Assembly (NCBI GenBank): GCA_019455065.1
Contig: JACFNC010000005.1
Span: 62,001 to 126,000, forward strand
Source of the DNA: Rhodospirillales bacterium
GTDB lineage: Bacteria; Pseudomonadota; Alphaproteobacteria; Rhodospirillales; Magnetospirillaceae
Length of the DNA: 64,000 bases
Reading direction: 5' to 3'
Positions 1 to 64,000 of the stretch are shown in pieces. Below the pieces are notes generated by a model. That model was given only the letters and a program-made list of their open reading frames with translations, was not told the origin of the DNA and did no database searches. The stretch's first letter is position 1; the number at the start of each line of letters is the position of its first letter. A program made the position numbers and the translations under genes.

Positions 1-458
1 CCGACTTGCGGATCGCCGAAGTGCTCGAGCAGTGCGGCAAGGGCGCCGGGCACGAACAGGCTGTTGGCGTCCGAGAAGATCACGACGGGGTCGCGTATGG
101 TGGCCAAGGCCTGTTGCATTGCGGCGATCTTGCCGGCGTGTTCGGCCGTCTCGATCACCCGCACGCGCGGGTCTGCCATGCTGCGGGCGATCGCCGCAGT
201 GCGGTCGGACGACCCATCCGAGACGACGACCACGGACAGGCGGTGGGGTGCGACGTTCTGGGCCAGGGCGTTGGCCAGCTTGTCGGCGATGCAGCCTTCT
301 TCGTTGTGGGCCGTGATCAGCAGGGTGGCCGGCAGCGGTTCGGCCGGCGTGGTCGGGCGCCGCCGCGGCAGCAGCGCCGCCAGGGAGATGACGAAAAGGC
401 CGTAGGCCAAGACGGTGGCCGTCATCAGGCCGGCGGCGGTCCAGAACAGCAAAGACAT
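1..458 (-). CDS. Family 2 glycosyltransferase, N-terminal part (runs off window)
   Basis: The minus strand from ATG at 458 reads without a stop to the window edge (about 152 residues seen). It begins with a hydrophobic segment (residues ~4-30, MSLLFWTAAGLM...) that looks like a membrane anchor. This is followed by a GT-A nucleotide-sugar domain: LLITAHNEE, then VVVVSDGSSDRT (nucleotide-sugar binding) and VVIFSDANSLF, the likely DxD-region equivalent. This is the usual build of membrane-anchored polysaccharide glycosyltransferases. Its start lies 15 bp after the sugar-transferase stop, so the two genes probably form one exopolysaccharide transcript. The C-terminal half lies outside the window and the sugar donor cannot be told. 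Confidence 0.75.
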   Translation of the reverse strand, partial: MSLLFWTAAGLMTATVLAYGLFVISLAALLPRRRPTTPAEPLPATLLITAHNEEGCIADKLANALAQNVAPHRLSVVVVSDGSSDRTAAIARSMADPRVRVIETAEHAGKIAAMQQALATIRDPVVIFSDANSLFVPGALAALLEHFGDPQV

Positions 459-473
459 GCGGCCAACCTTGGA

Positions 474-1631
474 TTAGAAGACGACCGCCCGGTTCAGCAG
501 GTAGCGGTCGATGAGGTACCTGTTGAGGGGCGATGTCGGGCTGTAGCGCATGCGATAGCGGTAGACGGGCGCGCCTCTCACGCCGGCCGCCCGTCGCTCG
601 GAGGCGAGGGGAATGGCGCGGCAGCGTGCCGCCTTGCCGCGCGGCCGCAGCCACCCGCGGGCGCTCAGGGTGAGGTCGCATTCGCGGATCGGCAGGGGCG
701 CCGGCGATTCGACGAGCAGGCATTCGTCATCGACGCAGACGAGGCGCAACCGAAGGGGCCGGTGGCCGGCCGTGCCGAGGACGGCCTCGCCGAGCAGCGG
801 TCTGGCGGCGGCCTTCCAGCCGTCCCCGCGCAGCCGCCCCACGACCTGGCGGAACGGCACGCGCAAGGCCCAGCCGATCACCGAAATTCCGGTCAGGAGA
901 ATAAACATCAGCTCCTGCACCAGCACCACCCGGCGCCGGCACAGCACGGCATTGATCCGGGCGCGGATCACCTTGTCGGTGCCATGGGGCATCAGTGCCT
1001 GGGTGTAGCCGATCAGTCCGGGGCGGACCTTGAAGCGCACGTCGTAGTCGGGTATCCGTTCGCGGCACGCCGTGGCGATCCGGGGCCGGACGGGGCGGGG
1101 ACCGAGAAGGTTCATGTCGCCGAGCAGGACGTTCAGCAACTGCGGCAGCTCGTCGAGGCGGGTATCGCGCAAGTACTTGCCGACCGGCGTCTCCATTCGC
1201 GACCCCGCCGGCAACACCTGGTCGTGAGTCAGCGCGGCCGCCGCGTCGTAAAGGGTCTTGAACTTGAAGATGGAGAAGGTGGTGAAGTCCTTGCCGACAC
1301 GTTCGCCGCGATAAAAAACGTTCCGGGGGCCCTGGGCGACCGCCAACACCGCCGAAATCAGCAGCAGGATCGGCAGGCAGAACACGATCAGCGGAACCAC
1401 CAATGCCAGGTTCCAAAGCCGGTACAGCCGCGGCGATGCCGGCACGTAGCCGCCCATGCGAACGATCCGCCGGCGGCGCCGCCGGGTGCCGCGCAGTCCA
1501 GGCAGGCCCGCCAGGAAACCGATCAGCGGGGGTGCGGGGGGCTCGGGAACCTCTGGCGGGACGAGGCGATCGGAAGAGGGAAACGAGGATCGGTTGTCGG
1601 CGGTTTTTTTAAAGCCAAGCGCATCAGCCAC
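474..1631 (-). CDS. Bacterial sugar transferase (monotopic phosphoglycosyl transferase) with extra C-terminal domain
   Basis: Transfers a sugar-1-phosphate to undecaprenyl phosphate to start polysaccharide assembly at the inner membrane. A basic, proline-rich N-terminus (residues 1-60) precedes one hydrophobic re-entrant helix (~73-98), then the family core: FKFKTLYDAA, RLDELPQLLNVLLGDM with the Asp-Glu catalytic dyad, and LLGPRPVRPR. The core ends near residue 250. A further ~130 residues are not part of the standard 200-230-residue catalytic unit; they contain beta-rich sequence and end in a basic tail (RYLIDRYLLNRAVVF). That tail domain is weakly PilZ-like by eye. The start at 1631 is the longest; an internal Met at residue 59 just before the helix is a possible alternative. 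Downstream partner is the GT2 gene. Confidence 0.8.
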   Translation of the reverse strand: MADALGFKKTADNRSSFPSSDRLVPPEVPEPPAPPLIGFLAGLPGLRGTRRRRRRIVRMGGYVPASPRLYRLWNLALVVPLIVFCLPILLLISAVLAVAQGPRNVFYRGERVGKDFTTFSIFKFKTLYDAAAALTHDQVLPAGSRMETPVGKYLRDTRLDELPQLLNVLLGDMNLLGPRPVRPRIATACRERIPDYDVRFKVRPGLIGYTQALMPHGTDKVIRARINAVLCRRRVVLVQELMFILLTGISVIGWALRVPFRQVVGRLRGDGWKAAARPLLGEAVLGTAGHRPLRLRLVCVDDECLLVESPAPLPIRECDLTLSARGWLRPRGKAARCRAIPLASERRAAGVRGAPVYRYRMRYSPTSPLNRYLIDRYLLNRAVVF

Positions 1632-1895
1632 TGCTGCCGTTCCTCCGCGACCGAAAGGCGAAGACGAGGATACCGGGCCGCTGAGGCGGGCAGACAGTCA
1701 CTGATGTTGATGATGCGTGCCTAATTCCTTGGTTTTATAGACGTTTTTGGATCCCCCTTTCGAGGGCGGGCGACAGCCGGCTGCACCTCGGGTCACCCTC
1801 GGGCGAGGCATTGCACTGCCGCTTGGGCGGAGCGAATGGTTGGCAACGAAGCCTCTTTGGCGGCGCTCGGCCGCCGGAAGGGGTGATCCGAGTGG

Positions 1896-2327
1896 TCAAC
1901 CCGCTTTCAGGCGTTTCCAGATGCCGCTGGCGGTAAGGACCACCGCTTCCCGGACGGTGAGGGTTCCGCGCACGAAGACGATCGAGCGGGTCGTCCGGAC
2001 CACGGTTGCGCGTCCCTCGATCCAGTCGCCCGGCATGGCCGCGGAAACGAAGTCGCAGTTGAGACTGATCGTCGCCATCGGCGCCAGGTCGACCGCTTCC
2101 AGCACCGTAAGCCCCAGCACCTGGTCGGCCAAGGTCATCAGCATGCCTCCGTGGACCGACCCGCGGACGTTGCCATGCCTGGCTTCGGCGCGGAGGCCGA
2201 AACACGAACCCTGGGCGTCACGGCGCACGTAAAGGGGTCCGACCATGTCGGCGAACCGCCCGTCGGCGATGTCGCACGGAACAAACCCCGGGGGTGGCTC
2301 CGGTTCACGCCGGTCGTCTGCTGCCAT
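1896..2327 (-). CDS. PaaI-type hotdog thioesterase
   Basis: A 143-residue single hotdog domain of the PaaI/YdiI type, which hydrolyses acyl- or aryl-CoA thioesters in the cytoplasm. The signature is VHGGMLMTLADQVLG (residues ~58-72), where the HGG and the following acidic residue form the active site. A second strand, ISLNCDFVSAAMPGDWIEG, is typical of the family. It overlaps the preceding oxidoreductase by 23 bp, so the two are co-translated. Placed after a TetR gene and an oxidoreductase, it may relieve CoA trapping in the catabolic pathway; the substrate is unknown. The 264 bp between its stop and the sugar-transferase start (1632-1895) hold no gene that I can support. Confidence 0.82.
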   Translation of the reverse strand: MAADDRREPEPPPGFVPCDIADGRFADMVGPLYVRRDAQGSCFGLRAEARHGNVRGSVHGGMLMTLADQVLGLTVLEAVDLAPMATISLNCDFVSAAMPGDWIEGRATVVRTTRSIVFVRGTLTVREAVVLTASGIWKRLKAG

Positions 2328-3324
2328 CTTCCTCGTTCCCCATTACGATCGCCACCTTGCCCGTCACCTTGCGGTCGCGCAGCAGGGCCAGCGCCTCGGC
2401 CGCCCGCCGCATCGGAAACGTTGCCGTGAGGTCGATGCGCAGCAGCCCCTGGCCGTGCAACTCGAAAAGGCGGTGCTGTGCCTCGCGCATCATCTCCGGG
2501 TGCCACTCGCGGTAGTCGCTCCAATGCAGCCCGGTTACCGCGATGTTCTTCAGCAGCACGTAGTTCATCGACAACCGGGGGATGCGACCGCCGGCGAACC
2601 CGAGAACGACCAGCCGGCCGCTCCAGGCCAGTGCCCGAACCGCACCGTCGAAAACGTCACCGCCGACCACCTCGCAGATGACGTCGGCCCCCTTGCCGCC
2701 GGTCACGGCGCGCACCTCTTCGCGGATGCGGTCGCGCAGATTGTCCTGGGACAGGTCGATGATGTGGTGGGCGCCGGCGGCGCGGGCGAGGGCGGCCTTC
2801 TCGGGCGTGCTCACCCCGGCGATGACCTGGCCGCCGAGGGCGCGCGCAAGGGCCACGCAGGCGGAACCGACGCCGCCGCCCGCGCCGGTGACGAACACGG
2901 CGTCGCCGTCGCGCATGGCGGCCCGGGTGACGAGGGCGAACCATGCCGTCTGATAGGTGAGCGCGAAGACCGCGGCCTCGATGGTGCCCATGCCTTCCGG
3001 CAGGACGAAGCAGTTCGCGGCCGGCGCCCTGAGCCGTTCGCAATAGGCGCCGTGCTCGACCAGGGCCAGCACGCGGTCCCCGACGCGGCAGGTGTCGACG
3101 CCCTCGCCGACGGCCGACACCACGCCGGCCGCCTCCTTGCCCGGGATGAAGGGCGGGGTGGGGAGAATCTGGTATTTCCCGCCGACCACCAGCAGGTCGG
3201 GGTAGTTGACCCCGGCCGCCGCGACGTCCACCACCACCTCGCCCGGTCCAGGCGCGGGGTCGGGCAAGTCCGCGACCTCCAGGTTCTCGATCGGCCCGAA
3301 CGAACGGGCGAGGACGGCCTTCAT
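2305..3324 (-). CDS. Zinc-independent NADPH:quinone oxidoreductase / enoyl reductase-like MDR protein
   Basis: A 339-residue medium-chain dehydrogenase/reductase. The N-terminal GroES-like fold is followed by a Rossmann domain with VTGAGGGVGSACVALARALG (~143-162). The zinc ligand clusters of alcohol dehydrogenases are absent, which places it with zeta-crystallin/quinone oxidoreductase or acyl-CoA enoyl reductases. The conserved AAGVNYPDLLVVGGKY and PGKEAAGVVSAVGEGV segments are present. It sits 22 bp downstream of the TetR gene and overlaps the thioesterase, so TetR, MDR and thioesterase make one operon. A role in reducing an enoyl-CoA intermediate is plausible but not shown. Confidence 0.82.
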   Translation of the reverse strand: MKAVLARSFGPIENLEVADLPDPAPGPGEVVVDVAAAGVNYPDLLVVGGKYQILPTPPFIPGKEAAGVVSAVGEGVDTCRVGDRVLALVEHGAYCERLRAPAANCFVLPEGMGTIEAAVFALTYQTAWFALVTRAAMRDGDAVFVTGAGGGVGSACVALARALGGQVIAGVSTPEKAALARAAGAHHIIDLSQDNLRDRIREEVRAVTGGKGADVICEVVGGDVFDGAVRALAWSGRLVVLGFAGGRIPRLSMNYVLLKNIAVTGLHWSDYREWHPEMMREAQHRLFELHGQGLLRIDLTATFPMRRAAEALALLRDRKVTGKVAIVMGNEEDGSRRPA

Positions 3325-3346
3325 GCTGTCTCCTTGCCGCGCGACC

Positions 3347-4069
3347 TCAACCGGCTTTGCGCCGCCGGGCCGGGCGTTTCGATGGTTGCGGAGGCCGCAT
3401 CGCGACCTCGTTCAAGGCCCGCCAATGCTGCCATCCCGAGGGCGTCAGCAAGGCATGAAGGAAAAGGCTGAGCCCTTCCTCGATGTAGCCGTTGAGGGAA
3501 ATCCTGTCGCGGAAATACCAGTTCTTGAGGGCCCAGCCATGCGCCAGCAGCACCACGCGAAAGGTCAGCAACTCCACGTTGACCGAGCGGAAGTAGCCGG
3601 CCTTGATGCACTCCTCGACGGGTGCCGAGATCAATGCGTTGGTCTTCAGCTCGAGTTTCTTGACGATGTCGCGACGCTCCGGGCTGAGCGCGTTGCTTTC
3701 CTGGTAGCCGACCACCGTGGCGCCGACGTTGCTTCCCACCGCCTCGCAATACGCGCGCACGGCGGTGCAGAAGCGCTGCAAAGGGTCGGTCACGCCCTCG
3801 AGCTGGCGGGGAATCTCCTGCTGATATCGGCGGAATATCGCCATAAAAACAAGTAATAATACGTCTTCCTTGTCTTTTACATAAGAGTATATGAGGCCCG
3901 TGCTTACGCCAGCCGCCTCGGCAATTTCCTTTATGGTCGTGCCGTGATAACCATTTACAGCAAATTTCTTGACAGCTGCACTGACGACCTGCTCGCGCCT
4001 GCGCTCTATTCTGTCCGGATTTTCGACGTGACTTTCTATCTCGATATCCATCCGTTTCTCGGCGATCAT
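3347..4069 (-). CDS. TetR/AcrR-family regulator, candidate controller of the 4-38 kb regulon
   Basis: A 240-residue TetR protein. The N-terminal helix-turn-helix lies at about residues 24-70 (AAVKKFAVNGYHGTTIKEIA, then AAGVSTGLIYSYVKDKEDVL). The C-terminal ligand/dimer domain contains HGWALKNWYFRDRISLNGYI. That segment is closely echoed in the second TetR protein at 23980 (HAWALKNWAFRDRYTPDEYL), so the two look like paralogues that may sense related acyl-CoAs. Its own start is covered by an operator-like palindrome at 4071-4084, which suggests autoregulation. It is divergent from the transporter operon at 4388. A later start at residue 7 (MDIEIE, 4051) is possible. Confidence 0.85.
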   Translation of the reverse strand: MIAEKRMDIEIESHVENPDRIERRREQVVSAAVKKFAVNGYHGTTIKEIAEAAGVSTGLIYSYVKDKEDVLLLVFMAIFRRYQQEIPRQLEGVTDPLQRFCTAVRAYCEAVGSNVGATVVGYQESNALSPERRDIVKKLELKTNALISAPVEECIKAGYFRSVNVELLTFRVVLLAHGWALKNWYFRDRISLNGYIEEGLSLFLHALLTPSGWQHWRALNEVAMRPPQPSKRPARRRKAG

Positions 4070-4387
4070 ATGAATATCCGTTCAAAATTCTGGATTGAGT
4101 GCCGCTTGGTTGTCAAGGATGCCGATGTGCCCAAACGATGGATTTATCGCAAATGCCAAAAAACGACAGTTAAAACAATCGGTTAACTAGTTATCCAGGC
4201 ATTTTTTTCGGAAGCGGCGGTTTGACGGGCGAACGGCGATGTGAACTGTCATTCAAAAAAGAGCTGACAGAAATTGAATCATGGTTCATATTGCGCGGCA
4301 TAACGTGCCGATCCGGCCTGTGCACCTGCGGTGTGCGAAGGGTGCGCGATCTGGTCGCAAGGAAGATTTTGGAGGGCGTGCCGGAGT
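4070..4387. promoter_or_regulatory. Divergent control region with three TetR-type operators
   Basis: This 318-bp gap between the TetR gene and the transporter operon holds no gene. On the plus strand CTGACA (4264-4269), 17 bp, CATATT (4287-4292) forms a promoter whose spacer contains the operator TGAATCATGGTTCA (4275-4288). A second operator, TGAACTGTCATTCA, lies at 4242-4255. On the minus strand TTGACA (4116 to 4111) is followed by the operator TGAATATCCGTTCA (4071-4084, plus-strand reading) at the expected start of the TetR transcript; its -10 is weak. All three sites are TGAA-N6-TTCA. The region around 4120-4230 is AT-rich compared with its surroundings. Confidence 0.6.
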
Positions 4388-5236
4388 ATGGCGATCCAGG
4401 TGCTCAACGGACTTGTCTACGGAGCGTTGCTCTTCGCATTGGCGTCCGGCTTGGCGCTGATGTTCGGGTTGCGGCGTATCGTCAATTTCGCGCATGGCGC
4501 CCTCTACATGCTGGGGGCCTATGTCGGCTACACGGCCAGTCTCCAATTCGGGTTCTGGGCCGGCCTTGCCGTCGCCGGGCTCGTCCTGGCGGCGCTCGGC
4601 GTCGTCCTCGACAAGGCGGTGTTTCGGCCGCTTCAGCACCGCGATCCGCTGACCACGCTGCTGGTGACCTTTGGTCTCGCGCTCATCGCCGAGGATCTCG
4701 TGCTGTCGGTATGGGGCAACGACACCATGTCCTTCGCCGAGCCGCAGCAGCTGGCGCACACTCTGTCCCTGTTCGAGACAACCTTCCCGATCTACCGACT
4801 GGCCATCGTCGGTTTCGGCGCCGCGGTCGCCATCGGGCTCGTGCTTTGGCTGCGCTTTTCGCGCGTTGGCCTGTTCGTGCGCGCCGCCAGCCATGATCCG
4901 GTGATCGCGGCCGTGCAGGGGGTGGACACCGATCGCGTCAGCGCCTTGGTTGTGGCGGTCAGCGCCGCGTTGGCCGGGATGAGCGGCGTGGTCGCCGCGC
5001 CCTTGATGTCGCTGGCGCCGAGCATGGGGGCGGACATTCTCGTGGATTCGTTCATCGTCGTTGTGGTCGGCGGCCTGGGAAGCCTTGGCGGCGCCTTCAT
5101 CACCGCGATGCTGCTGGGGCAGATCAACGTGCTCGGGGTGGTGTTCATGCCGGAACTGACCTCGTTGCTGCCCTTCCTGCTGATGATCGGCATCCTGTTA
5201 TGGAAGCCGACCGGACTGGCGGGGGCGCGGTTGTGA
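4388..5236 (+). CDS. Branched-chain-type ABC transporter permease, LivH-like
   Basis: Inner-membrane permease of a Liv-type importer, about 282 residues with eight or so hydrophobic segments. It opens with MAIQVLNGLVYGALLFALAS, a classic LivH start, followed by GLRRIVNFAHGALYMLGAY and the cytoplasmic coupling loop region FSRVGLFVRAASHDPVIAAVQG. An in-frame start exists 57 bp upstream, but the family N-terminus and a GGAGG about 12 bp before 4388 favour this one. First gene of a five-gene transporter set (permease, permease, ATPase, ATPase, binding protein). Context suggests uptake of an aromatic or alicyclic carboxylate rather than amino acids. Confidence 0.87.
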   Translation: MAIQVLNGLVYGALLFALASGLALMFGLRRIVNFAHGALYMLGAYVGYTASLQFGFWAGLAVAGLVLAALGVVLDKAVFRPLQHRDPLTTLLVTFGLALIAEDLVLSVWGNDTMSFAEPQQLAHTLSLFETTFPIYRLAIVGFGAAVAIGLVLWLRFSRVGLFVRAASHDPVIAAVQGVDTDRVSALVVAVSAALAGMSGVVAAPLMSLAPSMGADILVDSFIVVVVGGLGSLGGAFITAMLLGQINVLGVVFMPELTSLLPFLLMIGILLWKPTGLAGARL

Positions 5237-6190
5237 CGGTACCCGGCTTGCTGCTGTTCGCGGGGTTCGCGCTGGTCGGCCCGGCGGCTGCCTTCCTCGT
5301 TCCCTCCACGCTGATCCAGTCGCTGCTCACGCAGGCCACGATCTACGCGATCTTCGCGCTCGGGGTGGGCATCCTCATCAGGCAGAACGGCATGGTGAGC
5401 TTTGGGCATGCCGCCTTCTTCGGGCTGCCCGCCTATGTGATCGGCGCGGTGCTGCCGCTCGGCCTGATGCCTCCGGAGTTGATCATCATAGGGGGGCTGG
5501 CCGCGACCGCCCTGATGGCCTTCCTGGTCGGGTTGGTGATCGTTCGGGTGCACGGCATCGCCTTCGGTATGCTCACCCTGGCCATCGGCCAGGCGGTCTA
5601 CGAGGCGGCCACGCGTCTGCGCGGCCTGACCGGCGGCCATGACGGGCTCAGCCTGGATCTCCCGCGGTTCCTGTTCGGCCTTCCTCTCAAGACGTTCCAG
5701 CAGCCGGGCAGCATGCTGATCGTGACGTGGCTGGTTCTGGCTCTCATGCTGGCCGTGGCGTTCCTGTTCGCCAAAAGCCGCTACGGACTGTTGAGCGAGG
5801 CGATTCGCGACAACGAGGAGCGCGTGCGGTTCCTCGGCTATCGCACGCTGGTCCCGCGGGCGCTGACATTCGCGCTGTCGGCGCTGGTGACCGCCGCCGG
5901 CGGCGTTCTCTTCGCCCTGTACAACGCCTTCGTCTCTCCCGAGACGGTGCATTGGACCGCATCCGGCTCGGCGTTGATCATGGCCATCCTGGGCGGCGCC
6001 AGCGCGCCCTGGGGCCCGGTCGCCGGCGCCTTCACCTATTTCTTCCTCAAGGAGGCGGTGGGCAGCTTCACCACGCACTGGCTGAGCATCATCGGGGTAT
6101 CCCTCATCGTCGTCACGGTGGTCTTCCCGGCCGGTCTGGTGGGTCTCTTCGATCGCCTGCGACCGGGCAACCGCAGCCAGGGGGCGGCCA

Positions 6191-6201
<11 letters not shown>
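5233..6201 (+). CDS. Branched-chain-type ABC transporter permease, LivM-like
   Basis: Second permease of the importer, about 322 residues and eight to ten membrane segments. Family hallmarks are GVGILIRQNGMVSFGHAAFFGLPAY near the N-terminus, AFGMLTLAIGQAVYEAATRL, the coupling segment YGLLSEAIRDNEERVRFLGY, and the glycine-rich SALIMAILGGASAPWGPVAGA. The GTG at 5233 gives a GTGA overlap with the stop of the LivH-like gene; an ATG at 5200 in the same frame is the alternative. Its 3' end overlaps the ATPase gene by 11 bp, so translation is coupled. Confidence 0.86.
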
Positions 6202-6894
<693 letters not shown>

Positions 6895-6898
<4 letters not shown>

Positions 6899-7593
6899 AT
6901 TCGCTGCTGGCTTTCGAAAACGTCGAGTCGGGCTACGGCAACGCCCGCATCCTGCACGGCGTGTCGTTCGTGATCGCGCCGGGCGAATCGGTGGCCATTC
7001 TGGGGCGCAACGGCGTCGGCAAGTCGACCGCCGTCAACACCATGCTGGGCATCGCCCGGCTGTTCGCGGGCGACGTTTACATCCAGGGCCGGCGCACCAC
7101 CTCGCTCCGGCATTACACGGCCGCCCGCGCCGGCATCGCGGTCGTGGTGCAGGGGCGGGGCATCCTGCCCAACCTCACGGTCCGCGAGAACCTGATCCTC
7201 GGCGGTGCCGCCAACCGGCGTGGCCATTGGACGCTGGAGAGGGTCTTCGAGTTGTACCCAGTGCTGGCAGAACGGGCCAACAGCGCGGGCACGGCGCTCA
7301 GCGGAGGCCAGCAGCAGATGCTGGCGATCGGCCGCGCACTGATGGCCAATCCCGATCTGCTCGTCCTCGACGAGCCGAGCGAGGGGTTGGCCCCGGTAAT
7401 CATCGACGAGATGGCCGAGGTCCTGCGCAGGTTGTCGGCCGACGGCACGGCGATTCTCCTGATCGAACAGAACCTGACCCTGGTCGAGAGGGTCGCCGAC
7501 ATCTTCCACGTGCTGTCCAAGGGGCGGGTGGTGGAACACGGGCGGACGGAGCATACCAGCGCCGCCGATCTCCAGAAGCACATTGCCATCTAG
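6895..7593 (+). CDS. ABC transporter ATP-binding protein, LivF-like
   Basis: A 232-residue second nucleotide-binding subunit. Walker A ILGRNGVGKSTAVNTMLG, signature ALSGGQQQMLAIGRALM, Walker B LLVLDEPSEGLAPVII, and the LLIEQNLTLVERVAD switch region are all in place. ATG at 6895 overlaps the TGA of the LivG-like gene (ATGA). The same frame is open further upstream, but that stretch is only the shadow of the LivG-like gene. It is followed after 21 bp by the binding-protein gene. Confidence 0.88.
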
Positions 7594-7614
7594 AGTACCA
7601 AAGGGAGGGCATCA

Positions 7615-8796
7615 ATGAGGAAGTCCAAGATATTGCTCACCGTCCTGGCCGCCGGCCTGGCGGCGTCGTCACCGGCCCTGGCGAAGGACCCCCTGCGCAT
7701 CGGCGTGCCGACGTCGCTCACCGGGCCCTACGTCGAACTCGGTGAAGAGGCCAAGCGCGGCGCCCTGTTCGCCGCCGCCGAAGCGAATGCCAAGGGGGGT
7801 GTGGCCGGCCGCCAGGTGATCGTCGAATTCGGCGATACCGAAGGCAATCCCGAGGTCGGTCGGCGAGCCGCCGAAAAGCTGGTCCACAGCGGGTTCAAGC
7901 TGCTGACCGGCAGCATCTCCTCGGCCGTCGGCCTGGCCATCGGCGCGCAGCTCGAGAAGTGGGACGCGCTCTACATTTCGTCGATCAACAAGTCCAACCG
8001 CCTGACCGCGGAATCCTGCAATCCGCGCATGTTCCGCGCCAACCATTCCGACGCCATGGACATGGCCGCGGTGCGCCCGTGGCTGAAGACGCGGGGCGAG
8101 CAGGATTGGGTGGTGATCGCGGCCGACTATGCCTGGGGGCGCGACTCGGCGCAGGAATTCGCCGCCGCCGCCGCGGCCGTCGGCAAGAACGTGAAGGCTC
8201 AGCTGTTCGCACCGCTCGGCACCAAGGACTATGCGCCGTACATCCAACAGATCAAGGACCACAAGCCGGCCGGTATCTGGGTCGCGCTGGCGGGCCGCGA
8301 CGCGGTGAACTTCGGGGTGCAGGGAAAGCAGTTCGGGCTGCTCGGCTCGGTGTTCGCCATCAGCCAAAGCTTCGCCGTCCCCTCGACCATCAAGGGCATG
8401 GGTGACGTCGCCGAAGGCATCTGGGGCATCGTGAACTACACGTCCACCCTCGACACCCCCGGCAACAAGGCCTTCGTCGCCGAGTGGGTCAAGGCTCACG
8501 GCAAGGAGCCGGCCAACTTCGAGGCGGAAACCTATGTCGCCATGAAGACCCTGTTCGCTGCGGTGGAGAAGGCCGACAGCGTCGAGCCGGAGGCGGTGGC
8601 CAAGGCGCTCGAGACCGTGAGCCTCGACATTCCGTTCTACGGCAAGGTCTCGATGCGGGCCGCCGACCACCAGCTCATGATGCCGAACTTCATCGGCCGC
8701 GTGGCGAGGGTTGACGGGCAGCTGAAGCCCGTGGTCGAGGTCACCGTTCCCACCGAACAGGCGATGGCGCCTCCTTCGCCCGCCTGCAAGATGTAG
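7615..8796 (+). CDS. Periplasmic substrate-binding protein of Liv-type ABC transporter
   Basis: A 393-residue periplasmic binding protein with an N-terminal signal peptide (MRKSKILLTVLAAGLAASSP, cleavage probably after ALA). The mature protein begins with DPLRIGVPTSLTGPYVELGE, the standard type 1 periplasmic-binding fold opening. Later family segments are GGVAGRQVIVEFGDTEGNPE and a hinge region with DYAWGRDSAQEF. A GGGAGG ribosome site lies just upstream. Last gene of the importer set and the part that sets substrate choice. Aromatic or alicyclic acid is likely from the neighbours; the sequence alone does not say which. Confidence 0.87.
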   Translation: MRKSKILLTVLAAGLAASSPALAKDPLRIGVPTSLTGPYVELGEEAKRGALFAAAEANAKGGVAGRQVIVEFGDTEGNPEVGRRAAEKLVHSGFKLLTGSISSAVGLAIGAQLEKWDALYISSINKSNRLTAESCNPRMFRANHSDAMDMAAVRPWLKTRGEQDWVVIAADYAWGRDSAQEFAAAAAAVGKNVKAQLFAPLGTKDYAPYIQQIKDHKPAGIWVALAGRDAVNFGVQGKQFGLLGSVFAISQSFAVPSTIKGMGDVAEGIWGIVNYTSTLDTPGNKAFVAEWVKAHGKEPANFEAETYVAMKTLFAAVEKADSVEPEAVAKALETVSLDIPFYGKVSMRAADHQLMMPNFIGRVARVDGQLKPVVEVTVPTEQAMAPPSPACKM

Positions 8797-8812
8797 CGAA
8801 CGGCCAGAACCA

Positions 8813-8844
8813 CACTCTGCGGCGGGTTGCTCCGCCGCAGAGTG
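8813..8844 (+). terminator. Strong hairpin after the transporter operon
   Basis: A perfect 13-bp stem (CACTCTGCGGCGG pairing with 8832-8844) with a 6-nt loop GTTGCT lies between the binding-protein stop and the ligase start. No T-run follows, so it may be a Rho-assisted terminator or a transcript-stabilising hairpin that keeps the transporter message separate from the enzyme genes. Confidence 0.6.
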
Positions 8845-8875
8845 CCCTGCGATCGCTTCAACGGACTTTTGGGTC

Positions 8876-10528
<1,653 letters not shown>

Positions 10529-10544
10529 CACCCTGTAGGCCAAG

Positions 10545-11690
10545 ATGATCCTGAACGAACAGCAATCGATGATTCGCGACACGGCCCGCCAGTTCGCACA
10601 AGAGCGGCTTGCGCCGCACGCCGCCCAATGGGACCGCGACGCCCATTTCCCGCGCGACGCCCTTGCGGAGATGGGGCGTCTCGGCTTTCTGGGCATGACC
10701 GTATCCGAGGAGTGGGGCGGGGTCGGCGCCGATGCCCTGTCGCTCGCCCTCGCCCTGGAAGAGATCGCCGCCGGCGACGCGGCGTGCGCCACCATCATGA
10801 GCGGCCATAACTCGGTGGGGTGCATGCCGATCTTTCATTACGGCACCGCCGAACAGAAGGAACGCTTCCTGCGGCCCATGGCCGAAGGGACCATGCTGTC
10901 CGCCTTCTGCCTTACCGAACCGCAGGGCGGTTCCGATGCCGGGGCGCTGACCACCCGCGCCCGCCGCGACGGCGATCATTACGTCATTTCCGGCAGCAAA
11001 CAGTTCATCACGACGGGCAAGAACGCTCAGGTCGCGCTTGTCTTCGCCGTCACCGATCCGGCGGCGGGCCGGCGGGGCATTTCGGCCTTCATCGTGCCTA
11101 CCGACACCCCTGGCTACGTGGTCAGCCGGGTCGAGAGCAAACTCGGCCAGCATGCCTCCGACACCTGCCACATCGTCTTCGAGGACCTGCGCATACCCGC
11201 GTCGCTGCGCCTTGGAGAGGAGGGCGAGGGATACCGCATCGCGCTGGCGAACCTCGAAGGCGGCCGCATAGGCATCGCCGCCCAGGCGGTGGGGATCGCG
11301 CGGGCCGCCTTCGAAGCCGCCTTCGCCTACGCCCAGGAGCGCGTCACCTTCGGCAAGCCCATCATCGAGCATCAGGCCGTCGGCTTCAGGCTGGCGGCGA
11401 TGGATACGCGCATCGAGGCGGCGCGGCAACTCGTCCACCATTCCGCGGCGCTGCGCGATGCCGGGCGGCCGTGCCTCAAGGAGGCCTGCATGGCCAAGCT
11501 GGTGGCCTCCGAGGCCGCCGAATGGGTGTGCACCGAGGCCATCCAGACGCTGGGCGGCTACGGCTACCTGACCGACTTCCCCGTTGAGCGGCTCTACCGC
11601 GACGCGCGCGTGACCCGGATCTACGAGGGCACCAACGACATCCAGCACCTGGTCATTCTGCGGGAATTGACGCAGGGTCGCACGGCATGA
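10545..11690 (+). CDS. Acyl-CoA dehydrogenase
   Basis: A 381-residue FAD enzyme that introduces a 2,3 double bond into an acyl-CoA. Family landmarks: [20 protein letters not shown], the FAD-contact segment [17 protein letters not shown], and a C-terminal [13 protein letters not shown] whose Glu is the catalytic base in the short-chain type. The [16 protein letters not shown] and [21 protein letters not shown] segments are also typical. It follows the ligase by 16 bp and ends in an ATGA overlap with the CaiB gene. The pairing with an AliA-like ligase suggests an AliB-like role on cyclohexanecarboxyl-CoA, but a branched acyl-CoA is equally possible. Confidence 0.85.
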
Positions 11691-12820
11691 CCGAAACATC
11701 GGCCATTCCCTCGCTGGGCGGTCTGAAGGTCCTCGATTTCAGCACCCTTCTGCCCGGCCCCATGGCCAGCCTCATCCTCGCCGATGCCGGCGCCTCGGTG
11801 GTCAAGGTCGAGCGCCCCGGCAGCGGCGACGAGATGCGCGGCTATCCGGTGGCCTTTGGCGAGGCCAGCGTGAACTTCGCGATGCTCAATCGCGGCAAGT
11901 CCAGCCTGTGCGTCGATCTCAAGGACCCGGGGGCGCGTGAGGTATTGCGGCCCTATCTGGAGGCTGCCGATGTCGTCATCGAACAGTTCCGCCCCGGCGT
12001 GATGGACCGGCTGGGGCTTGGGTTCGAGGATATCCGGCGTATCAATCCCCGGGTGGTGTACTGCTCGATCACCGGTTACGGCCAGGACGGCGCGCGGCGG
12101 AACCGGGCCGGCCACGATCTCAACTATCTCGCCGAGACGGGAGTATTGGGGCTCAGCCGGGGCGCCGACGGTGCGCCGGTCCTGCCGCCGATCCTCGCCG
12201 CCGACATCGCCGGCGGAGCCTATCCCGCAGTGATCAACATTCTGCTCGCCCTTCGTCAGCGCGACGCCGACGGGCAGGCCCGTCACATCGACGTGGCGAT
12301 GGCAGACAACCTGTTCGCCTTCGCCTATTGGGGCCTTGGTGCCGGCTTCGCCGCTGGCGCATGGCCGCGGCCGGGCGGCGAACTGGTGACCGGAGGGTCG
12401 CCGCGCTACCGCATCTATCGCACCGCGGACGATCGCTTTCTGGCCGTCGCGGCCCTCGAGGAGAAGTTCTGGCGGGCCTTCTGCGAGGCCATCGGCCTGC
12501 CGCCGGAGAAGTGGGACGACCGTGAGGATCCGCAGGCGGTCGGCGACGCCATCGCCGCCCTCCTCGCCCAAAACACCGCAGATCATTGGGAGGCCAGGCT
12601 GCAAGGGCTCGACGTGTGCGTGTCGGTGGTGACGAGTCTCGAGGAGGCGGCCGCCGATCCGGGCTTCGCCGCCCGAGGCATCTTTGCGCACCGCGTCGTG
12701 CACGGCACCCGGTCGGTACCGGCACTCTTCACGCCGGTGGCTTCGGGCCAGCGGTCGTCGGCGCCGAGCCTCGGTTATCCCTCGCTTGCTGCCGTCGCCG
12801 GCGAATTTCCCTGGAGTTGA
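11687..12820 (+). CDS. Class III CoA-transferase / alpha-methylacyl-CoA racemase family (CaiB/BaiF)
   Basis: A 377-residue member of the CaiB/BaiF fold. The N-terminal [20 protein letters not shown] and [18 protein letters not shown] and the [19 protein letters not shown] segment are diagnostic. It carries both a His in [16 protein letters not shown] and an Asp in [20 protein letters not shown]. These match the His/Asp pair of racemases as well as the Asp of transferases, so the two activities cannot be separated by eye. It overlaps the dehydrogenase gene by 4 bp. It either moves CoA between acids or inverts an alpha-methyl centre. Confidence 0.8.
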
Positions 12821-12828
12821 GAACGCGC

Positions 12829-13545
12829 ATGTCTGAAACGGCCATGGGAGTCGTCATAACCGGCGCCGCCGGCGACCTCGGCAGGGCGTTGTGTGCCAGC
12901 TTCCTCGCCTCGGGCTTCACCGTGTTCGCCGCCGACGTCAATCCGTCGCCGGCGGAGGGGAGGCTCGTCCCGGTCAAGCTTGACGTCACCGATACCGCCG
13001 CCGTTGCCGATCTGGCGGCAAGGGCGGCACGCGAAACCCGCCTGTGGGCGTGGATCAATGCCGCGGGCATATTCATCGCCGGACCGGTCGTCTCGGCGGA
13101 CATCGAAGGCTGGCAGCGCATCATCGCCGTCAATCTGACAGGCACCTTCAACGGCTGTGCCGCCGCACTGCCGGTGCTCATCGCGGCCGGCGGCGGGCGC
13201 ATCGTCAATATCGGATCGATTTCCGGCCAGCTCGGCGGGATCGGCGTGCATCCGGCCTATGGCGCGTCGAAGGCGGGCGTGCATGCCCTGACGAAGACCT
13301 ACGCCCTCGAGGGCGGCCGCCACGGAGTGCTGTGCAATGCCGTCGCTCCGGGCCTTCTCGAAGGGGCGATGTCGTCGGGCTTCTCCGAAAACCAGCGCGC
13401 CAAGATGGCCAACGCGGCGCCCCTGCGCCGACTGGGCCGCATGGAGGAGATCGCGCGGGTGGTCCACTTCCTGACCGACCCCGAGAACAGCTACATGAAC
13501 GGCGCCATCGTGCCGGTGAACGGCGGCGCCTACATGCCGTCCTGA
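12829..13545 (+). CDS. Short-chain dehydrogenase/reductase
   Basis: A 238-residue SDR with cofactor motif ITGAAGDLGRAL near the N-terminus, WINAAGIF (NNAG equivalent), the active-site Ser in VNIGSISGQLGG, and the YGASKAG Tyr/Lys pair. The C-terminal NGAIVPVNGGAYM is standard. Probably a hydroxyacyl-CoA or alicyclic-alcohol dehydrogenase. The same frame is open upstream, but the SDR fold begins here. It is the last gene of the 8876-13545 unit and its stop lies only 4 bp from the stop of the convergent ligase. Confidence 0.83.
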   Translation: MSETAMGVVITGAAGDLGRALCASFLASGFTVFAADVNPSPAEGRLVPVKLDVTDTAAVADLAARAARETRLWAWINAAGIFIAGPVVSADIEGWQRIIAVNLTGTFNGCAAALPVLIAAGGGRIVNIGSISGQLGGIGVHPAYGASKAGVHALTKTYALEGGRHGVLCNAVAPGLLEGAMSSGFSENQRAKMANAAPLRRLGRMEEIARVVHFLTDPENSYMNGAIVPVNGGAYMPS

Positions 13546-13549
13546 TCCC

Positions 13550-15187
<1,638 letters not shown>

Positions 15188-15207
15188 TACGCTGGGTCCG
15201 CTGCTAT

Positions 15208-15258
15208 TGAACGATCATTCATTCAGCGGAGTTTTGGACGTTCGGCGGCCGGTGTCAA
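15208..15258 (-). promoter_or_regulatory. Promoter and TetR-type operator for the 13550-15187 ligase
   Basis: Minus-strand TTGACA (15258 to 15253), 17 bp, AAAACT (15235 to 15230) is followed by the operator TGAACGATCATTCATTCA (15208-15225 in plus reading). This is an 18-bp site with the TGAMTGA-N4-TCAKTCA layout, imperfect in the left arm. Operator position overlaps the expected +1, as at other units of the regulon. Confidence 0.6.
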
Positions 15259-15517
15259 TGCGCAAGACGGCGGCGATTCGCCACATTTCAACAAAGCGCG
15301 GAAGATAATCTTTTATCGCCTCGCGCTCTCTCGAGGGACGCCTTGCTGGATGGCGGCGATCGTCCCTCAAATCATCGGGCCGGTTCGCGCGGCCATTGCC
15401 GCGGACGGACGGTCATCTCGCTTCCTAGCCTCATGTCGCACGTGGCTGCCGCGACCGGACATGGGGGCGGCATTTCCGAGCGAAACCGGGCCGCTGTGAA
15501 GCGTGGGGCTCGCGATG

Positions 15518-15572
15518 TTGACAAAGGATATTCGACCGCTCTAGTTTCATTCGACGATGACCGGCCGGTCAT
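15518..15572 (+). promoter_or_regulatory. Promoter and operator for thiolase-MaoC unit
   Basis: TTGACA (15518-15523), 18 bp, TAGTTT (15542-15547), then the perfect 16-bp palindrome ATGACCGGCCGGTCAT (15557-15572). The palindrome contains the compact TGAC-N6-GTCA operator form. The remaining part of the 414-bp gap 15188-15601 has no supportable gene. Confidence 0.62.
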
Positions 15573-15601
15573 TCGGCGTTGGAAGCAATTAGGGCGCGAT
15601 C

Positions 15602-16801
15602 ATGAACGCTTGGATTCCCTACGGTTGTTACTGGAGCACGCCATTCGCCAAGTGGCAGGGAAGCTTCGCGAACCTTCACGCCCTGAAGTTTGCCGCGCAT
15701 GTCAGCAAGGCGCAAATCGCTCGCCGCGGCATCGATCCATCGGCCATCGACTTCGGTGTGCTGGGTATCAGCGTGCCGCAGACGAGTTGCTTCTATGGCC
15801 TGCCCTGGGTGACGGGCATGGTCGGCGCGGCGGGGGCGGGCGGCCCGACGATCAGCCAGGCGTGCGCAACGTCTGCCCGCTGCCTGCTGGTTGCCGCCGA
15901 CGAAATAGCGGCCGAGCGGTCGAGGCTCACGTTCGTGCAGTGCTGCGACCGGCTGTCCAACGGCCCGCACCTCTATTACCCGAACCCGCGCGGCCCCGGG
16001 GGAACGGGCGAGGCCGAGGACTGGGTGATGGACAATTTTCGCGGCGATCCCCTGACCGGACAGGCCATGGTCGCGACCGCCGAGAACGTGGCGCGTCGGC
16101 ACGGCCTCGGCACGGAACGGCAGCATGAGGTGGTGCTGATGCGGCAGGCGCAGTACGAAGCCTCGCTGGCCGACGGCAACGCCTTCCAGAAGCGCTACCT
16201 GATCCTTCCTTTCGAGGTGCCTGACGGGCGTTTCGCCAAGACGGTCGGCGTGCTGGAGGGAGACGAGGGCGTCACGCGCTCGACGGCGGAGGGCTTGGCA
16301 AAGCTCAAGCCCGTGGTCGAGGGCGGCACGGTCACCTTCGGCGGCCAGACCCATCCCGCGGACGCCAACGGGGCGATGATCGTCACCGACCGTGAGCGGG
16401 CGCGCACGCTGTCCAGGGACCCGAAGATCGAAATCCGGCTTGCGGGTTTCGGACAGGCCCGGGTCGAACCCGCCTACATGCCCGAGGCTCCGGTTCCGGC
16501 CGCTCGCGAGGCGCTCGCGCGGGCAGGACTGACCATCCGCGACATCGACGCGGTCAAGACGCACAATCCCTTCGCCGTCAACGACCTCTACTTCGCCCAG
16601 GAAACCGGGTTCCAACTGGAACGCATGAATAATTTCGGGTGCTCGCTGATCTATGGTCATCCGCAGGCCCCCATGGGGCTGCGCGCGGTCATGGAATTGA
16701 TCGAGGAACTCGTACAGCGTGGCGGCGGGCGCGGCCTGTTCACCGGCTGCGCAGCCGGGGATACGGCGATGGCGACGGTCGTGGAGGTGGGCGTCGCTTA
16801 G
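15602..16801 (+). CDS. Thiolase family acyl-CoA acyltransferase
   Basis: A 399-residue thiolase that cleaves a 3-oxoacyl-CoA with CoA. The nucleophilic Cys is in SQACATSARCLL (~84-95). The C-terminal GHPQAPMGLR supplies the active-site His, and CAAGDTAMATV replaces the usual CxGxG loop, so the second catalytic Cys is kept in a variant setting. This makes it a divergent thiolase rather than a housekeeping AtoB/FadA. It is followed by a TTG-started MaoC hydratase. Likely role: the final chain cleavage after ring opening (for example 3-oxopimelyl-CoA or a methyl homologue), inferred from context only. Confidence 0.8.
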   Translation: MNAWIPYGCYWSTPFAKWQGSFANLHALKFAAHVSKAQIARRGIDPSAIDFGVLGISVPQTSCFYGLPWVTGMVGAAGAGGPTISQACATSARCLLVAADEIAAERSRLTFVQCCDRLSNGPHLYYPNPRGPGGTGEAEDWVMDNFRGDPLTGQAMVATAENVARRHGLGTERQHEVVLMRQAQYEASLADGNAFQKRYLILPFEVPDGRFAKTVGVLEGDEGVTRSTAEGLAKLKPVVEGGTVTFGGQTHPADANGAMIVTDRERARTLSRDPKIEIRLAGFGQARVEPAYMPEAPVPAAREALARAGLTIRDIDAVKTHNPFAVNDLYFAQETGFQLERMNNFGCSLIYGHPQAPMGLRAVMELIEELVQRGGGRGLFTGCAAGDTAMATVVEVGVA

Positions 16802-16815
16802 CGGCGAGGCACCCC

Positions 16816-17682
16816 TTGACGATCGACCGCGAGACCCTGCTGGAGTGGCCTTTTCCTGACCAGGTGCAGGCCTACAGCCACAAGGACACGATTCTCTATG
16901 CTCTCGGGGTCGGTCTGGGGGCCGATGCGAAGGACCTTCCCTTCGTCTACGAGAAGGGGCTCCGGGCTTTGCCCACCATGGCTGTAGTTCTCGCCCATCC
17001 GGGGTTTTGGATGGCCGATCCCAAGACCGGCATCAAATGGCGGCGGCTGCTGCACACCGAACAGCGGTTGACCCTGTTCAAGCCCCTCGCGCCCGCCGCG
17101 ACAGTCGTGGGACGGACCCGCGTTCTCGACGTGATCGACAGGGGAGAGGGAAGGGGAGCGCTGCTCGTCGTCGGCCGCGAGTTGTCGGAAGCGTCGGGTG
17201 AATTGCTGTGCCGCCTGCAATCGACCTATCTACTGCGCGACGACGGCGGTTTCGGGGGCGGTGCGCAAACGCCTCCGCCCGCGTTGCCCAAGGTTCCGGA
17301 GCGGCCGGCTGACGTCGTTCGCGACGTGCCCGTCTCAGTGCGGGCCTCGCTGATCTATCGTCTGTCGGGGGACCGCAATCCGCTGCACGTGGACCCGGCG
17401 GTGGCAAGCGCTGCGGGGTTCACCCGGCCAGTCCTGCATGGGCTGTGCACCTTCGGTATCGCCGGCCACGGGATGGTGGACACCTTTTGCGAGGGTGTGC
17501 CCGGCCGCCTGGCGGCACTGGAATGTGCCTTCACCGCGCCGGTCTTTCCGGGCGATACCGTCCGCCTCGAGATATGGCGCACCGGGGATGGCGAGGCCGC
17601 CTTCCGCGCGCTGATCCCCGAGCGGGGCGCAATCGCTCTCGACCGGGGGCGCGCGACGACCCACCGATCTGACGACCGCTAG
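16816..17682 (+). CDS. MaoC-family (R)-specific enoyl-CoA hydratase, two hotdog domains
   Basis: About 288 residues, the length of two-hotdog hydratase 2 proteins. The hydratase-2 motif YRLSGDRNPLHVDPAVA (catalytic Asp and His) sits in the C-terminal half, followed by GFTRPVLHGLCTFG. The N-terminal half (DTILYALGVG, PFVYEKGLRALPTMAVVLAH) is the degenerate first hotdog. The best start is TTG at 16816; the frame stays open upstream only as the shadow of the thiolase. Its TAG stop lies inside the palindrome CTAG that also supplies the TAG stop of the convergent dch gene. Confidence 0.83.
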   Translation: MTIDRETLLEWPFPDQVQAYSHKDTILYALGVGLGADAKDLPFVYEKGLRALPTMAVVLAHPGFWMADPKTGIKWRRLLHTEQRLTLFKPLAPAATVVGRTRVLDVIDRGEGRGALLVVGRELSEASGELLCRLQSTYLLRDDGGFGGGAQTPPPALPKVPERPADVVRDVPVSVRASLIYRLSGDRNPLHVDPAVASAAGFTRPVLHGLCTFGIAGHGMVDTFCEGVPGRLAALECAFTAPVFPGDTVRLEIWRTGDGEAAFRALIPERGAIALDRGRATTHRSDDR

Positions 17683-18449
17683 GAGTCGCGCCAGACGGGG
17701 GGCCGTTTGGCGAGGAATGCACCGAGTCCTTCCACCGCATCGTGGGTCGCCATCAACCCTTCAAGGTAGAGGGCTTCCGTGGCAGGAAACCTTTCCTCCA
17801 GACGCCGCACCATGTCCGCACGAGCCGCGCGCACGGCGAAGCGTAGGGAACTGGCGCTGTGGGGCGCCAGATGCTGGTCGAAATAGGCCAGCGCCGCGGC
17901 CTCGGGTTCGTCTGCAACGGCATTGACCAGACCAATGGCCGCGGCTTCCGATCCGGAGATCGAGCGACCGGAGAACAGCAGGTCGTCCGCGTGCGCTCGC
18001 CCGATCCGCTCCGGCAGCAGGCATGAGGCGGCGGCCGCGAACACGCCGAGCTGAATTTCCGGCTGACCAAAGCGGGCGTCGGCGGTCGAAAAAATCAGGT
18101 GCCCGCCGCAGGCGACCTCGAGGCCGCCGCCCAGGCACTGGCCGCGCACCGCGACCAGGATCGGCACCGGAAAGCCGACCATGCGCAGGATCAGTCGATC
18201 CAGTGCACGGATCATATCGGCGCATGTGTCCGGCATGTGCTCCTGCACCGAGGCGCCGAAGCTGAAATGCGGCCCCTCGTGGTCGAGCAGCACGCCGCGC
18301 AGGTGCGCATCTTCGGCGGCCTCGTCCAAGGCCGCCTGCAACGCCGCGATCATCGCGGCGTCGACGATGTTGGCCTTCGGCCGGGCGAGGCGCAGGCGGA
18401 GGAGCTTGCCCTCCCGGTCGCGCCATACCCGGAGCGGGGAGTCGGTCAT
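17679..18449 (-). CDS. dch: Cyclohexa-1,5-diene-1-carbonyl-CoA hydratase (Dch)
   Basis: A 256-residue crotonase-fold protein placed directly after oah and had, which is the benzoyl-CoA pathway set. It would add water to the dienoyl-CoA made by benzoyl-CoA reductase, giving 6-hydroxycyclohex-1-enecarbonyl-CoA. It has the oxyanion segments FSFGASVQEHM and GQCLGGGLEVACGGHL. Glu residues occur in GGGLEV and GQPEIQLGVF, at the two usual hydratase positions. The ATG overlaps the oah stop (ATGA). The assignment rests on homology by eye plus gene order. Confidence 0.82.
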   Translation of the reverse strand: MTDSPLRVWRDREGKLLRLRLARPKANIVDAAMIAALQAALDEAAEDAHLRGVLLDHEGPHFSFGASVQEHMPDTCADMIRALDRLILRMVGFPVPILVAVRGQCLGGGLEVACGGHLIFSTADARFGQPEIQLGVFAAAASCLLPERIGRAHADDLLFSGRSISGSEAAAIGLVNAVADEPEAAALAYFDQHLAPHSASSLRFAVRAARADMVRRLEERFPATEALYLEGLMATHDAVEGLGAFLAKRPPVWRDS

Positions 18450-19585
18450 TTCCCCGCCCTCGTGGCCGGCATCAGGCTCTCGGTCAGCGCGTCGGTCCAC
18501 GGCGTGCCCTTGGCCAGCGCCTGGCGCAGGGCAACGAAGTCGACCTCGCGGTCCTCCTTGGTGCCCTCGTTGAAGGCCCGGAAGCCGGCGCGCGCCTCGG
18601 TCATCATGTTGAGGCCGAGCCAGTCGCGGCTGTTCTCCTTGTTGGCGTTCCAGGCGATCAGCTTGGGCTTGCGCAGTTCCTGAATGGTCTTGGTGAAGCA
18701 GTCGGGGAAGGTGAGCAGGATCTTGGCGCACACCTCCTCGACCTTGGCGTCGAGCAGGCTGAGGTCGACCGCGCCCTGCTTCAGCAGCTCCTTGCCCTTT
18801 GCCAGCTCCTCGCCGGTCCGGGATTCGCCATGCACGATGCGGCCGAACTCGTCGAGATAGCGGTCGGTGACGACCAGCGGATTGGCGACGAACCTGCCGT
18901 CGACCTTGAGCGCCGGCACGATGTCCATGATCATGCCCATGCGGTAGGCCTTGTGCGCCGACCACGGCTCGCACAGCGACCCGGAGACCATGGCGTTCTC
19001 GCAGCCGATCATCACCGGCAGGAAGTCGGTGGCGCCGCCGATCGGGGCCGAGCCGTGCTTCGGGCCGGCCTGTCCGAACTTGGCGAGGTCCTGGGCGATG
19101 GAGAAGTCGCAGGCCATGCCGATTTCCTGGCCGCCGCCGATGCGCATGCCGTTGACGCGGCAGACCACCGGCTTGTCGCAGCCCAGGATCGCCGACACCA
19201 TGTCGTTGAACAGCCGCATGTACTGCCGGTATTCCTGCGGATTGCCGGCGTAGTATTCGGCGTATTCCTTGGTGTTGCCGCCGGTGCAGAAGGCCTTGTC
19301 GCCGGCGCCGGTGAACACCACGGCGACGCCGTCGCGCGCGTTCGAGGCGGCGCGGAAAGCCATGATCACGCCCTTCACCATCTCGGTGGTGTAGGAGTTG
19401 TACTGCTTGGGATTGTCCAGCGTGATCCAGTAGTTGTAGAGGCCCTCGGCGACCTTGCCGTCGGGCGTTTTGGCCGGGCGCTTCTCGACCAGGACGCCGG
19501 GCACCACGGTCTCCGGCACCAGATTGTGGTCGTGAAGGTGTCGCGGGGCGGTTGCCGCGATGACGTCGGCAGTGCTGTTGGACAT
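18446..19585 (-). CDS. oah: 6-oxocyclohex-1-ene-1-carbonyl-CoA hydrolase (Oah/BamA/BzdY)
   Basis: A 379-residue crotonase-superfamily ring-opening hydrolase. It converts 6-oxocyclohex-1-ene-1-carbonyl-CoA to 3-hydroxypimelyl-CoA in two hydrations. The length and the strongly conserved segments NYWITLDNPKQYNSYTTEMV, FCTGGNTKEYAEYYAGNPQE, RIGGGQEIGMACDFSIAQD and GPKHGSAPIGGATDFLP are hallmarks of this family, the usual marker gene for anaerobic aromatic degradation. An AGGAGA ribosome site precedes ATG 19585. It lies between had and dch in one minus-strand operon. Confidence 0.93.
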   Translation of the reverse strand: MSNSTADVIAATAPRHLHDHNLVPETVVPGVLVEKRPAKTPDGKVAEGLYNYWITLDNPKQYNSYTTEMVKGVIMAFRAASNARDGVAVVFTGAGDKAFCTGGNTKEYAEYYAGNPQEYRQYMRLFNDMVSAILGCDKPVVCRVNGMRIGGGQEIGMACDFSIAQDLAKFGQAGPKHGSAPIGGATDFLPVMIGCENAMVSGSLCEPWSAHKAYRMGMIMDIVPALKVDGRFVANPLVVTDRYLDEFGRIVHGESRTGEELAKGKELLKQGAVDLSLLDAKVEEVCAKILLTFPDCFTKTIQELRKPKLIAWNANKENSRDWLGLNMMTEARAGFRAFNEGTKEDREVDFVALRQALAKGTPWTDALTESLMPATRAGK

Positions 19586-19594
19586 GGGATTCTC

Positions 19595-20665
19595 CTATGG
19601 AACCAGGATGGCCCGCCGGGATAAGCGACGCGCGTGGGCCTCGTGGAAGACTTCGTTGATCTGGTCGAGCGGGTGATGTTGCACGAAATCGGCCAGGTTG
19701 ATCCGGCCCGAGAGCACCAGTTCGAGGGCGGCGGGATAATTCTCCGGGGGGCAACCCCAGTTTCCGAGGGCGCGGGCGTGGAGGGCCATCAGGTTGGACA
19801 GCCGCACGCTCACCTTGTCCATGGTATAGCCGACAACCCCCAGCGTGGAGCCGTGCACCATGAGGCCGAAGGCGTTCTCCTGCCCGGCGGCGGTGCCCGA
19901 GCATTCGAAGACGTACCACTCCGTCTGGCGGAGACCGCGCTGTTCGGCGAAAGCCGCGATGGCCTTTTTCTGGGCGCGGGTGTCGGTTTCGCGCGCATTG
20001 AGGGTAAGCGAGGCGCCATGACGTGCGATGAGCTCGAGTTTCGCCGCATCGACGTCGATGGCCACCACCTCGGCCCCGAAGGCGCGGGCGATCTGGGCGC
20101 AATAGCCGCCCACGCCGCCGACGCCGTTGACGATCGCCAGATCTCCCGCTCCCAAGCCCGACTGGAATACGGCCTGATAAGGAGAGGTCACCGCGTCGGC
20201 CACCACGGCCACGTCCGGCAGCGTGAGGCCGGCGGCGCGGAGCTTGTCCTCGTCGACCGCGCAGAGGGCATGCGTCGGCACCGTGATGTGCGTGGCGAAG
20301 CCGCCATGCGCGTCGCATCCAATGAAGGTTTGCCGCCGGCAGATGGTCGCCTTGCTGCGCCGACACAGATCGCAGTCGCCACAAGGGATCGCCGCGACAA
20401 CGACGACCGCTTGGCCCAGCCATTGTTCGGCCCCGGCTCCGGCAGCCTCGACACGTCCGCTTACCTCATGGCCAAGGGTCAGCGGCAGGGGATGAGTCGT
20501 CCGTACGCCGTCGAAATAGTATCCCAGATCGGTATGGCAGACCCCGCAGCCAGCGATCCGCACCCGCACCTGCCCCGCGTTGGTCGGCTCCGGCGTGAAA
20601 GCAGTCTTCACCATCGGCTCGCCGGGTGCGGTCATCTGCCAGCGGTAACAGGAGGACTTGGCCAT
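19595..20665 (-). CDS. had: 6-hydroxycyclohex-1-ene-1-carbonyl-CoA dehydrogenase (Had/BamQ/BzdX)
   Basis: About 356 residues; zinc-dependent, NAD-linked alcohol dehydrogenase of the benzoyl-CoA pathway. Zinc ligands are visible: catalytic [15 protein letters not shown] and LGHEVSGRV, and structural [15 protein letters not shown]. The Rossmann motif is [19 protein letters not shown]. The in-frame ATG at 20698 lies inside the operator palindrome; the ATG at 20665 has the ribosome site AAAGGGGG and is preferred. First gene of the had-oah-dch operon under a regulon-type operator. Confidence 0.9.
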
Positions 20666-20679
20666 TGACACCCCCTTTG

Positions 20680-20722
20680 TGAATGACCGGTTATTCATCG
20701 TTCAGTCTGCGCACGCTGTCAA
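20680..20722 (-). promoter_or_regulatory. Promoter and 18-bp TetR-type operator for had-oah-dch
   Basis: Minus-strand TTGACA (20722 to 20717) is followed by the operator TGAATGACCGGTTATTCA (20680-20697 in plus reading). The palindrome has one mismatched pair and a CCGG centre. The -10 is not clear because the operator covers its place. This is one of the best full-length examples of the regulon site. Confidence 0.68.
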
Positions 20723-20763
20723 CAGGCAAGCCGCTAATGGGAATGGCGGCATATCGGCTCGAC

Positions 20764-20819
20764 TTGACAGGATTTTTGCCTCCCCCTAACCTCGGAAAAA
20801 AACGATGACCTGCGGTTCA
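20764..20819 (+). promoter_or_regulatory. Promoter and operator for ligase at 20845
   Basis: TTGACA (20764-20769), 17 bp, TAACCT (20787-20792), then TGACCTGCGGTTCA (20806-20819), a TGAM-N6-KTCA operator centred a little after the expected +1. The back-to-back arrangement with the had promoter means both directions carry their own site. Confidence 0.62.
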
Positions 20820-20844
20820 TCAAGCGACGGAGCGGGAGGCGAAT

Positions 20845-22503
20845 ATGACTCACAGGGGTGCGAAGGCCGGCGAGCCTGAACTGCGACAGGCGATCCGGAT
20901 CGATTCGGCGACCCGGTCCCTCTACGAAAAGGCCGGCTGGTGGGCGAATGATACCCTGACGCGATGGCTGGCCGATGACGTCTCCCGCGCGGCCGATCGG
21001 CCGGCCGCGAAGTTGGGCGACACGGTCGTCTCCTATCGGGAATTGGTCGAACGAGCCGAACGCTTCGCGCGCGGTCTGCATGACCTTGGCGTGCGGCGGG
21101 GGGATGTCGTCTCCGTCCAACTGCCCAATACGCCGGAATTCCTGATCGCCTATTTCGCCATCACCCGGCTGGGGGCGGTCCTGTCGACGGTCCATATGCC
21201 CTACCGGACCGCGGAAATCCGCACCCTCCTTGGTCACAACGGCTGCGTCGCCTTCATCGGCTACGGCGCTCTCAAGGATTTTGCGCCCGCCCGCGAAGTG
21301 CTCGGCCTAAAGGGGCAGCTGCCGGCGCTTGCCCATGTGATTTCGGTCGGCGAAAACGTTTCCGGCGCCGTCGCGTTCGATGACTTGCTGCGGTCCGATC
21401 GGACGTTGCCGGCGGACGTGGCCGCCGATCCGGCCGACCCGTTCCTTCTGCTGTTCACCTCGGGTACCAGCGCAAGCCCGAAGGCGGTGCCGCTGACCTA
21501 CCAGATGACCTTGGGAAACGCCCGCCTGGGAGCGGGGGAGCATCAGTTTCGCGACGGCGACTCCGTCCTCTCCGTCGCCCCCTTCACCCACCTGCTCGGG
21601 CTCTACGCCCTCCATCTCACCACGCGGGTGGCCGGCACCAGCCTCCTGCTTCCGGTGTTCACGCCGCCCGAACTCGCATCGGCCATCGCCCGCCACCGTC
21701 CCAGCGTGCTGGTTTGTGCCCCTGCCCATCTCGCCGCACTGGTGGCCGCCGGCCTTCTGGACCAGGCAGACCTGTCCTGCATCAGGCTGATCATCACCGC
21801 GGGCAGCGCGCTGTCGCCGGATCTCGCCAGCGTCATCGCGGCGCGACTGCCCAATGGCTTCCTCACCAACCTTTGGGGAATGACCGAGTTGCAGGCCGGC
21901 CTCTACACACGCCCCGGCGATTCGCCGGAAATCGCCAGCACGACCTGCGGACGTGCGGCGCCGGGCGCGGAGGTGCGAATTGCGGATCTGGATGACCAGC
22001 CCGTGGCGCCGGGAGAGGAGGGCGAACTTCAGATTCGGGGCGCCCTGCTGTTCCGGGGCTACTACAACAATGATCTCGCGAACCGCCAAGCCTTCACCGC
22101 CGACGGTTGGTTCCGCAGCGGCGATCTGGCGGTGATCGACGCCGCCGGCAACGTCCGCATTACCGGGCGCAAGACCGACGTCATCAATCGCGGCGGCATC
22201 AAGTACAATCCCCTCGACGTCGAGATCATCCTCGGCAGCCACCCGAAGGTGATGCAGGTCGCCGTGGTCGCATATCCGGATCCGGTTCTCGGACAGCGCG
22301 CCTGCTGCTTCGTCGTACCCGCCGAAGGCCCGCCGCCGACGCTCGATGAACTGTGCGGTCACCTGCTCACCCACGGGGTGTCCAAGGTGAAGCTGCCCGA
22401 GCGCCTGCTTCTGATCGACGAGATGCCGATGACTCCGACACGCAAGATCATGAAGCGACGCTTGTACGAGCGGCTGACGGAAACGCAGGAAAACGCGTCT
22501 TAG
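20845..22503 (+). CDS. AMP-forming acyl-CoA synthetase with atypical P-loop
   Basis: A 552-residue ANL enzyme. A3 reads LLLFTSGTSASPKAVPLTYQ instead of TSGTTGxPKG; the Lys is kept. Then NLWGMTELQAG (A5), GWFRSGDLAVID (A7), RITGRKTDVINRGGIKYNP (A8) and a C-terminal MTPTRKIMKRRL with the catalytic Lys. It is a close paralogue of the 36280 ligase, which has the same SASPKAVPL loop, so the two form a separate branch from the AliA-like pair. GGGAGG lies upstream. Probably activates an aromatic or cyclic acid; the substrate is open. Confidence 0.8.
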   Translation: MTHRGAKAGEPELRQAIRIDSATRSLYEKAGWWANDTLTRWLADDVSRAADRPAAKLGDTVVSYRELVERAERFARGLHDLGVRRGDVVSVQLPNTPEFLIAYFAITRLGAVLSTVHMPYRTAEIRTLLGHNGCVAFIGYGALKDFAPAREVLGLKGQLPALAHVISVGENVSGAVAFDDLLRSDRTLPADVAADPADPFLLLFTSGTSASPKAVPLTYQMTLGNARLGAGEHQFRDGDSVLSVAPFTHLLGLYALHLTTRVAGTSLLLPVFTPPELASAIARHRPSVLVCAPAHLAALVAAGLLDQADLSCIRLIITAGSALSPDLASVIAARLPNGFLTNLWGMTELQAGLYTRPGDSPEIASTTCGRAAPGAEVRIADLDDQPVAPGEEGELQIRGALLFRGYYNNDLANRQAFTADGWFRSGDLAVIDAAGNVRITGRKTDVINRGGIKYNPLDVEIILGSHPKVMQVAVVAYPDPVLGQRACCFVVPAEGPPPTLDELCGHLLTHGVSKVKLPERLLLIDEMPMTPTRKIMKRRLYERLTETQENAS

Positions 22504-22574
22504 CGAGGGGTGGCTCGGCCGGGACAGACGGTGGTCGGAACCTTCCGCCAAGCCAAATCACCCTTTGTCGCGAA

Positions 22575-22629
22575 TTGACAACTTCGCCAAACCCGCCTAC
22601 CGTAATCTAAATGACTGACGAGTCAGTCA
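22575..22629 (+). promoter_or_regulatory. Promoter and perfect-arm operator for orphan binding protein
   Basis: TTGACA (22575-22580), 17 bp, TACCGT (22598-22603), then TGACTGACGAGTCAGTCA (22612-22629). The two 8-bp arms pair without error around a GA centre. This is the cleanest site in the window and sits on the expected transcription start. Confidence 0.72.
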
Positions 22630-22654
22630 CATAAATGATAAAGCGAGGGGAGGT

Positions 22655-23809
22655 GTGAAGATGTTCAAGAAATGGATGACCTCGATTGCCCTGACGGCAG
22701 CGGCCCTTACGGGGGCGGTGAGCGCGCAGGCTGCCGAGGAAATAAAGATCGGGGTGTTCCTGTCGGCCACCGGTGTGATGAGCATCAACGGCGATCCGGA
22801 AAAGAAGTTTCTCGAGACCTATATCGACAAGATCAACAAGGAGGGCGGCGTTCTCGGTCGTCCGATCAAGATGATCATGTACGACGACGGTAGCGACACC
22901 AGCCGTGCCGTCAATTTCGTGAAGAGACTGATCGAGAACGAGGGCGTCGACGTCGTTCTCGGCGGCAGCGGGACGCCGATGAGCATGGCGGTCCTCCCGA
23001 TGGTCGAGAAGGCCGAGATTCCTTACGTCTCGTTCGGCGGCGGCGTGGGAATCGTCGATCCCGTCAAGAAATGGACCTTCAAAAGCCCTCACACCGACCG
23101 GATGGTGGCCGAGCGCGTTTTCGCCGACATGAAGGCGCGGGGCATCAGCAAGATTGCACTCCTTTCCGAGGACGTCGGTTTCGGCAAATCGGGACGCGAT
23201 CAGTCGCTGCGAGTGGCGGACAAACACGGCATGCAGATCATCGCCGATGAGGTGTATTCGCCGAAGGATAGCGACGTCACGCCGCAGCTCACCAAGATCC
23301 GCAACACGCCCGGCGTGCAGGCCCTGTTCGTTTTCGGTACGGGCGCCGGTCCGGCCGTTGCGACGAAGAACATCCGCCAACTCGGCATCAACTGGCCGAT
23401 CTATCAGTCACATGGCGTGTCGTCGAAGGACTTCCTGAAACTGGTTGGCGACGCGGCGGAGGGGACGCGCCTGCCCGGCATCGCGTTGCAGGTCGCCGAC
23501 CAGCTCAAGGACGGGGATCCCCAGAAGGAGATCGCCACGAAGCTCAAGAAACTCTACGAGGACACGCACAAGTCGGAGGCCTCGATCTTCGTCGGTGTGG
23601 CCTTCGATGGCATCAATCTCGCGCTCGACGCGATCAAGCGGGCAGGTTCGACGGACAAGGCCAAGGTGCGAGAGGCCCTCGAAAGCACCAAGGGTCTTGT
23701 CGGAGCCGCCGGCATTTTCAACATGAGCGCAGCCGACCATCTGGGGCTCAGCATCGACAGCCTGCGCATGTTCGAGGTGCGAAACGGGGACTTCAAGCTG
23801 CTTCACTGA
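22655..23809 (+). CDS. Periplasmic substrate-binding protein (Liv-type), orphan
   Basis: A 384-residue binding protein with a signal peptide (MTSIALTAAALTGAVSAQAA, cleavage after AQA likely). The mature part starts EEIKIGVFLSATGVMSINGD. Middle segments SEDVGFGKSGRDQSLRVAD and DVTPQLTKIRNTPGVQALF are typical of aromatic-acid binding members. GTG at 22655 or ATG at 22661 can serve as the start. It has its own promoter/operator but no permease or ATPase genes beside it, so it probably feeds one of the two complete Liv-type importers. Confidence 0.84.
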   Translation: MKMFKKWMTSIALTAAALTGAVSAQAAEEIKIGVFLSATGVMSINGDPEKKFLETYIDKINKEGGVLGRPIKMIMYDDGSDTSRAVNFVKRLIENEGVDVVLGGSGTPMSMAVLPMVEKAEIPYVSFGGGVGIVDPVKKWTFKSPHTDRMVAERVFADMKARGISKIALLSEDVGFGKSGRDQSLRVADKHGMQIIADEVYSPKDSDVTPQLTKIRNTPGVQALFVFGTGAGPAVATKNIRQLGINWPIYQSHGVSSKDFLKLVGDAAEGTRLPGIALQVADQLKDGDPQKEIATKLKKLYEDTHKSEASIFVGVAFDGINLALDAIKRAGSTDKAKVREALESTKGLVGAAGIFNMSAADHLGLSIDSLRMFEVRNGDFKLLH

Positions 23810-23822
23810 CCGTCCGGCCACA

Positions 23823-23854
23823 CTTCCGGCTCGGGCCGTCTCCCGGGCCGGAAG
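23823..23854 (+). terminator. Hairpin after the orphan binding-protein gene
   Basis: CTTCCGGCTCGGG (23823-23835) pairs with 23842-23854 over 13 bp, with one G-U wobble, around the loop CCGTCT. It begins 13 bp after the stop codon. No T-run follows. Likely ends the single-gene transcript before the TetR gene. Confidence 0.5.
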
Positions 23855-23979
23855 CCCCCGGTCGAACCGCCACCGGCCGCCATATGAACCGCGGGTCGCT
23901 TCACTTGACATGAGGTGAGCGGCTCAAATATACCCGTGGTCCTTTCATTCCCTACCGTCACAGCGAAAGGGTTGAGGTC

Positions 23980-24648
23980 GTGAGCGGCGAAATCGTTGCG
24001 GAAGAAGGCGGAACCGCCGACGTGCGATCGGTGGCCGAGAAGCGGCGCGAGCAGATCGTCGACGCGGCCGTGCGCTTGTTCGCCGAGCGCGGATACTTTC
24101 AAACCACCATTGAAGACGTGGCCAACGCGGTCCCGATCAGCAAGGGGTTGGTTTACCGTTACTTCAAGGACAAGAACGATCTACTGTACTTTACGCTGCG
24201 CTACGTGCTCGACAAGTTCGAGTTCGACGAGATTCAGCAAGTGGTCGAGAAAGCCGGGCCTCTCCATGCCTTGATGGAGGTGCTTCGCTTGAATTGCGGG
24301 ATGGCACGCGAGCACACCCTGGAAGTCCTGCTCGCCTACAAGTCGACGAAAGACCTGCTTCCCGAGCAACGCCGCAACATCAAGGTGCTCGAATCCAAGA
24401 TGGCTCGCTTCATCCGGCAATGCCTGGAATCGTGCGTCCATCGCGGCCTCATGACCAAGATCAACACGGACATCATGTCCTATCAGTACATCATGTATGG
24501 CCACGCCTGGGCCCTGAAGAACTGGGCCTTTCGCGACCGTTACACGCCTGACGAATACCTGGCCGAAGGCGAGATGATATTGATCTATCCGTTCCTCACG
24601 GAAGCCGGCAGGCAAGAGTTCTCCAAGATCAGGGCGGCGCGTTCCTGA
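23980..24648 (+). CDS. TetR/AcrR-family regulator, paralogue of the 3347-4069 regulator
   Basis: A 222-residue TetR protein with GTG start. The DNA-binding helices are about residues 21-65 (AVRLFAERGYFQTTIEDVAN, then ISKGLVYRYFKDKNDLLY). The ligand domain ends with HAWALKNWAFRDRYTPDEYL, matching the regulator at 3347. Upstream, TGAGCGGCTCA at 23916-23926 is a short perfect palindrome unlike the regulon site. It may be an own operator, or chance. The 3' end overlaps the convergent CoA-transferase gene by 20 bp. Confidence 0.83.
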   Translation: MSGEIVAEEGGTADVRSVAEKRREQIVDAAVRLFAERGYFQTTIEDVANAVPISKGLVYRYFKDKNDLLYFTLRYVLDKFEFDEIQQVVEKAGPLHALMEVLRLNCGMAREHTLEVLLAYKSTKDLLPEQRRNIKVLESKMARFIRQCLESCVHRGLMTKINTDIMSYQYIMYGHAWALKNWAFRDRYTPDEYLAEGEMILIYPFLTEAGRQEFSKIRAARS

Positions 24649-25891
24649 GACTTTCCGCAAGGTCATCGCGAAATTCGGGCGCGGCGATCGCGATGATGGC
24701 GGCCGCACGCGCCTCCGCGCAGGGTTCGCGAAGGTCGGCGACCCCATGCTCGGTGACCACGAAGTCCACGTCCGACGCCGGACAGGTGACCTTGCTGACC
24801 CGCCGTACGATCCGTGAGGCCCCGTGCAATCCGGCGCGCGACGTCAGGGCTATGATGGAGCGGCCACCGTTGGCCAGTCGGGCGCCACGCGTGAAGTCCT
24901 TCAGCCCGCCGACGCCGCTGATCTGGCGGCTTCCGATGGCTTCGGAGTTGATCTGGCCGAGCAGGTCGACCTCGATCGCCGAGTTGATGGCGACGAACCG
25001 GTTCAGCTCGCGCAACACTCCGGGGGCGTGGGTATAGGCGACGGGCCGGAAGAGCACGTCATCGCGGCCGCCGATGGCCTGATAGAAGCCTTGCGACCCG
25101 AAGGCGATGCCGGTCACCGCGGCGCCGCGGTCGATGGGCTTCCTCGCGCCCGTAATCACTCCGGCCTCCATGAGACGCAGCACGGGCTCGGTCAGCAGGC
25201 CGGAGTGGAAACCGAGGTCGTTCTTCTCGCCCAGCGCAGCCAGCACGGCCGACGGGATGCGACCCATTCCGGTCTGGATGGTGTCGCCATCCCGCACCAG
25301 GGTCGCCACCTGCCGAGCCAAGCGGAGGCTGACCGTATCGGGTTCGTCGTCGGGCGCCTCGGGGAGGGGATGATCGACCTCGACCGCGAAGTCAATCCGG
25401 GATGCCGGAATGGTGGGGCTGCCCGGGGCAGCAGGCATCGCGCGGTTAATCTCGGCCACCACGATGCGAGCACGGTTGAGTGCGGCCGGCACGAAATCGA
25501 CGGAGAGCCCCAGACTGTACTCATGTCGGCTCGACGTCGGCGCCACCTGGATCAGGGCGACGTCGACGGGCGCCTGGCCATATAGGTGACGGTAGATCTC
25601 TCCATACGGCAAAGACAGCAGCCGCGTCGCCCCCCTCGCCACCGTTTCCGCGAGTTCCGGCGTGGCGAAGAACGCGGTCATCGTCGATTGCGGCGCGAAC
25701 GCGGCGGGGTCCCAGCGGTTTATCCCGGGTGGGAAAACCGCAACGTAGGACACGTTCGGCGGACCGCCCCGCTCCCGCAGCGCCGTCAACAACGCGGTCG
25801 GCTCGCCGCTGCCGCCCTGGATGAACACGTTCGCTCCCTCGGACAGCAAATCCGGGAGCGCGCTCGCCGCGATCAACTTCGGCATGACCAT
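24629..25891 (-). CDS. Acetyl-CoA hydrolase/transferase family CoA-transferase (4-hydroxybutyrate/Cat1-like)
   Basis: A 420-residue family I CoA-transferase of the single-chain type. Conserved features include VFIQGGSGEPTALL, DVALIQVAPTSSRHEYSLG, TIQTGMGRIPSAVLAALGE, and LLGQINSEAIGSRQISGVGG with the Glu that becomes the glutamyl-CoA intermediate. C-terminal DFVVTEHGVADLREP is also diagnostic. It would move CoA between a pathway acid and acetyl-CoA or succinyl-CoA, a cheap way to activate a substrate. The start may be 25891 or the Met at 25885. It has its own operator at 25911. Confidence 0.83.
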   Translation of the reverse strand: MVMPKLIAASALPDLLSEGANVFIQGGSGEPTALLTALRERGGPPNVSYVAVFPPGINRWDPAAFAPQSTMTAFFATPELAETVARGATRLLSLPYGEIYRHLYGQAPVDVALIQVAPTSSRHEYSLGLSVDFVPAALNRARIVVAEINRAMPAAPGSPTIPASRIDFAVEVDHPLPEAPDDEPDTVSLRLARQVATLVRDGDTIQTGMGRIPSAVLAALGEKNDLGFHSGLLTEPVLRLMEAGVITGARKPIDRGAAVTGIAFGSQGFYQAIGGRDDVLFRPVAYTHAPGVLRELNRFVAINSAIEVDLLGQINSEAIGSRQISGVGGLKDFTRGARLANGGRSIIALTSRAGLHGASRIVRRVSKVTCPASDVDFVVTEHGVADLREPCAEARAAAIIAIAAPEFRDDLAESLRNAPP

Positions 25892-25910
25892 CTTTGCTTC
25901 ATCGCCAGCA

Positions 25911-25932
25911 TGACCGTTTGGTCATCTCTATA
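25911..25932 (-). promoter_or_regulatory. Operator and -10 for the CoA-transferase gene
   Basis: TGACCGTTTGGTCA (25911-25924) is a 14-bp palindrome with perfect 5-bp arms. On the minus strand it follows TATAGA (25932 to 25927), so it covers the expected start. The -35 is poor. Confidence 0.55.
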
Positions 25933-25996
25933 GGAACCGATCGCGCAGGACAAGGGGCCGTCATCCGCACGCCCTCCCACTCCCCGCCGACCGCGG

Positions 25997-26026
25997 TTGA
26001 CACTTCCGCGCGCCAGGAGGTAATGA
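25997..26026 (+). promoter_or_regulatory. Sigma-70-like promoter for enoyl-CoA hydratase at 26066
   Basis: TTGACA (25997-26002), 18 bp, TAATGA (26021-26026). A single TGACC half-site follows at 26024-26028 without a matching right arm, so it may or may not belong to the regulon. Confidence 0.45.
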
Positions 26027-26065
26027 CCACGGCTGACTTGACGGACACTCGAGGCCGGAGGGGAC

Positions 26066-26839
26066 ATGGCGGACGAAGTCGTATTGGAGAGGCCGGGACA
26101 GCATGTGGCGCTGCTGCGGATCAACAGGCCCGACGCAAAGAACGCCCTGAACGCCGAGGTGCGGCGCCTGCTGGCCGAATCGTTGGAGAGGCTCGGTGCC
26201 GAGCCGGAGACCAGGGCCGTCGTTCTGACCGGCAATGAGGAGGCCTTTGCGGCGGGGGCGGATATCAAGGACATGGCGGAGGCCGGCGCGATCGAACTCA
26301 TGGCGCGCAACAACCACCTGCTCTGGCGGGCGATCGCGCAGTGTCCGAAACCGATCATCGCCGCCGTGAATGGCTATGCCTGGGGCGGCGGCTGCGAGCT
26401 GGCGATGCATGCCGACATCATCGTGGCGGGAGAGAACGCAAGCTTCGCCCAGCCCGAGGTCAAGGTCGGCATCATGCCCGGGGCCGGAGGCACTCAACGC
26501 CTCATGCGGACGGTCGGCAAGTACAAGGCCATGCTCATGCTGATGACCGGCCAGCCCGTCTCCGGCCTCGAGGCGGAACGTATGGGCTTGGCCAGCACCG
26601 TCGTTCCGGATTCCGAAGTGCTCGACAAGGCGATCACCATTGCCACCGCCATCGCCCGTATGCCGCCGCTGGCGATCGCCCAGATCAAGGAGGTGGCGCT
26701 GGCGGGCCAGGATGCCTCGCTGGAAACGGCGCTGATGCTGGAGCGAAAGGCCTTTCACCTGCTGTTCGCCAGTCGGGATCAGAAAGAGGGCATGCGCGCC
26801 TTCATGGAGAAGAGAAAGCCGACCTACGAAGGTCGGTGA
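26066..26839 (+). CDS. Enoyl-CoA hydratase (crotonase family)
   Basis: A 257-residue crotonase-fold hydratase that adds water to a 2-enoyl-CoA. The oxyanion segments are FAAGADIKDMAEAG and YAWGGGCELAMHADII. Both catalytic Glu residues are present, in GGGCEL and AQPEVKVGIMPGAGGTQRL. C-terminal GLASTVVPDSEVLDKA is typical. The ribosome site GGAGGGG lies right before the ATG. It works between the acyl-CoA dehydrogenases and a hydroxyacyl-CoA dehydrogenase. Confidence 0.88.
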   Translation: MADEVVLERPGQHVALLRINRPDAKNALNAEVRRLLAESLERLGAEPETRAVVLTGNEEAFAAGADIKDMAEAGAIELMARNNHLLWRAIAQCPKPIIAAVNGYAWGGGCELAMHADIIVAGENASFAQPEVKVGIMPGAGGTQRLMRTVGKYKAMLMLMTGQPVSGLEAERMGLASTVVPDSEVLDKAITIATAIARMPPLAIAQIKEVALAGQDASLETALMLERKAFHLLFASRDQKEGMRAFMEKRKPTYEGR

Positions 26840-26912
26840 CGCCCGCCGCCGCCCACTGTGACCTGATGTTCATTCCGCCGCGCAAGCGGGGGACTCGTCG
26901 TGCCGCGCCGCC

Positions 26913-26963
26913 TTGACAAGGTTTGCGGCTTTTCATATCGTCCTTGTGGTGACCAGCCGGTCA
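26913..26963 (+). promoter_or_regulatory. Promoter and operator for the 27059 acyl-CoA dehydrogenase
   Basis: TTGACA (26913-26918), 17 bp, TATCGT (26936-26941), then TGACCAGCCGGTCA (26950-26963) with perfect 5-bp arms around AGCC. Same spacing as at 22575 and 20764. Confidence 0.65.
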
Positions 26964-27058
26964 ATCGTCCTGGAAACGGCGACCCTGCCGCTGGTGCGCC
27001 ATCCGGGCACCGGCATGCCCGCGCCTTGCCAGAGATTTCATGCTGTTTCGGAGCGCCC

Positions 27059-28225
27059 ATGGACTTCGAGTTCGACGAGACCCAGGTTCAAATTCGCGAC
27101 TCGATCCAGAAAATCTGCGCCGCCTATGGCGACGAGTACTGGCTGGAAAAGGATCGCCACGGCGGGTTTCCCGACGACTTCGCCCGCGACATCGCCGAAG
27201 CCGGATGGCTGGGGATCGCCCTTCCCGAGCGCTATGGCGGCGCCGGCCTGGGCGTGACCGAGGCCGCCATCATGATGATGGCCATCGCCGAATCGGGCGC
27301 TGGTTTCGCCGGCGCCTCGGCGGTGCATATCAACATCTTCGGTCTCAAGCCGGTGGCGGTGCATGGCACCGAGGAACAGAAGCGTGCCTGGTTGCCCCCG
27401 ATCATCCGCGGCGAGCACAGGGCGTGCTTCGGCGTCACCGAGCCCAATGCGGGGCTCGATACCGCCCGCATCCAGACCCGTGCCGAACGCCAAGGCGGTG
27501 AGTATCTGGTTCATGGCGCCAAGATCTGGACCTCGACCGCCCAGAGCGCTAACAAGATCCTTCTCTTGGCGAGGACCGCGCCCCTCGAAGCCACCCCAAA
27601 TCCGATCGACGGGCTGACCCTCTTCTACACCGATCTCGACCGCCGTCACGTTCAGGTCAAGGAAATCGAAAAGATGGGCCGCAAGGCCGTGGACTCCAAC
27701 ATGGTGTTCATCGACGGCCTGCGCGTTCCGGTCGACCACCGTATCGGTGAGGAGGGGAAGGGGTTCCGTTATCTGCTCGAGGGCTTCAACCCCGAACGCA
27801 TCCTGATTGCCGCCGAGGCGGTCGGGCTGGGCCGCGCGGCCCTCAGGAAAGCCACCCAATACGCCAAGGAGCGGCATGTATTCGGCCGACCGATCGGCCA
27901 GAATCAAGGCATTCAACACCCGCTGGCGCGCAGTTGGGCGGAGCTCGAGGCAGCCAACCTGATGCTCTTCAAGGCCGCCGCGCTCTACGACGCCGGCCGG
28001 CCATGCGGCGCGGAGGCCAACGCGGCGAAATATTTGGCCGCGGAGGCGGGGTTTCATGCCTGTGAGACCGCCGTCATGGTTCATGGCGGCATGGGCTATG
28101 CCAAGGAGTATCATGTGGAGCGCTACATGCGCGAGGTCATGATTCCGCGGCTCGCGCCGGTGAGCCGGGAACTGGTCCTGTCCTTCCTTGCCGAGCGCGT
28201 CCTGGGGTTGCCGAAGTCCTATTGA
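27059..28225 (+). CDS. Acyl-CoA dehydrogenase, long-chain/IVD-like active-site type
   Basis: A 388-residue acyl-CoA dehydrogenase starting MDFEFDETQVQIRDSIQK. FAD segment CFGVTEPNAGLDTARIQT is intact. At the C-terminus the usual YEGTxEI is replaced by REVMIPRLAPVSREL, so the catalytic Glu is not there. A Glu in LEGFNPERILIAAE matches the alternative helix position used by isovaleryl- and long-chain enzymes. The longer upstream frame is non-coding-like; ATG 27059 fits the family. Likely oxidises a branched or cyclic acyl-CoA. It is followed by an enoyl-CoA hydratase after 90 bp. Confidence 0.84.
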   Translation: MDFEFDETQVQIRDSIQKICAAYGDEYWLEKDRHGGFPDDFARDIAEAGWLGIALPERYGGAGLGVTEAAIMMMAIAESGAGFAGASAVHINIFGLKPVAVHGTEEQKRAWLPPIIRGEHRACFGVTEPNAGLDTARIQTRAERQGGEYLVHGAKIWTSTAQSANKILLLARTAPLEATPNPIDGLTLFYTDLDRRHVQVKEIEKMGRKAVDSNMVFIDGLRVPVDHRIGEEGKGFRYLLEGFNPERILIAAEAVGLGRAALRKATQYAKERHVFGRPIGQNQGIQHPLARSWAELEAANLMLFKAAALYDAGRPCGAEANAAKYLAAEAGFHACETAVMVHGGMGYAKEYHVERYMREVMIPRLAPVSRELVLSFLAERVLGLPKSY

Positions 28226-28315
28226 CGGCGTCGCCCGCGCGGGTGCCCCGCCACACGGGCGGACGCGCCGCCTCAGACCAACCCATCCCGCCTATGTTCT
28301 TGAACAGGAGCCGAC

Positions 28316-29077
28316 ATGTTTACAACGGTCATCGAAGGGGCGTCCCTGATCGTCACGATGGCGAGGCCGCCGGCGAACGCCATCAACGAGCAATGGATCG
28401 ACGACCTGACGCGCATTCTCGACGAACACGAGGAACGCGAAGACCTGCGGGTCGTGCGGTTTCGGTCGGGCCTTTCGCTGTTCTGCGCCGGAGCGGATAT
28501 CGACATGCTTGCCGAGCGGTTGGCGAGCGAGGATGGCGTCGCCAGAATGGTCGATACGGTTCGCCGGCTGCAGGGCGTTTTCGCACGCATAGAACGCTCG
28601 CCGCTGGTGTCGGTCGCCGAGATAAACGGCGTGGCGCTGGGGGGCGGGTGTGAATGGGCCTTGTCCTGCGACATTCGGCTCGCCTCCGAAGAGGCGAAGA
28701 TCGGTCTGCCGGAAGGGCGCCTCGGGCTGTTGCCTGCGGCCGGCGGCACCCAGCGCCTCACCAAGTTGTGCGGTGCGACGGTCGCGCGCCGTCTGATACT
28801 GGGAAACGAGGTCGTCGGCGGGAGCGAGGCGGCGGCAATCGGCTTGGCGACCTGGTGTTGCCCCGCCGACCGCCTGCCATCGCTGGCTCGGGAGGTTTCC
28901 GACAGGATCGCCGCAACGCCGAAGGCCGCGCTCTGGGCGAACAAGCGCTGCATCGCAGCCGCCCAGGATCGCAACGTGGATGGTTTCGAGCTCGAGGTCG
29001 ACATGACCCGCGCCCTTTACAAGACTCCCGAGGCCATCGAGCGGCTGAACGCGTTTCTCGCCCGCCGGAAGAAATAG
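28316..29077 (+). CDS. Enoyl-CoA hydratase/isomerase (crotonase family)
   Basis: A 253-residue crotonase-fold enzyme. CAGADIDMLAERL and NGVALGGGCEWALSCDIRLA form the oxyanion hole. Glu is found at both usual positions (GGGCEW and GLPEGRLGLLPAAGG), so hydratase activity is likely. AGGAG precedes the ATG. It is the second gene of the unit started by the 27059 dehydrogenase. Confidence 0.86.
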   Translation: MFTTVIEGASLIVTMARPPANAINEQWIDDLTRILDEHEEREDLRVVRFRSGLSLFCAGADIDMLAERLASEDGVARMVDTVRRLQGVFARIERSPLVSVAEINGVALGGGCEWALSCDIRLASEEAKIGLPEGRLGLLPAAGGTQRLTKLCGATVARRLILGNEVVGGSEAAAIGLATWCCPADRLPSLAREVSDRIAATPKAALWANKRCIAAAQDRNVDGFELEVDMTRALYKTPEAIERLNAFLARRKK

Positions 29078-29112
29078 CGCCCGCCCGGTGAAGGGGGCAT
29101 GGCGGGAAAGCT

Positions 29113-29136
29113 GGGGTGGGCGGTGCCGCCCACCCC
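29113..29136 (+). terminator. GC-rich hairpin ending the 27059-29077 unit
   Basis: A perfect 10-bp stem, GGGGTGGGCG pairing with CGCCCACCCC, encloses a 4-nt loop GTGC and starts 36 bp after the stop. TAGTTT follows, giving a short T-rich tail. Confidence 0.6.
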
Positions 29137-29280
29137 TAGTTTCACGGCTCAGGGTGTCCGGGAGGGCCGTGAGAATGACTGTACAGTTACCTCTTCAAGC
29201 GTAATTGGTCAACTAGGTTTCCTCGCCCCGATCAGGTCTTCCTGCCTCTTTCCCGGCCCGTAGGCGTTGTTCGTCGCCTA

Positions 29281-29322
29281 TTGACAACTCCCGATGGCGC
29301 TGAAAAACTGAATAGTCAGTCA
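29281..29322 (+). promoter_or_regulatory. Promoter and operator for the 29361 dehydrogenase unit
   Basis: TTGACA (29281-29286), 17 bp, AAAACT (29304-29309), then TGAATAGTCAGTCA (29309-29322). The right arm GTCAGTCA is a full half-site; the left arm is short. The same TTGACA-N17-AAAACT pair occurs at 15258-15230 on the other strand. Confidence 0.58.
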
Positions 29323-29360
29323 GCAGGCGCGCCGCATGTTCCGTGCCAATGGGGGCCGAT

Positions 29361-30551
29361 ATGGACACTGAATATCTCAACTGGCCGTTTTTCGCCGACG
29401 AGCATCGCGAGTTTGCGGCCAGCCTGGCGGAATTCGCGGAATCCGAGCTTGCCGGCATCGCACACGAGGCGGGGGACGGCACCGACCAGGACGTCCTTGA
29501 CGCCGCCTGCCGGAAACTGGTGAAGGCGCTGGGCGGCGCCGGATTCCTTCGGCCATGCGTGCGCGCGTCGCTGGATCAGAAATTCGACGTGCGCACCTTG
29601 TGTCTGGGGCGCGACCGGCTGGCCCGAACGGCCGGCCTGGCCGACTTCGCCTTCGCGATGCAGGGCTTGGGATCGGGGCCGATTTCTTTGTTCGGAAGCG
29701 ACGAGCAACGCGCCCGGTACCTCGCTCCGGTTTCGCGCGGTGACGCGATCGCCGCGTTCGCGCTGTCGGAACCCAATGCCGGCAGCGACGTCGCCGCGAT
29801 GACGACCGCGGCGGTGCGCGACGGCGGCGCCTACGTCATCAACGGCACGAAGACCTGGATCTCCAATGGCGGGATCGCCGACCACTACGTCGTCTTTGCC
29901 CGGACCGGCGAGGCTCCCGGCGCCCAGGGACTGTCGGCGTTCATCGTCGATGGCGGCACCCCCGGCCTGGAGGTGGTCGAGCGCATTCGGGTCATCGGGC
30001 CGCACCCGATCGCGACGTTGCGGTTCACCGACATGCGGGTGCCGGCCGCGGCCATGATCGCGGCGCCCGGTGAAGGCTTCAAGGTCGCCATGGCCACGCT
30101 CGACGTCTTCCGCACCACCGTCGGCGCCGCGGCACTCGGCTTCGCGCGCCGCGCCCTGGACGAGGCGCTGTCGCGCGTCCAGAAGCGCCAGGTGTTCGGC
30201 AAGCCGCTCAGCACCTTCCAACTCACCCAGGCGAAGATCGCCGACATGGCGGTCGGTGTCGACGCCATCGCTCTGCTCGTCTACCGCGCCGCCTGGACGC
30301 GCGATACCTACGGTCGGCGGATCACGCGCGAGGCCTCGATGGCCAAGCTGTTCGGAACCGAAACGGCTCATCAGGTGATCGACATGGCCGTGCAACTCCA
30401 TGGCGGCATCGGCGTCGTGTCGGAGACGGTGGTGGAGAATCTCTACCGCGAGATCCGCCCCTTGCGGATCTACGAAGGCACGAGTGAGATCCAGCGCATG
30501 GTCATTGCCGGCGAGGTGCTGAAGTCGGTCGGCGGCGGGAAAAGCAAATGA
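29361..30551 (+). CDS. Acyl-CoA dehydrogenase
   Basis: A 396-residue acyl-CoA dehydrogenase. [19 protein letters not shown]... segment binds [23 protein letters not shown] follows, and [15 protein letters not shown] carries the short-chain-type catalytic Glu. ATG at 29361 has GGGGG six bases upstream; ATG 29349 and GTG 29343 are alternatives. It ends in an ATGA overlap with an iron-sulfur protein, an unusual partner for an acyl-CoA dehydrogenase and a hint that the pair may be linked to electron flow for the benzoyl-CoA reductase just downstream. Confidence 0.85.
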
Positions 30552-31462
30552 CCGGCGCGATGGGCCTCGATCCGCACGAGGCGAAGGCGCAGATCCTCGA
30601 ATACTGCAAGCGCAAGGGGGCGCTGGTTGCCGGGGTGGCGGACATCGAGGCTTTGCAGCGTATCGCGCCGCCGGGGCATCGCCCGCGCGACATGTTGCCG
30701 CGCGCCAAGTCGGTGATCGCGTTGGGGGTGGGCGGGCAGACGCGCGGCGCCTGGGCGGTGCCGGCCAAGGCCCTCGGCTTCTTCGGCAGCACCGAGGGCC
30801 GGGCTTACAAGATCGCCTATGGCTGCGCCTTCTATATCGAGCACAAGTTTCAGGCGCCGGCCATCTATTGCCCGCCGGACATGGATCCCGAAAGCGGCTC
30901 GCGGGTCCCGTTCCAGAGCCTGAAGCTGCACGCCGAGGTCGCGGGATTGGGCGCCCGCTCGCTGGCGGGCGACATCCTTCTCCATCCGGAGTTCGGATAC
31001 ATGTACTTCGCCTCGGTATTCACCGAGCTGGAGTTGCCGCCCGACCGGCCCCTGGCTGAAAACCCCTGTCCCGCCCCGTCATGCGCCGATCTCTACCGCA
31101 AGAGCGGACGCACCCCGTGCATGAAGTTCTGCCCGGCGCAGTGCCTGCACGGCCGCGTCGACGAAGCCGGCCGCCAGGCGGAGATGCGCTACGAGATGGC
31201 GAAATGCGCCGAGCTCACCCAGCAGTACGAGGCTGTGCCCCAGATGTTGCGCGAGGCGCTCGACGCTGACGATCCTGCGGATCGCGAGCGGGCGTTGTTC
31301 GATCCGAACAACAGCCAGTACTGGTACAAGATGTCGGTGGGATCGGGCGGGTTGCTCGCTCAATGCTTCGAATGCATGCGCGTCTGCCCGATCGCCACCA
31401 AGGCGCCGCTCGCCGACCCCATCCAGCGTGCCGCCGCCCTCGGCGGCAAGACCGGAGGATGA
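30548..31462 (+). CDS. QueG/RdhA-like iron-sulfur protein
   Basis: A 304-residue cytoplasmic protein with no signal peptide. The N-terminal part ([20 protein letters not shown], then [14 protein letters not shown]) resembles the fold shared by epoxyqueuosine reductase and reductive dehalogenases. The C-terminal half holds cysteine clusters: [16 protein letters not shown], then [14 protein letters not shown], and later [15 protein letters not shown]. They are enough for two 4Fe-4S clusters, though the first spacing is irregular. It is not QueG itself. Position between a dehydrogenase and the benzoyl-CoA reductase suggests a low-potential electron carrier or a reductase on a ring intermediate. 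Function not known. Confidence 0.65.
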
Positions 31463-31463
31463 C

Positions 31464-31781
31464 ATGCCGCGCGGACTGACCATGCCCGATATCGGCGTCA
31501 CCGAGGAGATGATCGACGCGTTCGGCGCGGCCGTGTGGGAGCTCAGCAACAACGTCCAGGTTCGCCAGGGCGATCCCGTGCGCCAACTCGATTTCACCGC
31601 GATCGAGGCGCAGCGGCCAGGCACGGGCATGACCGATGCCCAGATTGCGGACCGCCTCAACCTGACCCGGGAACAGGTCCTTCTCATCCGCGTACTGTTG
31701 GAGGCGCGCCGTTTCGACCGGCGGCCGTATCGACGGCTTTACGAGCTTGGCGGCAGCCGCCGCTTCCGCCCCCAGACATAG
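31464..31781 (+). CDS. Small protein of unknown function with HTH-like helix pair
   Basis: A 105-residue protein, ATG 31464 with GGAGG seven bases upstream, 1 bp after the iron-sulfur gene stop. The middle (MTDAQIADRLNLTREQVLLI) reads like a helix-turn-helix of the sigma-70 region 4 kind; the C-terminus is Arg/Tyr rich (RRPYRRLYELGGSRRFRPQT). No cysteines. Family not recognised. It is conserved in reading frame, codon bias and spacing with its neighbour, so it is probably a real gene, possibly an accessory of the iron-sulfur protein. Confidence 0.55.
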   Translation: MPRGLTMPDIGVTEEMIDAFGAAVWELSNNVQVRQGDPVRQLDFTAIEAQRPGTGMTDAQIADRLNLTREQVLLIRVLLEARRFDRRPYRRLYELGGSRRFRPQT

Positions 31782-31810
31782 CCAACAAGTCGACCGCCGA
31801 CGACAGCAAA

Positions 31811-31940
31811 AAATGACCATCGGGTCATTAGCCGCTAAGGCTGTGGTTTCCGCCCGGATACTGGAAAAAAACGATATAGAGCGCAGCGCTGAAAAGAAAT
31901 TGACCCTTCAGTCGCATGGGTGTAAATGTACGGTCAGTCA
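31811..31940 (+). promoter_or_regulatory. Control region of the benzoyl-CoA reductase operon, two operator sites
   Basis: The first site, AATGACCATCGGGTCATT (31811-31828), has perfect 7-bp arms around ATCG. A promoter follows: TTGACC (31900-31905), 17 bp, TAAATG (31923-31928). A second site is the single half GTCAGTCA at 31933-31940, just past the expected start. The first site lies 29 bp after the small-gene stop, so it may also block read-through from upstream. Confidence 0.62.
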
Positions 31941-31992
31941 CTCGGACTGCAGGTTCGTGGCGGTGAGGGACAAGAGCGAGACGGAGAGGGGT

Positions 31993-33339
31993 ATGACCGC
32001 GGAAGCAGTTCAGCGACACGGTTCCAAGTCTGAAGATCAGGACATCGTGGGGCGGGGGTCCCGCGAGGGCGCGCGGCTCATGCGCAAGTGGTTCTCGTCC
32101 CTGACCGAAGCGGCGCGGCATGACAGGAAGGCGGCCTTCGTGTTCGTCATGGGCAACATGAACGAAGTCCTGCGCTGCTTCGACATGCCGATCGTGTTTC
32201 CCGAGGTCACCGCCCTTCAGACGGCGGTTCGCGGCACATCGGAGGACTATTTGAGGGAGGCCGAGGATTATGGCTTCTCGCCCGACGTCTGCGGCTATGT
32301 GAAGGCCGACATCGCCATGCATCTGCGCGGCGGCGAGCATCCGATGGGATTGATCCCGAAGCCGGCCCTGGTCGTTACCACGAACGCCTGCAACACGTAT
32401 TTCAAGTGGGCGGAGATTTGGGAGCGTCTGTACGAGGCCCCGGTGGTCACCATCGACGTTCCGAACGAGCGCGCCGCCCACACGCGCAGCGTCCCAGGGG
32501 ACGAGAACTTCAAATACGAGTTGGCCTACGTCACCCAGCAGGTCAAGGAACTCATCAGCGCCTGCGAGCGCGTGACCGGCAAGCGATTCGATATCGACAA
32601 GTTCCGCGAGCACCTGCGGCACGCGAACACGATGAGCCGGTACTGGAAGATGCTGCTGGCGCTGAACCAGGGCACGCCGGCCGTGTTCAACGCCCTGACC
32701 GACGGACTGGCCTATCTCGGCATGGCGAATTGCTTCCGGGCGACCGAGGAGGGGGCGATCTATTTCAAGGAACTCTACGAGGAGATGGAGTATCGGTCGC
32801 GCAACGGCATCGGCGCCTTGACCAAGAAGGATGGGCTCGACGTGCCGCTGGAGCAGCGCTTCCGGCTCGGGCTCCTTGGCGTGCCGTGCTATCCCATCTT
32901 CCGCGGGTTCAGCGAGTTCTTTTCCGACTGGGGCGGGGTGTTCGTCATCTCCAGCTACCTGAAGTTCGCATCCGGTGGCACGTCGCTGGGCTACGAGTTC
33001 GATCTCGACAATCCGATCGAAAGCTTCGCCGAGGGGACGCTGCTGACCGTCCGCGAAACCCAGACCGGCCTGCTGTTCGACCTTCCCGACATCGAGGACA
33101 AGCTGTCGCCCTATCGCCTGGACGGCATCGTTTATCACGGGGTCAAGAGCTGCCGCACCGCGTCATCCGGGCTCGCGGACCGTCGCTACCATACCTCCGA
33201 AATGCTCGGGCTACCGACACTGCTGCTCGAATCCGACATCGTCGATCCGCGTGCGGTGTCGAAGGCGCAGATGAAGAACCGCGCCGACGCGTTTTTCGAA
33301 GGACTCATCGCCCGCCAGCAGCGGGCGAGCACCCGCTAG
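31993..33339 (+). CDS. bzdO: Benzoyl-CoA reductase (class I, bzd/mbd type), large HgdB-like subunit O
   Basis: A 448-residue member of the 2-hydroxyacyl-CoA dehydratase/benzoyl-CoA reductase family, one half of the catalytic pair that reduces the aromatic ring. Cys residues in [20 protein letters not shown] and [11 protein letters not shown] are likely ligands of its 4Fe-4S cluster. The adjacent [13 protein letters not shown] and YHGVKSC segments belong to the CoA-binding core. ATG 31993 with GGAGAGGGG is chosen; the open frame upstream has no family sequence. Length fits the Azoarcus-type O subunit, from memory. First gene of a four-gene operon. Confidence 0.85.
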
Positions 33340-33368
33340 CCCCCGACCGAATTGTTCAGGAGCCATCG

Positions 33369-34541
33369 ATGACTCGTTCCGTCACCTATTTCGATGCCTG
33401 GCGCGGCCGGTCCTTGGACGAGATATTCGCCCTGTGCCGGGAGATGGTCGAGGATCCCACCTATCCGACCGTCAAGGCATGGCGCGAGCGGGGAGGCGGC
33501 GTCGTCGGTCACTTCCAGGTCTATTTTCCCGAGGAGATCGCGCACGCGGCCGGCATGCTGCCGGTCAAGATTCGCGGCGGGCGCACGGACGGCATCTCGG
33601 TGAGCCAGCATTTCGGCTCGTATCTGTGCTCGATCCTCAAGACCTCGCTCGACATCGCGCTCGACAAGCACATCGAACTCGACCTGTTCGTGACCCACCC
33701 CATCTGCGACGGCGCGCGCAATCTGGCGGGGATCTGGGGCCGGAACTTCCCCTATAAGGCGCAGGTTCTGCACCTGCCGCAAAATCCCAACTCGGCCGGT
33801 GCGGTGGAGTTCCTGCGCCACGAATATTCGCGGCTGGCCGATGACATCGTCGCGGCGGGCGGAAAGCCGGTGACCGCCGAGGCATTGAAGCACTCGCTGG
33901 ACGTGTACAACCGGTCGCGGCACCTCATGCGCGACCTCTACCGCATCCGCCGCGAGGCCCCATGGAAACTGGCCGGAGACGAATCGTTCGCGCTGGTGGG
34001 CATGGCGGGTTTCCTGCCGCGCGAGGAGTTCAATCTCCTGCTCGAGGCCGTTTTGCCAATGATCGAGTCGCGTCCGGTGCGGCAGCAGGACAAGATGCGG
34101 GTGGTCCTGGAAGGTGGGTTCTGCGAGGTCCCGCCCTTCGATCTCTTGCAAGCCGTCTCGCGCTCCTGCCACGTCGTCGACGATGACCTGTTCATCGGCC
34201 TGCGCTGGATTCTGGAGGACGTGCCGACCGACGGCGATCCCATGGCCAATCTGGCGGCAGCCTATATCGAGAGATCGTCCTACAGCGCCGTCCAGCACGA
34301 CAACGACAAGCCCAAGGAACGAATGCTCCTCGAAAGGGTCGGGGCGGCCAAGGCCGAGGCCGTCATCCTGGCCTCTGCCAAGATGTGCGAACCCGGTTTG
34401 GACGAGCAGGTGGCCTATTCCAAGGCCCTGGATGCCAAAAAGATCCCCTATTTCATCACCGAGTTCGAAGAAAACCAGAACACCTTCGACGACATCTCCA
34501 TCCAGATGGAGACGTTCGTCGAAAACATCATGTTCGACTGA
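33369..34541 (+). CDS. bzdN: Benzoyl-CoA reductase (class I, bzd/mbd type), subunit N
   Basis: A 390-residue second HgdB-fold subunit, partner of the O subunit. Family segments: [20 protein letters not shown] at the N-terminus, [37 protein letters not shown], and [15 protein letters not shown]. Cysteines in YLCSI, PICDGA and GGFCEV are candidates for the cluster. C-terminal [20 protein letters not shown] and [16 protein letters not shown] are also typical. AGGAG precedes the ATG, 29 bp after the O subunit. The operon order O, N, then two ATPases matches the mbd-type arrangement as I remember it. Confidence 0.85.
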
Positions 34542-34552
34542 AGGAGCGCGTC

Positions 34553-35362
34553 ATGAGATACGCGGCAGGCGTCGACGTCGGCTCGACCCAGACCAAGGCG
34601 GTGGTCATCGATGAGGACCGCCGCATTGTCGCCCGGGCGCTGACCGACACCGGGGCCAACGTGATGCAGGCGGCGCAGAAGTGTTTCGATGCCGCCTGTG
34701 ACGAGAGTGGTATCGACAAGAACGCCGTCGGCTACGTGGTCGGAACCGGCTACGGCCGCTACAAGGTCACCTTCGGCGACCGACAAGTGACCGAGATCAG
34801 TTGCCACGGCCGCGGCGCGGTGCACATGTTTCCGGGCACCGGCACGGTCATCGACATGGGCGGCCAGGACAGCAAGGCGATCCGCGTCAAGAACGACGGC
34901 GAGATCATCGATTTCTGCATGAACGACAAATGCGCCGCCGGTACGGGACGATTTCTCGGGGCCGCCGCCATGGCGCTGGGCCTCAGCCTCGACGACCTCG
35001 GCCCGGTGTCCCTGACATCGACCAAGCCGGTGAAGATCAGCACGACCTGCACGGTGTTCGCCGAGGCCGAGGTGCTGTCCTGGCTGGGCAAGGGTAAGGC
35101 CGTCGAAGACATCCTGTGGGGCGTCCACAAGTCGATAGCGTCGCGATCCTACGGACTTCTTCGGCGCACCGGCATCATCGGCGAGATCACCTTTACCGGC
35201 GGCGTCGCCAAGAACCCCGGCATGGTCAAGGCGATGGAGGAAATCCTGGATCGGCCACTCAACGTCAGCGACGACAGCCACTTCATGGGCGCGCTGGGTG
35301 GCGCGCTCTTCGCCATGGATCATGTGGTGGCCGCCGTCCAACCGGCCCGCAAGGAGGCCTGA
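34553..35362 (+). CDS. bzdQ: Benzoyl-CoA reductase ATPase/activator subunit (first, 269 aa)
   Basis: An ASKHA-fold ATPase that hydrolyses ATP to push electrons from ferredoxin to the catalytic pair. Phosphate-binding [19 protein letters not shown] and the adenosine/phosphate-2 segment [16 protein letters not shown] are intact. The cluster Cys that bridge the dimer are in [13 protein letters not shown] and [12 protein letters not shown]. At 269 residues it lacks the long extension of the Thauera BcrA subunit, which points to the Azoarcus-type enzyme. The Q versus P label follows gene order and is uncertain. Confidence 0.8.
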
Positions 35363-35363
35363 C

Positions 35364-36236
35364 ATGCGCTATACCCTGGGCCTGGACATCGGATCCACCT
35401 ACACCAAGGGCATCGTGCTCGACGGCGATCATGCCATCGTGGCGCGCGCCATGAAGCCGACCGGATCGCGCCTTGCCGAGGCGGCGCAGGCGGTCATGGA
35501 CGACACGCTCGCCGCCGCCGGCCTGGCTCGCGAGGACATCACCTATTGCATCACCACCGGTTATGGCCGCCATCAGTTCGCCGATCGCGATACCCAGGTC
35601 ACCGACCTGACGGCGACCGCCCGGGGCGCATCCTTTCTGTTTCCGCGAACGAGAACGGTCCTCGACATCGGCGGCCAGACCATGAAGGCCAGCCGGGTCG
35701 ACGACGCGCGCAAGGTGCGCACCTTCCGCCTGAACGACAAATGCGCCTCGGGCACCGGGATGTTCCTCGAGAAGACCGTGCGTTACATGGGTTTCGACAC
35801 GCAGGACATCGACGGTCTGCTGGAGACCGCCACCGAGGCCGCGTCCATTTCGGGCGTCTGCACCGTATTCGCCGAATCGGAGGTGATCAACCACCTGAGC
35901 AACAGCGTTCCGCCTGAGAACATCATGCTCGGCGCCGGCATGTCCCTGACGGGACGGTCGGTCCAGTTGCTCAAGCGCGTCAAGATCGAGGACGAGCTCA
36001 CCTTGGTGGGCGGCATCCTGCGTTGGGGACGCATCGCACAGGCCATCTCCGAGGAACTGAAGATGGAGGTCAACGTCGCCGACGGCGACCTGCCGCAATT
36101 CACCGCAGCGCTTGGCTGCGCCATCCTCGGCCATGTTCGCTTGCGTTCGTTGGCCGATGCGCCAGCGGCGGCCACGGCTCCGGCAATGCACGCGGTGTCG
36201 CAGGTGACCGTCAAGCCCTGCGCGAGTTGCGCCTAG
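35364..36236 (+). CDS. bzdP: Benzoyl-CoA reductase ATPase/activator subunit (second, 290 aa)
   Basis: A second ASKHA ATPase, forming a heterodimer with the preceding subunit. [20 protein letters not shown] and [17 protein letters not shown] bind ATP. Cluster Cys are in [15 protein letters not shown] and [14 protein letters not shown]-terminal tail of ~25 residues ending KPCASCA adds two more Cys; I do not know its role. It starts one base after the first ATPase stop. The label P is from position in the operon and could be swapped with Q. Confidence 0.78.
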
Positions 36237-36279
36237 TCGCAGCGCCACCTCGGTGTCGGCTGCTTTCAGGGAGGAGGCG

Positions 36280-37923
36280 ATGATCGAGAGGTTCCCTGAC
36301 GAAGCCGCCGCGCGCGAAGCATTGTTCGACGCCGTTCGATACCCCCCGGAAGCTGAAGAGGCTTTCGTTCGCGCCGGCCTGTGGGCTGACGATACCTTGT
36401 CGCGATGGTTGGCGCGGGCGGTCGCCGAGCATGGCGGGAGACCGGCGCTGGTGGCTGCCGACGGGGTGATAACCTACCGGGCCCTGGCGGAGCGGGTGGC
36501 CCGGGTCGCACAAGGTTTGCTGCAACTCGGCGTGGGCCGAGGCGACGTCGTCGCGGTGCAGCTTCCCAGCACCGCCGAGTTCCTGGTCCTGTATCTGGCC
36601 ATCGCCCGCATCGGCGCGGTGACCACCACCATCCACATGCCGTATCGGGCCGAAGAGATCCGCCAGCTGCTGGCCCACGGCCAGGCCAAGCTCTTCGTGG
36701 GGACGAGCCATTTCAAGGACCGCTCGCCGGTCGCGGACGTCGTGTCCTTGCGTGATCGCTTGCCGCGACTGGGCCGCATCGTGGCGGTGGGCGCGGAAGC
36801 GCCGGGCTCGGTGAATTATCGCAGGCTCGAGGCGGCCGAGCCGATCGATCCAGATTTTCCCGAGCCTTCGCCGGCCGACCCGTTCCTGCTGCTCTTCACC
36901 TCGGGCACCAGCGCCAGCCCGAAGGCGGTGCCGCTGGCCTACAGGGTGACCCTGGGCAACTCGCGCATGGTGGCGCGCGAACTCGTTTTCGGGTCGGACG
37001 ATCTCATCCTTTCCGCCGCGCCCTTCACGCATCTGTTCGGCTTGTACGGCATCCATCTGGCATTGCTCCGCGGCGGCGCCATGCTCCTCATGCCAAGCTT
37101 CACGCCGGCCGAATTGGCGGCCAAGATCGCCGATTTCCGGCCCACCGTTTTGTTGTCGGCGCCGGCGCATATGGCGAACATGGCCCAATCGGGGCTTCTG
37201 GATGCCACGGACCTGTCAAGCCTCCGCATGGTGGTCTCCTCCGGCGCCCCGTGTCCGCCCGAACTGGTCGACCTCATGACGGCGCGCATGCGAGGGGATT
37301 TTGTGTCGCAATGGGGGATGACCGAACTGCAGGCGGGGTCGTTCACGCGGCCCGGCGATCGCATCGCGGCCGCGACCAGCGTCGGGCGGGCCTGTCCCGG
37401 GGTCGAACTCCGCGTCACCGATGCCGAACTTCATCCCTGTCCCCCGGAGACCGAGGGCGAGCTGCAGGTGCGTGGCAGCCCGGTCTTTCGCGGCTATTTC
37501 CGAAATGAATCGGCGAACCGGCTTTCCTTCACGGCGGATGGGTGGTTCCGCACCGGGGACCTGGCCTTGATCGATGCTGCGGGGGTTCTTCACATCACCG
37601 GCCGCACCAAGAACATCATCAACCGTGGCGGCGTGAAGTACAATCCCATTGAAATCGAGGCGTTATTGCTTGGGCATCCGGCCGTTGGCGAAGTGGCCAT
37701 CGTGGCCTATCCCGATGCCGTGCTCGGCGAAAAGGCGTGCTGTTTCGTGGTTCCCACGGACGGTGACGAACCTTCGCTGAAAGATTTATGCCAGTTTCTG
37801 ACCGCCAAGGGCGTGTCCAAACAGAAGTTGCCGGAACGGCTCGAGATCATCGAGGAAATGCCCGTGACCCCGACCCGCAAGGTCATCAGGAGCAAGCTCC
37901 AGGAGCGCCTGAAGCAGGTCTGA
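36280..37923 (+). CDS. AMP-forming acyl-CoA synthetase with atypical P-loop, paralogue of 20845
   Basis: About 547 residues. A3 is LLLFTSGTSASPKAVPLAYR, as in the 20845 ligase. Then SQWGMTELQAGS (A5), GWFRTGDLALID (A7), HITGRTKNIINRGGVKYNP (A8), and the catalytic Lys in PVTPTRKVIRSKL. ATG 36280 directly follows GGGAGGAGG; a GTG at 36253 is the longer alternative. It sits 43 bp behind the second reductase ATPase, so it is probably the last gene of that operon and could supply its aryl-CoA substrate. Direct benzoate activation is a fair guess but not proven. Confidence 0.8.
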   Translation: MIERFPDEAAAREALFDAVRYPPEAEEAFVRAGLWADDTLSRWLARAVAEHGGRPALVAADGVITYRALAERVARVAQGLLQLGVGRGDVVAVQLPSTAEFLVLYLAIARIGAVTTTIHMPYRAEEIRQLLAHGQAKLFVGTSHFKDRSPVADVVSLRDRLPRLGRIVAVGAEAPGSVNYRRLEAAEPIDPDFPEPSPADPFLLLFTSGTSASPKAVPLAYRVTLGNSRMVARELVFGSDDLILSAAPFTHLFGLYGIHLALLRGGAMLLMPSFTPAELAAKIADFRPTVLLSAPAHMANMAQSGLLDATDLSSLRMVVSSGAPCPPELVDLMTARMRGDFVSQWGMTELQAGSFTRPGDRIAAATSVGRACPGVELRVTDAELHPCPPETEGELQVRGSPVFRGYFRNESANRLSFTADGWFRTGDLALIDAAGVLHITGRTKNIINRGGVKYNPIEIEALLLGHPAVGEVAIVAYPDAVLGEKACCFVVPTDGDEPSLKDLCQFLTAKGVSKQKLPERLEIIEEMPVTPTRKVIRSKLQERLKQV

Positions 37924-37965
37924 CCCCTTGCCGGGTCGACGGCTGTAAGTTCCGCCGAAAGGTAT

Positions 37966-38153
37966 TGAACGACAGGTCATTATCATTCTCGCCCGATTGC
38001 GTCCAGGGCGCGAAAAAACTTACCTGTATCCAGGAAAAAGACCGTGTTTGCTGAATCCCAAAAGTGGCAAACGACTGTTGACCGATTGTTCATGCGACTT
38101 GACGGGCGTCGGCGTGCATGTCATCATCCGACAATAAACCGGACGGTCGTTCT
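37966..38153 (+). promoter_or_regulatory. Control region of acyl-CoA dehydrogenase at 38178, several operator sites
   Basis: TGAACGACAGGTCATTAT (37966-37983) is an 18-bp site with one mismatch in the left arm and two in the right. TGACCGATTGTTCA (38079-38092) is a compact 14-bp site. A weak promoter TTGACG (38099-38104), 17 bp, CATCAT (38122-38127) is followed by a half-site GTCGTTCT (38146-38153). The 254-bp gap has no gene. Confidence 0.5.
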
Positions 38154-38177
38154 AATAATAATCGGGAGGCTGTGACC

Positions 38178-39377
38178 GTGTCGCGAAGCAGGGGAGGGCA
38201 TCTCGGCGCTGCCCAACGCGGGGGCGAGTATCGTCTCGCCGATCCGCCTTCGCTGCCCGAGGAGTTCCGCATCTTGCGCGATCAGGTGCGCCGCTTCGTG
38301 GAGAGCGAGGTGGTGCCGAACGGGGAGGCATGGGAACGCGAGGGCCGGATTCCCCGCGAGTTGTTCCGGCACATGGGGCAGCTCGGCTTTCTGGGAATGC
38401 GGCACGAACGGGACTATGGCGGCACCGATCTGGGGCCGATGGCGTCGATGGTGTTCGCCGAGGAACTTGCGCGCTCGACGTTCGGGGGAGTGACCGCCTC
38501 GGTCCTGGTGCATACCGACATGTCGGCCGTGCACATCACGATGCGCGGTTCTTCCGAGCAGAAGGCCCGGTATCTGCCGGCCGTGATCAACGGCGACATC
38601 GTCTGCGCCATCGCGGTGACCGAGCCGGATGCCGGCTCCGACGTCGCCGGCCTCAGGACCTGGGCGCGCCGCGACGGCGGCGACTGGATCATCAACGGCG
38701 CCAAGATGTTCATCACCAACGCCGTCCATGGCGATCTGATCATCGTGGCCGCCCGCACCGATCCGGCCGCCAAGGGTAGCCGCGGAATCTCGCTCTTTCT
38801 GGTCGAACGGAATCTGCCGGGCGTGGCCGTGACCCCTCTCGAGAAGCATGGCTGGCTGTGCTCTGACACGGCGGCGATCAGCCTCGACAGCGTCCGGGTG
38901 CCGGCCAACGCGTTGTTGGGCGAGGAGAACCGGGGCTTTTACGGGATCATGGAGACTTTCCAGAACGAGCGGATCTGCATCGGGGGAATCTGCGCGGGCG
39001 AGAGCGCGAAGGCGATCGAGCTGACGGTCGACTACGTCAAGACCCGGCGCGCCTTTGGGGGAACGCTCTGGGACCAGCAAGTCGTCCGCAACAAGCTGGC
39101 GATGCTCGCCGCCAAGGCGGCGGCGGCCCGGCAGCTTGCCTATCACGCGGCGGAACTCGCCGCCGCCGGTCATGACTGCATCCGGGAAGTCTCGATGGTC
39201 AAGGCGCTGGCGCCGGAGGTCTTGCACGAGGTCGTGCATGGATGCCTGCAACTGCACGGCGGCACCGGGTTCATGCGGGGCACCCCCATCGAGCGGATGG
39301 CCCGCGATGCCCGCATCCTGACCATCGGCGGCGGCGCCACCGAGGTCATGCTCGAGGAGGTTGCCAAGCGCATGTGA
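38178..39377 (+). CDS. Acyl-CoA dehydrogenase, IVD/LCAD-like active-site type
   Basis: About 399 residues. The FAD segment is CAIAVTEPDAGSDVAGLRTW, and FITNAVHGDLIIVAART follows. The C-terminal motif is LTIGGGATEVMLEE, so Gly replaces the short-chain catalytic Glu. A Glu in METFQNERICIGG is in the helix position used by isovaleryl- and long-chain enzymes. Start: GTG 38178 with GGGAGG eight bases upstream; GTG 38172 is an alternative. Likely oxidises a branched or cyclic acyl-CoA. It precedes the FAD oxidoreductase by 75 bp. Confidence 0.82.
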   Translation: MSRSRGGHLGAAQRGGEYRLADPPSLPEEFRILRDQVRRFVESEVVPNGEAWEREGRIPRELFRHMGQLGFLGMRHERDYGGTDLGPMASMVFAEELARSTFGGVTASVLVHTDMSAVHITMRGSSEQKARYLPAVINGDIVCAIAVTEPDAGSDVAGLRTWARRDGGDWIINGAKMFITNAVHGDLIIVAARTDPAAKGSRGISLFLVERNLPGVAVTPLEKHGWLCSDTAAISLDSVRVPANALLGEENRGFYGIMETFQNERICIGGICAGESAKAIELTVDYVKTRRAFGGTLWDQQVVRNKLAMLAAKAAAARQLAYHAAELAAAGHDCIREVSMVKALAPEVLHEVVHGCLQLHGGTGFMRGTPIERMARDARILTIGGGATEVMLEEVAKRM

Positions 39378-39452
39378 ACCTCGGCCGGGCTGACCGGCCG
39401 CAGACGGGCCGCCGCCAAGAGTGGCCCGGGAAGAACGACCAGGGAGAGAGGA

Positions 39453-40772
39453 ATGGACGGATTTGTAGCGGACGAACGCTTCGACGCGGTCGTCATCGGC
39501 GCCGGGGCGGGGGGACTATGCGCCGCGGCGCGCTTGGCGAAGGCCGGGTACTCGACGCTGCTGATCGAGGCGCGCGACCGGCTGGGCGGGCGCGCCTCCA
39601 CCGAGGAGATCGACGGCTTCAGAGTCAACACCGGCGCCATCGCCCTGGAGCTCGGCGGCGTTTTCGAGGAGACGTTCGCCGAGGTCGGCGCGCCGCTGGA
39701 CATCCGTCTGCCCGAGCCGCCCGCCGCCTTCTATCTCAATGGAAAGGTGGTCGACGTGAGCCGGGGCGGCTGGGGAACCCTCCTGGGAGGGCTCACGAAG
39801 CACACCGCCCGGATCCTCGACACCTTCGGCGAGGCCCGCCGCGGCAATCTGCCCGACGGTCGCCAGTCGACCCAGGATTGGCTGAACGGCCTTACCCGCA
39901 ACAAGACGGTACATGCGATCTTCCGCAATCTTTGCGCGGCGATCTTCGCTTGCAACGCGGATGAACTTCCGGCCCGCGCCTTCCTCACCTATTTCACGCG
40001 CAAGGGCGCGTTCAAGCGGTTCGGTTTCTGTCCGCGTGGCACCATCGGCGTCTGGGAGGATCTTGCGGCGGCCGCGCGGGCGCATGGCGCCGACATTCGC
40101 CTGTCGACGCCGGCACAAGCGATCGCGGTTGACGGCGGCCGCGTGCGCGGCGTGCTCGTCAGCGAGAATGGCCGCGAACGTCGTATCGCTGCCGGGATCG
40201 TCGTGAGCAATGCCGGGCCCAAGCACACGGTGGCCCTGGCCGGGGCCGCGCACTTCCCGAGCGAATATGTCGACCTGGTCAGCACGCGGCTGAAGCCCGC
40301 CGCCAACATCGTCATCAATTTCGCAAGCCGCGATCCCCTGCTGCATGCCCCCGGCCTCGTCACCTTTGGCCGAACCCGCAGGCTGTGCAACATGGCCAAT
40401 CTCACCGCGACCTGCCCCGAGTTGGCCCCGGAGGGGTGGCACCTCTATGTCGCCTATGCCGTCCCGAAGCCGGCGATCGGCGAATTCGATGCCGATGCCG
40501 AGATCGCCGAAGCGATGACCGACCTTCACGAGCAGATACCTGGTTTCGGCTCGGCCAAACTGCTGTCCGTCCGGGTGATGCGCGACGACTGGCCGGCCCA
40601 GCGCAGCCTTTCCGGCTACGATCTGCCGCGGCAGACGGGTGTCGGCGGGCTGTGGTGTGTCGGCGACGCCGTCAAGGACTACGGCAACGGCGGCACCCAG
40701 GCCTGCGCCGAGACCGCCAAGCTGGTGGTCGATGAGATCGGGGCGACGCATCCACCGTCGCGTCTGAACTAG
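39453..40772 (+). CDS. FAD-dependent amine-oxidase/phytoene-desaturase-like oxidoreductase
   Basis: A 439-residue flavoprotein. The N-terminal dinucleotide fold is AVVIGAGAGGLCAAARLAKAG, followed by the second-Gly motif RDRLGGRASTEEIDGFRVN. The C-terminal GLWCVGDAVKDYGNGGTQAC is the FAD-closing segment of the phytoene desaturase/protoporphyrinogen oxidase group. No carotenoid genes are nearby. Here it begins a plus-strand run that continues into a Liv-type transporter, so it may oxidise or saturate a cyclic intermediate. The substrate is unknown. Confidence 0.75.
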   Translation: MDGFVADERFDAVVIGAGAGGLCAAARLAKAGYSTLLIEARDRLGGRASTEEIDGFRVNTGAIALELGGVFEETFAEVGAPLDIRLPEPPAAFYLNGKVVDVSRGGWGTLLGGLTKHTARILDTFGEARRGNLPDGRQSTQDWLNGLTRNKTVHAIFRNLCAAIFACNADELPARAFLTYFTRKGAFKRFGFCPRGTIGVWEDLAAAARAHGADIRLSTPAQAIAVDGGRVRGVLVSENGRERRIAAGIVVSNAGPKHTVALAGAAHFPSEYVDLVSTRLKPAANIVINFASRDPLLHAPGLVTFGRTRRLCNMANLTATCPELAPEGWHLYVAYAVPKPAIGEFDADAEIAEAMTDLHEQIPGFGSAKLLSVRVMRDDWPAQRSLSGYDLPRQTGVGGLWCVGDAVKDYGNGGTQACAETAKLVVDEIGATHPPSRLN

Positions 40773-40787
40773 CGGAAGGCGAGAGGG

Positions 40788-41588
40788 ATGTCGCAGGCGA
40801 CGCTCGAGATCAGAAACCTGCAGGTGATCTACGGCGGCGCGATCGAGGCGGTCCGCGACGTTTCGGTCCGCGTTGAGCCGGGGCGGATCGTTGCCCTTCT
40901 GGGGGCCAACGGCGCCGGTAAGTCGACCCTGCTCAAGGCGGTATCCGGCGTGCTGGCCAAGGAAGAAGGGGAAATAGAGGGCGGCGCAATCACCTTCGGC
41001 GGTCGCGACATTGCCGGCTTGCCGGCGGAAATGATCGTTCGCCTGGGGATCGTCCAGGTGCCTGAAGGCCGTCGTCTGTTCGCGCCGCTGACCGTGGACG
41101 AGAACCTGGAGATGGGCGGCTATGCGGCCGGTCCCCGCGTCCTGGCCGAGCGACGGGCAATGGTATTCGAACTGTTCCCGCGGCTTGCGGAGCGGCGGCG
41201 GCAGATTTCCGGTTATCTGTCCGGGGGCGAGCAGCAGATGGTGGCGATTGGGCGCGCCTTGATGGGGGGACCGCGCTTGCTCGCCTTGGACGAACCGTCG
41301 CTCGGCCTGGCGCCCATCGTCATCGACCAGATCTATTCCGTCATAGCGCGGCTCAACAAGGAGCTCGGGCTGGCCGTCCTGCTGGTCGAGCAGAACGCCC
41401 AGCGTGCGCTCGACATTGCCGACTACGGCTACATCGTCGAGCGCGGCCGTATTGTGCTCGACGGCGAGGCGGACAGCCTGACCGCGAACGACGACGTGCG
41501 GGAATTCTACCTCGGTGTTTCCGGCGCCGATCAGAAGAGCCTGCGGGAGGTCAAGCACTACAAGCGTCGCAAACGGTGGCTGTCATGA
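40788..41588 (+). CDS. ABC transporter ATP-binding protein, LivF-like (second system)
   Basis: A 266-residue nucleotide-binding subunit. Walker A LLGANGAGKSTLLKAVSG, signature YLSGGEQQMVAIGRALMGG, Walker B LLALDEPSLGLAPIVID, LLVEQNAQRALDIAD. A ~30-residue C-terminal tail (GADQKSLREVKHYKRRKRW) is longer than in most LivF proteins. ATGA overlap with the LivG-like gene. In this second system the ATPases come first and the permeases follow the ligase gene. Confidence 0.87.
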   Translation: MSQATLEIRNLQVIYGGAIEAVRDVSVRVEPGRIVALLGANGAGKSTLLKAVSGVLAKEEGEIEGGAITFGGRDIAGLPAEMIVRLGIVQVPEGRRLFAPLTVDENLEMGGYAAGPRVLAERRAMVFELFPRLAERRRQISGYLSGGEQQMVAIGRALMGGPRLLALDEPSLGLAPIVIDQIYSVIARLNKELGLAVLLVEQNAQRALDIADYGYIVERGRIVLDGEADSLTANDDVREFYLGVSGADQKSLREVKHYKRRKRWLS

Positions 41589-42388
41589 GCGCGCTGCTCG
41601 AAATCCAGGGGGCCACCAAGGCGTTTCGCGGTCTGGTCGCGGTCTCGGATGTCTCGCTGAGCGTCGAACGGGGCGAGGTCTGCAGCGTCATCGGCCCCAA
41701 CGGCGCCGGCAAGACGACCCTGTTCAATCTGATCAGCGGCGTGCTCCGCCCCACCTCGGGGCGTATCGTTTTCGACGGCAAGGACATGGGGCGCGTCCCC
41801 TCCCACCGGTTCGCCGCGCACGGCATCGGCCGCACTTTCCAGAACCTCGCGCTGTTCAAGCACGCCACGGTCGTCGAAAACCTTCTGGTGGGCTGCCACA
41901 CGAGCCTGCGGTCCGGCGTGTTCGCCGGCGCCGTCTTCTTCGGCCGCGCCCGCCGCGAAGAGATCGCGGCCCGGGAGCAGGTGGAGGAGATCGTCGAGTT
42001 CCTGGAAATCGAGGAACTGCGGGAGAAGGTCGTCGGAACGCTCTCCTACGGCCAGCAGAAGCGCGTCGAATTGGGCCGGGCGCTGGCCTGCCGCCCGAAG
42101 CTGTTGCTGCTCGACGAAATGGTGTCGGGGATGAACCAGGAGGAAACCGAGGACATCGCCCGCTTCATTCTCGACATCCGCGACGACTACGGCATCTCGG
42201 TGCTGATGATCGAGCACAACATGCGGATCGTCATGGACATCTCCGATCGCGTCCATGTGCTCCATTTCGGGCAGAAAATCGCGGAGGGAGCACCCGCGGA
42301 AATCGGCCGGGACGACACGGTCGCCGCCGCTTATCTCGGTCCCGCCACGGCAAAACATCCTCGGAGGCTCGCCGATGCGAATCGCTGA
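41585..42388 (+). CDS. ABC transporter ATP-binding protein, LivG-like (second system)
   Basis: About 267 residues. Walker A VIGPNGAGKTTLFNLISG, signature TLSYGQQKRVELGRALA, Walker B LLLLDEMVSGMNQEETED. The usual Pro after DE is Met here (DEMVSGMN), a pattern seen in some LivG proteins. The switch region is LMIEHNMRIVMD. ATG 41585 overlaps the LivF stop; a GTG at 41576 is possible. The 3' end overlaps the next ligase by 14 bp. Confidence 0.86.
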   Translation: MSALLEIQGATKAFRGLVAVSDVSLSVERGEVCSVIGPNGAGKTTLFNLISGVLRPTSGRIVFDGKDMGRVPSHRFAAHGIGRTFQNLALFKHATVVENLLVGCHTSLRSGVFAGAVFFGRARREEIAAREQVEEIVEFLEIEELREKVVGTLSYGQQKRVELGRALACRPKLLLLDEMVSGMNQEETEDIARFILDIRDDYGISVLMIEHNMRIVMDISDRVHVLHFGQKIAEGAPAEIGRDDTVAAAYLGPATAKHPRRLADANR

Positions 42389-44279
42389 CGCCTCGATCGC
42401 GAACGCGCTGCGTCCCCTGAGCGCCGCCGATCTTCCGCAACGTCTGTTCGAGGGCTCGACAACCCTGCCCCGACTGTTGCGATACCGTGCGGAAACGCAA
42501 GGCGGCACATTGGCGCTTCGCGAGAAAGACCGCGGCGTCTGGCGCCGTTATACGTGGTCGCACTACTACGCCACGGTGCGGCGCGTCGCGCTGGGCCTCG
42601 CGGCCCTTGGGTTGCGCGCCGGCGACCGCATCGCCATCGCCAGCGAGAACACTCCGGAGTGGTTCTACGCCGACCTCGGGGCGGAATCGCTCGGCGCCGT
42701 GACAGTGGGGATCTATCCCACGAATCCCTGGCCCGAGCTGCAATACATCGTCGGCCACAGCGGGGCGCGGATCGTCTTCACGGGCGATCAGGAGCAGACG
42801 GACAAGGTCATCGAGGCGCTGGAACGGGAAGGCGGCCTGCCTGCGGTCGAACGCATCGTATGCGTCGACATGAAGGGGATGCGGGGCTATCGCCACGAGA
42901 AGTTGATGTCGTTCGCTGACCTTCTGGAACTCGGGGACGCCCACTTGCGGGAGCGGCCGAGCGCAGGTGCGGACCTGGATGCGGCCATTGACGCGGCGAG
43001 CCCCGACGATTGCTGCATCCTGGTCTACACCTCGGGGACCACCGGCCCCCCGAAGGGCTCGATGATCTCTCACCGCAACATCATCTACTCCGCCTTCACC
43101 TATGCCGAGGGTTGCGGCGTTCTTGAGCGGCATTTCGAGGCGGTGTGCTACCTCCCCCTGTGTCACATGGCCGAGCGTTGCTACTCGATGGTGATGCAGT
43201 TGGTGACCGGCGGCTCGATCAATTTCGCCGAATCGATCGATACGGTGGCTGCCAACGTGCGAGAGATCGCGCCGACCTTTTTCATCGGTGTGCCGCGCAT
43301 CTACGAGAAGCTCCATCAGGGATTCCTGCTCAAGCTGGACGACAGCGGGCCGGTCCAGCGTTGGGCCTTTCGGCAGGCGATGCGGCTTGGGCGCGGCCTG
43401 TCGGAACGCCGGCATGCCCGGGTGGGGGCGACGGGCCTCGGTGATCGCGCACTGGCCGCGTCCCTTTACTGGACGATGTTCCGCAACATCCACCGCTATA
43501 TGGGCCTCGACCGGTCACGCCACCGGCTGTGCGCCGGCGCGGCCGTCTCGCCCGAGCTCATGCGGTTCTTCGACATCATTGGGCTCCCGGTCAGCCAGGG
43601 TTACGGGCTTACCGAGTGCGGGGGCGTGGCCTTCCTCCAGCGCGGCGTTCATTGCCGCCCCGGCGGCGCCGGCACCGCGTTGCGCGGCGTGGAGTGGGTC
43701 CAGGCCGACGACGGCGAGATCATCCTTCGCAGCCCGGGCGTTTTCCTGGGTTATTTCGCCGATGCGAGCGCAACCTCCCAGAGCTTGTCCGCCGACGGTT
43801 GGCTGGCGTCGGGCGACATCGTCGAGGTGCTCGACAACGGCGAGATCACCGTCGTCGACCGCAAGAAGGCGATCATCATCACCAGCGGCGGCAAGAACAT
43901 CTCGCCTTCCGAGATCGAGAACGCGCTGAAGGACAGCCCATACATCGCCGAAGCGATCGTCGTCGGGGAGGGGCGCAAGTTCGTCGGTGCCCTGATACAG
44001 ATCGACTACGACACCGTCGGACGATGGGCGCGCGATCGCGGTCTGGCCTACACGACCTATCGGTCGCTCACCCTGCTGCCCGAGGTGGGCGCGCTGGTGC
44101 AGCAAGTGGTTGACGCCGTGAATTCCCGGTTCGCCCGGGTCGAATCTGTCCGGCGTTTCGTGCTGCTCGAGAAGCAACTCGATCACGACGATGGCGAGCT
44201 TACGGCGACGCAGAAGGTGCGGCGCGGCGTGATCGACAAGAAGTTCCAAAAGGAACTGGCCGAAATCTACGGGGAGTGA
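42375..44279 (+). CDS. Long-chain-type AMP-forming acyl-CoA synthetase
   Basis: A 634-residue FadD15/FACS-type synthetase: A3 LVYTSGTTGPPKGSMISHRN, A5 SQGYGLTECGGVAF, A7 GWLASGDIVEVLDNGE, ITVVDRKKAIIITSGGKNIS, and the catalytic Lys in LTATQKVRRGVIDKKF. The insertion between A3 and A5 (residues ~320-400) is typical of the long-chain branch. ATG 42375 follows GGAGG and lies inside the LivG-like gene. It is sandwiched between ATPase and permease genes of one importer, so uptake and activation of the same acid are likely coupled. Confidence 0.85.
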   Translation: MRIADASIANALRPLSAADLPQRLFEGSTTLPRLLRYRAETQGGTLALREKDRGVWRRYTWSHYYATVRRVALGLAALGLRAGDRIAIASENTPEWFYADLGAESLGAVTVGIYPTNPWPELQYIVGHSGARIVFTGDQEQTDKVIEALEREGGLPAVERIVCVDMKGMRGYRHEKLMSFADLLELGDAHLRERPSAGADLDAAIDAASPDDCCILVYTSGTTGPPKGSMISHRNIIYSAFTYAEGCGVLERHFEAVCYLPLCHMAERCYSMVMQLVTGGSINFAESIDTVAANVREIAPTFFIGVPRIYEKLHQGFLLKLDDSGPVQRWAFRQAMRLGRGLSERRHARVGATGLGDRALAASLYWTMFRNIHRYMGLDRSRHRLCAGAAVSPELMRFFDIIGLPVSQGYGLTECGGVAFLQRGVHCRPGGAGTALRGVEWVQADDGEIILRSPGVFLGYFADASATSQSLSADGWLASGDIVEVLDNGEITVVDRKKAIIITSGGKNISPSEIENALKDSPYIAEAIVVGEGRKFVGALIQIDYDTVGRWARDRGLAYTTYRSLTLLPEVGALVQQVVDAVNSRFARVESVRRFVLLEKQLDHDDGELTATQKVRRGVIDKKFQKELAEIYGE

Positions 44280-44285
44280 GAGGCG

Positions 44286-45158
44286 ATGCAGTATCTCGTC
44301 GACCTGGTTGTCTCCGGCATCGCCGTCGGCGCCATCTATGGGCTGGTGGCCATGGGCTTCGCCCTGATCTACAAGGCGACCGGTCTCGTGAACTTCGCTC
44401 AAGGCGAGATGGCGATGGTCATCGCCTACATAGCCTGGACCATCGCCGGCACCGTACCGGGACATCCGTGGCTCGTCGTCGGTGGCGCCCTCGTCGCGGC
44501 CCTGCTGCTCGGGCTCGTGATCGAACGGCTGATCATGCGGCCGATGCTGGGCGAACCCGTGTTCGCGACGGTCATGGTGACGATCGCCCTGGCCGTCATC
44601 CTTCGGTCCCTCGTGTTGCTCGTCTGGGACCCGTATCCGCATGCGCTCGACATCGGCGTGGGGCGTGACGTGATTCATTTCGGCGGCACCGGCGTGCGGA
44701 GCGCCCAAGTCGCGGTCATGGCGACACTCCTCGCCACCTGTGCCGTCATGTGGGCGTTCTTTCGCTTCAGCAGGATCGGCAAGGCGATGCGCGCGGTCGC
44801 TGCGGATGAGCGCACCGCCCAGTTGATGGGGATAAGCGCGGCGCGCATCCACGCCGTCGCATGGGTCGGTTCGTCCCTGATCGCCGGGATCGCCGGGATC
44901 TTCTTTGCCCTGATCTACGACGTTTCCCCCAATCTTTACCACGTCGGCCTCAAAGCGTTTCCCGCGACCATCCTGGGCGGGCTCGATTCCGTTTTGGGAT
45001 CGGGTCTGAGCGGCGTGGTGCTCGGCGTCGCCGAGAACCTCGCCGGCGGCTATCTGGCGCCCAGCCTGAAGGAGATTACCGGCTTTGCCGTGATCATCGC
45101 CGTGCTGATGGTCCGGCCGTTCGGGCTGTTCGGCGAACGCGAAATCGAGAGGGTCTGA
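44286..45158 (+). CDS. Branched-chain-type ABC permease, LivH-like (second system)
   Basis: A 290-residue permease with about eight hydrophobic segments. It opens QYLVDLVVSGIAVGAIYGLV and has ATGLVNFAQGEMAMVIAYI. The coupling loop is FSRIGKAMRAVAADERTAQL. It ends in a TGATG overlap with the LivM-like gene. It is 6 bp after the ligase stop. Confidence 0.87.
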   Translation: MQYLVDLVVSGIAVGAIYGLVAMGFALIYKATGLVNFAQGEMAMVIAYIAWTIAGTVPGHPWLVVGGALVAALLLGLVIERLIMRPMLGEPVFATVMVTIALAVILRSLVLLVWDPYPHALDIGVGRDVIHFGGTGVRSAQVAVMATLLATCAVMWAFFRFSRIGKAMRAVAADERTAQLMGISAARIHAVAWVGSSLIAGIAGIFFALIYDVSPNLYHVGLKAFPATILGGLDSVLGSGLSGVVLGVAENLAGGYLAPSLKEITGFAVIIAVLMVRPFGLFGEREIERV

Positions 45159-46204
45159 TGCGTAGCGGGCACTACAAGGAGAGCGTTCCCAGCCTGATCG
45201 TCCTGAGCGATTCCACCGCGGTGTGGGTATGGGGCGGGATTCTGGTTCTGGCGATGGCGATGGCCCCCTATTTCCTCAACGCCTACCTGCTGTCCTTTCT
45301 GGTGCTCATCCTGATCACGGGCACCGGCGCCCTCGGGCTGCACGTGCTGACCGGCTGCACCGGACTGATATCGCTGGGCCATGTGGGCTTCCTGCTGCTG
45401 GGCGCCTACGCCTACGCGGTGCCGGTTGCCAAGTTCGGCGCGCCGCCACTGATCGGCTTTCTTTCCGCCGGTGTGGTCCCGGCGCTGGTCAGCATCGTCG
45501 TCGGCGTGCCTTCCCTGCGGCTCAAAGGGCTGTATTTGGCGATAACCACGCTCGCCTTCGCGTTCATCATCAGCCATGTCGTGCTGAGCATGAGCTGGCT
45601 GACCAATGGAGCGCGTGGCCTGCCGGTGATGCGTCCCGAGCTGTTGGGAATCGATTTCGAGAGCGATGCCCGCTTCGCCCATCTGTGCCTCGTGGTCGCC
45701 GTGGCGACGCTGTTCGCGGTGCTCAACATCCAGCGCTCCCGTGTCGGGCGCGCCTTTGTTGCGGTGCGCGACAACGACATCGCCGCGCGCACGATGGGCA
45801 TCAACCTGCAGGCGTACAAATTGCGCGCCTTCATGACCAGCGCCTTCATCAGCGGCATCGCGGGCGCCCTTTTCGGCATCTATTTGAGCTTCGTGTCGGT
45901 GGAAGGCTTTCCATTTCTGATGAGCATCGAGGCGCTGGCGATCCTCATCGTCGGGGGGTTGGGGTCGACCGCGGGCGTGGTGCTCGGCACGGTCTTGATC
46001 GTTCTGCTGCCGGAGGTGGCGCGCATCGCCTTGGGGATGTTGGGCCCGCAGGCCGAGATGCTCTTTTCCACTGCGGCTCATGAGTTGCGCACCGTGCTCT
46101 ACGGCCTGGTGATCATCCTGTTCCTGCGCTTCGAGCCCCGCGGGCTCGTCGGAGTGTGGCGTGACGTCAAGCGACTGTGGGTCAATTGGCCACTGCGCCA
46201 CTGA
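45158..46204 (+). CDS. Branched-chain-type ABC permease, LivM-like (second system)
   Basis: A 348-residue permease. A ~30-residue hydrophilic start precedes the membrane region. TGCTGLISLGHVGFLLLGAY and LKGLYLAITTLAFAFIISHV are the LivM signatures. The coupling segment is VGRAFVAVRDNDIAARTMGI. C-terminal GLVGVWRDVKRLW is also usual. Its start overlaps the LivH stop by one base. Confidence 0.87.
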   Translation: MRSGHYKESVPSLIVLSDSTAVWVWGGILVLAMAMAPYFLNAYLLSFLVLILITGTGALGLHVLTGCTGLISLGHVGFLLLGAYAYAVPVAKFGAPPLIGFLSAGVVPALVSIVVGVPSLRLKGLYLAITTLAFAFIISHVVLSMSWLTNGARGLPVMRPELLGIDFESDARFAHLCLVVAVATLFAVLNIQRSRVGRAFVAVRDNDIAARTMGINLQAYKLRAFMTSAFISGIAGALFGIYLSFVSVEGFPFLMSIEALAILIVGGLGSTAGVVLGTVLIVLLPEVARIALGMLGPQAEMLFSTAAHELRTVLYGLVIILFLRFEPRGLVGVWRDVKRLWVNWPLRH

Positions 46205-46244
46205 AACGGTGCATCAAGCACAAATGCCATAAGGGAGGGAGAAG

Positions 46245-47390
46245 ATGGTTTCGAGACTTGCGATTATCTTGGCGGTAGGGCTGTTCGCCGCCACCGCTGC
46301 CAAGGCCGACCAGGGAATCACGGACACCGAGATATTGCTCGGGGAGGTCGAACCGCTGACCGGGCCGCCCGCACTGCTCGGTGTCGCCTACAATGTCGGC
46401 ACCAAGATGGCGGTGGCCGAGGCCAACGCGGCCGGCGGCGTCGCCGGCAGAAAGCTGCGCGTCATCGTCGAGGACGACGGCTACGTGGCGGCCCGCACCA
46501 TCCAATCGGTGAAGAAGCTGATCGACGTCGACAAGGTCTTCGCCTTGACCTCGCTCTCAGGCTCCAACGGCGTTGCCGCCTTGCCGGTGGTCGAGAAAGC
46601 CGGGATCCCGACGATGGCCTCGATCGCGCCGATCACTCCCCTCTACCAGCCGCCGCGCAAGAACGTCTTCGTGGTCGGTCAATCCTATGAAGAGGGGATG
46701 TACCAGTTGGTGCGCTACCTCGCCCGCAAACATCCCGGGGCGAAATGGGGCATCCTCACGCAGAACGACGATTACGGCGTCGCTCTGCGCGCGGGCTTTT
46801 CTCACGCGCTCAAGGACGGCGGCATCAACGTCGTCTTCGAGGGGGAATACAAGAAGGGGCAACAGGACTTTTCGTCGGACATTCTGCGCGCGCGGCAGGC
46901 CGGCACCGAAGTCTTCATGGCCGGCGGCGTTCTCGCCGAAACCGTGGCCATGGTCCGCGAGTTCGAGAAACTGAACAGCAAGCCCGCCATCGGCATGTTC
47001 TGGCCGGGGCGCGTGCCGGTGACGCTGAAGCTCATGGGACCGGCCGGCGAAGGAATCTACGCCGTCGATTACGTCGAGACCGACGACAGCGCAGCGGTGA
47101 AGGCCTTCGTCGAGCGGGCGAAGGCACTGGTGAGCGAGGGCGAGGTCAAGGCGATCAACCGTTACAGCCTGGCGTCCTATGCCAGCACGAAGGTGCTGAT
47201 CGAAGCCATGCGGCGTTGCGCCAAGACCCTGACCTGGGCCTGCACCATCGCCGAACTCGAGAAGACCAAGGGGTTCGAGACGGCCGTGATGGGACCGATC
47301 AGCTTCGGCCCCGGCGTGCGCTTCTCATCGCAGGCCGTGCGGATCATGCGCGGTGATGCGGCCAGCCTGACCTACAAGGTAACCGACTGA
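46245..47390 (+). CDS. Periplasmic substrate-binding protein (second Liv-type system)
   Basis: A 381-residue binding protein. Signal peptide at the N-terminus (VSRLAIILAVGLFAATAAKA, cleavage after AKA). The mature protein begins DQGITDTEILLGEVEPLTGP. Family segments: AAGGVAGRKLRVIVEDDGYV and WGILTQNDDYGVALRAGF. GGGAGGGAG lies before the ATG. Completes the second importer. The ligand is not readable from the sequence. Confidence 0.87.
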   Translation: MVSRLAIILAVGLFAATAAKADQGITDTEILLGEVEPLTGPPALLGVAYNVGTKMAVAEANAAGGVAGRKLRVIVEDDGYVAARTIQSVKKLIDVDKVFALTSLSGSNGVAALPVVEKAGIPTMASIAPITPLYQPPRKNVFVVGQSYEEGMYQLVRYLARKHPGAKWGILTQNDDYGVALRAGFSHALKDGGINVVFEGEYKKGQQDFSSDILRARQAGTEVFMAGGVLAETVAMVREFEKLNSKPAIGMFWPGRVPVTLKLMGPAGEGIYAVDYVETDDSAAVKAFVERAKALVSEGEVKAINRYSLASYASTKVLIEAMRRCAKTLTWACTIAELEKTKGFETAVMGPISFGPGVRFSSQAVRIMRGDAASLTYKVTD

Positions 47391-47424
47391 CAAAAAAGGC
47401 CTTTCAAGCCAGGTCCTTCCGCCT

Positions 47425-47460
47425 CGCCCCTTGGCCCCGTCCGGCCGGTGCCGAGGGGCG
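47425..47460 (+). terminator. Hairpin between the second transporter and the mutase genes
   Basis: CGCCCCTTGGC (47425-47435) pairs with GCCGAGGGGCG (47450-47460) over 11 bp with one G-U wobble; the loop itself contains the self-complementary CCGGCCGG. No T-run. It may separate or attenuate transcription into the B12 mutase genes. Confidence 0.45.
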
Positions 47461-47496
47461 GGCGGAACGGCCTCTCGAAGGTCTATCGGAGATGCA

Positions 47497-49119
47497 ATGA
47501 TGAAGAGAGCCACGGATTACGGATACGCTATCAAACCGGTGTACACGCCCGAGGATATCGCGGAGTTGGATTACCGCCGGGATCTCGGTGAACCCGGCGC
47601 CTTTCCCTACACCCGCGGCTACCATCCCGAGGGCTATCGCAGCCGCATGTGGACCCAGCGAATGACGGCCGGACTGGGAACCTCGCGGGACGCCAACCTC
47701 GTGCTCAAGAAATATCGCGAGATGGGCCAGCGCGGAGGCATGTGCGTCATCAGCGATCGCGTGTTCTCGTCCTGCATCGACGTCGACCATCCGCTCGGCC
47801 GGAGAGAGGCCGGTGTGCTCGGGTGGCCGGGATGTTCGCTGCTCGAGTTCGAGGAGTTGATGGAGGACATTCCCCTCACCGGCCAGTCGATCACGTTGCT
47901 TGGCTCCTGCGCGCCGACGACGCTGCGTCTGGCCTATGTCGTCGCGTTGGCCGAAAAGCGCGGCGACGACCTTTCCAAGATTCACGGATCGGTTCTGGAA
48001 TCGCCGTTCGAGAACTATTTCGGCCAAACCGACGTCCAGCCCTTCGATCTCAACCTCAAACTCTTCCTGGACGCGTCGGAATATGTGATCCGCAACCGGA
48101 TTCGCATGCGGGCCGCCATAATCAGCCAGCATTTCCAGGAATCGGGCGGCAACAACGCCCAGGCGCTGGCCCTGGAAATGGCCATGTTGAAAGAGCTTTG
48201 CACCTTGCTGGTCACCGAGCGGGGCCTCGATTTCGATGACGTCGCCACCCTGCCCTACGAACTGGTGAGCATCGGCACCCGCTTCTTCGAGGAGATAGCG
48301 AAGGTGCGCGCCCTGCGCCGCATGTGGGCGCGTCTGGCGCGGGAGCACTTCAAGGCGAAGAAGGAAAAGTCGTGCCACCTGCTGATCGCGGCGCACACCT
48401 CCGGTCGCACCATGACCTATCAGCAGCCGCTCAACAATATCGTGCGCTGCGCCATCCAAACCCTGGCCGGCGCCATCGTGGGGGCCACCGCGATCGACAA
48501 CGCCACGCTCGACAATGCCCATGCCGAACCGTCGCCCTTGGCGGCGCGCATGTCCCTCAACACCCAGCACATCGTCGCCTACGAGACCGGCGCTGCCGAC
48601 GTGGTGGACCCGCTGGCGGGGTCCTATTTCGTCGAAGCGCTCACCGACGAGGTGGAACGGGAAGCCTATGCCATTCTCGCCCGGATCGAAGAAATGGGCG
48701 GGATGATCGCGGCACTCGACCGCGGCGTCGTCCAGGACATGCTGCGCGAGGAGGCGGCCAAGAGGTTCCGCGAGATAGACACCGGCGAGCGGCTGGTGGT
48801 GGGCGTCAATCATCTCGTCATGCCCCCCGAGGAGGAGTTCGAGATACCGGTGCAAGAATTGCCGCCCGGCGATTCGGAAGGCATCGCGCGCCGCATGGAG
48901 GAATGGAAGAAGACCCGCGATCTGCCGTTGGTCGCGGCCCGACTGAGTCGGCTCCACACGGACGCCGGAAAAGGCGATCGCTTCAACTTGATGCCGGCCA
49001 TCATCGATGCCGTGAAGGCCTACGCCACGGCTGGCGAAATTTTCGGCGTGATACGCATGGCGCGGGGGCTCAGCTATGACCCGTTCAACATGATCGAATG
49101 CCCTTTTGCGCTCCAGTGA
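47497..49119 (+). CDS. B12-dependent acyl-CoA mutase, large (substrate) subunit, divergent
   Basis: A 540-residue protein with the methylmalonyl-CoA mutase TIM-barrel fold but no B12 domain, like IcmA/HcmA. The N-terminal PGAFPYTRGYHPEGYRSRMW and the B12-contacting His in SQHFQESGGNN (~212) are present. The C-terminal half is well conserved (SGRTMTYQQPLNNIVRCAIQ, AADVVDPLAGSYFVE). The substrate pocket is not: by eye the Tyr of methylmalonyl-CoA mutase (RQYAGF) is Thr57 here (RMTAGL), and the region that holds its Arg207 has no Arg. The FDLPTHRG loop reads SDRVFSSC. It is followed by its B12 subunit and GTPase. A new substrate, perhaps a branched or cyclic acyl-CoA, is likely. Confidence 0.8.
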   Translation: MMKRATDYGYAIKPVYTPEDIAELDYRRDLGEPGAFPYTRGYHPEGYRSRMWTQRMTAGLGTSRDANLVLKKYREMGQRGGMCVISDRVFSSCIDVDHPLGRREAGVLGWPGCSLLEFEELMEDIPLTGQSITLLGSCAPTTLRLAYVVALAEKRGDDLSKIHGSVLESPFENYFGQTDVQPFDLNLKLFLDASEYVIRNRIRMRAAIISQHFQESGGNNAQALALEMAMLKELCTLLVTERGLDFDDVATLPYELVSIGTRFFEEIAKVRALRRMWARLAREHFKAKKEKSCHLLIAAHTSGRTMTYQQPLNNIVRCAIQTLAGAIVGATAIDNATLDNAHAEPSPLAARMSLNTQHIVAYETGAADVVDPLAGSYFVEALTDEVEREAYAILARIEEMGGMIAALDRGVVQDMLREEAAKRFREIDTGERLVVGVNHLVMPPEEEFEIPVQELPPGDSEGIARRMEEWKKTRDLPLVAARLSRLHTDAGKGDRFNLMPAIIDAVKAYATAGEIFGVIRMARGLSYDPFNMIECPFALQ

Positions 49120-49140
49120 CAAGCGGATCGGAGACGAAAC

Positions 49141-49578
49141 ATGAGTGCGGGACAAGGAAAGAAAGTAATCGTCTCGATGATCGGTCTCGATGGTCACACC
49201 ACGGGGGGTGAAATCGTGGCGCGCATCCTTCGGGACGCCGGCATCGAGGTGGTCTATCTCGGCTGCAACCAGACTCCGGAAATGATCGTCCGGGCCGCGA
49301 TCCAAGAGGACGTGGACCTGATCGGCATCAGTTCGCACGCATCGAACTACGGTCAGATCGTTTCCCTGGTGGAATTGCTCAAGCGCAACGGCGCTGAGGA
49401 CGTGCCTGTCGTGTGCGGCGGCAACGTTCCCAAGCACCAGGCGCGCCTGCTCATCGAAAAAGGCGTGGCGGCGGTGTTCCCGCCGGGCAGCGGCGCCGAC
49501 TCCATCATTCGCTTCGTACTCGGCAACGCACGGGGTGCGACTGCGGGGTTGTGCGTGAATGGCGAGGGGATCGCATAG
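49141..49578 (+). CDS. B12-dependent acyl-CoA mutase, small (cobalamin-binding) subunit
   Basis: A 145-residue cobalamin-binding domain. The DxHxxG motif is in GLDGHTTGGEIVARILRDAG; its His is the lower ligand of cobalt. GISSHASNYGQIVSL replaces the usual SSLAxxH loop, and VVCGGNVPKHQ is the GG motif. It pairs with the 47497 subunit to form the active mutase. 21 bp separate the two genes, and the GTPase follows 2 bp after its stop. Confidence 0.88.
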   Translation: MSAGQGKKVIVSMIGLDGHTTGGEIVARILRDAGIEVVYLGCNQTPEMIVRAAIQEDVDLIGISSHASNYGQIVSLVELLKRNGAEDVPVVCGGNVPKHQARLLIEKGVAAVFPPGSGADSIIRFVLGNARGATAGLCVNGEGIA

Positions 49579-49580
49579 CC

Positions 49581-50543
49581 GTGACCAACGGCGCCCGCGA
49601 CGAGAACGTCACGTTGGAGGCACTGTGCCGAGGCGACGTGCGGACCTGCGCGCGGCTGCTGACCCGGATCGAGCGGGGCGAGGAGGCGGTCATTCCCTTG
49701 CTGCAGGCCCTGTATCGCGCCGGCGGCAATGGCCGGGTGATCGGGGTGACCGGACCGCCGGGGGCGGGCAAGAGCTCATTGATCAGTTGTCTCATCGGGG
49801 CGTGGCGCAGGCGAGGCCTGCGGGTTGCGGTCTTGGCCATCGACCCCTCCAGTCCGTTCACTGGCGGCGCCGTGCTCGGCGATCGCCTGCGCATGGTCGA
49901 GCATGGATGCGATGACGGCGTGTTCATCCGCAGCATGGCCTCGCGCGGACAGCTTGGCGGCCTGGCCCGGGCGGCTGGAGACGCACTTACCGTGCTTGAG
50001 GCGATGCCGTGGGACGTGATCCTGGTCGAGACCGTCGGCGTCGGCCAGAACGAGACCGACATCATGCGCCATGCCGCGGTCGTGGTGCTGCTCCAGACGC
50101 CGCTGGGCGGCGACGAGGTGCAGGCCGTGAAGGCGGGAATAATCGAGATCGGCGACGTCTACGTGGTCAACAAGAGCGATCATCCCGCGGCCGATCGCAC
50201 CTGCCGCCAACTTCGGGAAATGATCGCCCGCGGCAGCCGGCTTCGCCCCGATCGCGATTGGCAGCCGCCGGTGATCAAGACCCAGGCGCATCTGGGTGTT
50301 GGCGTCGCCGAACTGGTCGACGCGATCGACGGCTGCTTCGCCCATCAGAATGCCGATCCTGAGGCGGCGCGCCGCTACATGAGCGATCGCGCCAGACACC
50401 GGATCGGCGAAATCCTCCGCGACCGATTGGACCGGCGTTTGCGGTCCGGCGACGAAGGCTGGCTCGAGGGCTCGATCGAGCCGGTGGTCAGCCGGGAAAA
50501 GGACCCTTATACCGTCGTCGCGGAAATGCTGTCCCGACTCTAA
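49581..50543 (+). CDS. MeaB/ArgK-type GTPase, mutase chaperone
   Basis: A 320-residue G3E GTPase that loads and protects cobalamin mutases. P-loop GVTGPPGAGKSSLISCL, AIDPSSPFTGGAVLGDRLRM, the G3 segment LVETVGVGQNETDI, and NKSD guanine motif in VYVVNKSDHPAADRT. GTG 49581 begins 2 bp after the B12 subunit stop; the longer frame upstream is a shadow. Close linkage shows that the mutase carries its own reactivation factor. Confidence 0.87.
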   Translation: MTNGARDENVTLEALCRGDVRTCARLLTRIERGEEAVIPLLQALYRAGGNGRVIGVTGPPGAGKSSLISCLIGAWRRRGLRVAVLAIDPSSPFTGGAVLGDRLRMVEHGCDDGVFIRSMASRGQLGGLARAAGDALTVLEAMPWDVILVETVGVGQNETDIMRHAAVVVLLQTPLGGDEVQAVKAGIIEIGDVYVVNKSDHPAADRTCRQLREMIARGSRLRPDRDWQPPVIKTQAHLGVGVAELVDAIDGCFAHQNADPEAARRYMSDRARHRIGEILRDRLDRRLRSGDEGWLEGSIEPVVSREKDPYTVVAEMLSRL

Positions 50544-50567
50544 GCTGGGCACCAGGAGACAGAACAG

Positions 50568-51233
50568 GTGGCTCGTTCACGATCGAAAAAGTACCCCGAG
50601 GTCCAGCGCAGGATCCTCAAGGCTGCGGCCGCGGTGTTCGCCAAGGCTGGATACGCCACCAGCACCATCAACGACCTTACCGTCTCGGCGGAACTGTCGC
50701 GCGGCGCCCTGTACCATTACTTCCCGTCCAAGGAAGCCATCCTGTGCGAGATACTTAACGATCATCTTCTTGGATTTCTCGACGTCCTCGACCATGCGCT
50801 GCGCTCGAGCACCGCGGCTGTCGAGCAGTTGCGCGCCGTGACCAGGGCGATCGTCAATACCAACATCCGGTCCCGAAACGAACAGGTCCTTGTTCTCAAC
50901 GAACTCAACCAATTGTCGAATGCCGACAGGGCGCGCATGGAAGGCCTCCAGCGCCGGATATTGGATCAGGTCTCGGACCTGCTCATCCGGCTCGAAGGTG
51001 GCGTCAAGATAACCCAAGTGAACAAACGCGTTTATACGATGATGTATTTGGGAATCATCAACTACACCTTCGCCTGGTACAAGCCTGGCGGCGCCGTGAA
51101 ACCGGACGAATACGCCGATCTTGCGACCGAACTCTTCCTCAACGGCCTATTGAGGGACGCGCCGGACGCACGGAGGGAATCCGCTGCGCTGGCGTTCGAG
51201 GGCAGGCTGGCCGACGAGATGGGGAGGATCTGA
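50568..51233 (+). CDS. TetR/AcrR-family regulator (third)
   Basis: A 221-residue TetR protein with GTG start. HTH at about residues 14-60: [20 protein letters not shown], then [20 protein letters not shown]. The C-terminal part ([20 protein letters not shown]) differs from the ALKNW pair, so it likely senses another ligand. It lies 24 bp behind the GTPase and overlaps the racemase by 1 bp, so it is co-transcribed with both. No regulon-type palindrome was seen near it. Confidence 0.83.
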
Positions 51234-52396
51234 TGGCCGGCCCCCTGTCTGGCGTCACGGTGGTCGAATTGGCCGGCCTTGGACCCGCCCCCTTCGCCGG
51301 CATGATCTTGGCCGACATGGGGGCCGAGGTGGTCAGGATCGATCGAATTCCGGCCGCCGGGTCGTCCGGTTTCGAGGCGATGAAGCGGGAGGTGAGTCCG
51401 ATCGATCGGGGGCGCCGCTCGTTGGCTGTCGACCTCAAGGATCCGCGCGGGCTGGGCATCGTTCTCGACGTCGTGGCCAAAGCCGACGCGCTGATCGAGG
51501 GGTTCCGCCCGGGCGTGACGGAAAAGCTTGGGCTCGGGCCCGCGGAATGCCAGGCGCGCAATGGCCGCCTGGTGTATGGCCGGATGACCGGCTGGGGGCA
51601 GACGGGCCCGCTCGCCCAAGCGGCCGGGCATGACATCAATTACATCGCTTTGACCGGGGCGCTGCACGCGATTGGCCACAAGGACCGCCCGCCGCCGCCG
51701 CCGCTCAACCTGATCGGCGACTACGGCGGTGGCGGCATGTTGCTGGCCCTCGGCGTCATCTCCGCCCTTTTCGATGCGGGGCGGACCGGCCGCGGTCAGG
51801 TGGTCGATGCCGCCATGACCGATGGCTCCGCCCTGCTGATGACCCTGATCTATGGATGGTTGCGGTCGGGGCATTGGCGCGACGAGCGCGAAAGCAACCT
51901 GCTCGACGGCGCCGCGCCGTTCTATTGCACCTACGAGTGCGCCGACGGCAAGTACGTGGCGATCGGCGCCATCGAGACGAATTTCTACTCTCTGCTGCTC
52001 GAGCGGCTCGGTATCGAAGATGCATTGTTTGCCGACCAATGGGCGACGGCCGCCTGGCCGGAACAGAAGGCCCGGCTGGCGGCGCTGTTTAGCACCCGAT
52101 CGCGCGCCGAGTGGTGCCGGCTCCTCGAGGGCACCGACGCATGCTTCGCGCCGGTGCTCGACCTCGCCGAAGCGCCGAGCCATCCCCACAACGCCGCCCG
52201 AGGCACCTTCGTGGCCGCGGGCGGCACGATCCAGCCGGCACCCGCGCCACGCTTCAGCCGCACGCCAAGCGAACTGCCGGCGCCGGGACCGCGACTCGGC
52301 CGGCACTCGGTTGGCATACTCGAAGGCCTCGGCCGCTCCTCGGCGGAGATCGCGGACCTGCTCGTGGCCGGCGTCATCCACCAGGCCAGCGACTGA
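51233..52396 (+). CDS. Alpha-methylacyl-CoA racemase
   Basis: A 387-residue CaiB-fold protein with the racemase signature: His in [20 protein letters not shown], Asp in [16 protein letters not shown], and Glu in [20 protein letters not shown]. The C-terminal [20 protein letters not shown] is nearly diagnostic for the racemase group. It inverts the alpha-methyl centre of a 2-methylacyl-CoA so that a stereospecific dehydrogenase or mutase can act. Position right behind the mutase genes supports a branched-chain substrate. Confidence 0.86.
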
Positions 52397-52430
52397 CGTC
52401 GGCACCGCTGCCCATGTCTCGGAGGGACTA

Positions 52431-53198
52431 ATGCTACAGCAATCCGCAGAGGCCCCCGTCCTGGTCGCCCGGGACGGCGCCGTCGCGACGGTCACCCTGA
52501 ACCGGCCGGCCAAGCTCAACCCCCTCGAGGGGACGCTCCTGACCGCGTTGGGTGCGGCGTTGGACGAGGTGGAGGCCGATCCGGCGGTCGCCGTGGTGGT
52601 CCTGCGCGGGGCCGGCAAGGCGTTCGTCGCCGGCGGCGACTTGGAGGTGCTGCATTCCGACGGCCCCGATGCCTGGCACCTGGTCGCGCGATTTCAGGAC
52701 GCGATCCGTCAGATTTCGTCGATGGGCAAGCCGGTCTTGGCGAGCTTGCACGGCGCCGTTGCCGGTGGCGGGTTCAGTTTGGCGCTGGCCTGCGACCTTG
52801 CGATCGCCGGCGACGACATGCGCATGATCTATGCCTATTCCAAGATCGCCGCGACCTGTGACGGCGGCCTGTCCTACCGGCTGCCGCGGATGGTGGGAAC
52901 ACGCAAGGCGCTGGAACTGGCGCTGATCGGCGACGCGGTGGACGCCGCCGAAGCGCTTCGGTTGGGCCTGGTCAACTGGGTGGTGCCGGCGGCGGCGCTC
53001 GAAGCCGAGACCGCGCGAATCGCACGCCGTCTGGCGAAACTGCCCCCGGACGTTTGCCGGCAGACCAAGGCATTGTTTCGCCAGAGCTGGGCCCGCGACC
53101 TCGATGAGCAGCTAGAGGCTGAGGTCGAATCGTTTCGGACGATATGCGCTCTTCCGACGTTCCGCCAAGCCATCGCCAGTTTCCTCGCCAAGGCCTGA
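52431..53198 (+). CDS. Crotonase-family enoyl-CoA isomerase, PaaG-like
   Basis: A 255-residue crotonase-fold protein. Oxyanion segments FVAGGDLEVLH and LHGAVAGGGFSLALACDLAI. Both hydratase Glu positions are lost (GGGFSL and YAYSKIAATCDGG). An Asp in ATCDGGLSYRLPR matches the position used by PaaG and related delta3-delta2 isomerases. It is therefore more likely a double-bond isomerase than a hydratase. The ATG follows GGAGGG; the longer upstream frame is a shadow of the racemase. Confidence 0.8.
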   Translation: MLQQSAEAPVLVARDGAVATVTLNRPAKLNPLEGTLLTALGAALDEVEADPAVAVVVLRGAGKAFVAGGDLEVLHSDGPDAWHLVARFQDAIRQISSMGKPVLASLHGAVAGGGFSLALACDLAIAGDDMRMIYAYSKIAATCDGGLSYRLPRMVGTRKALELALIGDAVDAAEALRLGLVNWVVPAAALEAETARIARRLAKLPPDVCRQTKALFRQSWARDLDEQLEAEVESFRTICALPTFRQAIASFLAKA

Positions 53199-53223
53199 GC
53201 GATGTAGCTGGAAAGCCGATCCC

Positions 53224-55215
53224 TTACGCATCCAGGCTGAATAGCGAGCCTTGATGGATCGCTTCCAACAAGGTGTTGGGTTCGACGCAGTCACCGATTT
53301 CGTAGAGGTCGCACGACTTCCCGTTCAAGCGGATCTGAGAGGGCGTATAGGCGGCTCCGGCATGATAGGCCTCGCCCGCCGGAAAGCGCTCCTTGAGCGC
53401 CGTCGCCAGGCTCTTGTCCGATCGGCGGGGCAGGCACAGGAATACGGTATCGGCCGCGAATTCTTCGGAGCGCCCCTCGCCGTCCAGGCCGATGACCTTG
53501 CCCTCGACGATCTCGGTGACCTTGATGCCGGTCCGCACGTTCACCTGATCCTTGTTCAGATGCATGTTACAGTAGATGTACCGGGTGACCGTATTCACGA
53601 GATAGGGCGCCGTCGCGACGTTGGCATTTACCTCCTCCAACAACGTGACGTTGCGCCCCTCGCGGGCCAGCGAGATGGCCAGTTCGGCTCCGAACTGGCC
53701 GCCGATCACCACCACATTGTTGCCCACCTCGGTCTTGCCGCCCCTGGCCAGATAGTCTTCCTGGGTGAGGACGTGCGGAAGCTCGGCGCCGGGTATCGCG
53801 GGGATGACGGGCACCGAGCCCGTCGCCACGAAGATCACGTCGGGCTTCAGGTCGTCGATCATTTCCGGGGTCACCGCTTGGCCCGTCGTCACCGCCACGC
53901 CGAGCTTGGCCATCTGTTTGGACAGCCATTCCACCGGATAGTTGAGTTCGCGCATGTAGAGATGCGGCATCCGCGATACCTGGTGGATCAGCCCGCCCAA
54001 CTTGGCGTCCTTCTCGAACAACAGAACTTCGTGGCCGCGCTGGGCGCAGACCCGGGCGGCCTCGAGGCCGCCCACGCCGCCGCCGGCGACGACCACGCGC
54101 TTGCGCGTGCGCGCCGGCTCGATGCGGTAGCTTCCTTCGCGCTGGAAGGTCGGGTTGATGGCGCATTGCGTCATGCGGCCGCTGAAGCCGTCTCCGACGC
54201 AGCGGTCGCAGCCGCAGCAGCGGCGGATGTCGTCGTACCGGTTTTCGATCATCTTCCGCGGGATTTCGGGGTCGGCGAACATCGCGCGGGTGTAACTGAC
54301 CAGATCGCACTTGCCCTCCTCGAGCGCCTTCTCGGCCACCCGGGGGTTCATCAGCTTGCCGACCACGCAAACGGGAATGTCGACCGACTCCTTGATCTTT
54401 TTCGAAAACGGCAGATAGAAGCCCTCGGGGTAATACAAGGGCAGGGTCGCTTCGAGCACGGATTCGAAGATCCCGGGATAGACGTCGATGCAGTCCACAC
54501 CGGCCTCGACCAAAACGGGCGCGATCAGTTGCCAGTCATCGATGGTCAGGCCGCCCTCGACGAATTCGTCAACCGATCCGCGGTACATGATAGCCATCCC
54601 GGGGCCCACGGCCTTGCGGATCGCCTGTATCAACTCGACGACCCATCGCGTGCGCTCGCCATACCTGTCGGTGCGGTCGTTCGTCAGGGGCGACAGGAAC
54701 TGCGCCGGCAGATGGCCGAGCGAGCCGTGAATGCTGACCGCGTCGAACCCGATGCTCTTCGCCATGGCGGCGGAGTGGGCGAACAGCTGGATGATCTCTT
54801 CGCACTCCTCGGTCGACAGCACGCGGGGCTTGTCGCGCCAGATGAGCTTGTCCGACGGTGCGACCGGATCCTGATTGATGAAGATCTTCTGCGCGTTGCG
54901 GCCAGTGTGGATGAGCTGAATGGCGGCCTTGGCGTTGTAGAGATGAATGTGCTGAACGATCTGGCTCAAACCCGGAAGGAAACGCGGGTGGCTGATGCTG
55001 AGGAAGCACGGGAACGCGCAGCCGTCGTCGCGCACCGTCGACGCCTCGACCGTGACCAGCCCGAAGCCGCCGCGCGCACGGGCCGCGTACATGTCGATCT
55101 GGCGCTGCGTCACCTCTCCGGTGGGGGCTGCGTTGTAGGTCACGCTTGGCGCCGTCACCATGCGGTTCTTCAGCAGCATCGGCCCCACTTGAATGGGCGT
55201 GAAGATCTTCTTCAT
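53224..55215 (-). CDS. 2,4-dienoyl-CoA reductase-like flavoprotein (OYE barrel, Fe-S, FAD)
   Basis: A 663-residue three-part protein: an FMN TIM barrel (1-~340), a 4Fe-4S segment CCGCDRCVGDGFSGRMTQC (~346-364), and an FAD/NAD(P) domain (RVVVAGGGVGGLEAARVCAQ; VVVIGGQFGAELAISLAREG). Layout matches FadH and bile-acid or trimethylamine-type enzymes. At the active site the FadH-type HGY motif reads HGSLGHLPAQFLSP, so His replaces the usual proton-donor Tyr. Last gene of the sigma-54 operon. Likely reduces an unsaturated cyclic or conjugated acyl-CoA. Confidence 0.82.
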   Translation of the reverse strand: MKKIFTPIQVGPMLLKNRMVTAPSVTYNAAPTGEVTQRQIDMYAARARGGFGLVTVEASTVRDDGCAFPCFLSISHPRFLPGLSQIVQHIHLYNAKAAIQLIHTGRNAQKIFINQDPVAPSDKLIWRDKPRVLSTEECEEIIQLFAHSAAMAKSIGFDAVSIHGSLGHLPAQFLSPLTNDRTDRYGERTRWVVELIQAIRKAVGPGMAIMYRGSVDEFVEGGLTIDDWQLIAPVLVEAGVDCIDVYPGIFESVLEATLPLYYPEGFYLPFSKKIKESVDIPVCVVGKLMNPRVAEKALEEGKCDLVSYTRAMFADPEIPRKMIENRYDDIRRCCGCDRCVGDGFSGRMTQCAINPTFQREGSYRIEPARTRKRVVVAGGGVGGLEAARVCAQRGHEVLLFEKDAKLGGLIHQVSRMPHLYMRELNYPVEWLSKQMAKLGVAVTTGQAVTPEMIDDLKPDVIFVATGSVPVIPAIPGAELPHVLTQEDYLARGGKTEVGNNVVVIGGQFGAELAISLAREGRNVTLLEEVNANVATAPYLVNTVTRYIYCNMHLNKDQVNVRTGIKVTEIVEGKVIGLDGEGRSEEFAADTVFLCLPRRSDKSLATALKERFPAGEAYHAGAAYTPSQIRLNGKSCDLYEIGDCVEPNTLLEAIHQGSLFSLDA

Positions 55216-55266
55216 CGGTCGGAACCTCCCCTGGGCATCGCCGGCATCTTCAGCCGTGCTGTTTGG

Positions 55267-56115
55267 TCAAATCGTCAAGTTTAGAATTTGGCGCGCATTG
55301 TCGCGGAACACCTTGTCCTGGACCGGCGCCGGGAACATCTCGGCGAACTCGTCGAGCCAGCGCTTGGGTGACAGGGCGGGATAATCCGAGCCAAACATCA
55401 CCTTGTCCTGAAGCCGACCCTTGACCTCATGCACGAGGCTCGGCGGGAAATATTTCGGCATCCATCCGGACAGCTCGGAAACCACGTTGCGCTTGTGCAG
55501 CAGCACCGCGATCAACTCGTCGGTCCACGGCCAGCCGGGATGGCAGGCGATGATGGTCAATTGCGGGAAGTCGGCCGCGAAGTTGTCGAGATACGGGATG
55601 GGCCGGCCGTATTCGAGCTTGATGCCGAGGCCTCCCGGGCTGCCGGCTCCCAGTCCGGTGGTGCCCATGTGGACCTGGATCGGAACTCCAAGGCCGGCGA
55701 TGGTCTCCCACAACGGATAGAACCGCCGATCGTCGAGGGCGAAACCTTGCAGGGAGGGCGCAAACTTCACGCCCATCAACCCGAGTTCGCGTACGGCCCG
55801 CGTCGCGTCGTCGATGGCCGATTGCCCCTTCAGCGGGTCGACCGAGGCGAACCCGCCGATGAACACGTCGGGATAGCGCTTGATCAGGCCGGCGACGTAG
55901 TCGTTGGTGCAGGGTGGCTCGCCGGTGTGAGTTTCCGCGTCGAACGCCACGGGGATGCCGACGATGTCGAGGCTGCGGTAGTCCTCGGCCATTTCCTCCT
56001 CGGACCGCGTCGGCGTGGTCCGGCGGTAGTATTTGATCATCTCGTCGCGAAACTTTCCCAGGGTGCGTTCCATTTCCTGGGTGCTCGGATGAAGATGGAC
56101 GTCGATGGCGCGCAT
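55267..56115 (-). CDS. Amidohydrolase family 2 (ACMSD-like) metal-dependent hydrolase/decarboxylase
   Basis: A 282-residue single-metal barrel. Likely metal ligands are the His pair in IDVHLHPST, His in PIQVHMGTTGLG, His in IIACHPGWPW, and Asp in MFGSDYPALSPKRW. The group contains decarboxylases and C-C or lactone hydrolases. It sits between the ferredoxin and the flavoprotein in the sigma-54 operon. A ring-opening or decarboxylation step is plausible; no specific reaction can be named. Confidence 0.78.
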   Translation of the reverse strand: MRAIDVHLHPSTQEMERTLGKFRDEMIKYYRRTTPTRSEEEMAEDYRSLDIVGIPVAFDAETHTGEPPCTNDYVAGLIKRYPDVFIGGFASVDPLKGQSAIDDATRAVRELGLMGVKFAPSLQGFALDDRRFYPLWETIAGLGVPIQVHMGTTGLGAGSPGGLGIKLEYGRPIPYLDNFAADFPQLTIIACHPGWPWTDELIAVLLHKRNVVSELSGWMPKYFPPSLVHEVKGRLQDKVMFGSDYPALSPKRWLDEFAEMFPAPVQDKVFRDNARQILNLTI

Positions 56116-56133
56116 GGTTCCCCCCGGTGTGCG

Positions 56134-56319
56134 TCAATCGTCGTTGACGACGATGCAATCGGCGTGACAGGCCGGAATGCAGGCCTGGCACGCGGTGCAG
56201 TCTTCGGCCGCGACGACGATCGCCTTGTCGTCGAGCATGGCATAGACGGTGACCGGGCAAATCTCGACGCAGGCCTTGCAGCCGTCGCACAGCGCGGCGT
56301 CAATGACGGGCAGGGGCAT
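56134..56319 (-). CDS. 2[4Fe-4S] ferredoxin
   Basis: A 61-residue ferredoxin. First cluster motif CDGCKACVEICP; second CTACQACIPACHADC, where the usual Pro after the fourth Cys is replaced by His. Low-potential electron carrier, likely serving the flavoprotein encoded two genes further on, or a reductase outside the window. Gaps to neighbours are 38 and 18 bp, so it is part of the same operon. Confidence 0.88.
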   Translation of the reverse strand: MPLPVIDAALCDGCKACVEICPVTVYAMLDDKAIVVAAEDCTACQACIPACHADCIVVNDD

Positions 56320-56357
56320 GTCTCACTCTCTTGTTGTCGTTGTCGGCATCCGGGTGG

Positions 56358-57734
56358 TCAATTCCGCTCATAGGTTTTTTCCACCAGCTTGCCCTTGAGG
56401 GTGCTGCGCTCCAGCGAGCCGGGCGATACCAGCATGACGTCGCAGCGGACCTTCAGCAGGCCACGCAAGCGGTCTTCGAGGTCGGACTTGAGCACCGCGA
56501 GGGCCGGTCCCTGGAGACCCTCCGAATGTTCGATCTTTACCTTGAGCGGCGGATCGACCTTCGGGCCCGGCTGATCGAGCACCACCCGCATGTCGCCGGT
56601 GACACGAGGGATGAACGTGGCCACGACGTTCTTGATTCCCATCGGGTAGACCTTGATGCCGCGGACGTTCAGCATGTCGTCGACGCGCCCGATGATCTTG
56701 AAGCGGTGCCCGGTAAAGCCGCAACCAGGGCATGGGCTGGTGAATACCTGCAACAGATCGCCGAACGAGTAACGGAAAGCCGGCGCCGCCTGATGGACGA
56801 ATGAGGTGATCACGCCTTCGCCGACGGCGCCATCCTCGATTGCGACGGGCTTCTTGGTCTCGGGATCGACGATGTCGTACCAGATGCAATTGTCCTCGGA
56901 AATCACATGCAGGCCGTGATACTCCGCGGAGTCGCAGGAGACGTTGGCCAACCCCCAGCAGCCTTGCGAGGAGTCGAAGATCTTGGCGCCGCCGAATCCC
57001 TCCTCGATCTTCTGCCGCACACCGGGAATGCCCGCTCCCGGCGAGCCGGCCGCCACGATGATTTCGATCCCAAGCTCACTGGCCGGCTTTCCCAGAACGC
57101 CGGGGCAGCGCTCGATGATCAGTTCCGCCAGTGAAGGCGTTCCAAGCAGCGCGCGTGGCCTGGTCAGGTTCGCGAACATCAGCATCCGCTCCACGCCGCC
57201 CTCGGCGCCGGCGGCAATCGGCCGGCATCCCATGTTGGCGAGGGCGCGCACGACGGGAACGCCCGCCGACCACATGGACAGGCCGAACCCCTGCAACACG
57301 GTGTCGCCCGGTCGAATGCCGGCCCGCCACCAGGAACGCGCCCAGGATTCGTCGTTCAGGCGCATGTCGGCTTCGGTGAAGGTGTAGAACGTGGGCAATC
57401 CAGACGTACCGGACGTGCAGAAAACGTGCTTCACCTGGTCGAGAGGGGCGCACAGATAGGTCCCATAGGGATGGCCGAACATCGCCATCGATTCTTCCTG
57501 GGCGACGCGGTCCTCCTCCTTGGTGCGGCAGATCGGCAGATTCCGGAAGTCGTCCCAACTGCGGATGTCGTCGGGCTTCGCACCGACGGCCTCGAGTTTC
57601 TTGCGGAAGAAGTGCGGCGAATTGTCGTAGACGTAGCGGATCTGGGTCATCAGGCGCTGAAGCTGAATTCGCTTCAGCTCTTCGAGCGGCAGGCCTTCGA
57701 CGGCTGGGTTCCAGTATTGCTGGGACTCGGTCAT
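56358..57734 (-). CDS. Phenylacetate-CoA ligase-like (PaaK family) AMP-forming ligase
   Basis: A 458-residue ANL enzyme of the PaaK type. The P-loop is HVFCTSGTSGLPTFYTFTEA, where the usual Gly-Lys after Thr is modified. Further segments: FDSSQGCWGLANV, TSFVHQAAPAFRYSFGDLLQ, and IIGRVDDMLNVRGIKVYP. Four Cys in the middle, including SPCPGCGFTGHRF, resemble the metal-binding motif of PaaK. Starts in an ATGA overlap with the DUF2889 gene. Probably activates an aromatic acid in the sigma-54 pathway. Confidence 0.8.
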   Translation of the reverse strand: MTESQQYWNPAVEGLPLEELKRIQLQRLMTQIRYVYDNSPHFFRKKLEAVGAKPDDIRSWDDFRNLPICRTKEEDRVAQEESMAMFGHPYGTYLCAPLDQVKHVFCTSGTSGLPTFYTFTEADMRLNDESWARSWWRAGIRPGDTVLQGFGLSMWSAGVPVVRALANMGCRPIAAGAEGGVERMLMFANLTRPRALLGTPSLAELIIERCPGVLGKPASELGIEIIVAAGSPGAGIPGVRQKIEEGFGGAKIFDSSQGCWGLANVSCDSAEYHGLHVISEDNCIWYDIVDPETKKPVAIEDGAVGEGVITSFVHQAAPAFRYSFGDLLQVFTSPCPGCGFTGHRFKIIGRVDDMLNVRGIKVYPMGIKNVVATFIPRVTGDMRVVLDQPGPKVDPPLKVKIEHSEGLQGPALAVLKSDLEDRLRGLLKVRCDVMLVSPGSLERSTLKGKLVEKTYERN

Positions 57735-58210
57735 GGTCTCTCTTCGCTAAGCCATTGAGGCAGATCATCTTCGCCGGCCAGGGTATGGCCGGCGCAGACA
57801 CCCATTTGCCGGCGCAAGGCGCGGAAGCGTTCACGATCGCCCTGGGCGACCGCTGCGCGGGCCTCGTCCGACTTGATCAGGACCAGGGCGAACCGGCAGA
57901 CCTGTTCGGCGATTTCCGACAGATAGGGGCATCCCATCGAGCCCCCTGTGATGTCGCGCAGCCGGCGGCTCAGGCCGTCGGCGATCTGGACGCCGGCAAG
58001 GGGGGCAAGCCCAGGCAGGCTTTGCGGGCAGCCTTCCGCATAGGGGATGCGCCCCATGCCGCCCGAAGCCGAAACGATTTTCAGTGTGCGCCGATCGATC
58101 GCCAGCGAGATCGAGATGTCGTGGAAAGGGTCCTCGAGCCGCCCTTGCAGGGTCATGACATCGCCTGACTGATCGGTGAGGGTGACCGAGATGGTGCGTT
58201 GCCGGATCAT
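57731..58210 (-). CDS. DUF2889 family protein
   Basis: A 159-residue protein that matches the DUF2889 pattern: acid labelled RLEDPFHDISISLAIDRRT, PYAEGCPQSLPGLAPLAGVQ, and DITGGSMGCPYLSEIAEQVC. Cys residues in EGCPQ, MGCPY and VGVCAGH-like positions recur. The function of the family is unknown to me. It overlaps both neighbours by 4 bp, so its dose is tied to the PrpD-like and PaaK-like proteins. It may be an accessory or a small hydrolase of the same pathway. Confidence 0.7.
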   Translation of the reverse strand: MIRQRTISVTLTDQSGDVMTLQGRLEDPFHDISISLAIDRRTLKIVSASGGMGRIPYAEGCPQSLPGLAPLAGVQIADGLSRRLRDITGGSMGCPYLSEIAEQVCRFALVLIKSDEARAAVAQGDRERFRALRRQMGVCAGHTLAGEDDLPQWLSEERP

Positions 58211-59463
58211 CGCGCGTGGGCCTTGCGCGGGGGATGAGTGTCGATAGTCACGCTGGCGCGAAGGCCCGAGAGGTCACGCGCTGCTCCCAGTGCAAGGACG
58301 GCATCCGCCAAGGCATTCGCCCCCGCGGGGCCCAGCGTGGGGTCGGCCAGGGCGTGGAACTTGGCACGGATCTCGTTGGGCGCGAGTGGGTTTCCGTGAG
58401 CCCCCCGCGGCAGGCCCGTGTCCATTTCGTAACGGTCGCCGTAGCGTGTCTGAATGACCACGCGCTCCGCGCCCGCCGCGGTGACGAGCGAGAATCCTCG
58501 CATGAGCCAACCCACGGGCGCTTTCAGGAGATATTGGGGCTTCATCTCTCCTGGCCCCAGCCGACCGGCTGTGAACAGCATCGCAAGACAGAAGGGCAAA
58601 CTGCGCTCGAGGGCGGCTGCATCCGGCTCGCCAACCGCACCCTTTAGGGTGGGATCGGGCGAGTGCACCTCGATTGCCTCGATGTCTTCCGGGTGCAAGC
58701 GATGCGCCGCCTTCAGCGCCAGCGCCGCATCCAGGATGGCATGCAACCCTGGAGTTGCGGCATGAATACGGACGCGGCGCCGGGCTAGCGCGACCCCGTT
58801 CGCGGCGCCCCCGACCAGTGCTGACGTGATGACGCCGCTACGGCGCGACCGTTCCCAGTTTGCGCGGCCTGCCCGCCCTTCGGTGACCCGCCTTGCCGCC
58901 AGAAGTCCGGACAGCGCAGGCGGGGCTACGGGTTGCGACGCCGCCATTTCTAGCGCGCGTGCCGTGGCCGCCTGGTTGAGGCCAAGCAACCGGGCCGAAG
59001 CTGCGGCCGCGGCGGCCGCCTCGGTTGCCCCCGTCTTGTCGACCGCGTGGCCATTTCCAAGGCGCGAAGCGACCTCGTATCCCACCGAAACGGCTGTCAG
59101 GAACTCACGTCCCGAAACGCTGGCCATTTGTGCCGCAGCCAGAGCCGCCGGAACCACCGCCGACCCGATCGCTGAGCCCGCTGCGCCGATCATGTCGTCG
59201 AGGTCACACGCCAGCCCGGCAAGAGCGTCGTCAATCAGCGCGCACAGGACGCTGTTTTCGCAGCCGTTCCCCCCGGGCGATACGGTAAGAAGGGCCGGCA
59301 CGGAAGGCGGCGGGGAGGTGGAGCCGTCTTCCAACCGCCGGGCGCCGGCCAGGGCACAGCCCAGCCAGTCGAGGACGGCGTATGCCGCAGCCTCGTCCGC
59401 ACCTGCCGACAACGCGTCGGCGTCGACGGCCAGGACATCCCGTGCCAGATCATCCCACATCAT
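58207..59463 (-). CDS. MmgE/PrpD family protein, variant active site
   Basis: A 418-residue member of the MmgE/PrpD family (2-methylcitrate dehydratase, cis-aconitate decarboxylase). The family core is seen in CDLDDMIGAAGSAIGSAVVP and in GRAGRANWERSRRSGVITSA. A His is kept in ATPGLHAILDAALALKAAH. The His residues that usually flank the LDxDD element (as in HALDFDDTH...HPG) are missing. It may use another substrate or chemistry. First gene of the sigma-54 operon. ATG 59463 has GGAGG seven bases before it; ATG 59460 is adjacent. Confidence 0.75.
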   Translation of the reverse strand: MMWDDLARDVLAVDADALSAGADEAAAYAVLDWLGCALAGARRLEDGSTSPPPSVPALLTVSPGGNGCENSVLCALIDDALAGLACDLDDMIGAAGSAIGSAVVPAALAAAQMASVSGREFLTAVSVGYEVASRLGNGHAVDKTGATEAAAAAAASARLLGLNQAATARALEMAASQPVAPPALSGLLAARRVTEGRAGRANWERSRRSGVITSALVGGAANGVALARRRVRIHAATPGLHAILDAALALKAAHRLHPEDIEAIEVHSPDPTLKGAVGEPDAAALERSLPFCLAMLFTAGRLGPGEMKPQYLLKAPVGWLMRGFSLVTAAGAERVVIQTRYGDRYEMDTGLPRGAHGNPLAPNEIRAKFHALADPTLGPAGANALADAVLALGAARDLSGLRASVTIDTHPPRKAHAR

Positions 59464-59488
59464 TCGCGTGCCTCCGAACGGGGTAACA

Positions 59489-59503
59489 GCAAGTCACGTG
59501 CCA
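59489..59503 (-). promoter_or_regulatory. Sigma-54 (-24/-12) promoter
   Basis: On the minus strand the sequence reads TGGCACGTGACTTGC, an exact match to the TGGCACG-N4-TTGC consensus. The -24 GG lies at 59502-59501 and the -12 GC at 59490-59489. Transcription should begin near 59477, 14 bases before the PrpD-like ATG, leaving room for its GGAGG. The regulator encoded at 59689 is the natural activator. Confidence 0.85.
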
Positions 59504-59545
59504 ATGAGGCCGCCCCCTCATAGAACCGCCGTCTTGGCCGAAGTC

Positions 59546-59560
59546 TGGCAAGCCCTGCCA
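59546..59560. promoter_or_regulatory. Possible upstream activator site for the sigma-54 promoter
   Basis: TGGCAAGCCCTGCCA is a 15-bp inverted repeat with perfect 5-bp arms centred about 75 bp upstream of the expected start. A weaker GTTC-N7-GAAC repeat lies at 59590-59604. Both are in the 225-bp gap between the activator stop and the PrpD-like start; either could bind the activator. Confidence 0.35.
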
Positions 59561-59688
59561 CCTGCATAGCGGCAAGGCGCGCGGAGCCCGTTCGGAAACT
59601 GAACCGAGGCGTTCAGCTTTAGGGTGTCTGTCGGCCGGGACGGGGCGCCACCACCTGCACCACGATGGCGGGCGCCCTTTGCCACCGG

Positions 59689-61605
59689 CTAGGACACGTC
59701 CTGAGGCGTCGCGACGTTGGCTTGTTTCAACTTGGTCCACAGCGTGGTTCGGCTGATGCCGAGGATGCGGGCAAGGGCGGCCCGGTTGTCGCCGACGCGG
59801 CGGATCGCCTGCTCGAGGATCTGCTGTTCCATGACGGCGAGCGGACCGAGGTCCACGGTCAGCTTGCTATCGGCGGTTCGCTCGACCGCTGTGCTGGTGA
59901 CCTCGGTGCGAAGTTCGTCGAGGAAAGCCCGGTCATCCATTACCCGGGACAACACGACGTACCGTTCCATGATGTTCTCAAGCTCGCGGACGTTGCCCGG
60001 CCAATGATGGGTTTGCAGCCATGCAAGCAGGGTTTCCGACGGTGTGCGGGCCGGGATGCCGTGAACCTGGCCGGCTCGCTCCAGGAATGCCGTCGCCAGC
60101 AGAGGGATATCCTCGCGCCGCGCCCGCAGGGGCGGCACCGTCAGCCGGATGATGTTTAGCCGGTAATAGAGATCGACCCGAAAATTGCCCTCCTCGACGG
60201 CGCTCAGCAGGTTGTCGTTGCTTGCGGCGATGATCCTGATATCGACGGGCAGGACGCGGTCGCCGCCCACGCGCATGACCTGACGCTCCTGCAGCACACG
60301 CAGCAGGCGCGCCTGGAGATCGAGCGAGATCTTGCCGATCTCGTCGAGAAAGATGGTGCCGCCGTGGGCCAACTCGAACAGGCCCGGCTTACCGCCCTTG
60401 CGCGCCCCGGTGAACGCACCATGCTCATAGCCGAACAATTCGCTCTCGAGGAGGTTCGACGGCAGTGCGGCGCAGTTGATCGCGACGAACGGGCCATTCC
60501 GTCGTCTCTCGCTCGCCTGGTGGATGCCCTGGGCGAACAACTCCTTGCCGGTGCCGCTTTCGCCGATGATCAACACGGTGGCGTCCATGCCCGCTATCTC
60601 GCGCGCTTTGGTCACCGCCAGCCGCATGGGTTGACTTTTTCCGATGATGTTATCGAGCGAGTACCGCGCGACCAGGCCCTGGCTGTAGACCTCCTTTCTG
60701 ATCCGCTCCTCCATGCGCTGGATCTTGGTGATGTCCTGGAAGGTCACCACCGTGCCAACCACCTTCTGTCCGACGGCGATGGTCGCCCGACTGGCCAGAA
60801 TTTTCTGACTTCCCAGCTCGACCAAGTAGTTGCGCCGCGGCGAGCAGTCCTGGAGGACGTTGTTGAGCGGGGATGGTCCTTCGTCCACCACCTTGCCCGG
60901 CCGCAAGCCGAACGTGCGCTCCGCGACATGGTTGCACAGGGTCACCTTGCGATCGGGGCCTATGGCCAGGACTCCGTCATAGACGTGATCCAGGATGGTC
61001 TGGAGCAGCTCACTTCGCTCCCATTCCTGGTGCATCGCCTTGATGACCGTGGTTGCCCGTTCCATCGCCTGGACGACCGCTTGGCGGTTGGTCTGGACCA
61101 CGATGCCGGTAAGCCCGACCTCTCGCGCGAGGCGCGCGCCCCGTGCACTACGCATCACCACCACCTGCATCCCCGAACTTGCCGCCCAGGCGATCTGGGT
61201 CTGGAACTGGGTGGGATTGGCGTAGGCGAAAATTCGAACGTCCACGCCAAGCAGTTCGGTGAACCAAGACAATTCCAGGTCTCGCGCCTCCTGCTGATAG
61301 GCCACGAGACCGATGCGCTGTCCGTGTTCCCGCGCCTGACGCAGGGCGTAGAAATAGTCGGAGGCGGTCGGGGCCAGATGGACTATCGGAAGGTCGACCG
61401 CGGCCTCGATGGCTCGGGCCGAGGCGTCGCGAGAAATCACGACATGTATGTTCGGGTTCCTGGCGATCGCCTGACGGGCCTTGTCGGCCGCTTCCTCAAA
61501 GACCCCCTCGATGACCTCGATTTCGATTTGTAGGCTGGCGGCAACCTCACGGCACAAACTCGTGAGTTCCGGTGTCGGACTATTGAATAGGATTTGCGCA
61601 GGCAT
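59689..61605 (-). CDS. Sigma-54-dependent activator with PrpR-type sensor domain
   Basis: A 638-residue bacterial enhancer-binding protein. Domains in order: a PrpR_N-like sensor (1-~190; [20 protein letters not shown]), PAS (~200-305; [19 protein letters not shown]), AAA+ (~330-560) and a Fis-type HTH ([20 protein letters not shown]). Walker A GESGTGKE, the sigma-54 contact loop GAFTGA, and [11 protein letters not shown] (Walker B) are all intact, so it should be active. PrpR_N domains sense small organic acids such as 2-methylcitrate or their analogues. It lies between the CitE-like gene and the operon that begins with the sigma-54 promoter, all on the minus strand. Confidence 0.88.
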
Positions 61606-61664
61606 GAGCCCCTACGATACGCAACTTCGCCGGTCCGGACGCCTTCCCAGCAGGCCAGATAGTA

Positions 61665-62528
61665 TTACTCCATCGGCGCGTTCAGCGCGAGGATGGCGCG
61701 AGCCCGGTCGACCACAGGCTTGTCGATCATCCGTCCCTCAAGGCTACCGACGCCCGATCCCGTCCGTTCCACATCGGCCCAGAGATCGAGCACCCGGCGC
61801 GCCCAGATGATTTCTTCCGGAGTTGGGCCGAACCCGGCGTTAACAATGGGAACTTGCGCGGGATGGATGCACAGGGCGCCCGTCATGCCCAAGGCTCTGC
61901 CGGCAGTCACGATGGCCGCGTAGGCTTCGAGATTCTGAAAGTCGGCCAGCGACCCGGGGAGGCCGAGCGCCATCAGACCGCGGGCGCGGGCCGCCAGCGC
62001 CACTGACTGGCACGGCAAGCCGAGTGTGGCAGGTGCGGGCGGCACCGTCAGCGCCCGGGAAAAATCCTCGCCCCCGAAAGCTAAGCCGATCACCCGCGGC
62101 GTTGCAGCCAACGCCCCGACCTCGGCCAACCCCGCGGGTGTTTCGATCAGCGGCAACAGGCACGTCGCACCCTGCGGCAAGCCGGCGCGCAGCTCCAATT
62201 CGCCGATCAGTGCCGCGACCGCTCGCACCTGACCCGCGTCCTCGACCTTCGGAAGCATGATGGCGCGCACCGACGACCCTACCGCCGCGCGCAGATCCTC
62301 GATCAGGTCGAGCCATGAGGCGTTCACACGCACGACGACCGGGACCCCCTTGCCCGCCAGACGAGAGCTTTCTTCGGCTATGCGAAGTCTGGCATCAGGT
62401 TTCGCCGTCGGCGCAACGCCGTCCTCGAGATCGAGAATGACGGCGTCGGCGTCGCGCTGGTGCGCCTTCGCCAGCAAGCGCGTAGCGTCAGCCGGCACGA
62501 ACAGAAGTGAACGCCAACCATTCCTCAT
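61665..62528 (-). CDS. CitE/HpcH-type acyl-CoA lyase (citramalyl- or malyl-CoA lyase-like)
   Basis: A 287-residue CitE-like TIM barrel. Motifs: RSLLFVPADATRLLAKA, ADAVILDLEDGVAP with the metal-binding acidic pair, IMLPKVEDAGQV, LLPLIETPAGL, LAFGGEDFSRAL, and GALCIHPAQVPIVNAGF. Cleaves a 3-hydroxyacyl-CoA into acetyl-CoA and an oxoacid. ATGA overlap with the MaoC gene and the order CoA-transferase, MaoC, lyase suggest the citramalyl-CoA lyase step of itaconate or mesaconate degradation. The frame continues upstream only as a shadow. Confidence 0.82.
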   Translation of the reverse strand: MRNGWRSLLFVPADATRLLAKAHQRDADAVILDLEDGVAPTAKPDARLRIAEESSRLAGKGVPVVVRVNASWLDLIEDLRAAVGSSVRAIMLPKVEDAGQVRAVAALIGELELRAGLPQGATCLLPLIETPAGLAEVGALAATPRVIGLAFGGEDFSRALTVPPAPATLGLPCQSVALAARARGLMALGLPGSLADFQNLEAYAAIVTAGRALGMTGALCIHPAQVPIVNAGFGPTPEEIIWARRVLDLWADVERTGSGVGSLEGRMIDKPVVDRARAILALNAPME

Positions 62529-63364
62529 GTTTCGATTTCGGCGGTCATGGCGACTTCCCCGCCGTCGTCCACCGCCCACAAATCGGCGCCGCTCGCGCGC
62601 GGGGCGCCGCAAAGGGTGAGCCGCCGGCCGTCGAACAACGGCCGCCGCGCCCGGAAACGGAAAGCGGTGACGGTGGCCTGGGGGTTGTGGCGTAGAAAGA
62701 GGTCGACCAGCAATGTCGCGGTCAGGGGGCCGTGCACCACCAATCCCGGATAGCCTTCTGTCTCCGTCGCATAGGGGCGATCGTAGTGGATGCGGTGCGC
62801 ATTGAAGGTCAGCGCGGAATAGCGGAACAGGAGTACGGGATCGGGAATGATCGTGCGGCTCCACGCAGGATTGGCTGGCATTTCTTCGGGCGCTTGTGCC
62901 GCCGTGTGCGCCGCCGCCTTGTCTCGATAGACGATTTCCTGAACTTCGGTCACGGCCGGCCCGCCCGGCGTGCTGATGACGTGCCTCACCTTGACGAAGA
63001 CGAGGCGGCCCGACTTGCCCGTCTTGGGCGTGACCTCGGCGATTGACGAGCGGCGCGTGAGCGGCACCCCCACGGGGATGGGCAGATGGAAGGTCAGGCC
63101 GCCTGCGGCCCACATGCGGCGCGGCAATTCGATCGGCGGCAGGAAGCCGCCGCGCCGCGGATGGCCGTCGACCCCGATGCCGCTTTGGGTGGTCTGGGTC
63201 TGAAAGAACAGCCAGTGACCGAGCGGCGGTAGGACATCGCGAACCCAGGGCGGCTCCTCGTGGTCCAAGGTGGCGGCGAGGCGAGCCAGGACCGATGCTG
63301 TGGCGACGTCGCGCCCCAGTTCGGTGCGCCCGACCCACTGCCGCGTGTCTTCCAACTCCATCAA
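62525..63364 (-). CDS. MaoC-like itaconyl-/mesaconyl-CoA hydratase
   Basis: A 279-residue two-hotdog hydratase of the mesaconyl-C4-CoA/itaconyl-CoA type. N-terminal half: LPPLGHWLFFQTQTTQSGIG and FLPPIELPRRMWAAGGLTFH. C-terminal half: LLFRYSALTFNAHRIHYDRP carries the catalytic-type Asn-His, followed by EGYPGLVVHGPLTATLLVDL. Together these fit the Ich/Meh group better than FabZ or hydratase 2. It overlaps the CoA-transferase stop by 4 bp. Confidence 0.83.
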   Translation of the reverse strand: MMELEDTRQWVGRTELGRDVATASVLARLAATLDHEEPPWVRDVLPPLGHWLFFQTQTTQSGIGVDGHPRRGGFLPPIELPRRMWAAGGLTFHLPIPVGVPLTRRSSIAEVTPKTGKSGRLVFVKVRHVISTPGGPAVTEVQEIVYRDKAAAHTAAQAPEEMPANPAWSRTIIPDPVLLFRYSALTFNAHRIHYDRPYATETEGYPGLVVHGPLTATLLVDLFLRHNPQATVTAFRFRARRPLFDGRRLTLCGAPRASGADLWAVDDGGEVAMTAEIET

Positions 63365-64000
63365 CCAAACTCGCGACGGATGGCCGCCGAGTGTTGCCCG
63401 ACGGCCGGAACCGGGCGGGCGCGAAACTCGTCGCCACGCCAGCGCACCGGCGGCGCCACCGTGGCGGCGGGTCCCGACGGGGTCGAAACGGTCATGCGCC
63501 GTAGCTGGGCGTGCGTCGACAGATCGGCGACGCCGTTGAGCGATCCAAAGGCGATCCGCGCATCTTGCAGCCGGGCGACGAGGAGCGGCCGGTCGAGACC
63601 GGCGAACACCTCGCCGATGACCGCGTCCAGCGCCGGGCGGTTGGCGACCCGCGCGGGGTTCGAGCTAAAGCGCGGATCGACGGCGACCTCGGGTCGCTCG
63701 AGAACCTTCTCGCAGAACGCAAGCCACTCCCGCTCGTTCTGGATGGCCAACACCACGTCGCGGCCATCGCCCACGGGATAGGCGCCATACGGTGCGATGG
63801 AGGGATGGTTGAGCCCCACCCGCTGCGGGGCCTTGCCGGCGTAGTCGTAGTGCAGAAGCGGCACGGTCATCCAGTCGGCCAGCGCGTCGAACAACGACAC
63901 CTGGATGCCACGGCCGACCCCGGTCCTGTCACGCTCGTAGAGGGCCTGGAGCACGGCGGCATGGGCGTACATGCCGCAGGCGATGTCGGCGACCGAGACA
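63361..64000 (-). CDS. Class III CoA-transferase (CaiB/BaiF), C-terminal part, itaconate/mesaconate type
   Basis: The frame is open to the window edge; about 213 residues of the C-terminal half are seen. Segments: VSVADIACGMYAHAAVLQAL, GRGIQVSLFDALADWMTVPL, and ERPEVAVDPRFSSNPARVAN. The VSVADIACGMYA segment is typical of itaconate/mesaconate CoA-transferases. Catalytic Asp region is out of view. It heads the transferase-hydratase-lyase trio. The N-terminus is beyond 64000. Confidence 0.78.
   Translation of the reverse strand, partial: VSVADIACGMYAHAAVLQALYERDRTGVGRGIQVSLFDALADWMTVPLLHYDYAGKAPQRVGLNHPSIAPYGAYPVGDGRDVVLAIQNEREWLAFCEKVLERPEVAVDPRFSSNPARVANRPALDAVIGEVFAGLDRPLLVARLQDARIAFGSLNGVADLSTHAQLRRMTVSTPSGPAATVAPPVRWRGDEFRARPVPAVGQHSAAIRREFG

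Follow-up and report, generated by a model that had tools for sequence, protein, structure and literature searches.

To our knowledge only a handful of reactions are known for B12-dependent acyl-CoA mutases. With every further one found, a pathway has been defined: the ethylmalonyl-CoA cycle, the breakdown of MTBE and tert-butanol, the use of pivalate and the anaerobic degradation of auxin. The mutase described here lies in a 64,000-nucleotide stretch of a Rhodospirillales contig (hereafter the window), and the best solved relative of its large subunit is HcmAB, the 2-hydroxyisobutyryl-CoA mutase (HCM; PDB 4r3u, 273 bits). HcmAB resembles the clade of the window protein in having split subunits, an operon that includes a MeaB gene and a PaaK-like ligase, and both Gln207 and His244, with residues numbered against P. 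shermanii methylmalonyl-CoA mutase (MCM) from a HMMER alignment, and a MAFFT alignment of all groups used alongside. The HCM signature of Ile89 and Asp116 is however replaced by Thr57 and Ile85 in the window protein, and its clade carries Gln, His and Asn where HCM has Tyr243, Gln330 and Glu370.

The MCMs themselves (P. shermanii 1req/5req, human and M. tuberculosis) belong to the same fold family and share His244, Arg82, Thr85, Arg87, Asp118 and Glu247 with the window clade, but in the window clade the subunits are separate and Gln197, Tyr243, Gln330 and Glu370 are missing, as is the MCM substrate pair Tyr89 and Arg207, opposite which the window protein has Thr57 and Gln177. The pivalyl-CoA mutase (PCM) group, represented by Xaut_5043/5044, is alike in its Gln at 243, a QQPLNN motif and a TetR-mutase-GTPase-ligase locus, yet it has Leu at 89, Asn at 207 and Cys for Asp118, and it keeps Glu370. 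IcmF, the fused isobutyryl-CoA mutase, also couples GTPase function to the mutase and has Gln at 207 and Arg at 334, but it is one chain of ~1,100 aa with Phe89 and Tyr243; the window mutase system is made of three genes and scores 94 bits against NF045497 (cut-off 1500), and a search of the window genome for IcmF found none. Finally IaaGH, the benzylmalonyl-/phenylsuccinyl-CoA mutase of auxin degradation described with IaaL (PMC8360864), shares split subunits and a place in anaerobic catabolism, although IaaG-type copies keep Tyr89, Arg207, Tyr243 and Glu370.

The mutase and its GTPase

The unit at 47497-50543 is, as predicted from its three genes, a split AdoCbl-dependent acyl-CoA mutase with its own MeaB GTPase, all on the forward strand. 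The TIM-barrel large subunit (47497..49119, 540 aa), from which the clade was defined, scores 355 bits against TIGR00641 (cut-off 304) and 414 bits against PF01642, with its homologues starting at the second Met, at 47500. The B12-binding small subunit (49141..49578, 145 aa) scores 107 bits against TIGR00640 (cut-off 57) and carries the B12-ligand motif DxHxxG as DGHTTGG, which is kept in the B12 subunits of its relatives, the pattern match in locus L031 being a chance match in another frame. The MeaB-type GTPase (49581..50543) begins with a GTG 2 nt past the small-subunit stop, has a Walker A motif (GPPGAGKSS) and NKSD for NKxD, and scores 300 bits against TIGR00750 (cut-off 241). The large-subunit domain, the B12 domain with DxHxxG and His244 that mark the MM_CoA_mutase family are thus all present.

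The substrate pocket

The substitutions Tyr89>Thr57, Ala116>Ile85, Asn236>Arg205, Tyr243>Gln211 (shared with PCM), Gln330>His300, Trp334>Arg304 and Glu370>Asn340 are fixed in all 24 sequences of the clade, as is Arg207>Gln, which is Gln177 by MAFFT, while the HMMER alignment places Gly176 opposite Arg207 with a one-residue gap. Gln197 has become Met, Thr or Leu across the clade and Asn366 is lost, but the catalytic His244 is kept as His212 (24/24), along with Arg82, Thr85, Arg87 and Glu247. When columns constant in all other groups were counted, 7 of 41 were altered in the window clade; the same test gave 0-3 for MCM, HCM, PCM and IaaG, and 9 of 45 for IcmF.

The preliminary description had seen a split mutase with its own GTPase, an intact B12-side His and FPYTRG motif, Thr57 at the Tyr/Phe/Ile position and the loop SDRVFSSC in place of FDLPTHRG, all of which the alignments and profiles bear out; its coordinates were also correct. 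Its further point, that there is no Arg at 207, is correct but is not distinctive, HCM and IcmF having Gln there too. Careful alignment found the usual pocket residues absent and the divergence greater than had been noticed, as the changes at 236, 243, 330, 334, 197 and 370 had been passed over. The substrate pocket, so aligned, is different from that of every characterised relative compared, with ICM and ECM represented by one stand-in each. Together Thr57, Ile85, Arg88, Arg205, Gln211, His300, Arg304 and the missing Arg207 make a putatively rebuilt pocket, which suggests that the substrate is none of methylmalonyl-, isobutyryl-, 2-hydroxyisobutyryl-, pivalyl- and arylsuccinyl-CoA. The newly gained Arg and His residues are placed by the alignment alone, because the AlphaFold2 model, built from 18 close sequences (mean pLDDT 62, pocket stretches <50), is too weak in the pocket; viral contigs searched to widen that alignment contained no relatives. 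Glu370 we take to be the binder of the adenosyl ribose, as in MCM structures, and its change to Asn could alter the cofactor side.

Phylogeny and distribution

The 24 large subunits of the clade, 67-80% identical to the window protein, come from alpha-, beta- and deltaproteobacterial MAGs of groundwater, lake, wastewater and syntrophic origin. Monophyly of the clade is supported at 100/100 and its stem is very long, at 2.1 to 3.1 substitutions per site; beyond the clade the nearest relatives are only 35-39% identical. In the trees it falls outside the MCM and IcmF clades, outside the HCM and PCM groups, each of which is recovered at 100/100 without the window protein, and apart from the IaaG clade at 100/100. 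It did not group with the single ICM-like stand-in, a Deinococcus sequence 64% identical to an IcmA sequence, nor with L003, the single ECM stand-in on a long branch, which we take from its motifs to be MeaA-like. As placed here, the clade is an uncharacterised subfamily of B12 acyl-CoA mutases, although ICM and ECM were compared through one stand-in each. Neither plasmids, with a best match of 36.5%, nor phage records, with one of 30%, yielded a close relative of the mutase, and the literature searched gave no paper that describes the clade.

The operon and its ligases

The genes around the mutase, likewise on the forward strand, form an operon that is syntenic in the loci L018 and L095. It includes an acyl-CoA dehydrogenase (38118..39377; 80% identical in L095, 62% in L098), whose nearest models are acryloyl-CoA reductase and cyclohexanecarboxyl-CoA dehydrogenase, all below cut-off, and an FAD-dependent amine-oxidase/phytoene-desaturase-like oxidoreductase (39453..40772) found in the same order, at 75%, in L018 and L095. 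These are followed by the ATPases of a LIV-type ABC transporter (40788..42388; LivF 40788-41588, LivG 41576-42388), an acyl-CoA ligase with AMP-binding and AMP-binding_C_3 domains (42300..44279, exact start uncertain) and the LIV-type permeases and binding protein (44286..47390; LivH 44286-45158, LivM ending at 46204, LivK 46245-47390). Downstream of the GTPase are a TetR-family regulator (50568..51233), a conserved neighbour (cluster C3), then a family III (CaiB-type) CoA-transferase (51233..52396), 59% identical to one in L097 and 35-38% to those adjoining the mutase in L035, L037 and L039, and a profile-matched enoyl-CoA hydratase family protein (52434..53198).

An acyl-CoA ligase adjoins the mutase in 22 of the 24 loci, with none adjoining it in L020 and L032. 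A PaaK-like orthologue occurs in 15 loci, always inside the mutase locus, and spans 7211-8560 in L016. The type encoded at 42300 of the window recurs in L018 and L095, and other AMP-ligases take this place in L023, L026, L027 and L028. Three kinds of ligase may mean that there is more than one substrate within the clade.

The anaerobic aromatic setting

The window also encodes a class I reductase with four subunits, of the MbdONQP type (3-methylbenzoyl-CoA reductase, PDB 9g87), at 31999..36236 on the forward strand, a genomic neighbour 15 kb from the mutase and no part of it. Its MbdO-like (31999-33339; 524 bits) and MbdN-like (33342-34541; 614 bits) subunits are followed by two ATPase subunits ending at 35362 and 36236. 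As context, the ring-cleavage genes Oah (18446-19585; TIGR03200, 695 bits) and Had (19595-20698; TIGR03201, 536 bits), both above cut-off, lie on the reverse strand. In G102 an Mbd-type reductase lies on the mutase contig at a distance of 20 kb and in G104 it adjoins the mutase, and within the order it occurs in 3 of 6 clade genomes against 7 of 311 others (Fisher p = 4e-4, uncorrected for kinship). The idea that it is an obligate partner of the mutase was rejected, because of the 25 clade genomes only 7 have it and in three it is linked to the mutase. Neither of the papers on benzene degradation that were searched contains the word mutase.

Proposed role

The three genes probably encode the holo-mutase system of an uncharacterised subfamily, which would rearrange a branched or ring-bearing acyl-CoA during the anaerobic catabolism of aromatic or alicyclic acids. 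From the operon, the LIV transporter would import an organic acid and the neighbouring ligase would activate it, with the mutase then giving a carbon skeleton open to breakdown by dehydrogenase and hydratase steps. MeaB would load and protect the AdoCbl cofactor, and by homology the mechanism would be the usual one, in which binding of the CoA ester closes the barrel, the Co-C bond is cleaved homolytically, the deoxyadenosyl radical takes a hydrogen from the substrate, the CO-SCoA group, polarised by His212, shifts to the adjacent carbon (a 1,2-shift) and the hydrogen is returned to the product radical.

We give about an even chance to the reading in which the clade, using an adenosyl site altered by Glu370>Asn, performs a rearrangement undescribed for any B12 acyl-CoA mutase. 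Its substrate would be an acyl-CoA that is branched, aromatic or alicyclic, and the reaction would offer anaerobic Proteobacteria and syntrophs an oxygen-free means of removing a branch point. A new rearrangement had already been proposed in the preliminary description, and its unfamiliar pocket with a dedicated GTPase is supported because the protein lies outside every characterised clade included in the trees and lacks the usual pocket residues; the pocket, the neighbouring ligases and the anaerobic aromatic context are all consistent with such a reaction on a branched or cyclic acyl-CoA. The clade is conserved, its pocket is rebuilt and the mutase is encoded with a ligase, a GTPase and a transporter, which makes it well suited to testing how branched or cyclic acids are dealt with by anaerobes. 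It also offers a natural experiment on the residues of the pocket and the adenosyl site that are really required for the radical mechanism.

A more specific role, possible but doubtful, is that of a mutase for acids with an aryl or cycloalkyl substituent, which might turn 2-arylpropionyl-CoA into 3-arylpropionyl-CoA, say, or 1-methylcycloalkanecarbonyl-CoA into cycloalkylacetyl-CoA. The most frequent partner ligase resembles phenylacetate-CoA ligase (213 bits) more closely than it does 2-hydroxyisobutyryl-CoA synthetase (111 bits), the acyl-CoA dehydrogenases of the window are nearest to cyclohexanecarboxyl-CoA dehydrogenase-type models, and Tyr89>Thr with Tyr243>Gln cuts bulk. All these family matches are however below the curated cut-off, and as Ile85 and three Arg are also added it is uncertain that the pocket is larger and apolar.

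It is unlikely that the enzyme is PCM-like, as a diverged sister whose substrate is a compact acyl-CoA with a quaternary carbon. The locus of Xaut_5043, which we take to be the published PCM, contains the same elements (TetR, B12 subunit, mutase, GTPase, PaaK-like ligase), the two groups share Gln at 243 and the QQPLNN motif, and one tree joins them weakly as sisters (91/73). The other tree lacks this join, for which a long-branch warning was raised, the ligases are only ~28% alike, the groups differ at 89 and 207, and PCM retains Gln197, Gln330 and Glu370.

An equally improbable role is in the lower part of the anaerobic breakdown of methylbenzoate, where conversion of 2-methylglutaryl-CoA to adipyl-CoA would allow beta-oxidation of a methyl-branched ring-cleavage product. 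The nearby Mbd-type reductase, also linked in G102 and G104, would suit this, 3-hydroxy-4-methyl- or 3-hydroxy-6-methylpimelyl-CoA arises in the Azoarcus pathway, the lower part of which is left open (PMC4424350), and a new Arg could grip a carboxylate farther off than Arg207 does. Most clade genomes nevertheless lack the reductase, the transporter and ligase that accompany the mutase would be needless for an intracellular intermediate, and the word mutase is absent from that Azoarcus CIB paper.

A non-catalytic or regulatory homologue, as the loss of Glu370 and Asn366 might suggest, is very improbable given 67-80% identity across phyla and the retention of His244, the B12-ligand motif and the GTPase. 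Identity with IaaGH, suggested by the split subunits, PaaK-like ligase, TetR and nearby CaiB-type CoA-transferase, is scarcely credible and was dropped, since the genome has an iaa-type operon elsewhere (G000:C16) with a different mutase, L002 (putative IaaG), whose clade stands apart in the tree and retains Tyr89 and Arg207. The EbN1 iaaF primer sequence was unmatched among 55 family genomes, and a search for hydantoinase found none at the window mutase locus. The G000:C16 operon does encode hydantoinase A and B, together with an acyl-CoA dehydrogenase, a molybdenum hydroxylase, a CaiB protein, an AMP-ligase and L002.

Acyl-CoA mutase

The window encodes an acyl-CoA mutase large subunit of 540 aa (47497-49119), a B12-binding subunit of 145 aa (49141-49578) and a MeaB-type GTPase (49581-50543) that has a GTG start two bases past the stop of the B12 subunit. 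All three products pass curated family cut-offs, and the solved structures closest to the large subunit are HcmA of 2-hydroxyisobutyryl-CoA mutase (HCM; 273 bits), followed by methylmalonyl-CoA mutase (MCM). The preliminary description of a B12 acyl-CoA mutase is confirmed, and more strongly than it was first put. The enzyme, one of four PF01642 proteins in the genome, represents a subfamily yet to be characterised within a known enzyme family rather than a novel type of system.

A scan of genome contigs found 19 close relatives (67-80% identity), in MAGs labelled as Rhodocyclales, Burkholderiales, Betaproteobacteria, Xanthobacteraceae, Alphaproteobacteria, Deltaproteobacteria, Thermodesulfobacteriota and Syntrophus, with further members from searches of genomes G007, G028, G052, G313 and G332; beyond the clade identity drops to 35-39%. 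The clade is rare, with members in 6 of the order's 317 genomes and in 1 of 385 in a sample drawn evenly from the class. In G332 a pivalyl-CoA mutase (PCM)-type locus (L096) lies on the same contig as the clade mutase.

Two trees were built with HCM, PCM-type, MCM and IaaG-type references, with IcmF in the second only. In both, the 24 clade members form a single group (100/100) whose stem measures 2.1 to 3.1 substitutions per site, and this placement, a check suggested earlier, leaves the window mutase outside every other group in the tree. The sister differs by tree: one joins the clade to a plasmid mutase from Paraburkholderia (99/98, on a long branch), the other to PCM (91/73, with a long-branch warning). 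Comparisons with isobutyryl- and ethylmalonyl-CoA mutases (ICM, ECM) are weaker because the trees contain one ICM-like and one ECM-like stand-in in place of verified IcmA and ECM sequences.

A mutase on a Paraburkholderia sp. PGU19 plasmid (L046:3941-5605) is also a very divergent split enzyme, with Asp replacing His244; it shares Gln330 to His and Trp334 to Arg with the clade and lies beside genes for MeaB, for two acyl-CoA dehydrogenases and for an enoyl-CoA hydratase. Another long-stem group (L009, L010; G034:C393, G026:C127) has Asn at His244 and Gln at 89.

Substrate pocket

In P. shermanii MCM numbering (literature number is chain number plus one), 13 positions are changed in every clade member: Tyr89 to Thr57, Met78 to Gly46, Ala116 to Ile85, Leu119 to Arg88, Thr166 to Leu135, Arg207 to Gln177, Asn236 to Arg205, Tyr243 to Gln211, Phe287 to Leu256, Gln330 to His300, Trp334 to Arg304, Asn366 to Ala336 and Glu370 to Asn340. 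Gln197 becomes Met, Thr, Leu, Ile or Ser, Arg283 a hydrophobic residue and His328 mostly Ala; Arg82, Thr85, Arg87, Asp118, His244 (His212) and Glu247 are retained in all 24. The roles attributed to these positions follow the MCM structures. Both the Thr57 and the missing Arg207 noticed earlier are borne out; the residue at 207 is Gly176 or Gln177 because HMMER puts a gap nearby, with Arg absent under either placement. Among 41 columns that are invariant across every other group, the clade departs at 7; the same measure gives 0-3 for MCM, HCM, PCM and IaaG and 9 of 45 for IcmF. An AlphaFold model is too weak in the pocket regions for use.

IaaGH, the enzyme that rearranges (2-aminophenyl)succinyl-CoA during the anaerobic breakdown of indoleacetate (PMC8360864), was considered and rejected. 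Contig 16 of the same genome carries an operon that is, from its gene content, probably iaa: it encodes hydantoinase A and B, acyl-CoA dehydrogenase, another mutase (L002), a molybdenum hydroxylase of three subunits, a CaiB-type transferase and an AMP-ligase. This operon shows the mutase of the window to be another enzyme. L002 groups with its relatives in a clade of their own (100/100) that retains Tyr89, Arg207 and Tyr243. A TRAP transporter also lies in this region (L041, G000:C16:172001-190000).

Gene neighbourhood and possible substrates

Of the 24 clade genomes searched, 15 carry an orthologue (at least 58% identity) of one PaaK-like ligase, always inside the mutase locus by contig coordinates. 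This ligase scores 213 bits against phenylacetate-CoA ligases and 111 bits against 2-hydroxyisobutyryl-CoA synthetase, which places it nearer to the former. The HCM and Xaut_5043 (PCM-type) loci likewise have regulator, mutase, GTPase and PaaK-like ligase, but the ligases are only about 28% alike. The window, L018 and L095 lack the PaaK-like orthologue of the 15 genomes and share an alternative arrangement (proteins 69-84% identical) of FAD oxidoreductase, LivF, LivG, a different acyl-CoA ligase, LivH, LivM, LivK and both mutase subunits, with acyl-CoA dehydrogenase and TetR. Adding these three loci and those with other AMP-ligases nearby (L023, L026, L027, L028) to the 15 with the PaaK-like orthologue gives a mutase paired with a ligase in 22 of the 24 compared, with none beside it in L020 and L032. 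The FAD enzyme accompanying the operon in three genomes (window 39453-40772) is phytoene-desaturase/amine-oxidase-like. A PaaK-family-like protein at 56358-58210 (minus strand), in which AMP-binding_C_2 (C-terminal) is the only recognised domain, adjoins DUF2889 and MmgE/PrpD proteins.

By homology with the family, an AdoCbl radical would drive a 1,2-shift of CO-SCoA, probably assisted by His244. The pocket and the ligase, dehydrogenase and hydratase genes suggest that the mutase de-branches a branched or ring-bearing acyl-CoA, letting beta-oxidation go on. The earlier interpretation is supported in part: the unfamiliar pocket stands, and a branched or cyclic substrate is suggested. Candidate pairs are 2-arylpropionyl/3-arylpropionyl-CoA, 1-methylcycloalkanecarbonyl/cycloalkylacetyl-CoA and 2-methylglutaryl/adipyl-CoA, and by analogy with PCM a quaternary acyl-CoA may be a candidate substrate.

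The setting is one of anaerobic aromatic metabolism, with a class I reductase complex of the 3-methylbenzoyl-CoA reductase (MbdONQP) type at 31999-36236, its subunits scoring 524 bits against MbdO and 614 bits against MbdN, and the ring-cleavage enzymes Oah and Had at 18446-20698, over cut-offs. In Azoarcus sp. CIB this reductase pathway leads to hydroxymethylpimelyl-CoA, in a paper where a mutase goes unmentioned (PMC4424350). An Mbd-type reductase lies on one contig with the mutase in two other genomes, 20 kb from it in G102 and adjacent to it in G104. Among genomes of the order, the reductase is present in 3 of the 6 that carry a clade mutase and in 7 of the other 311 (Fisher p = 4e-4, not corrected for kinship). 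Overall it is found in 7 of 25 clade genomes searched, and is therefore a frequent associate rather than a required partner. A second, ordinary benzoyl-CoA-reductase-like locus lies elsewhere in the window genome (G000:C8).
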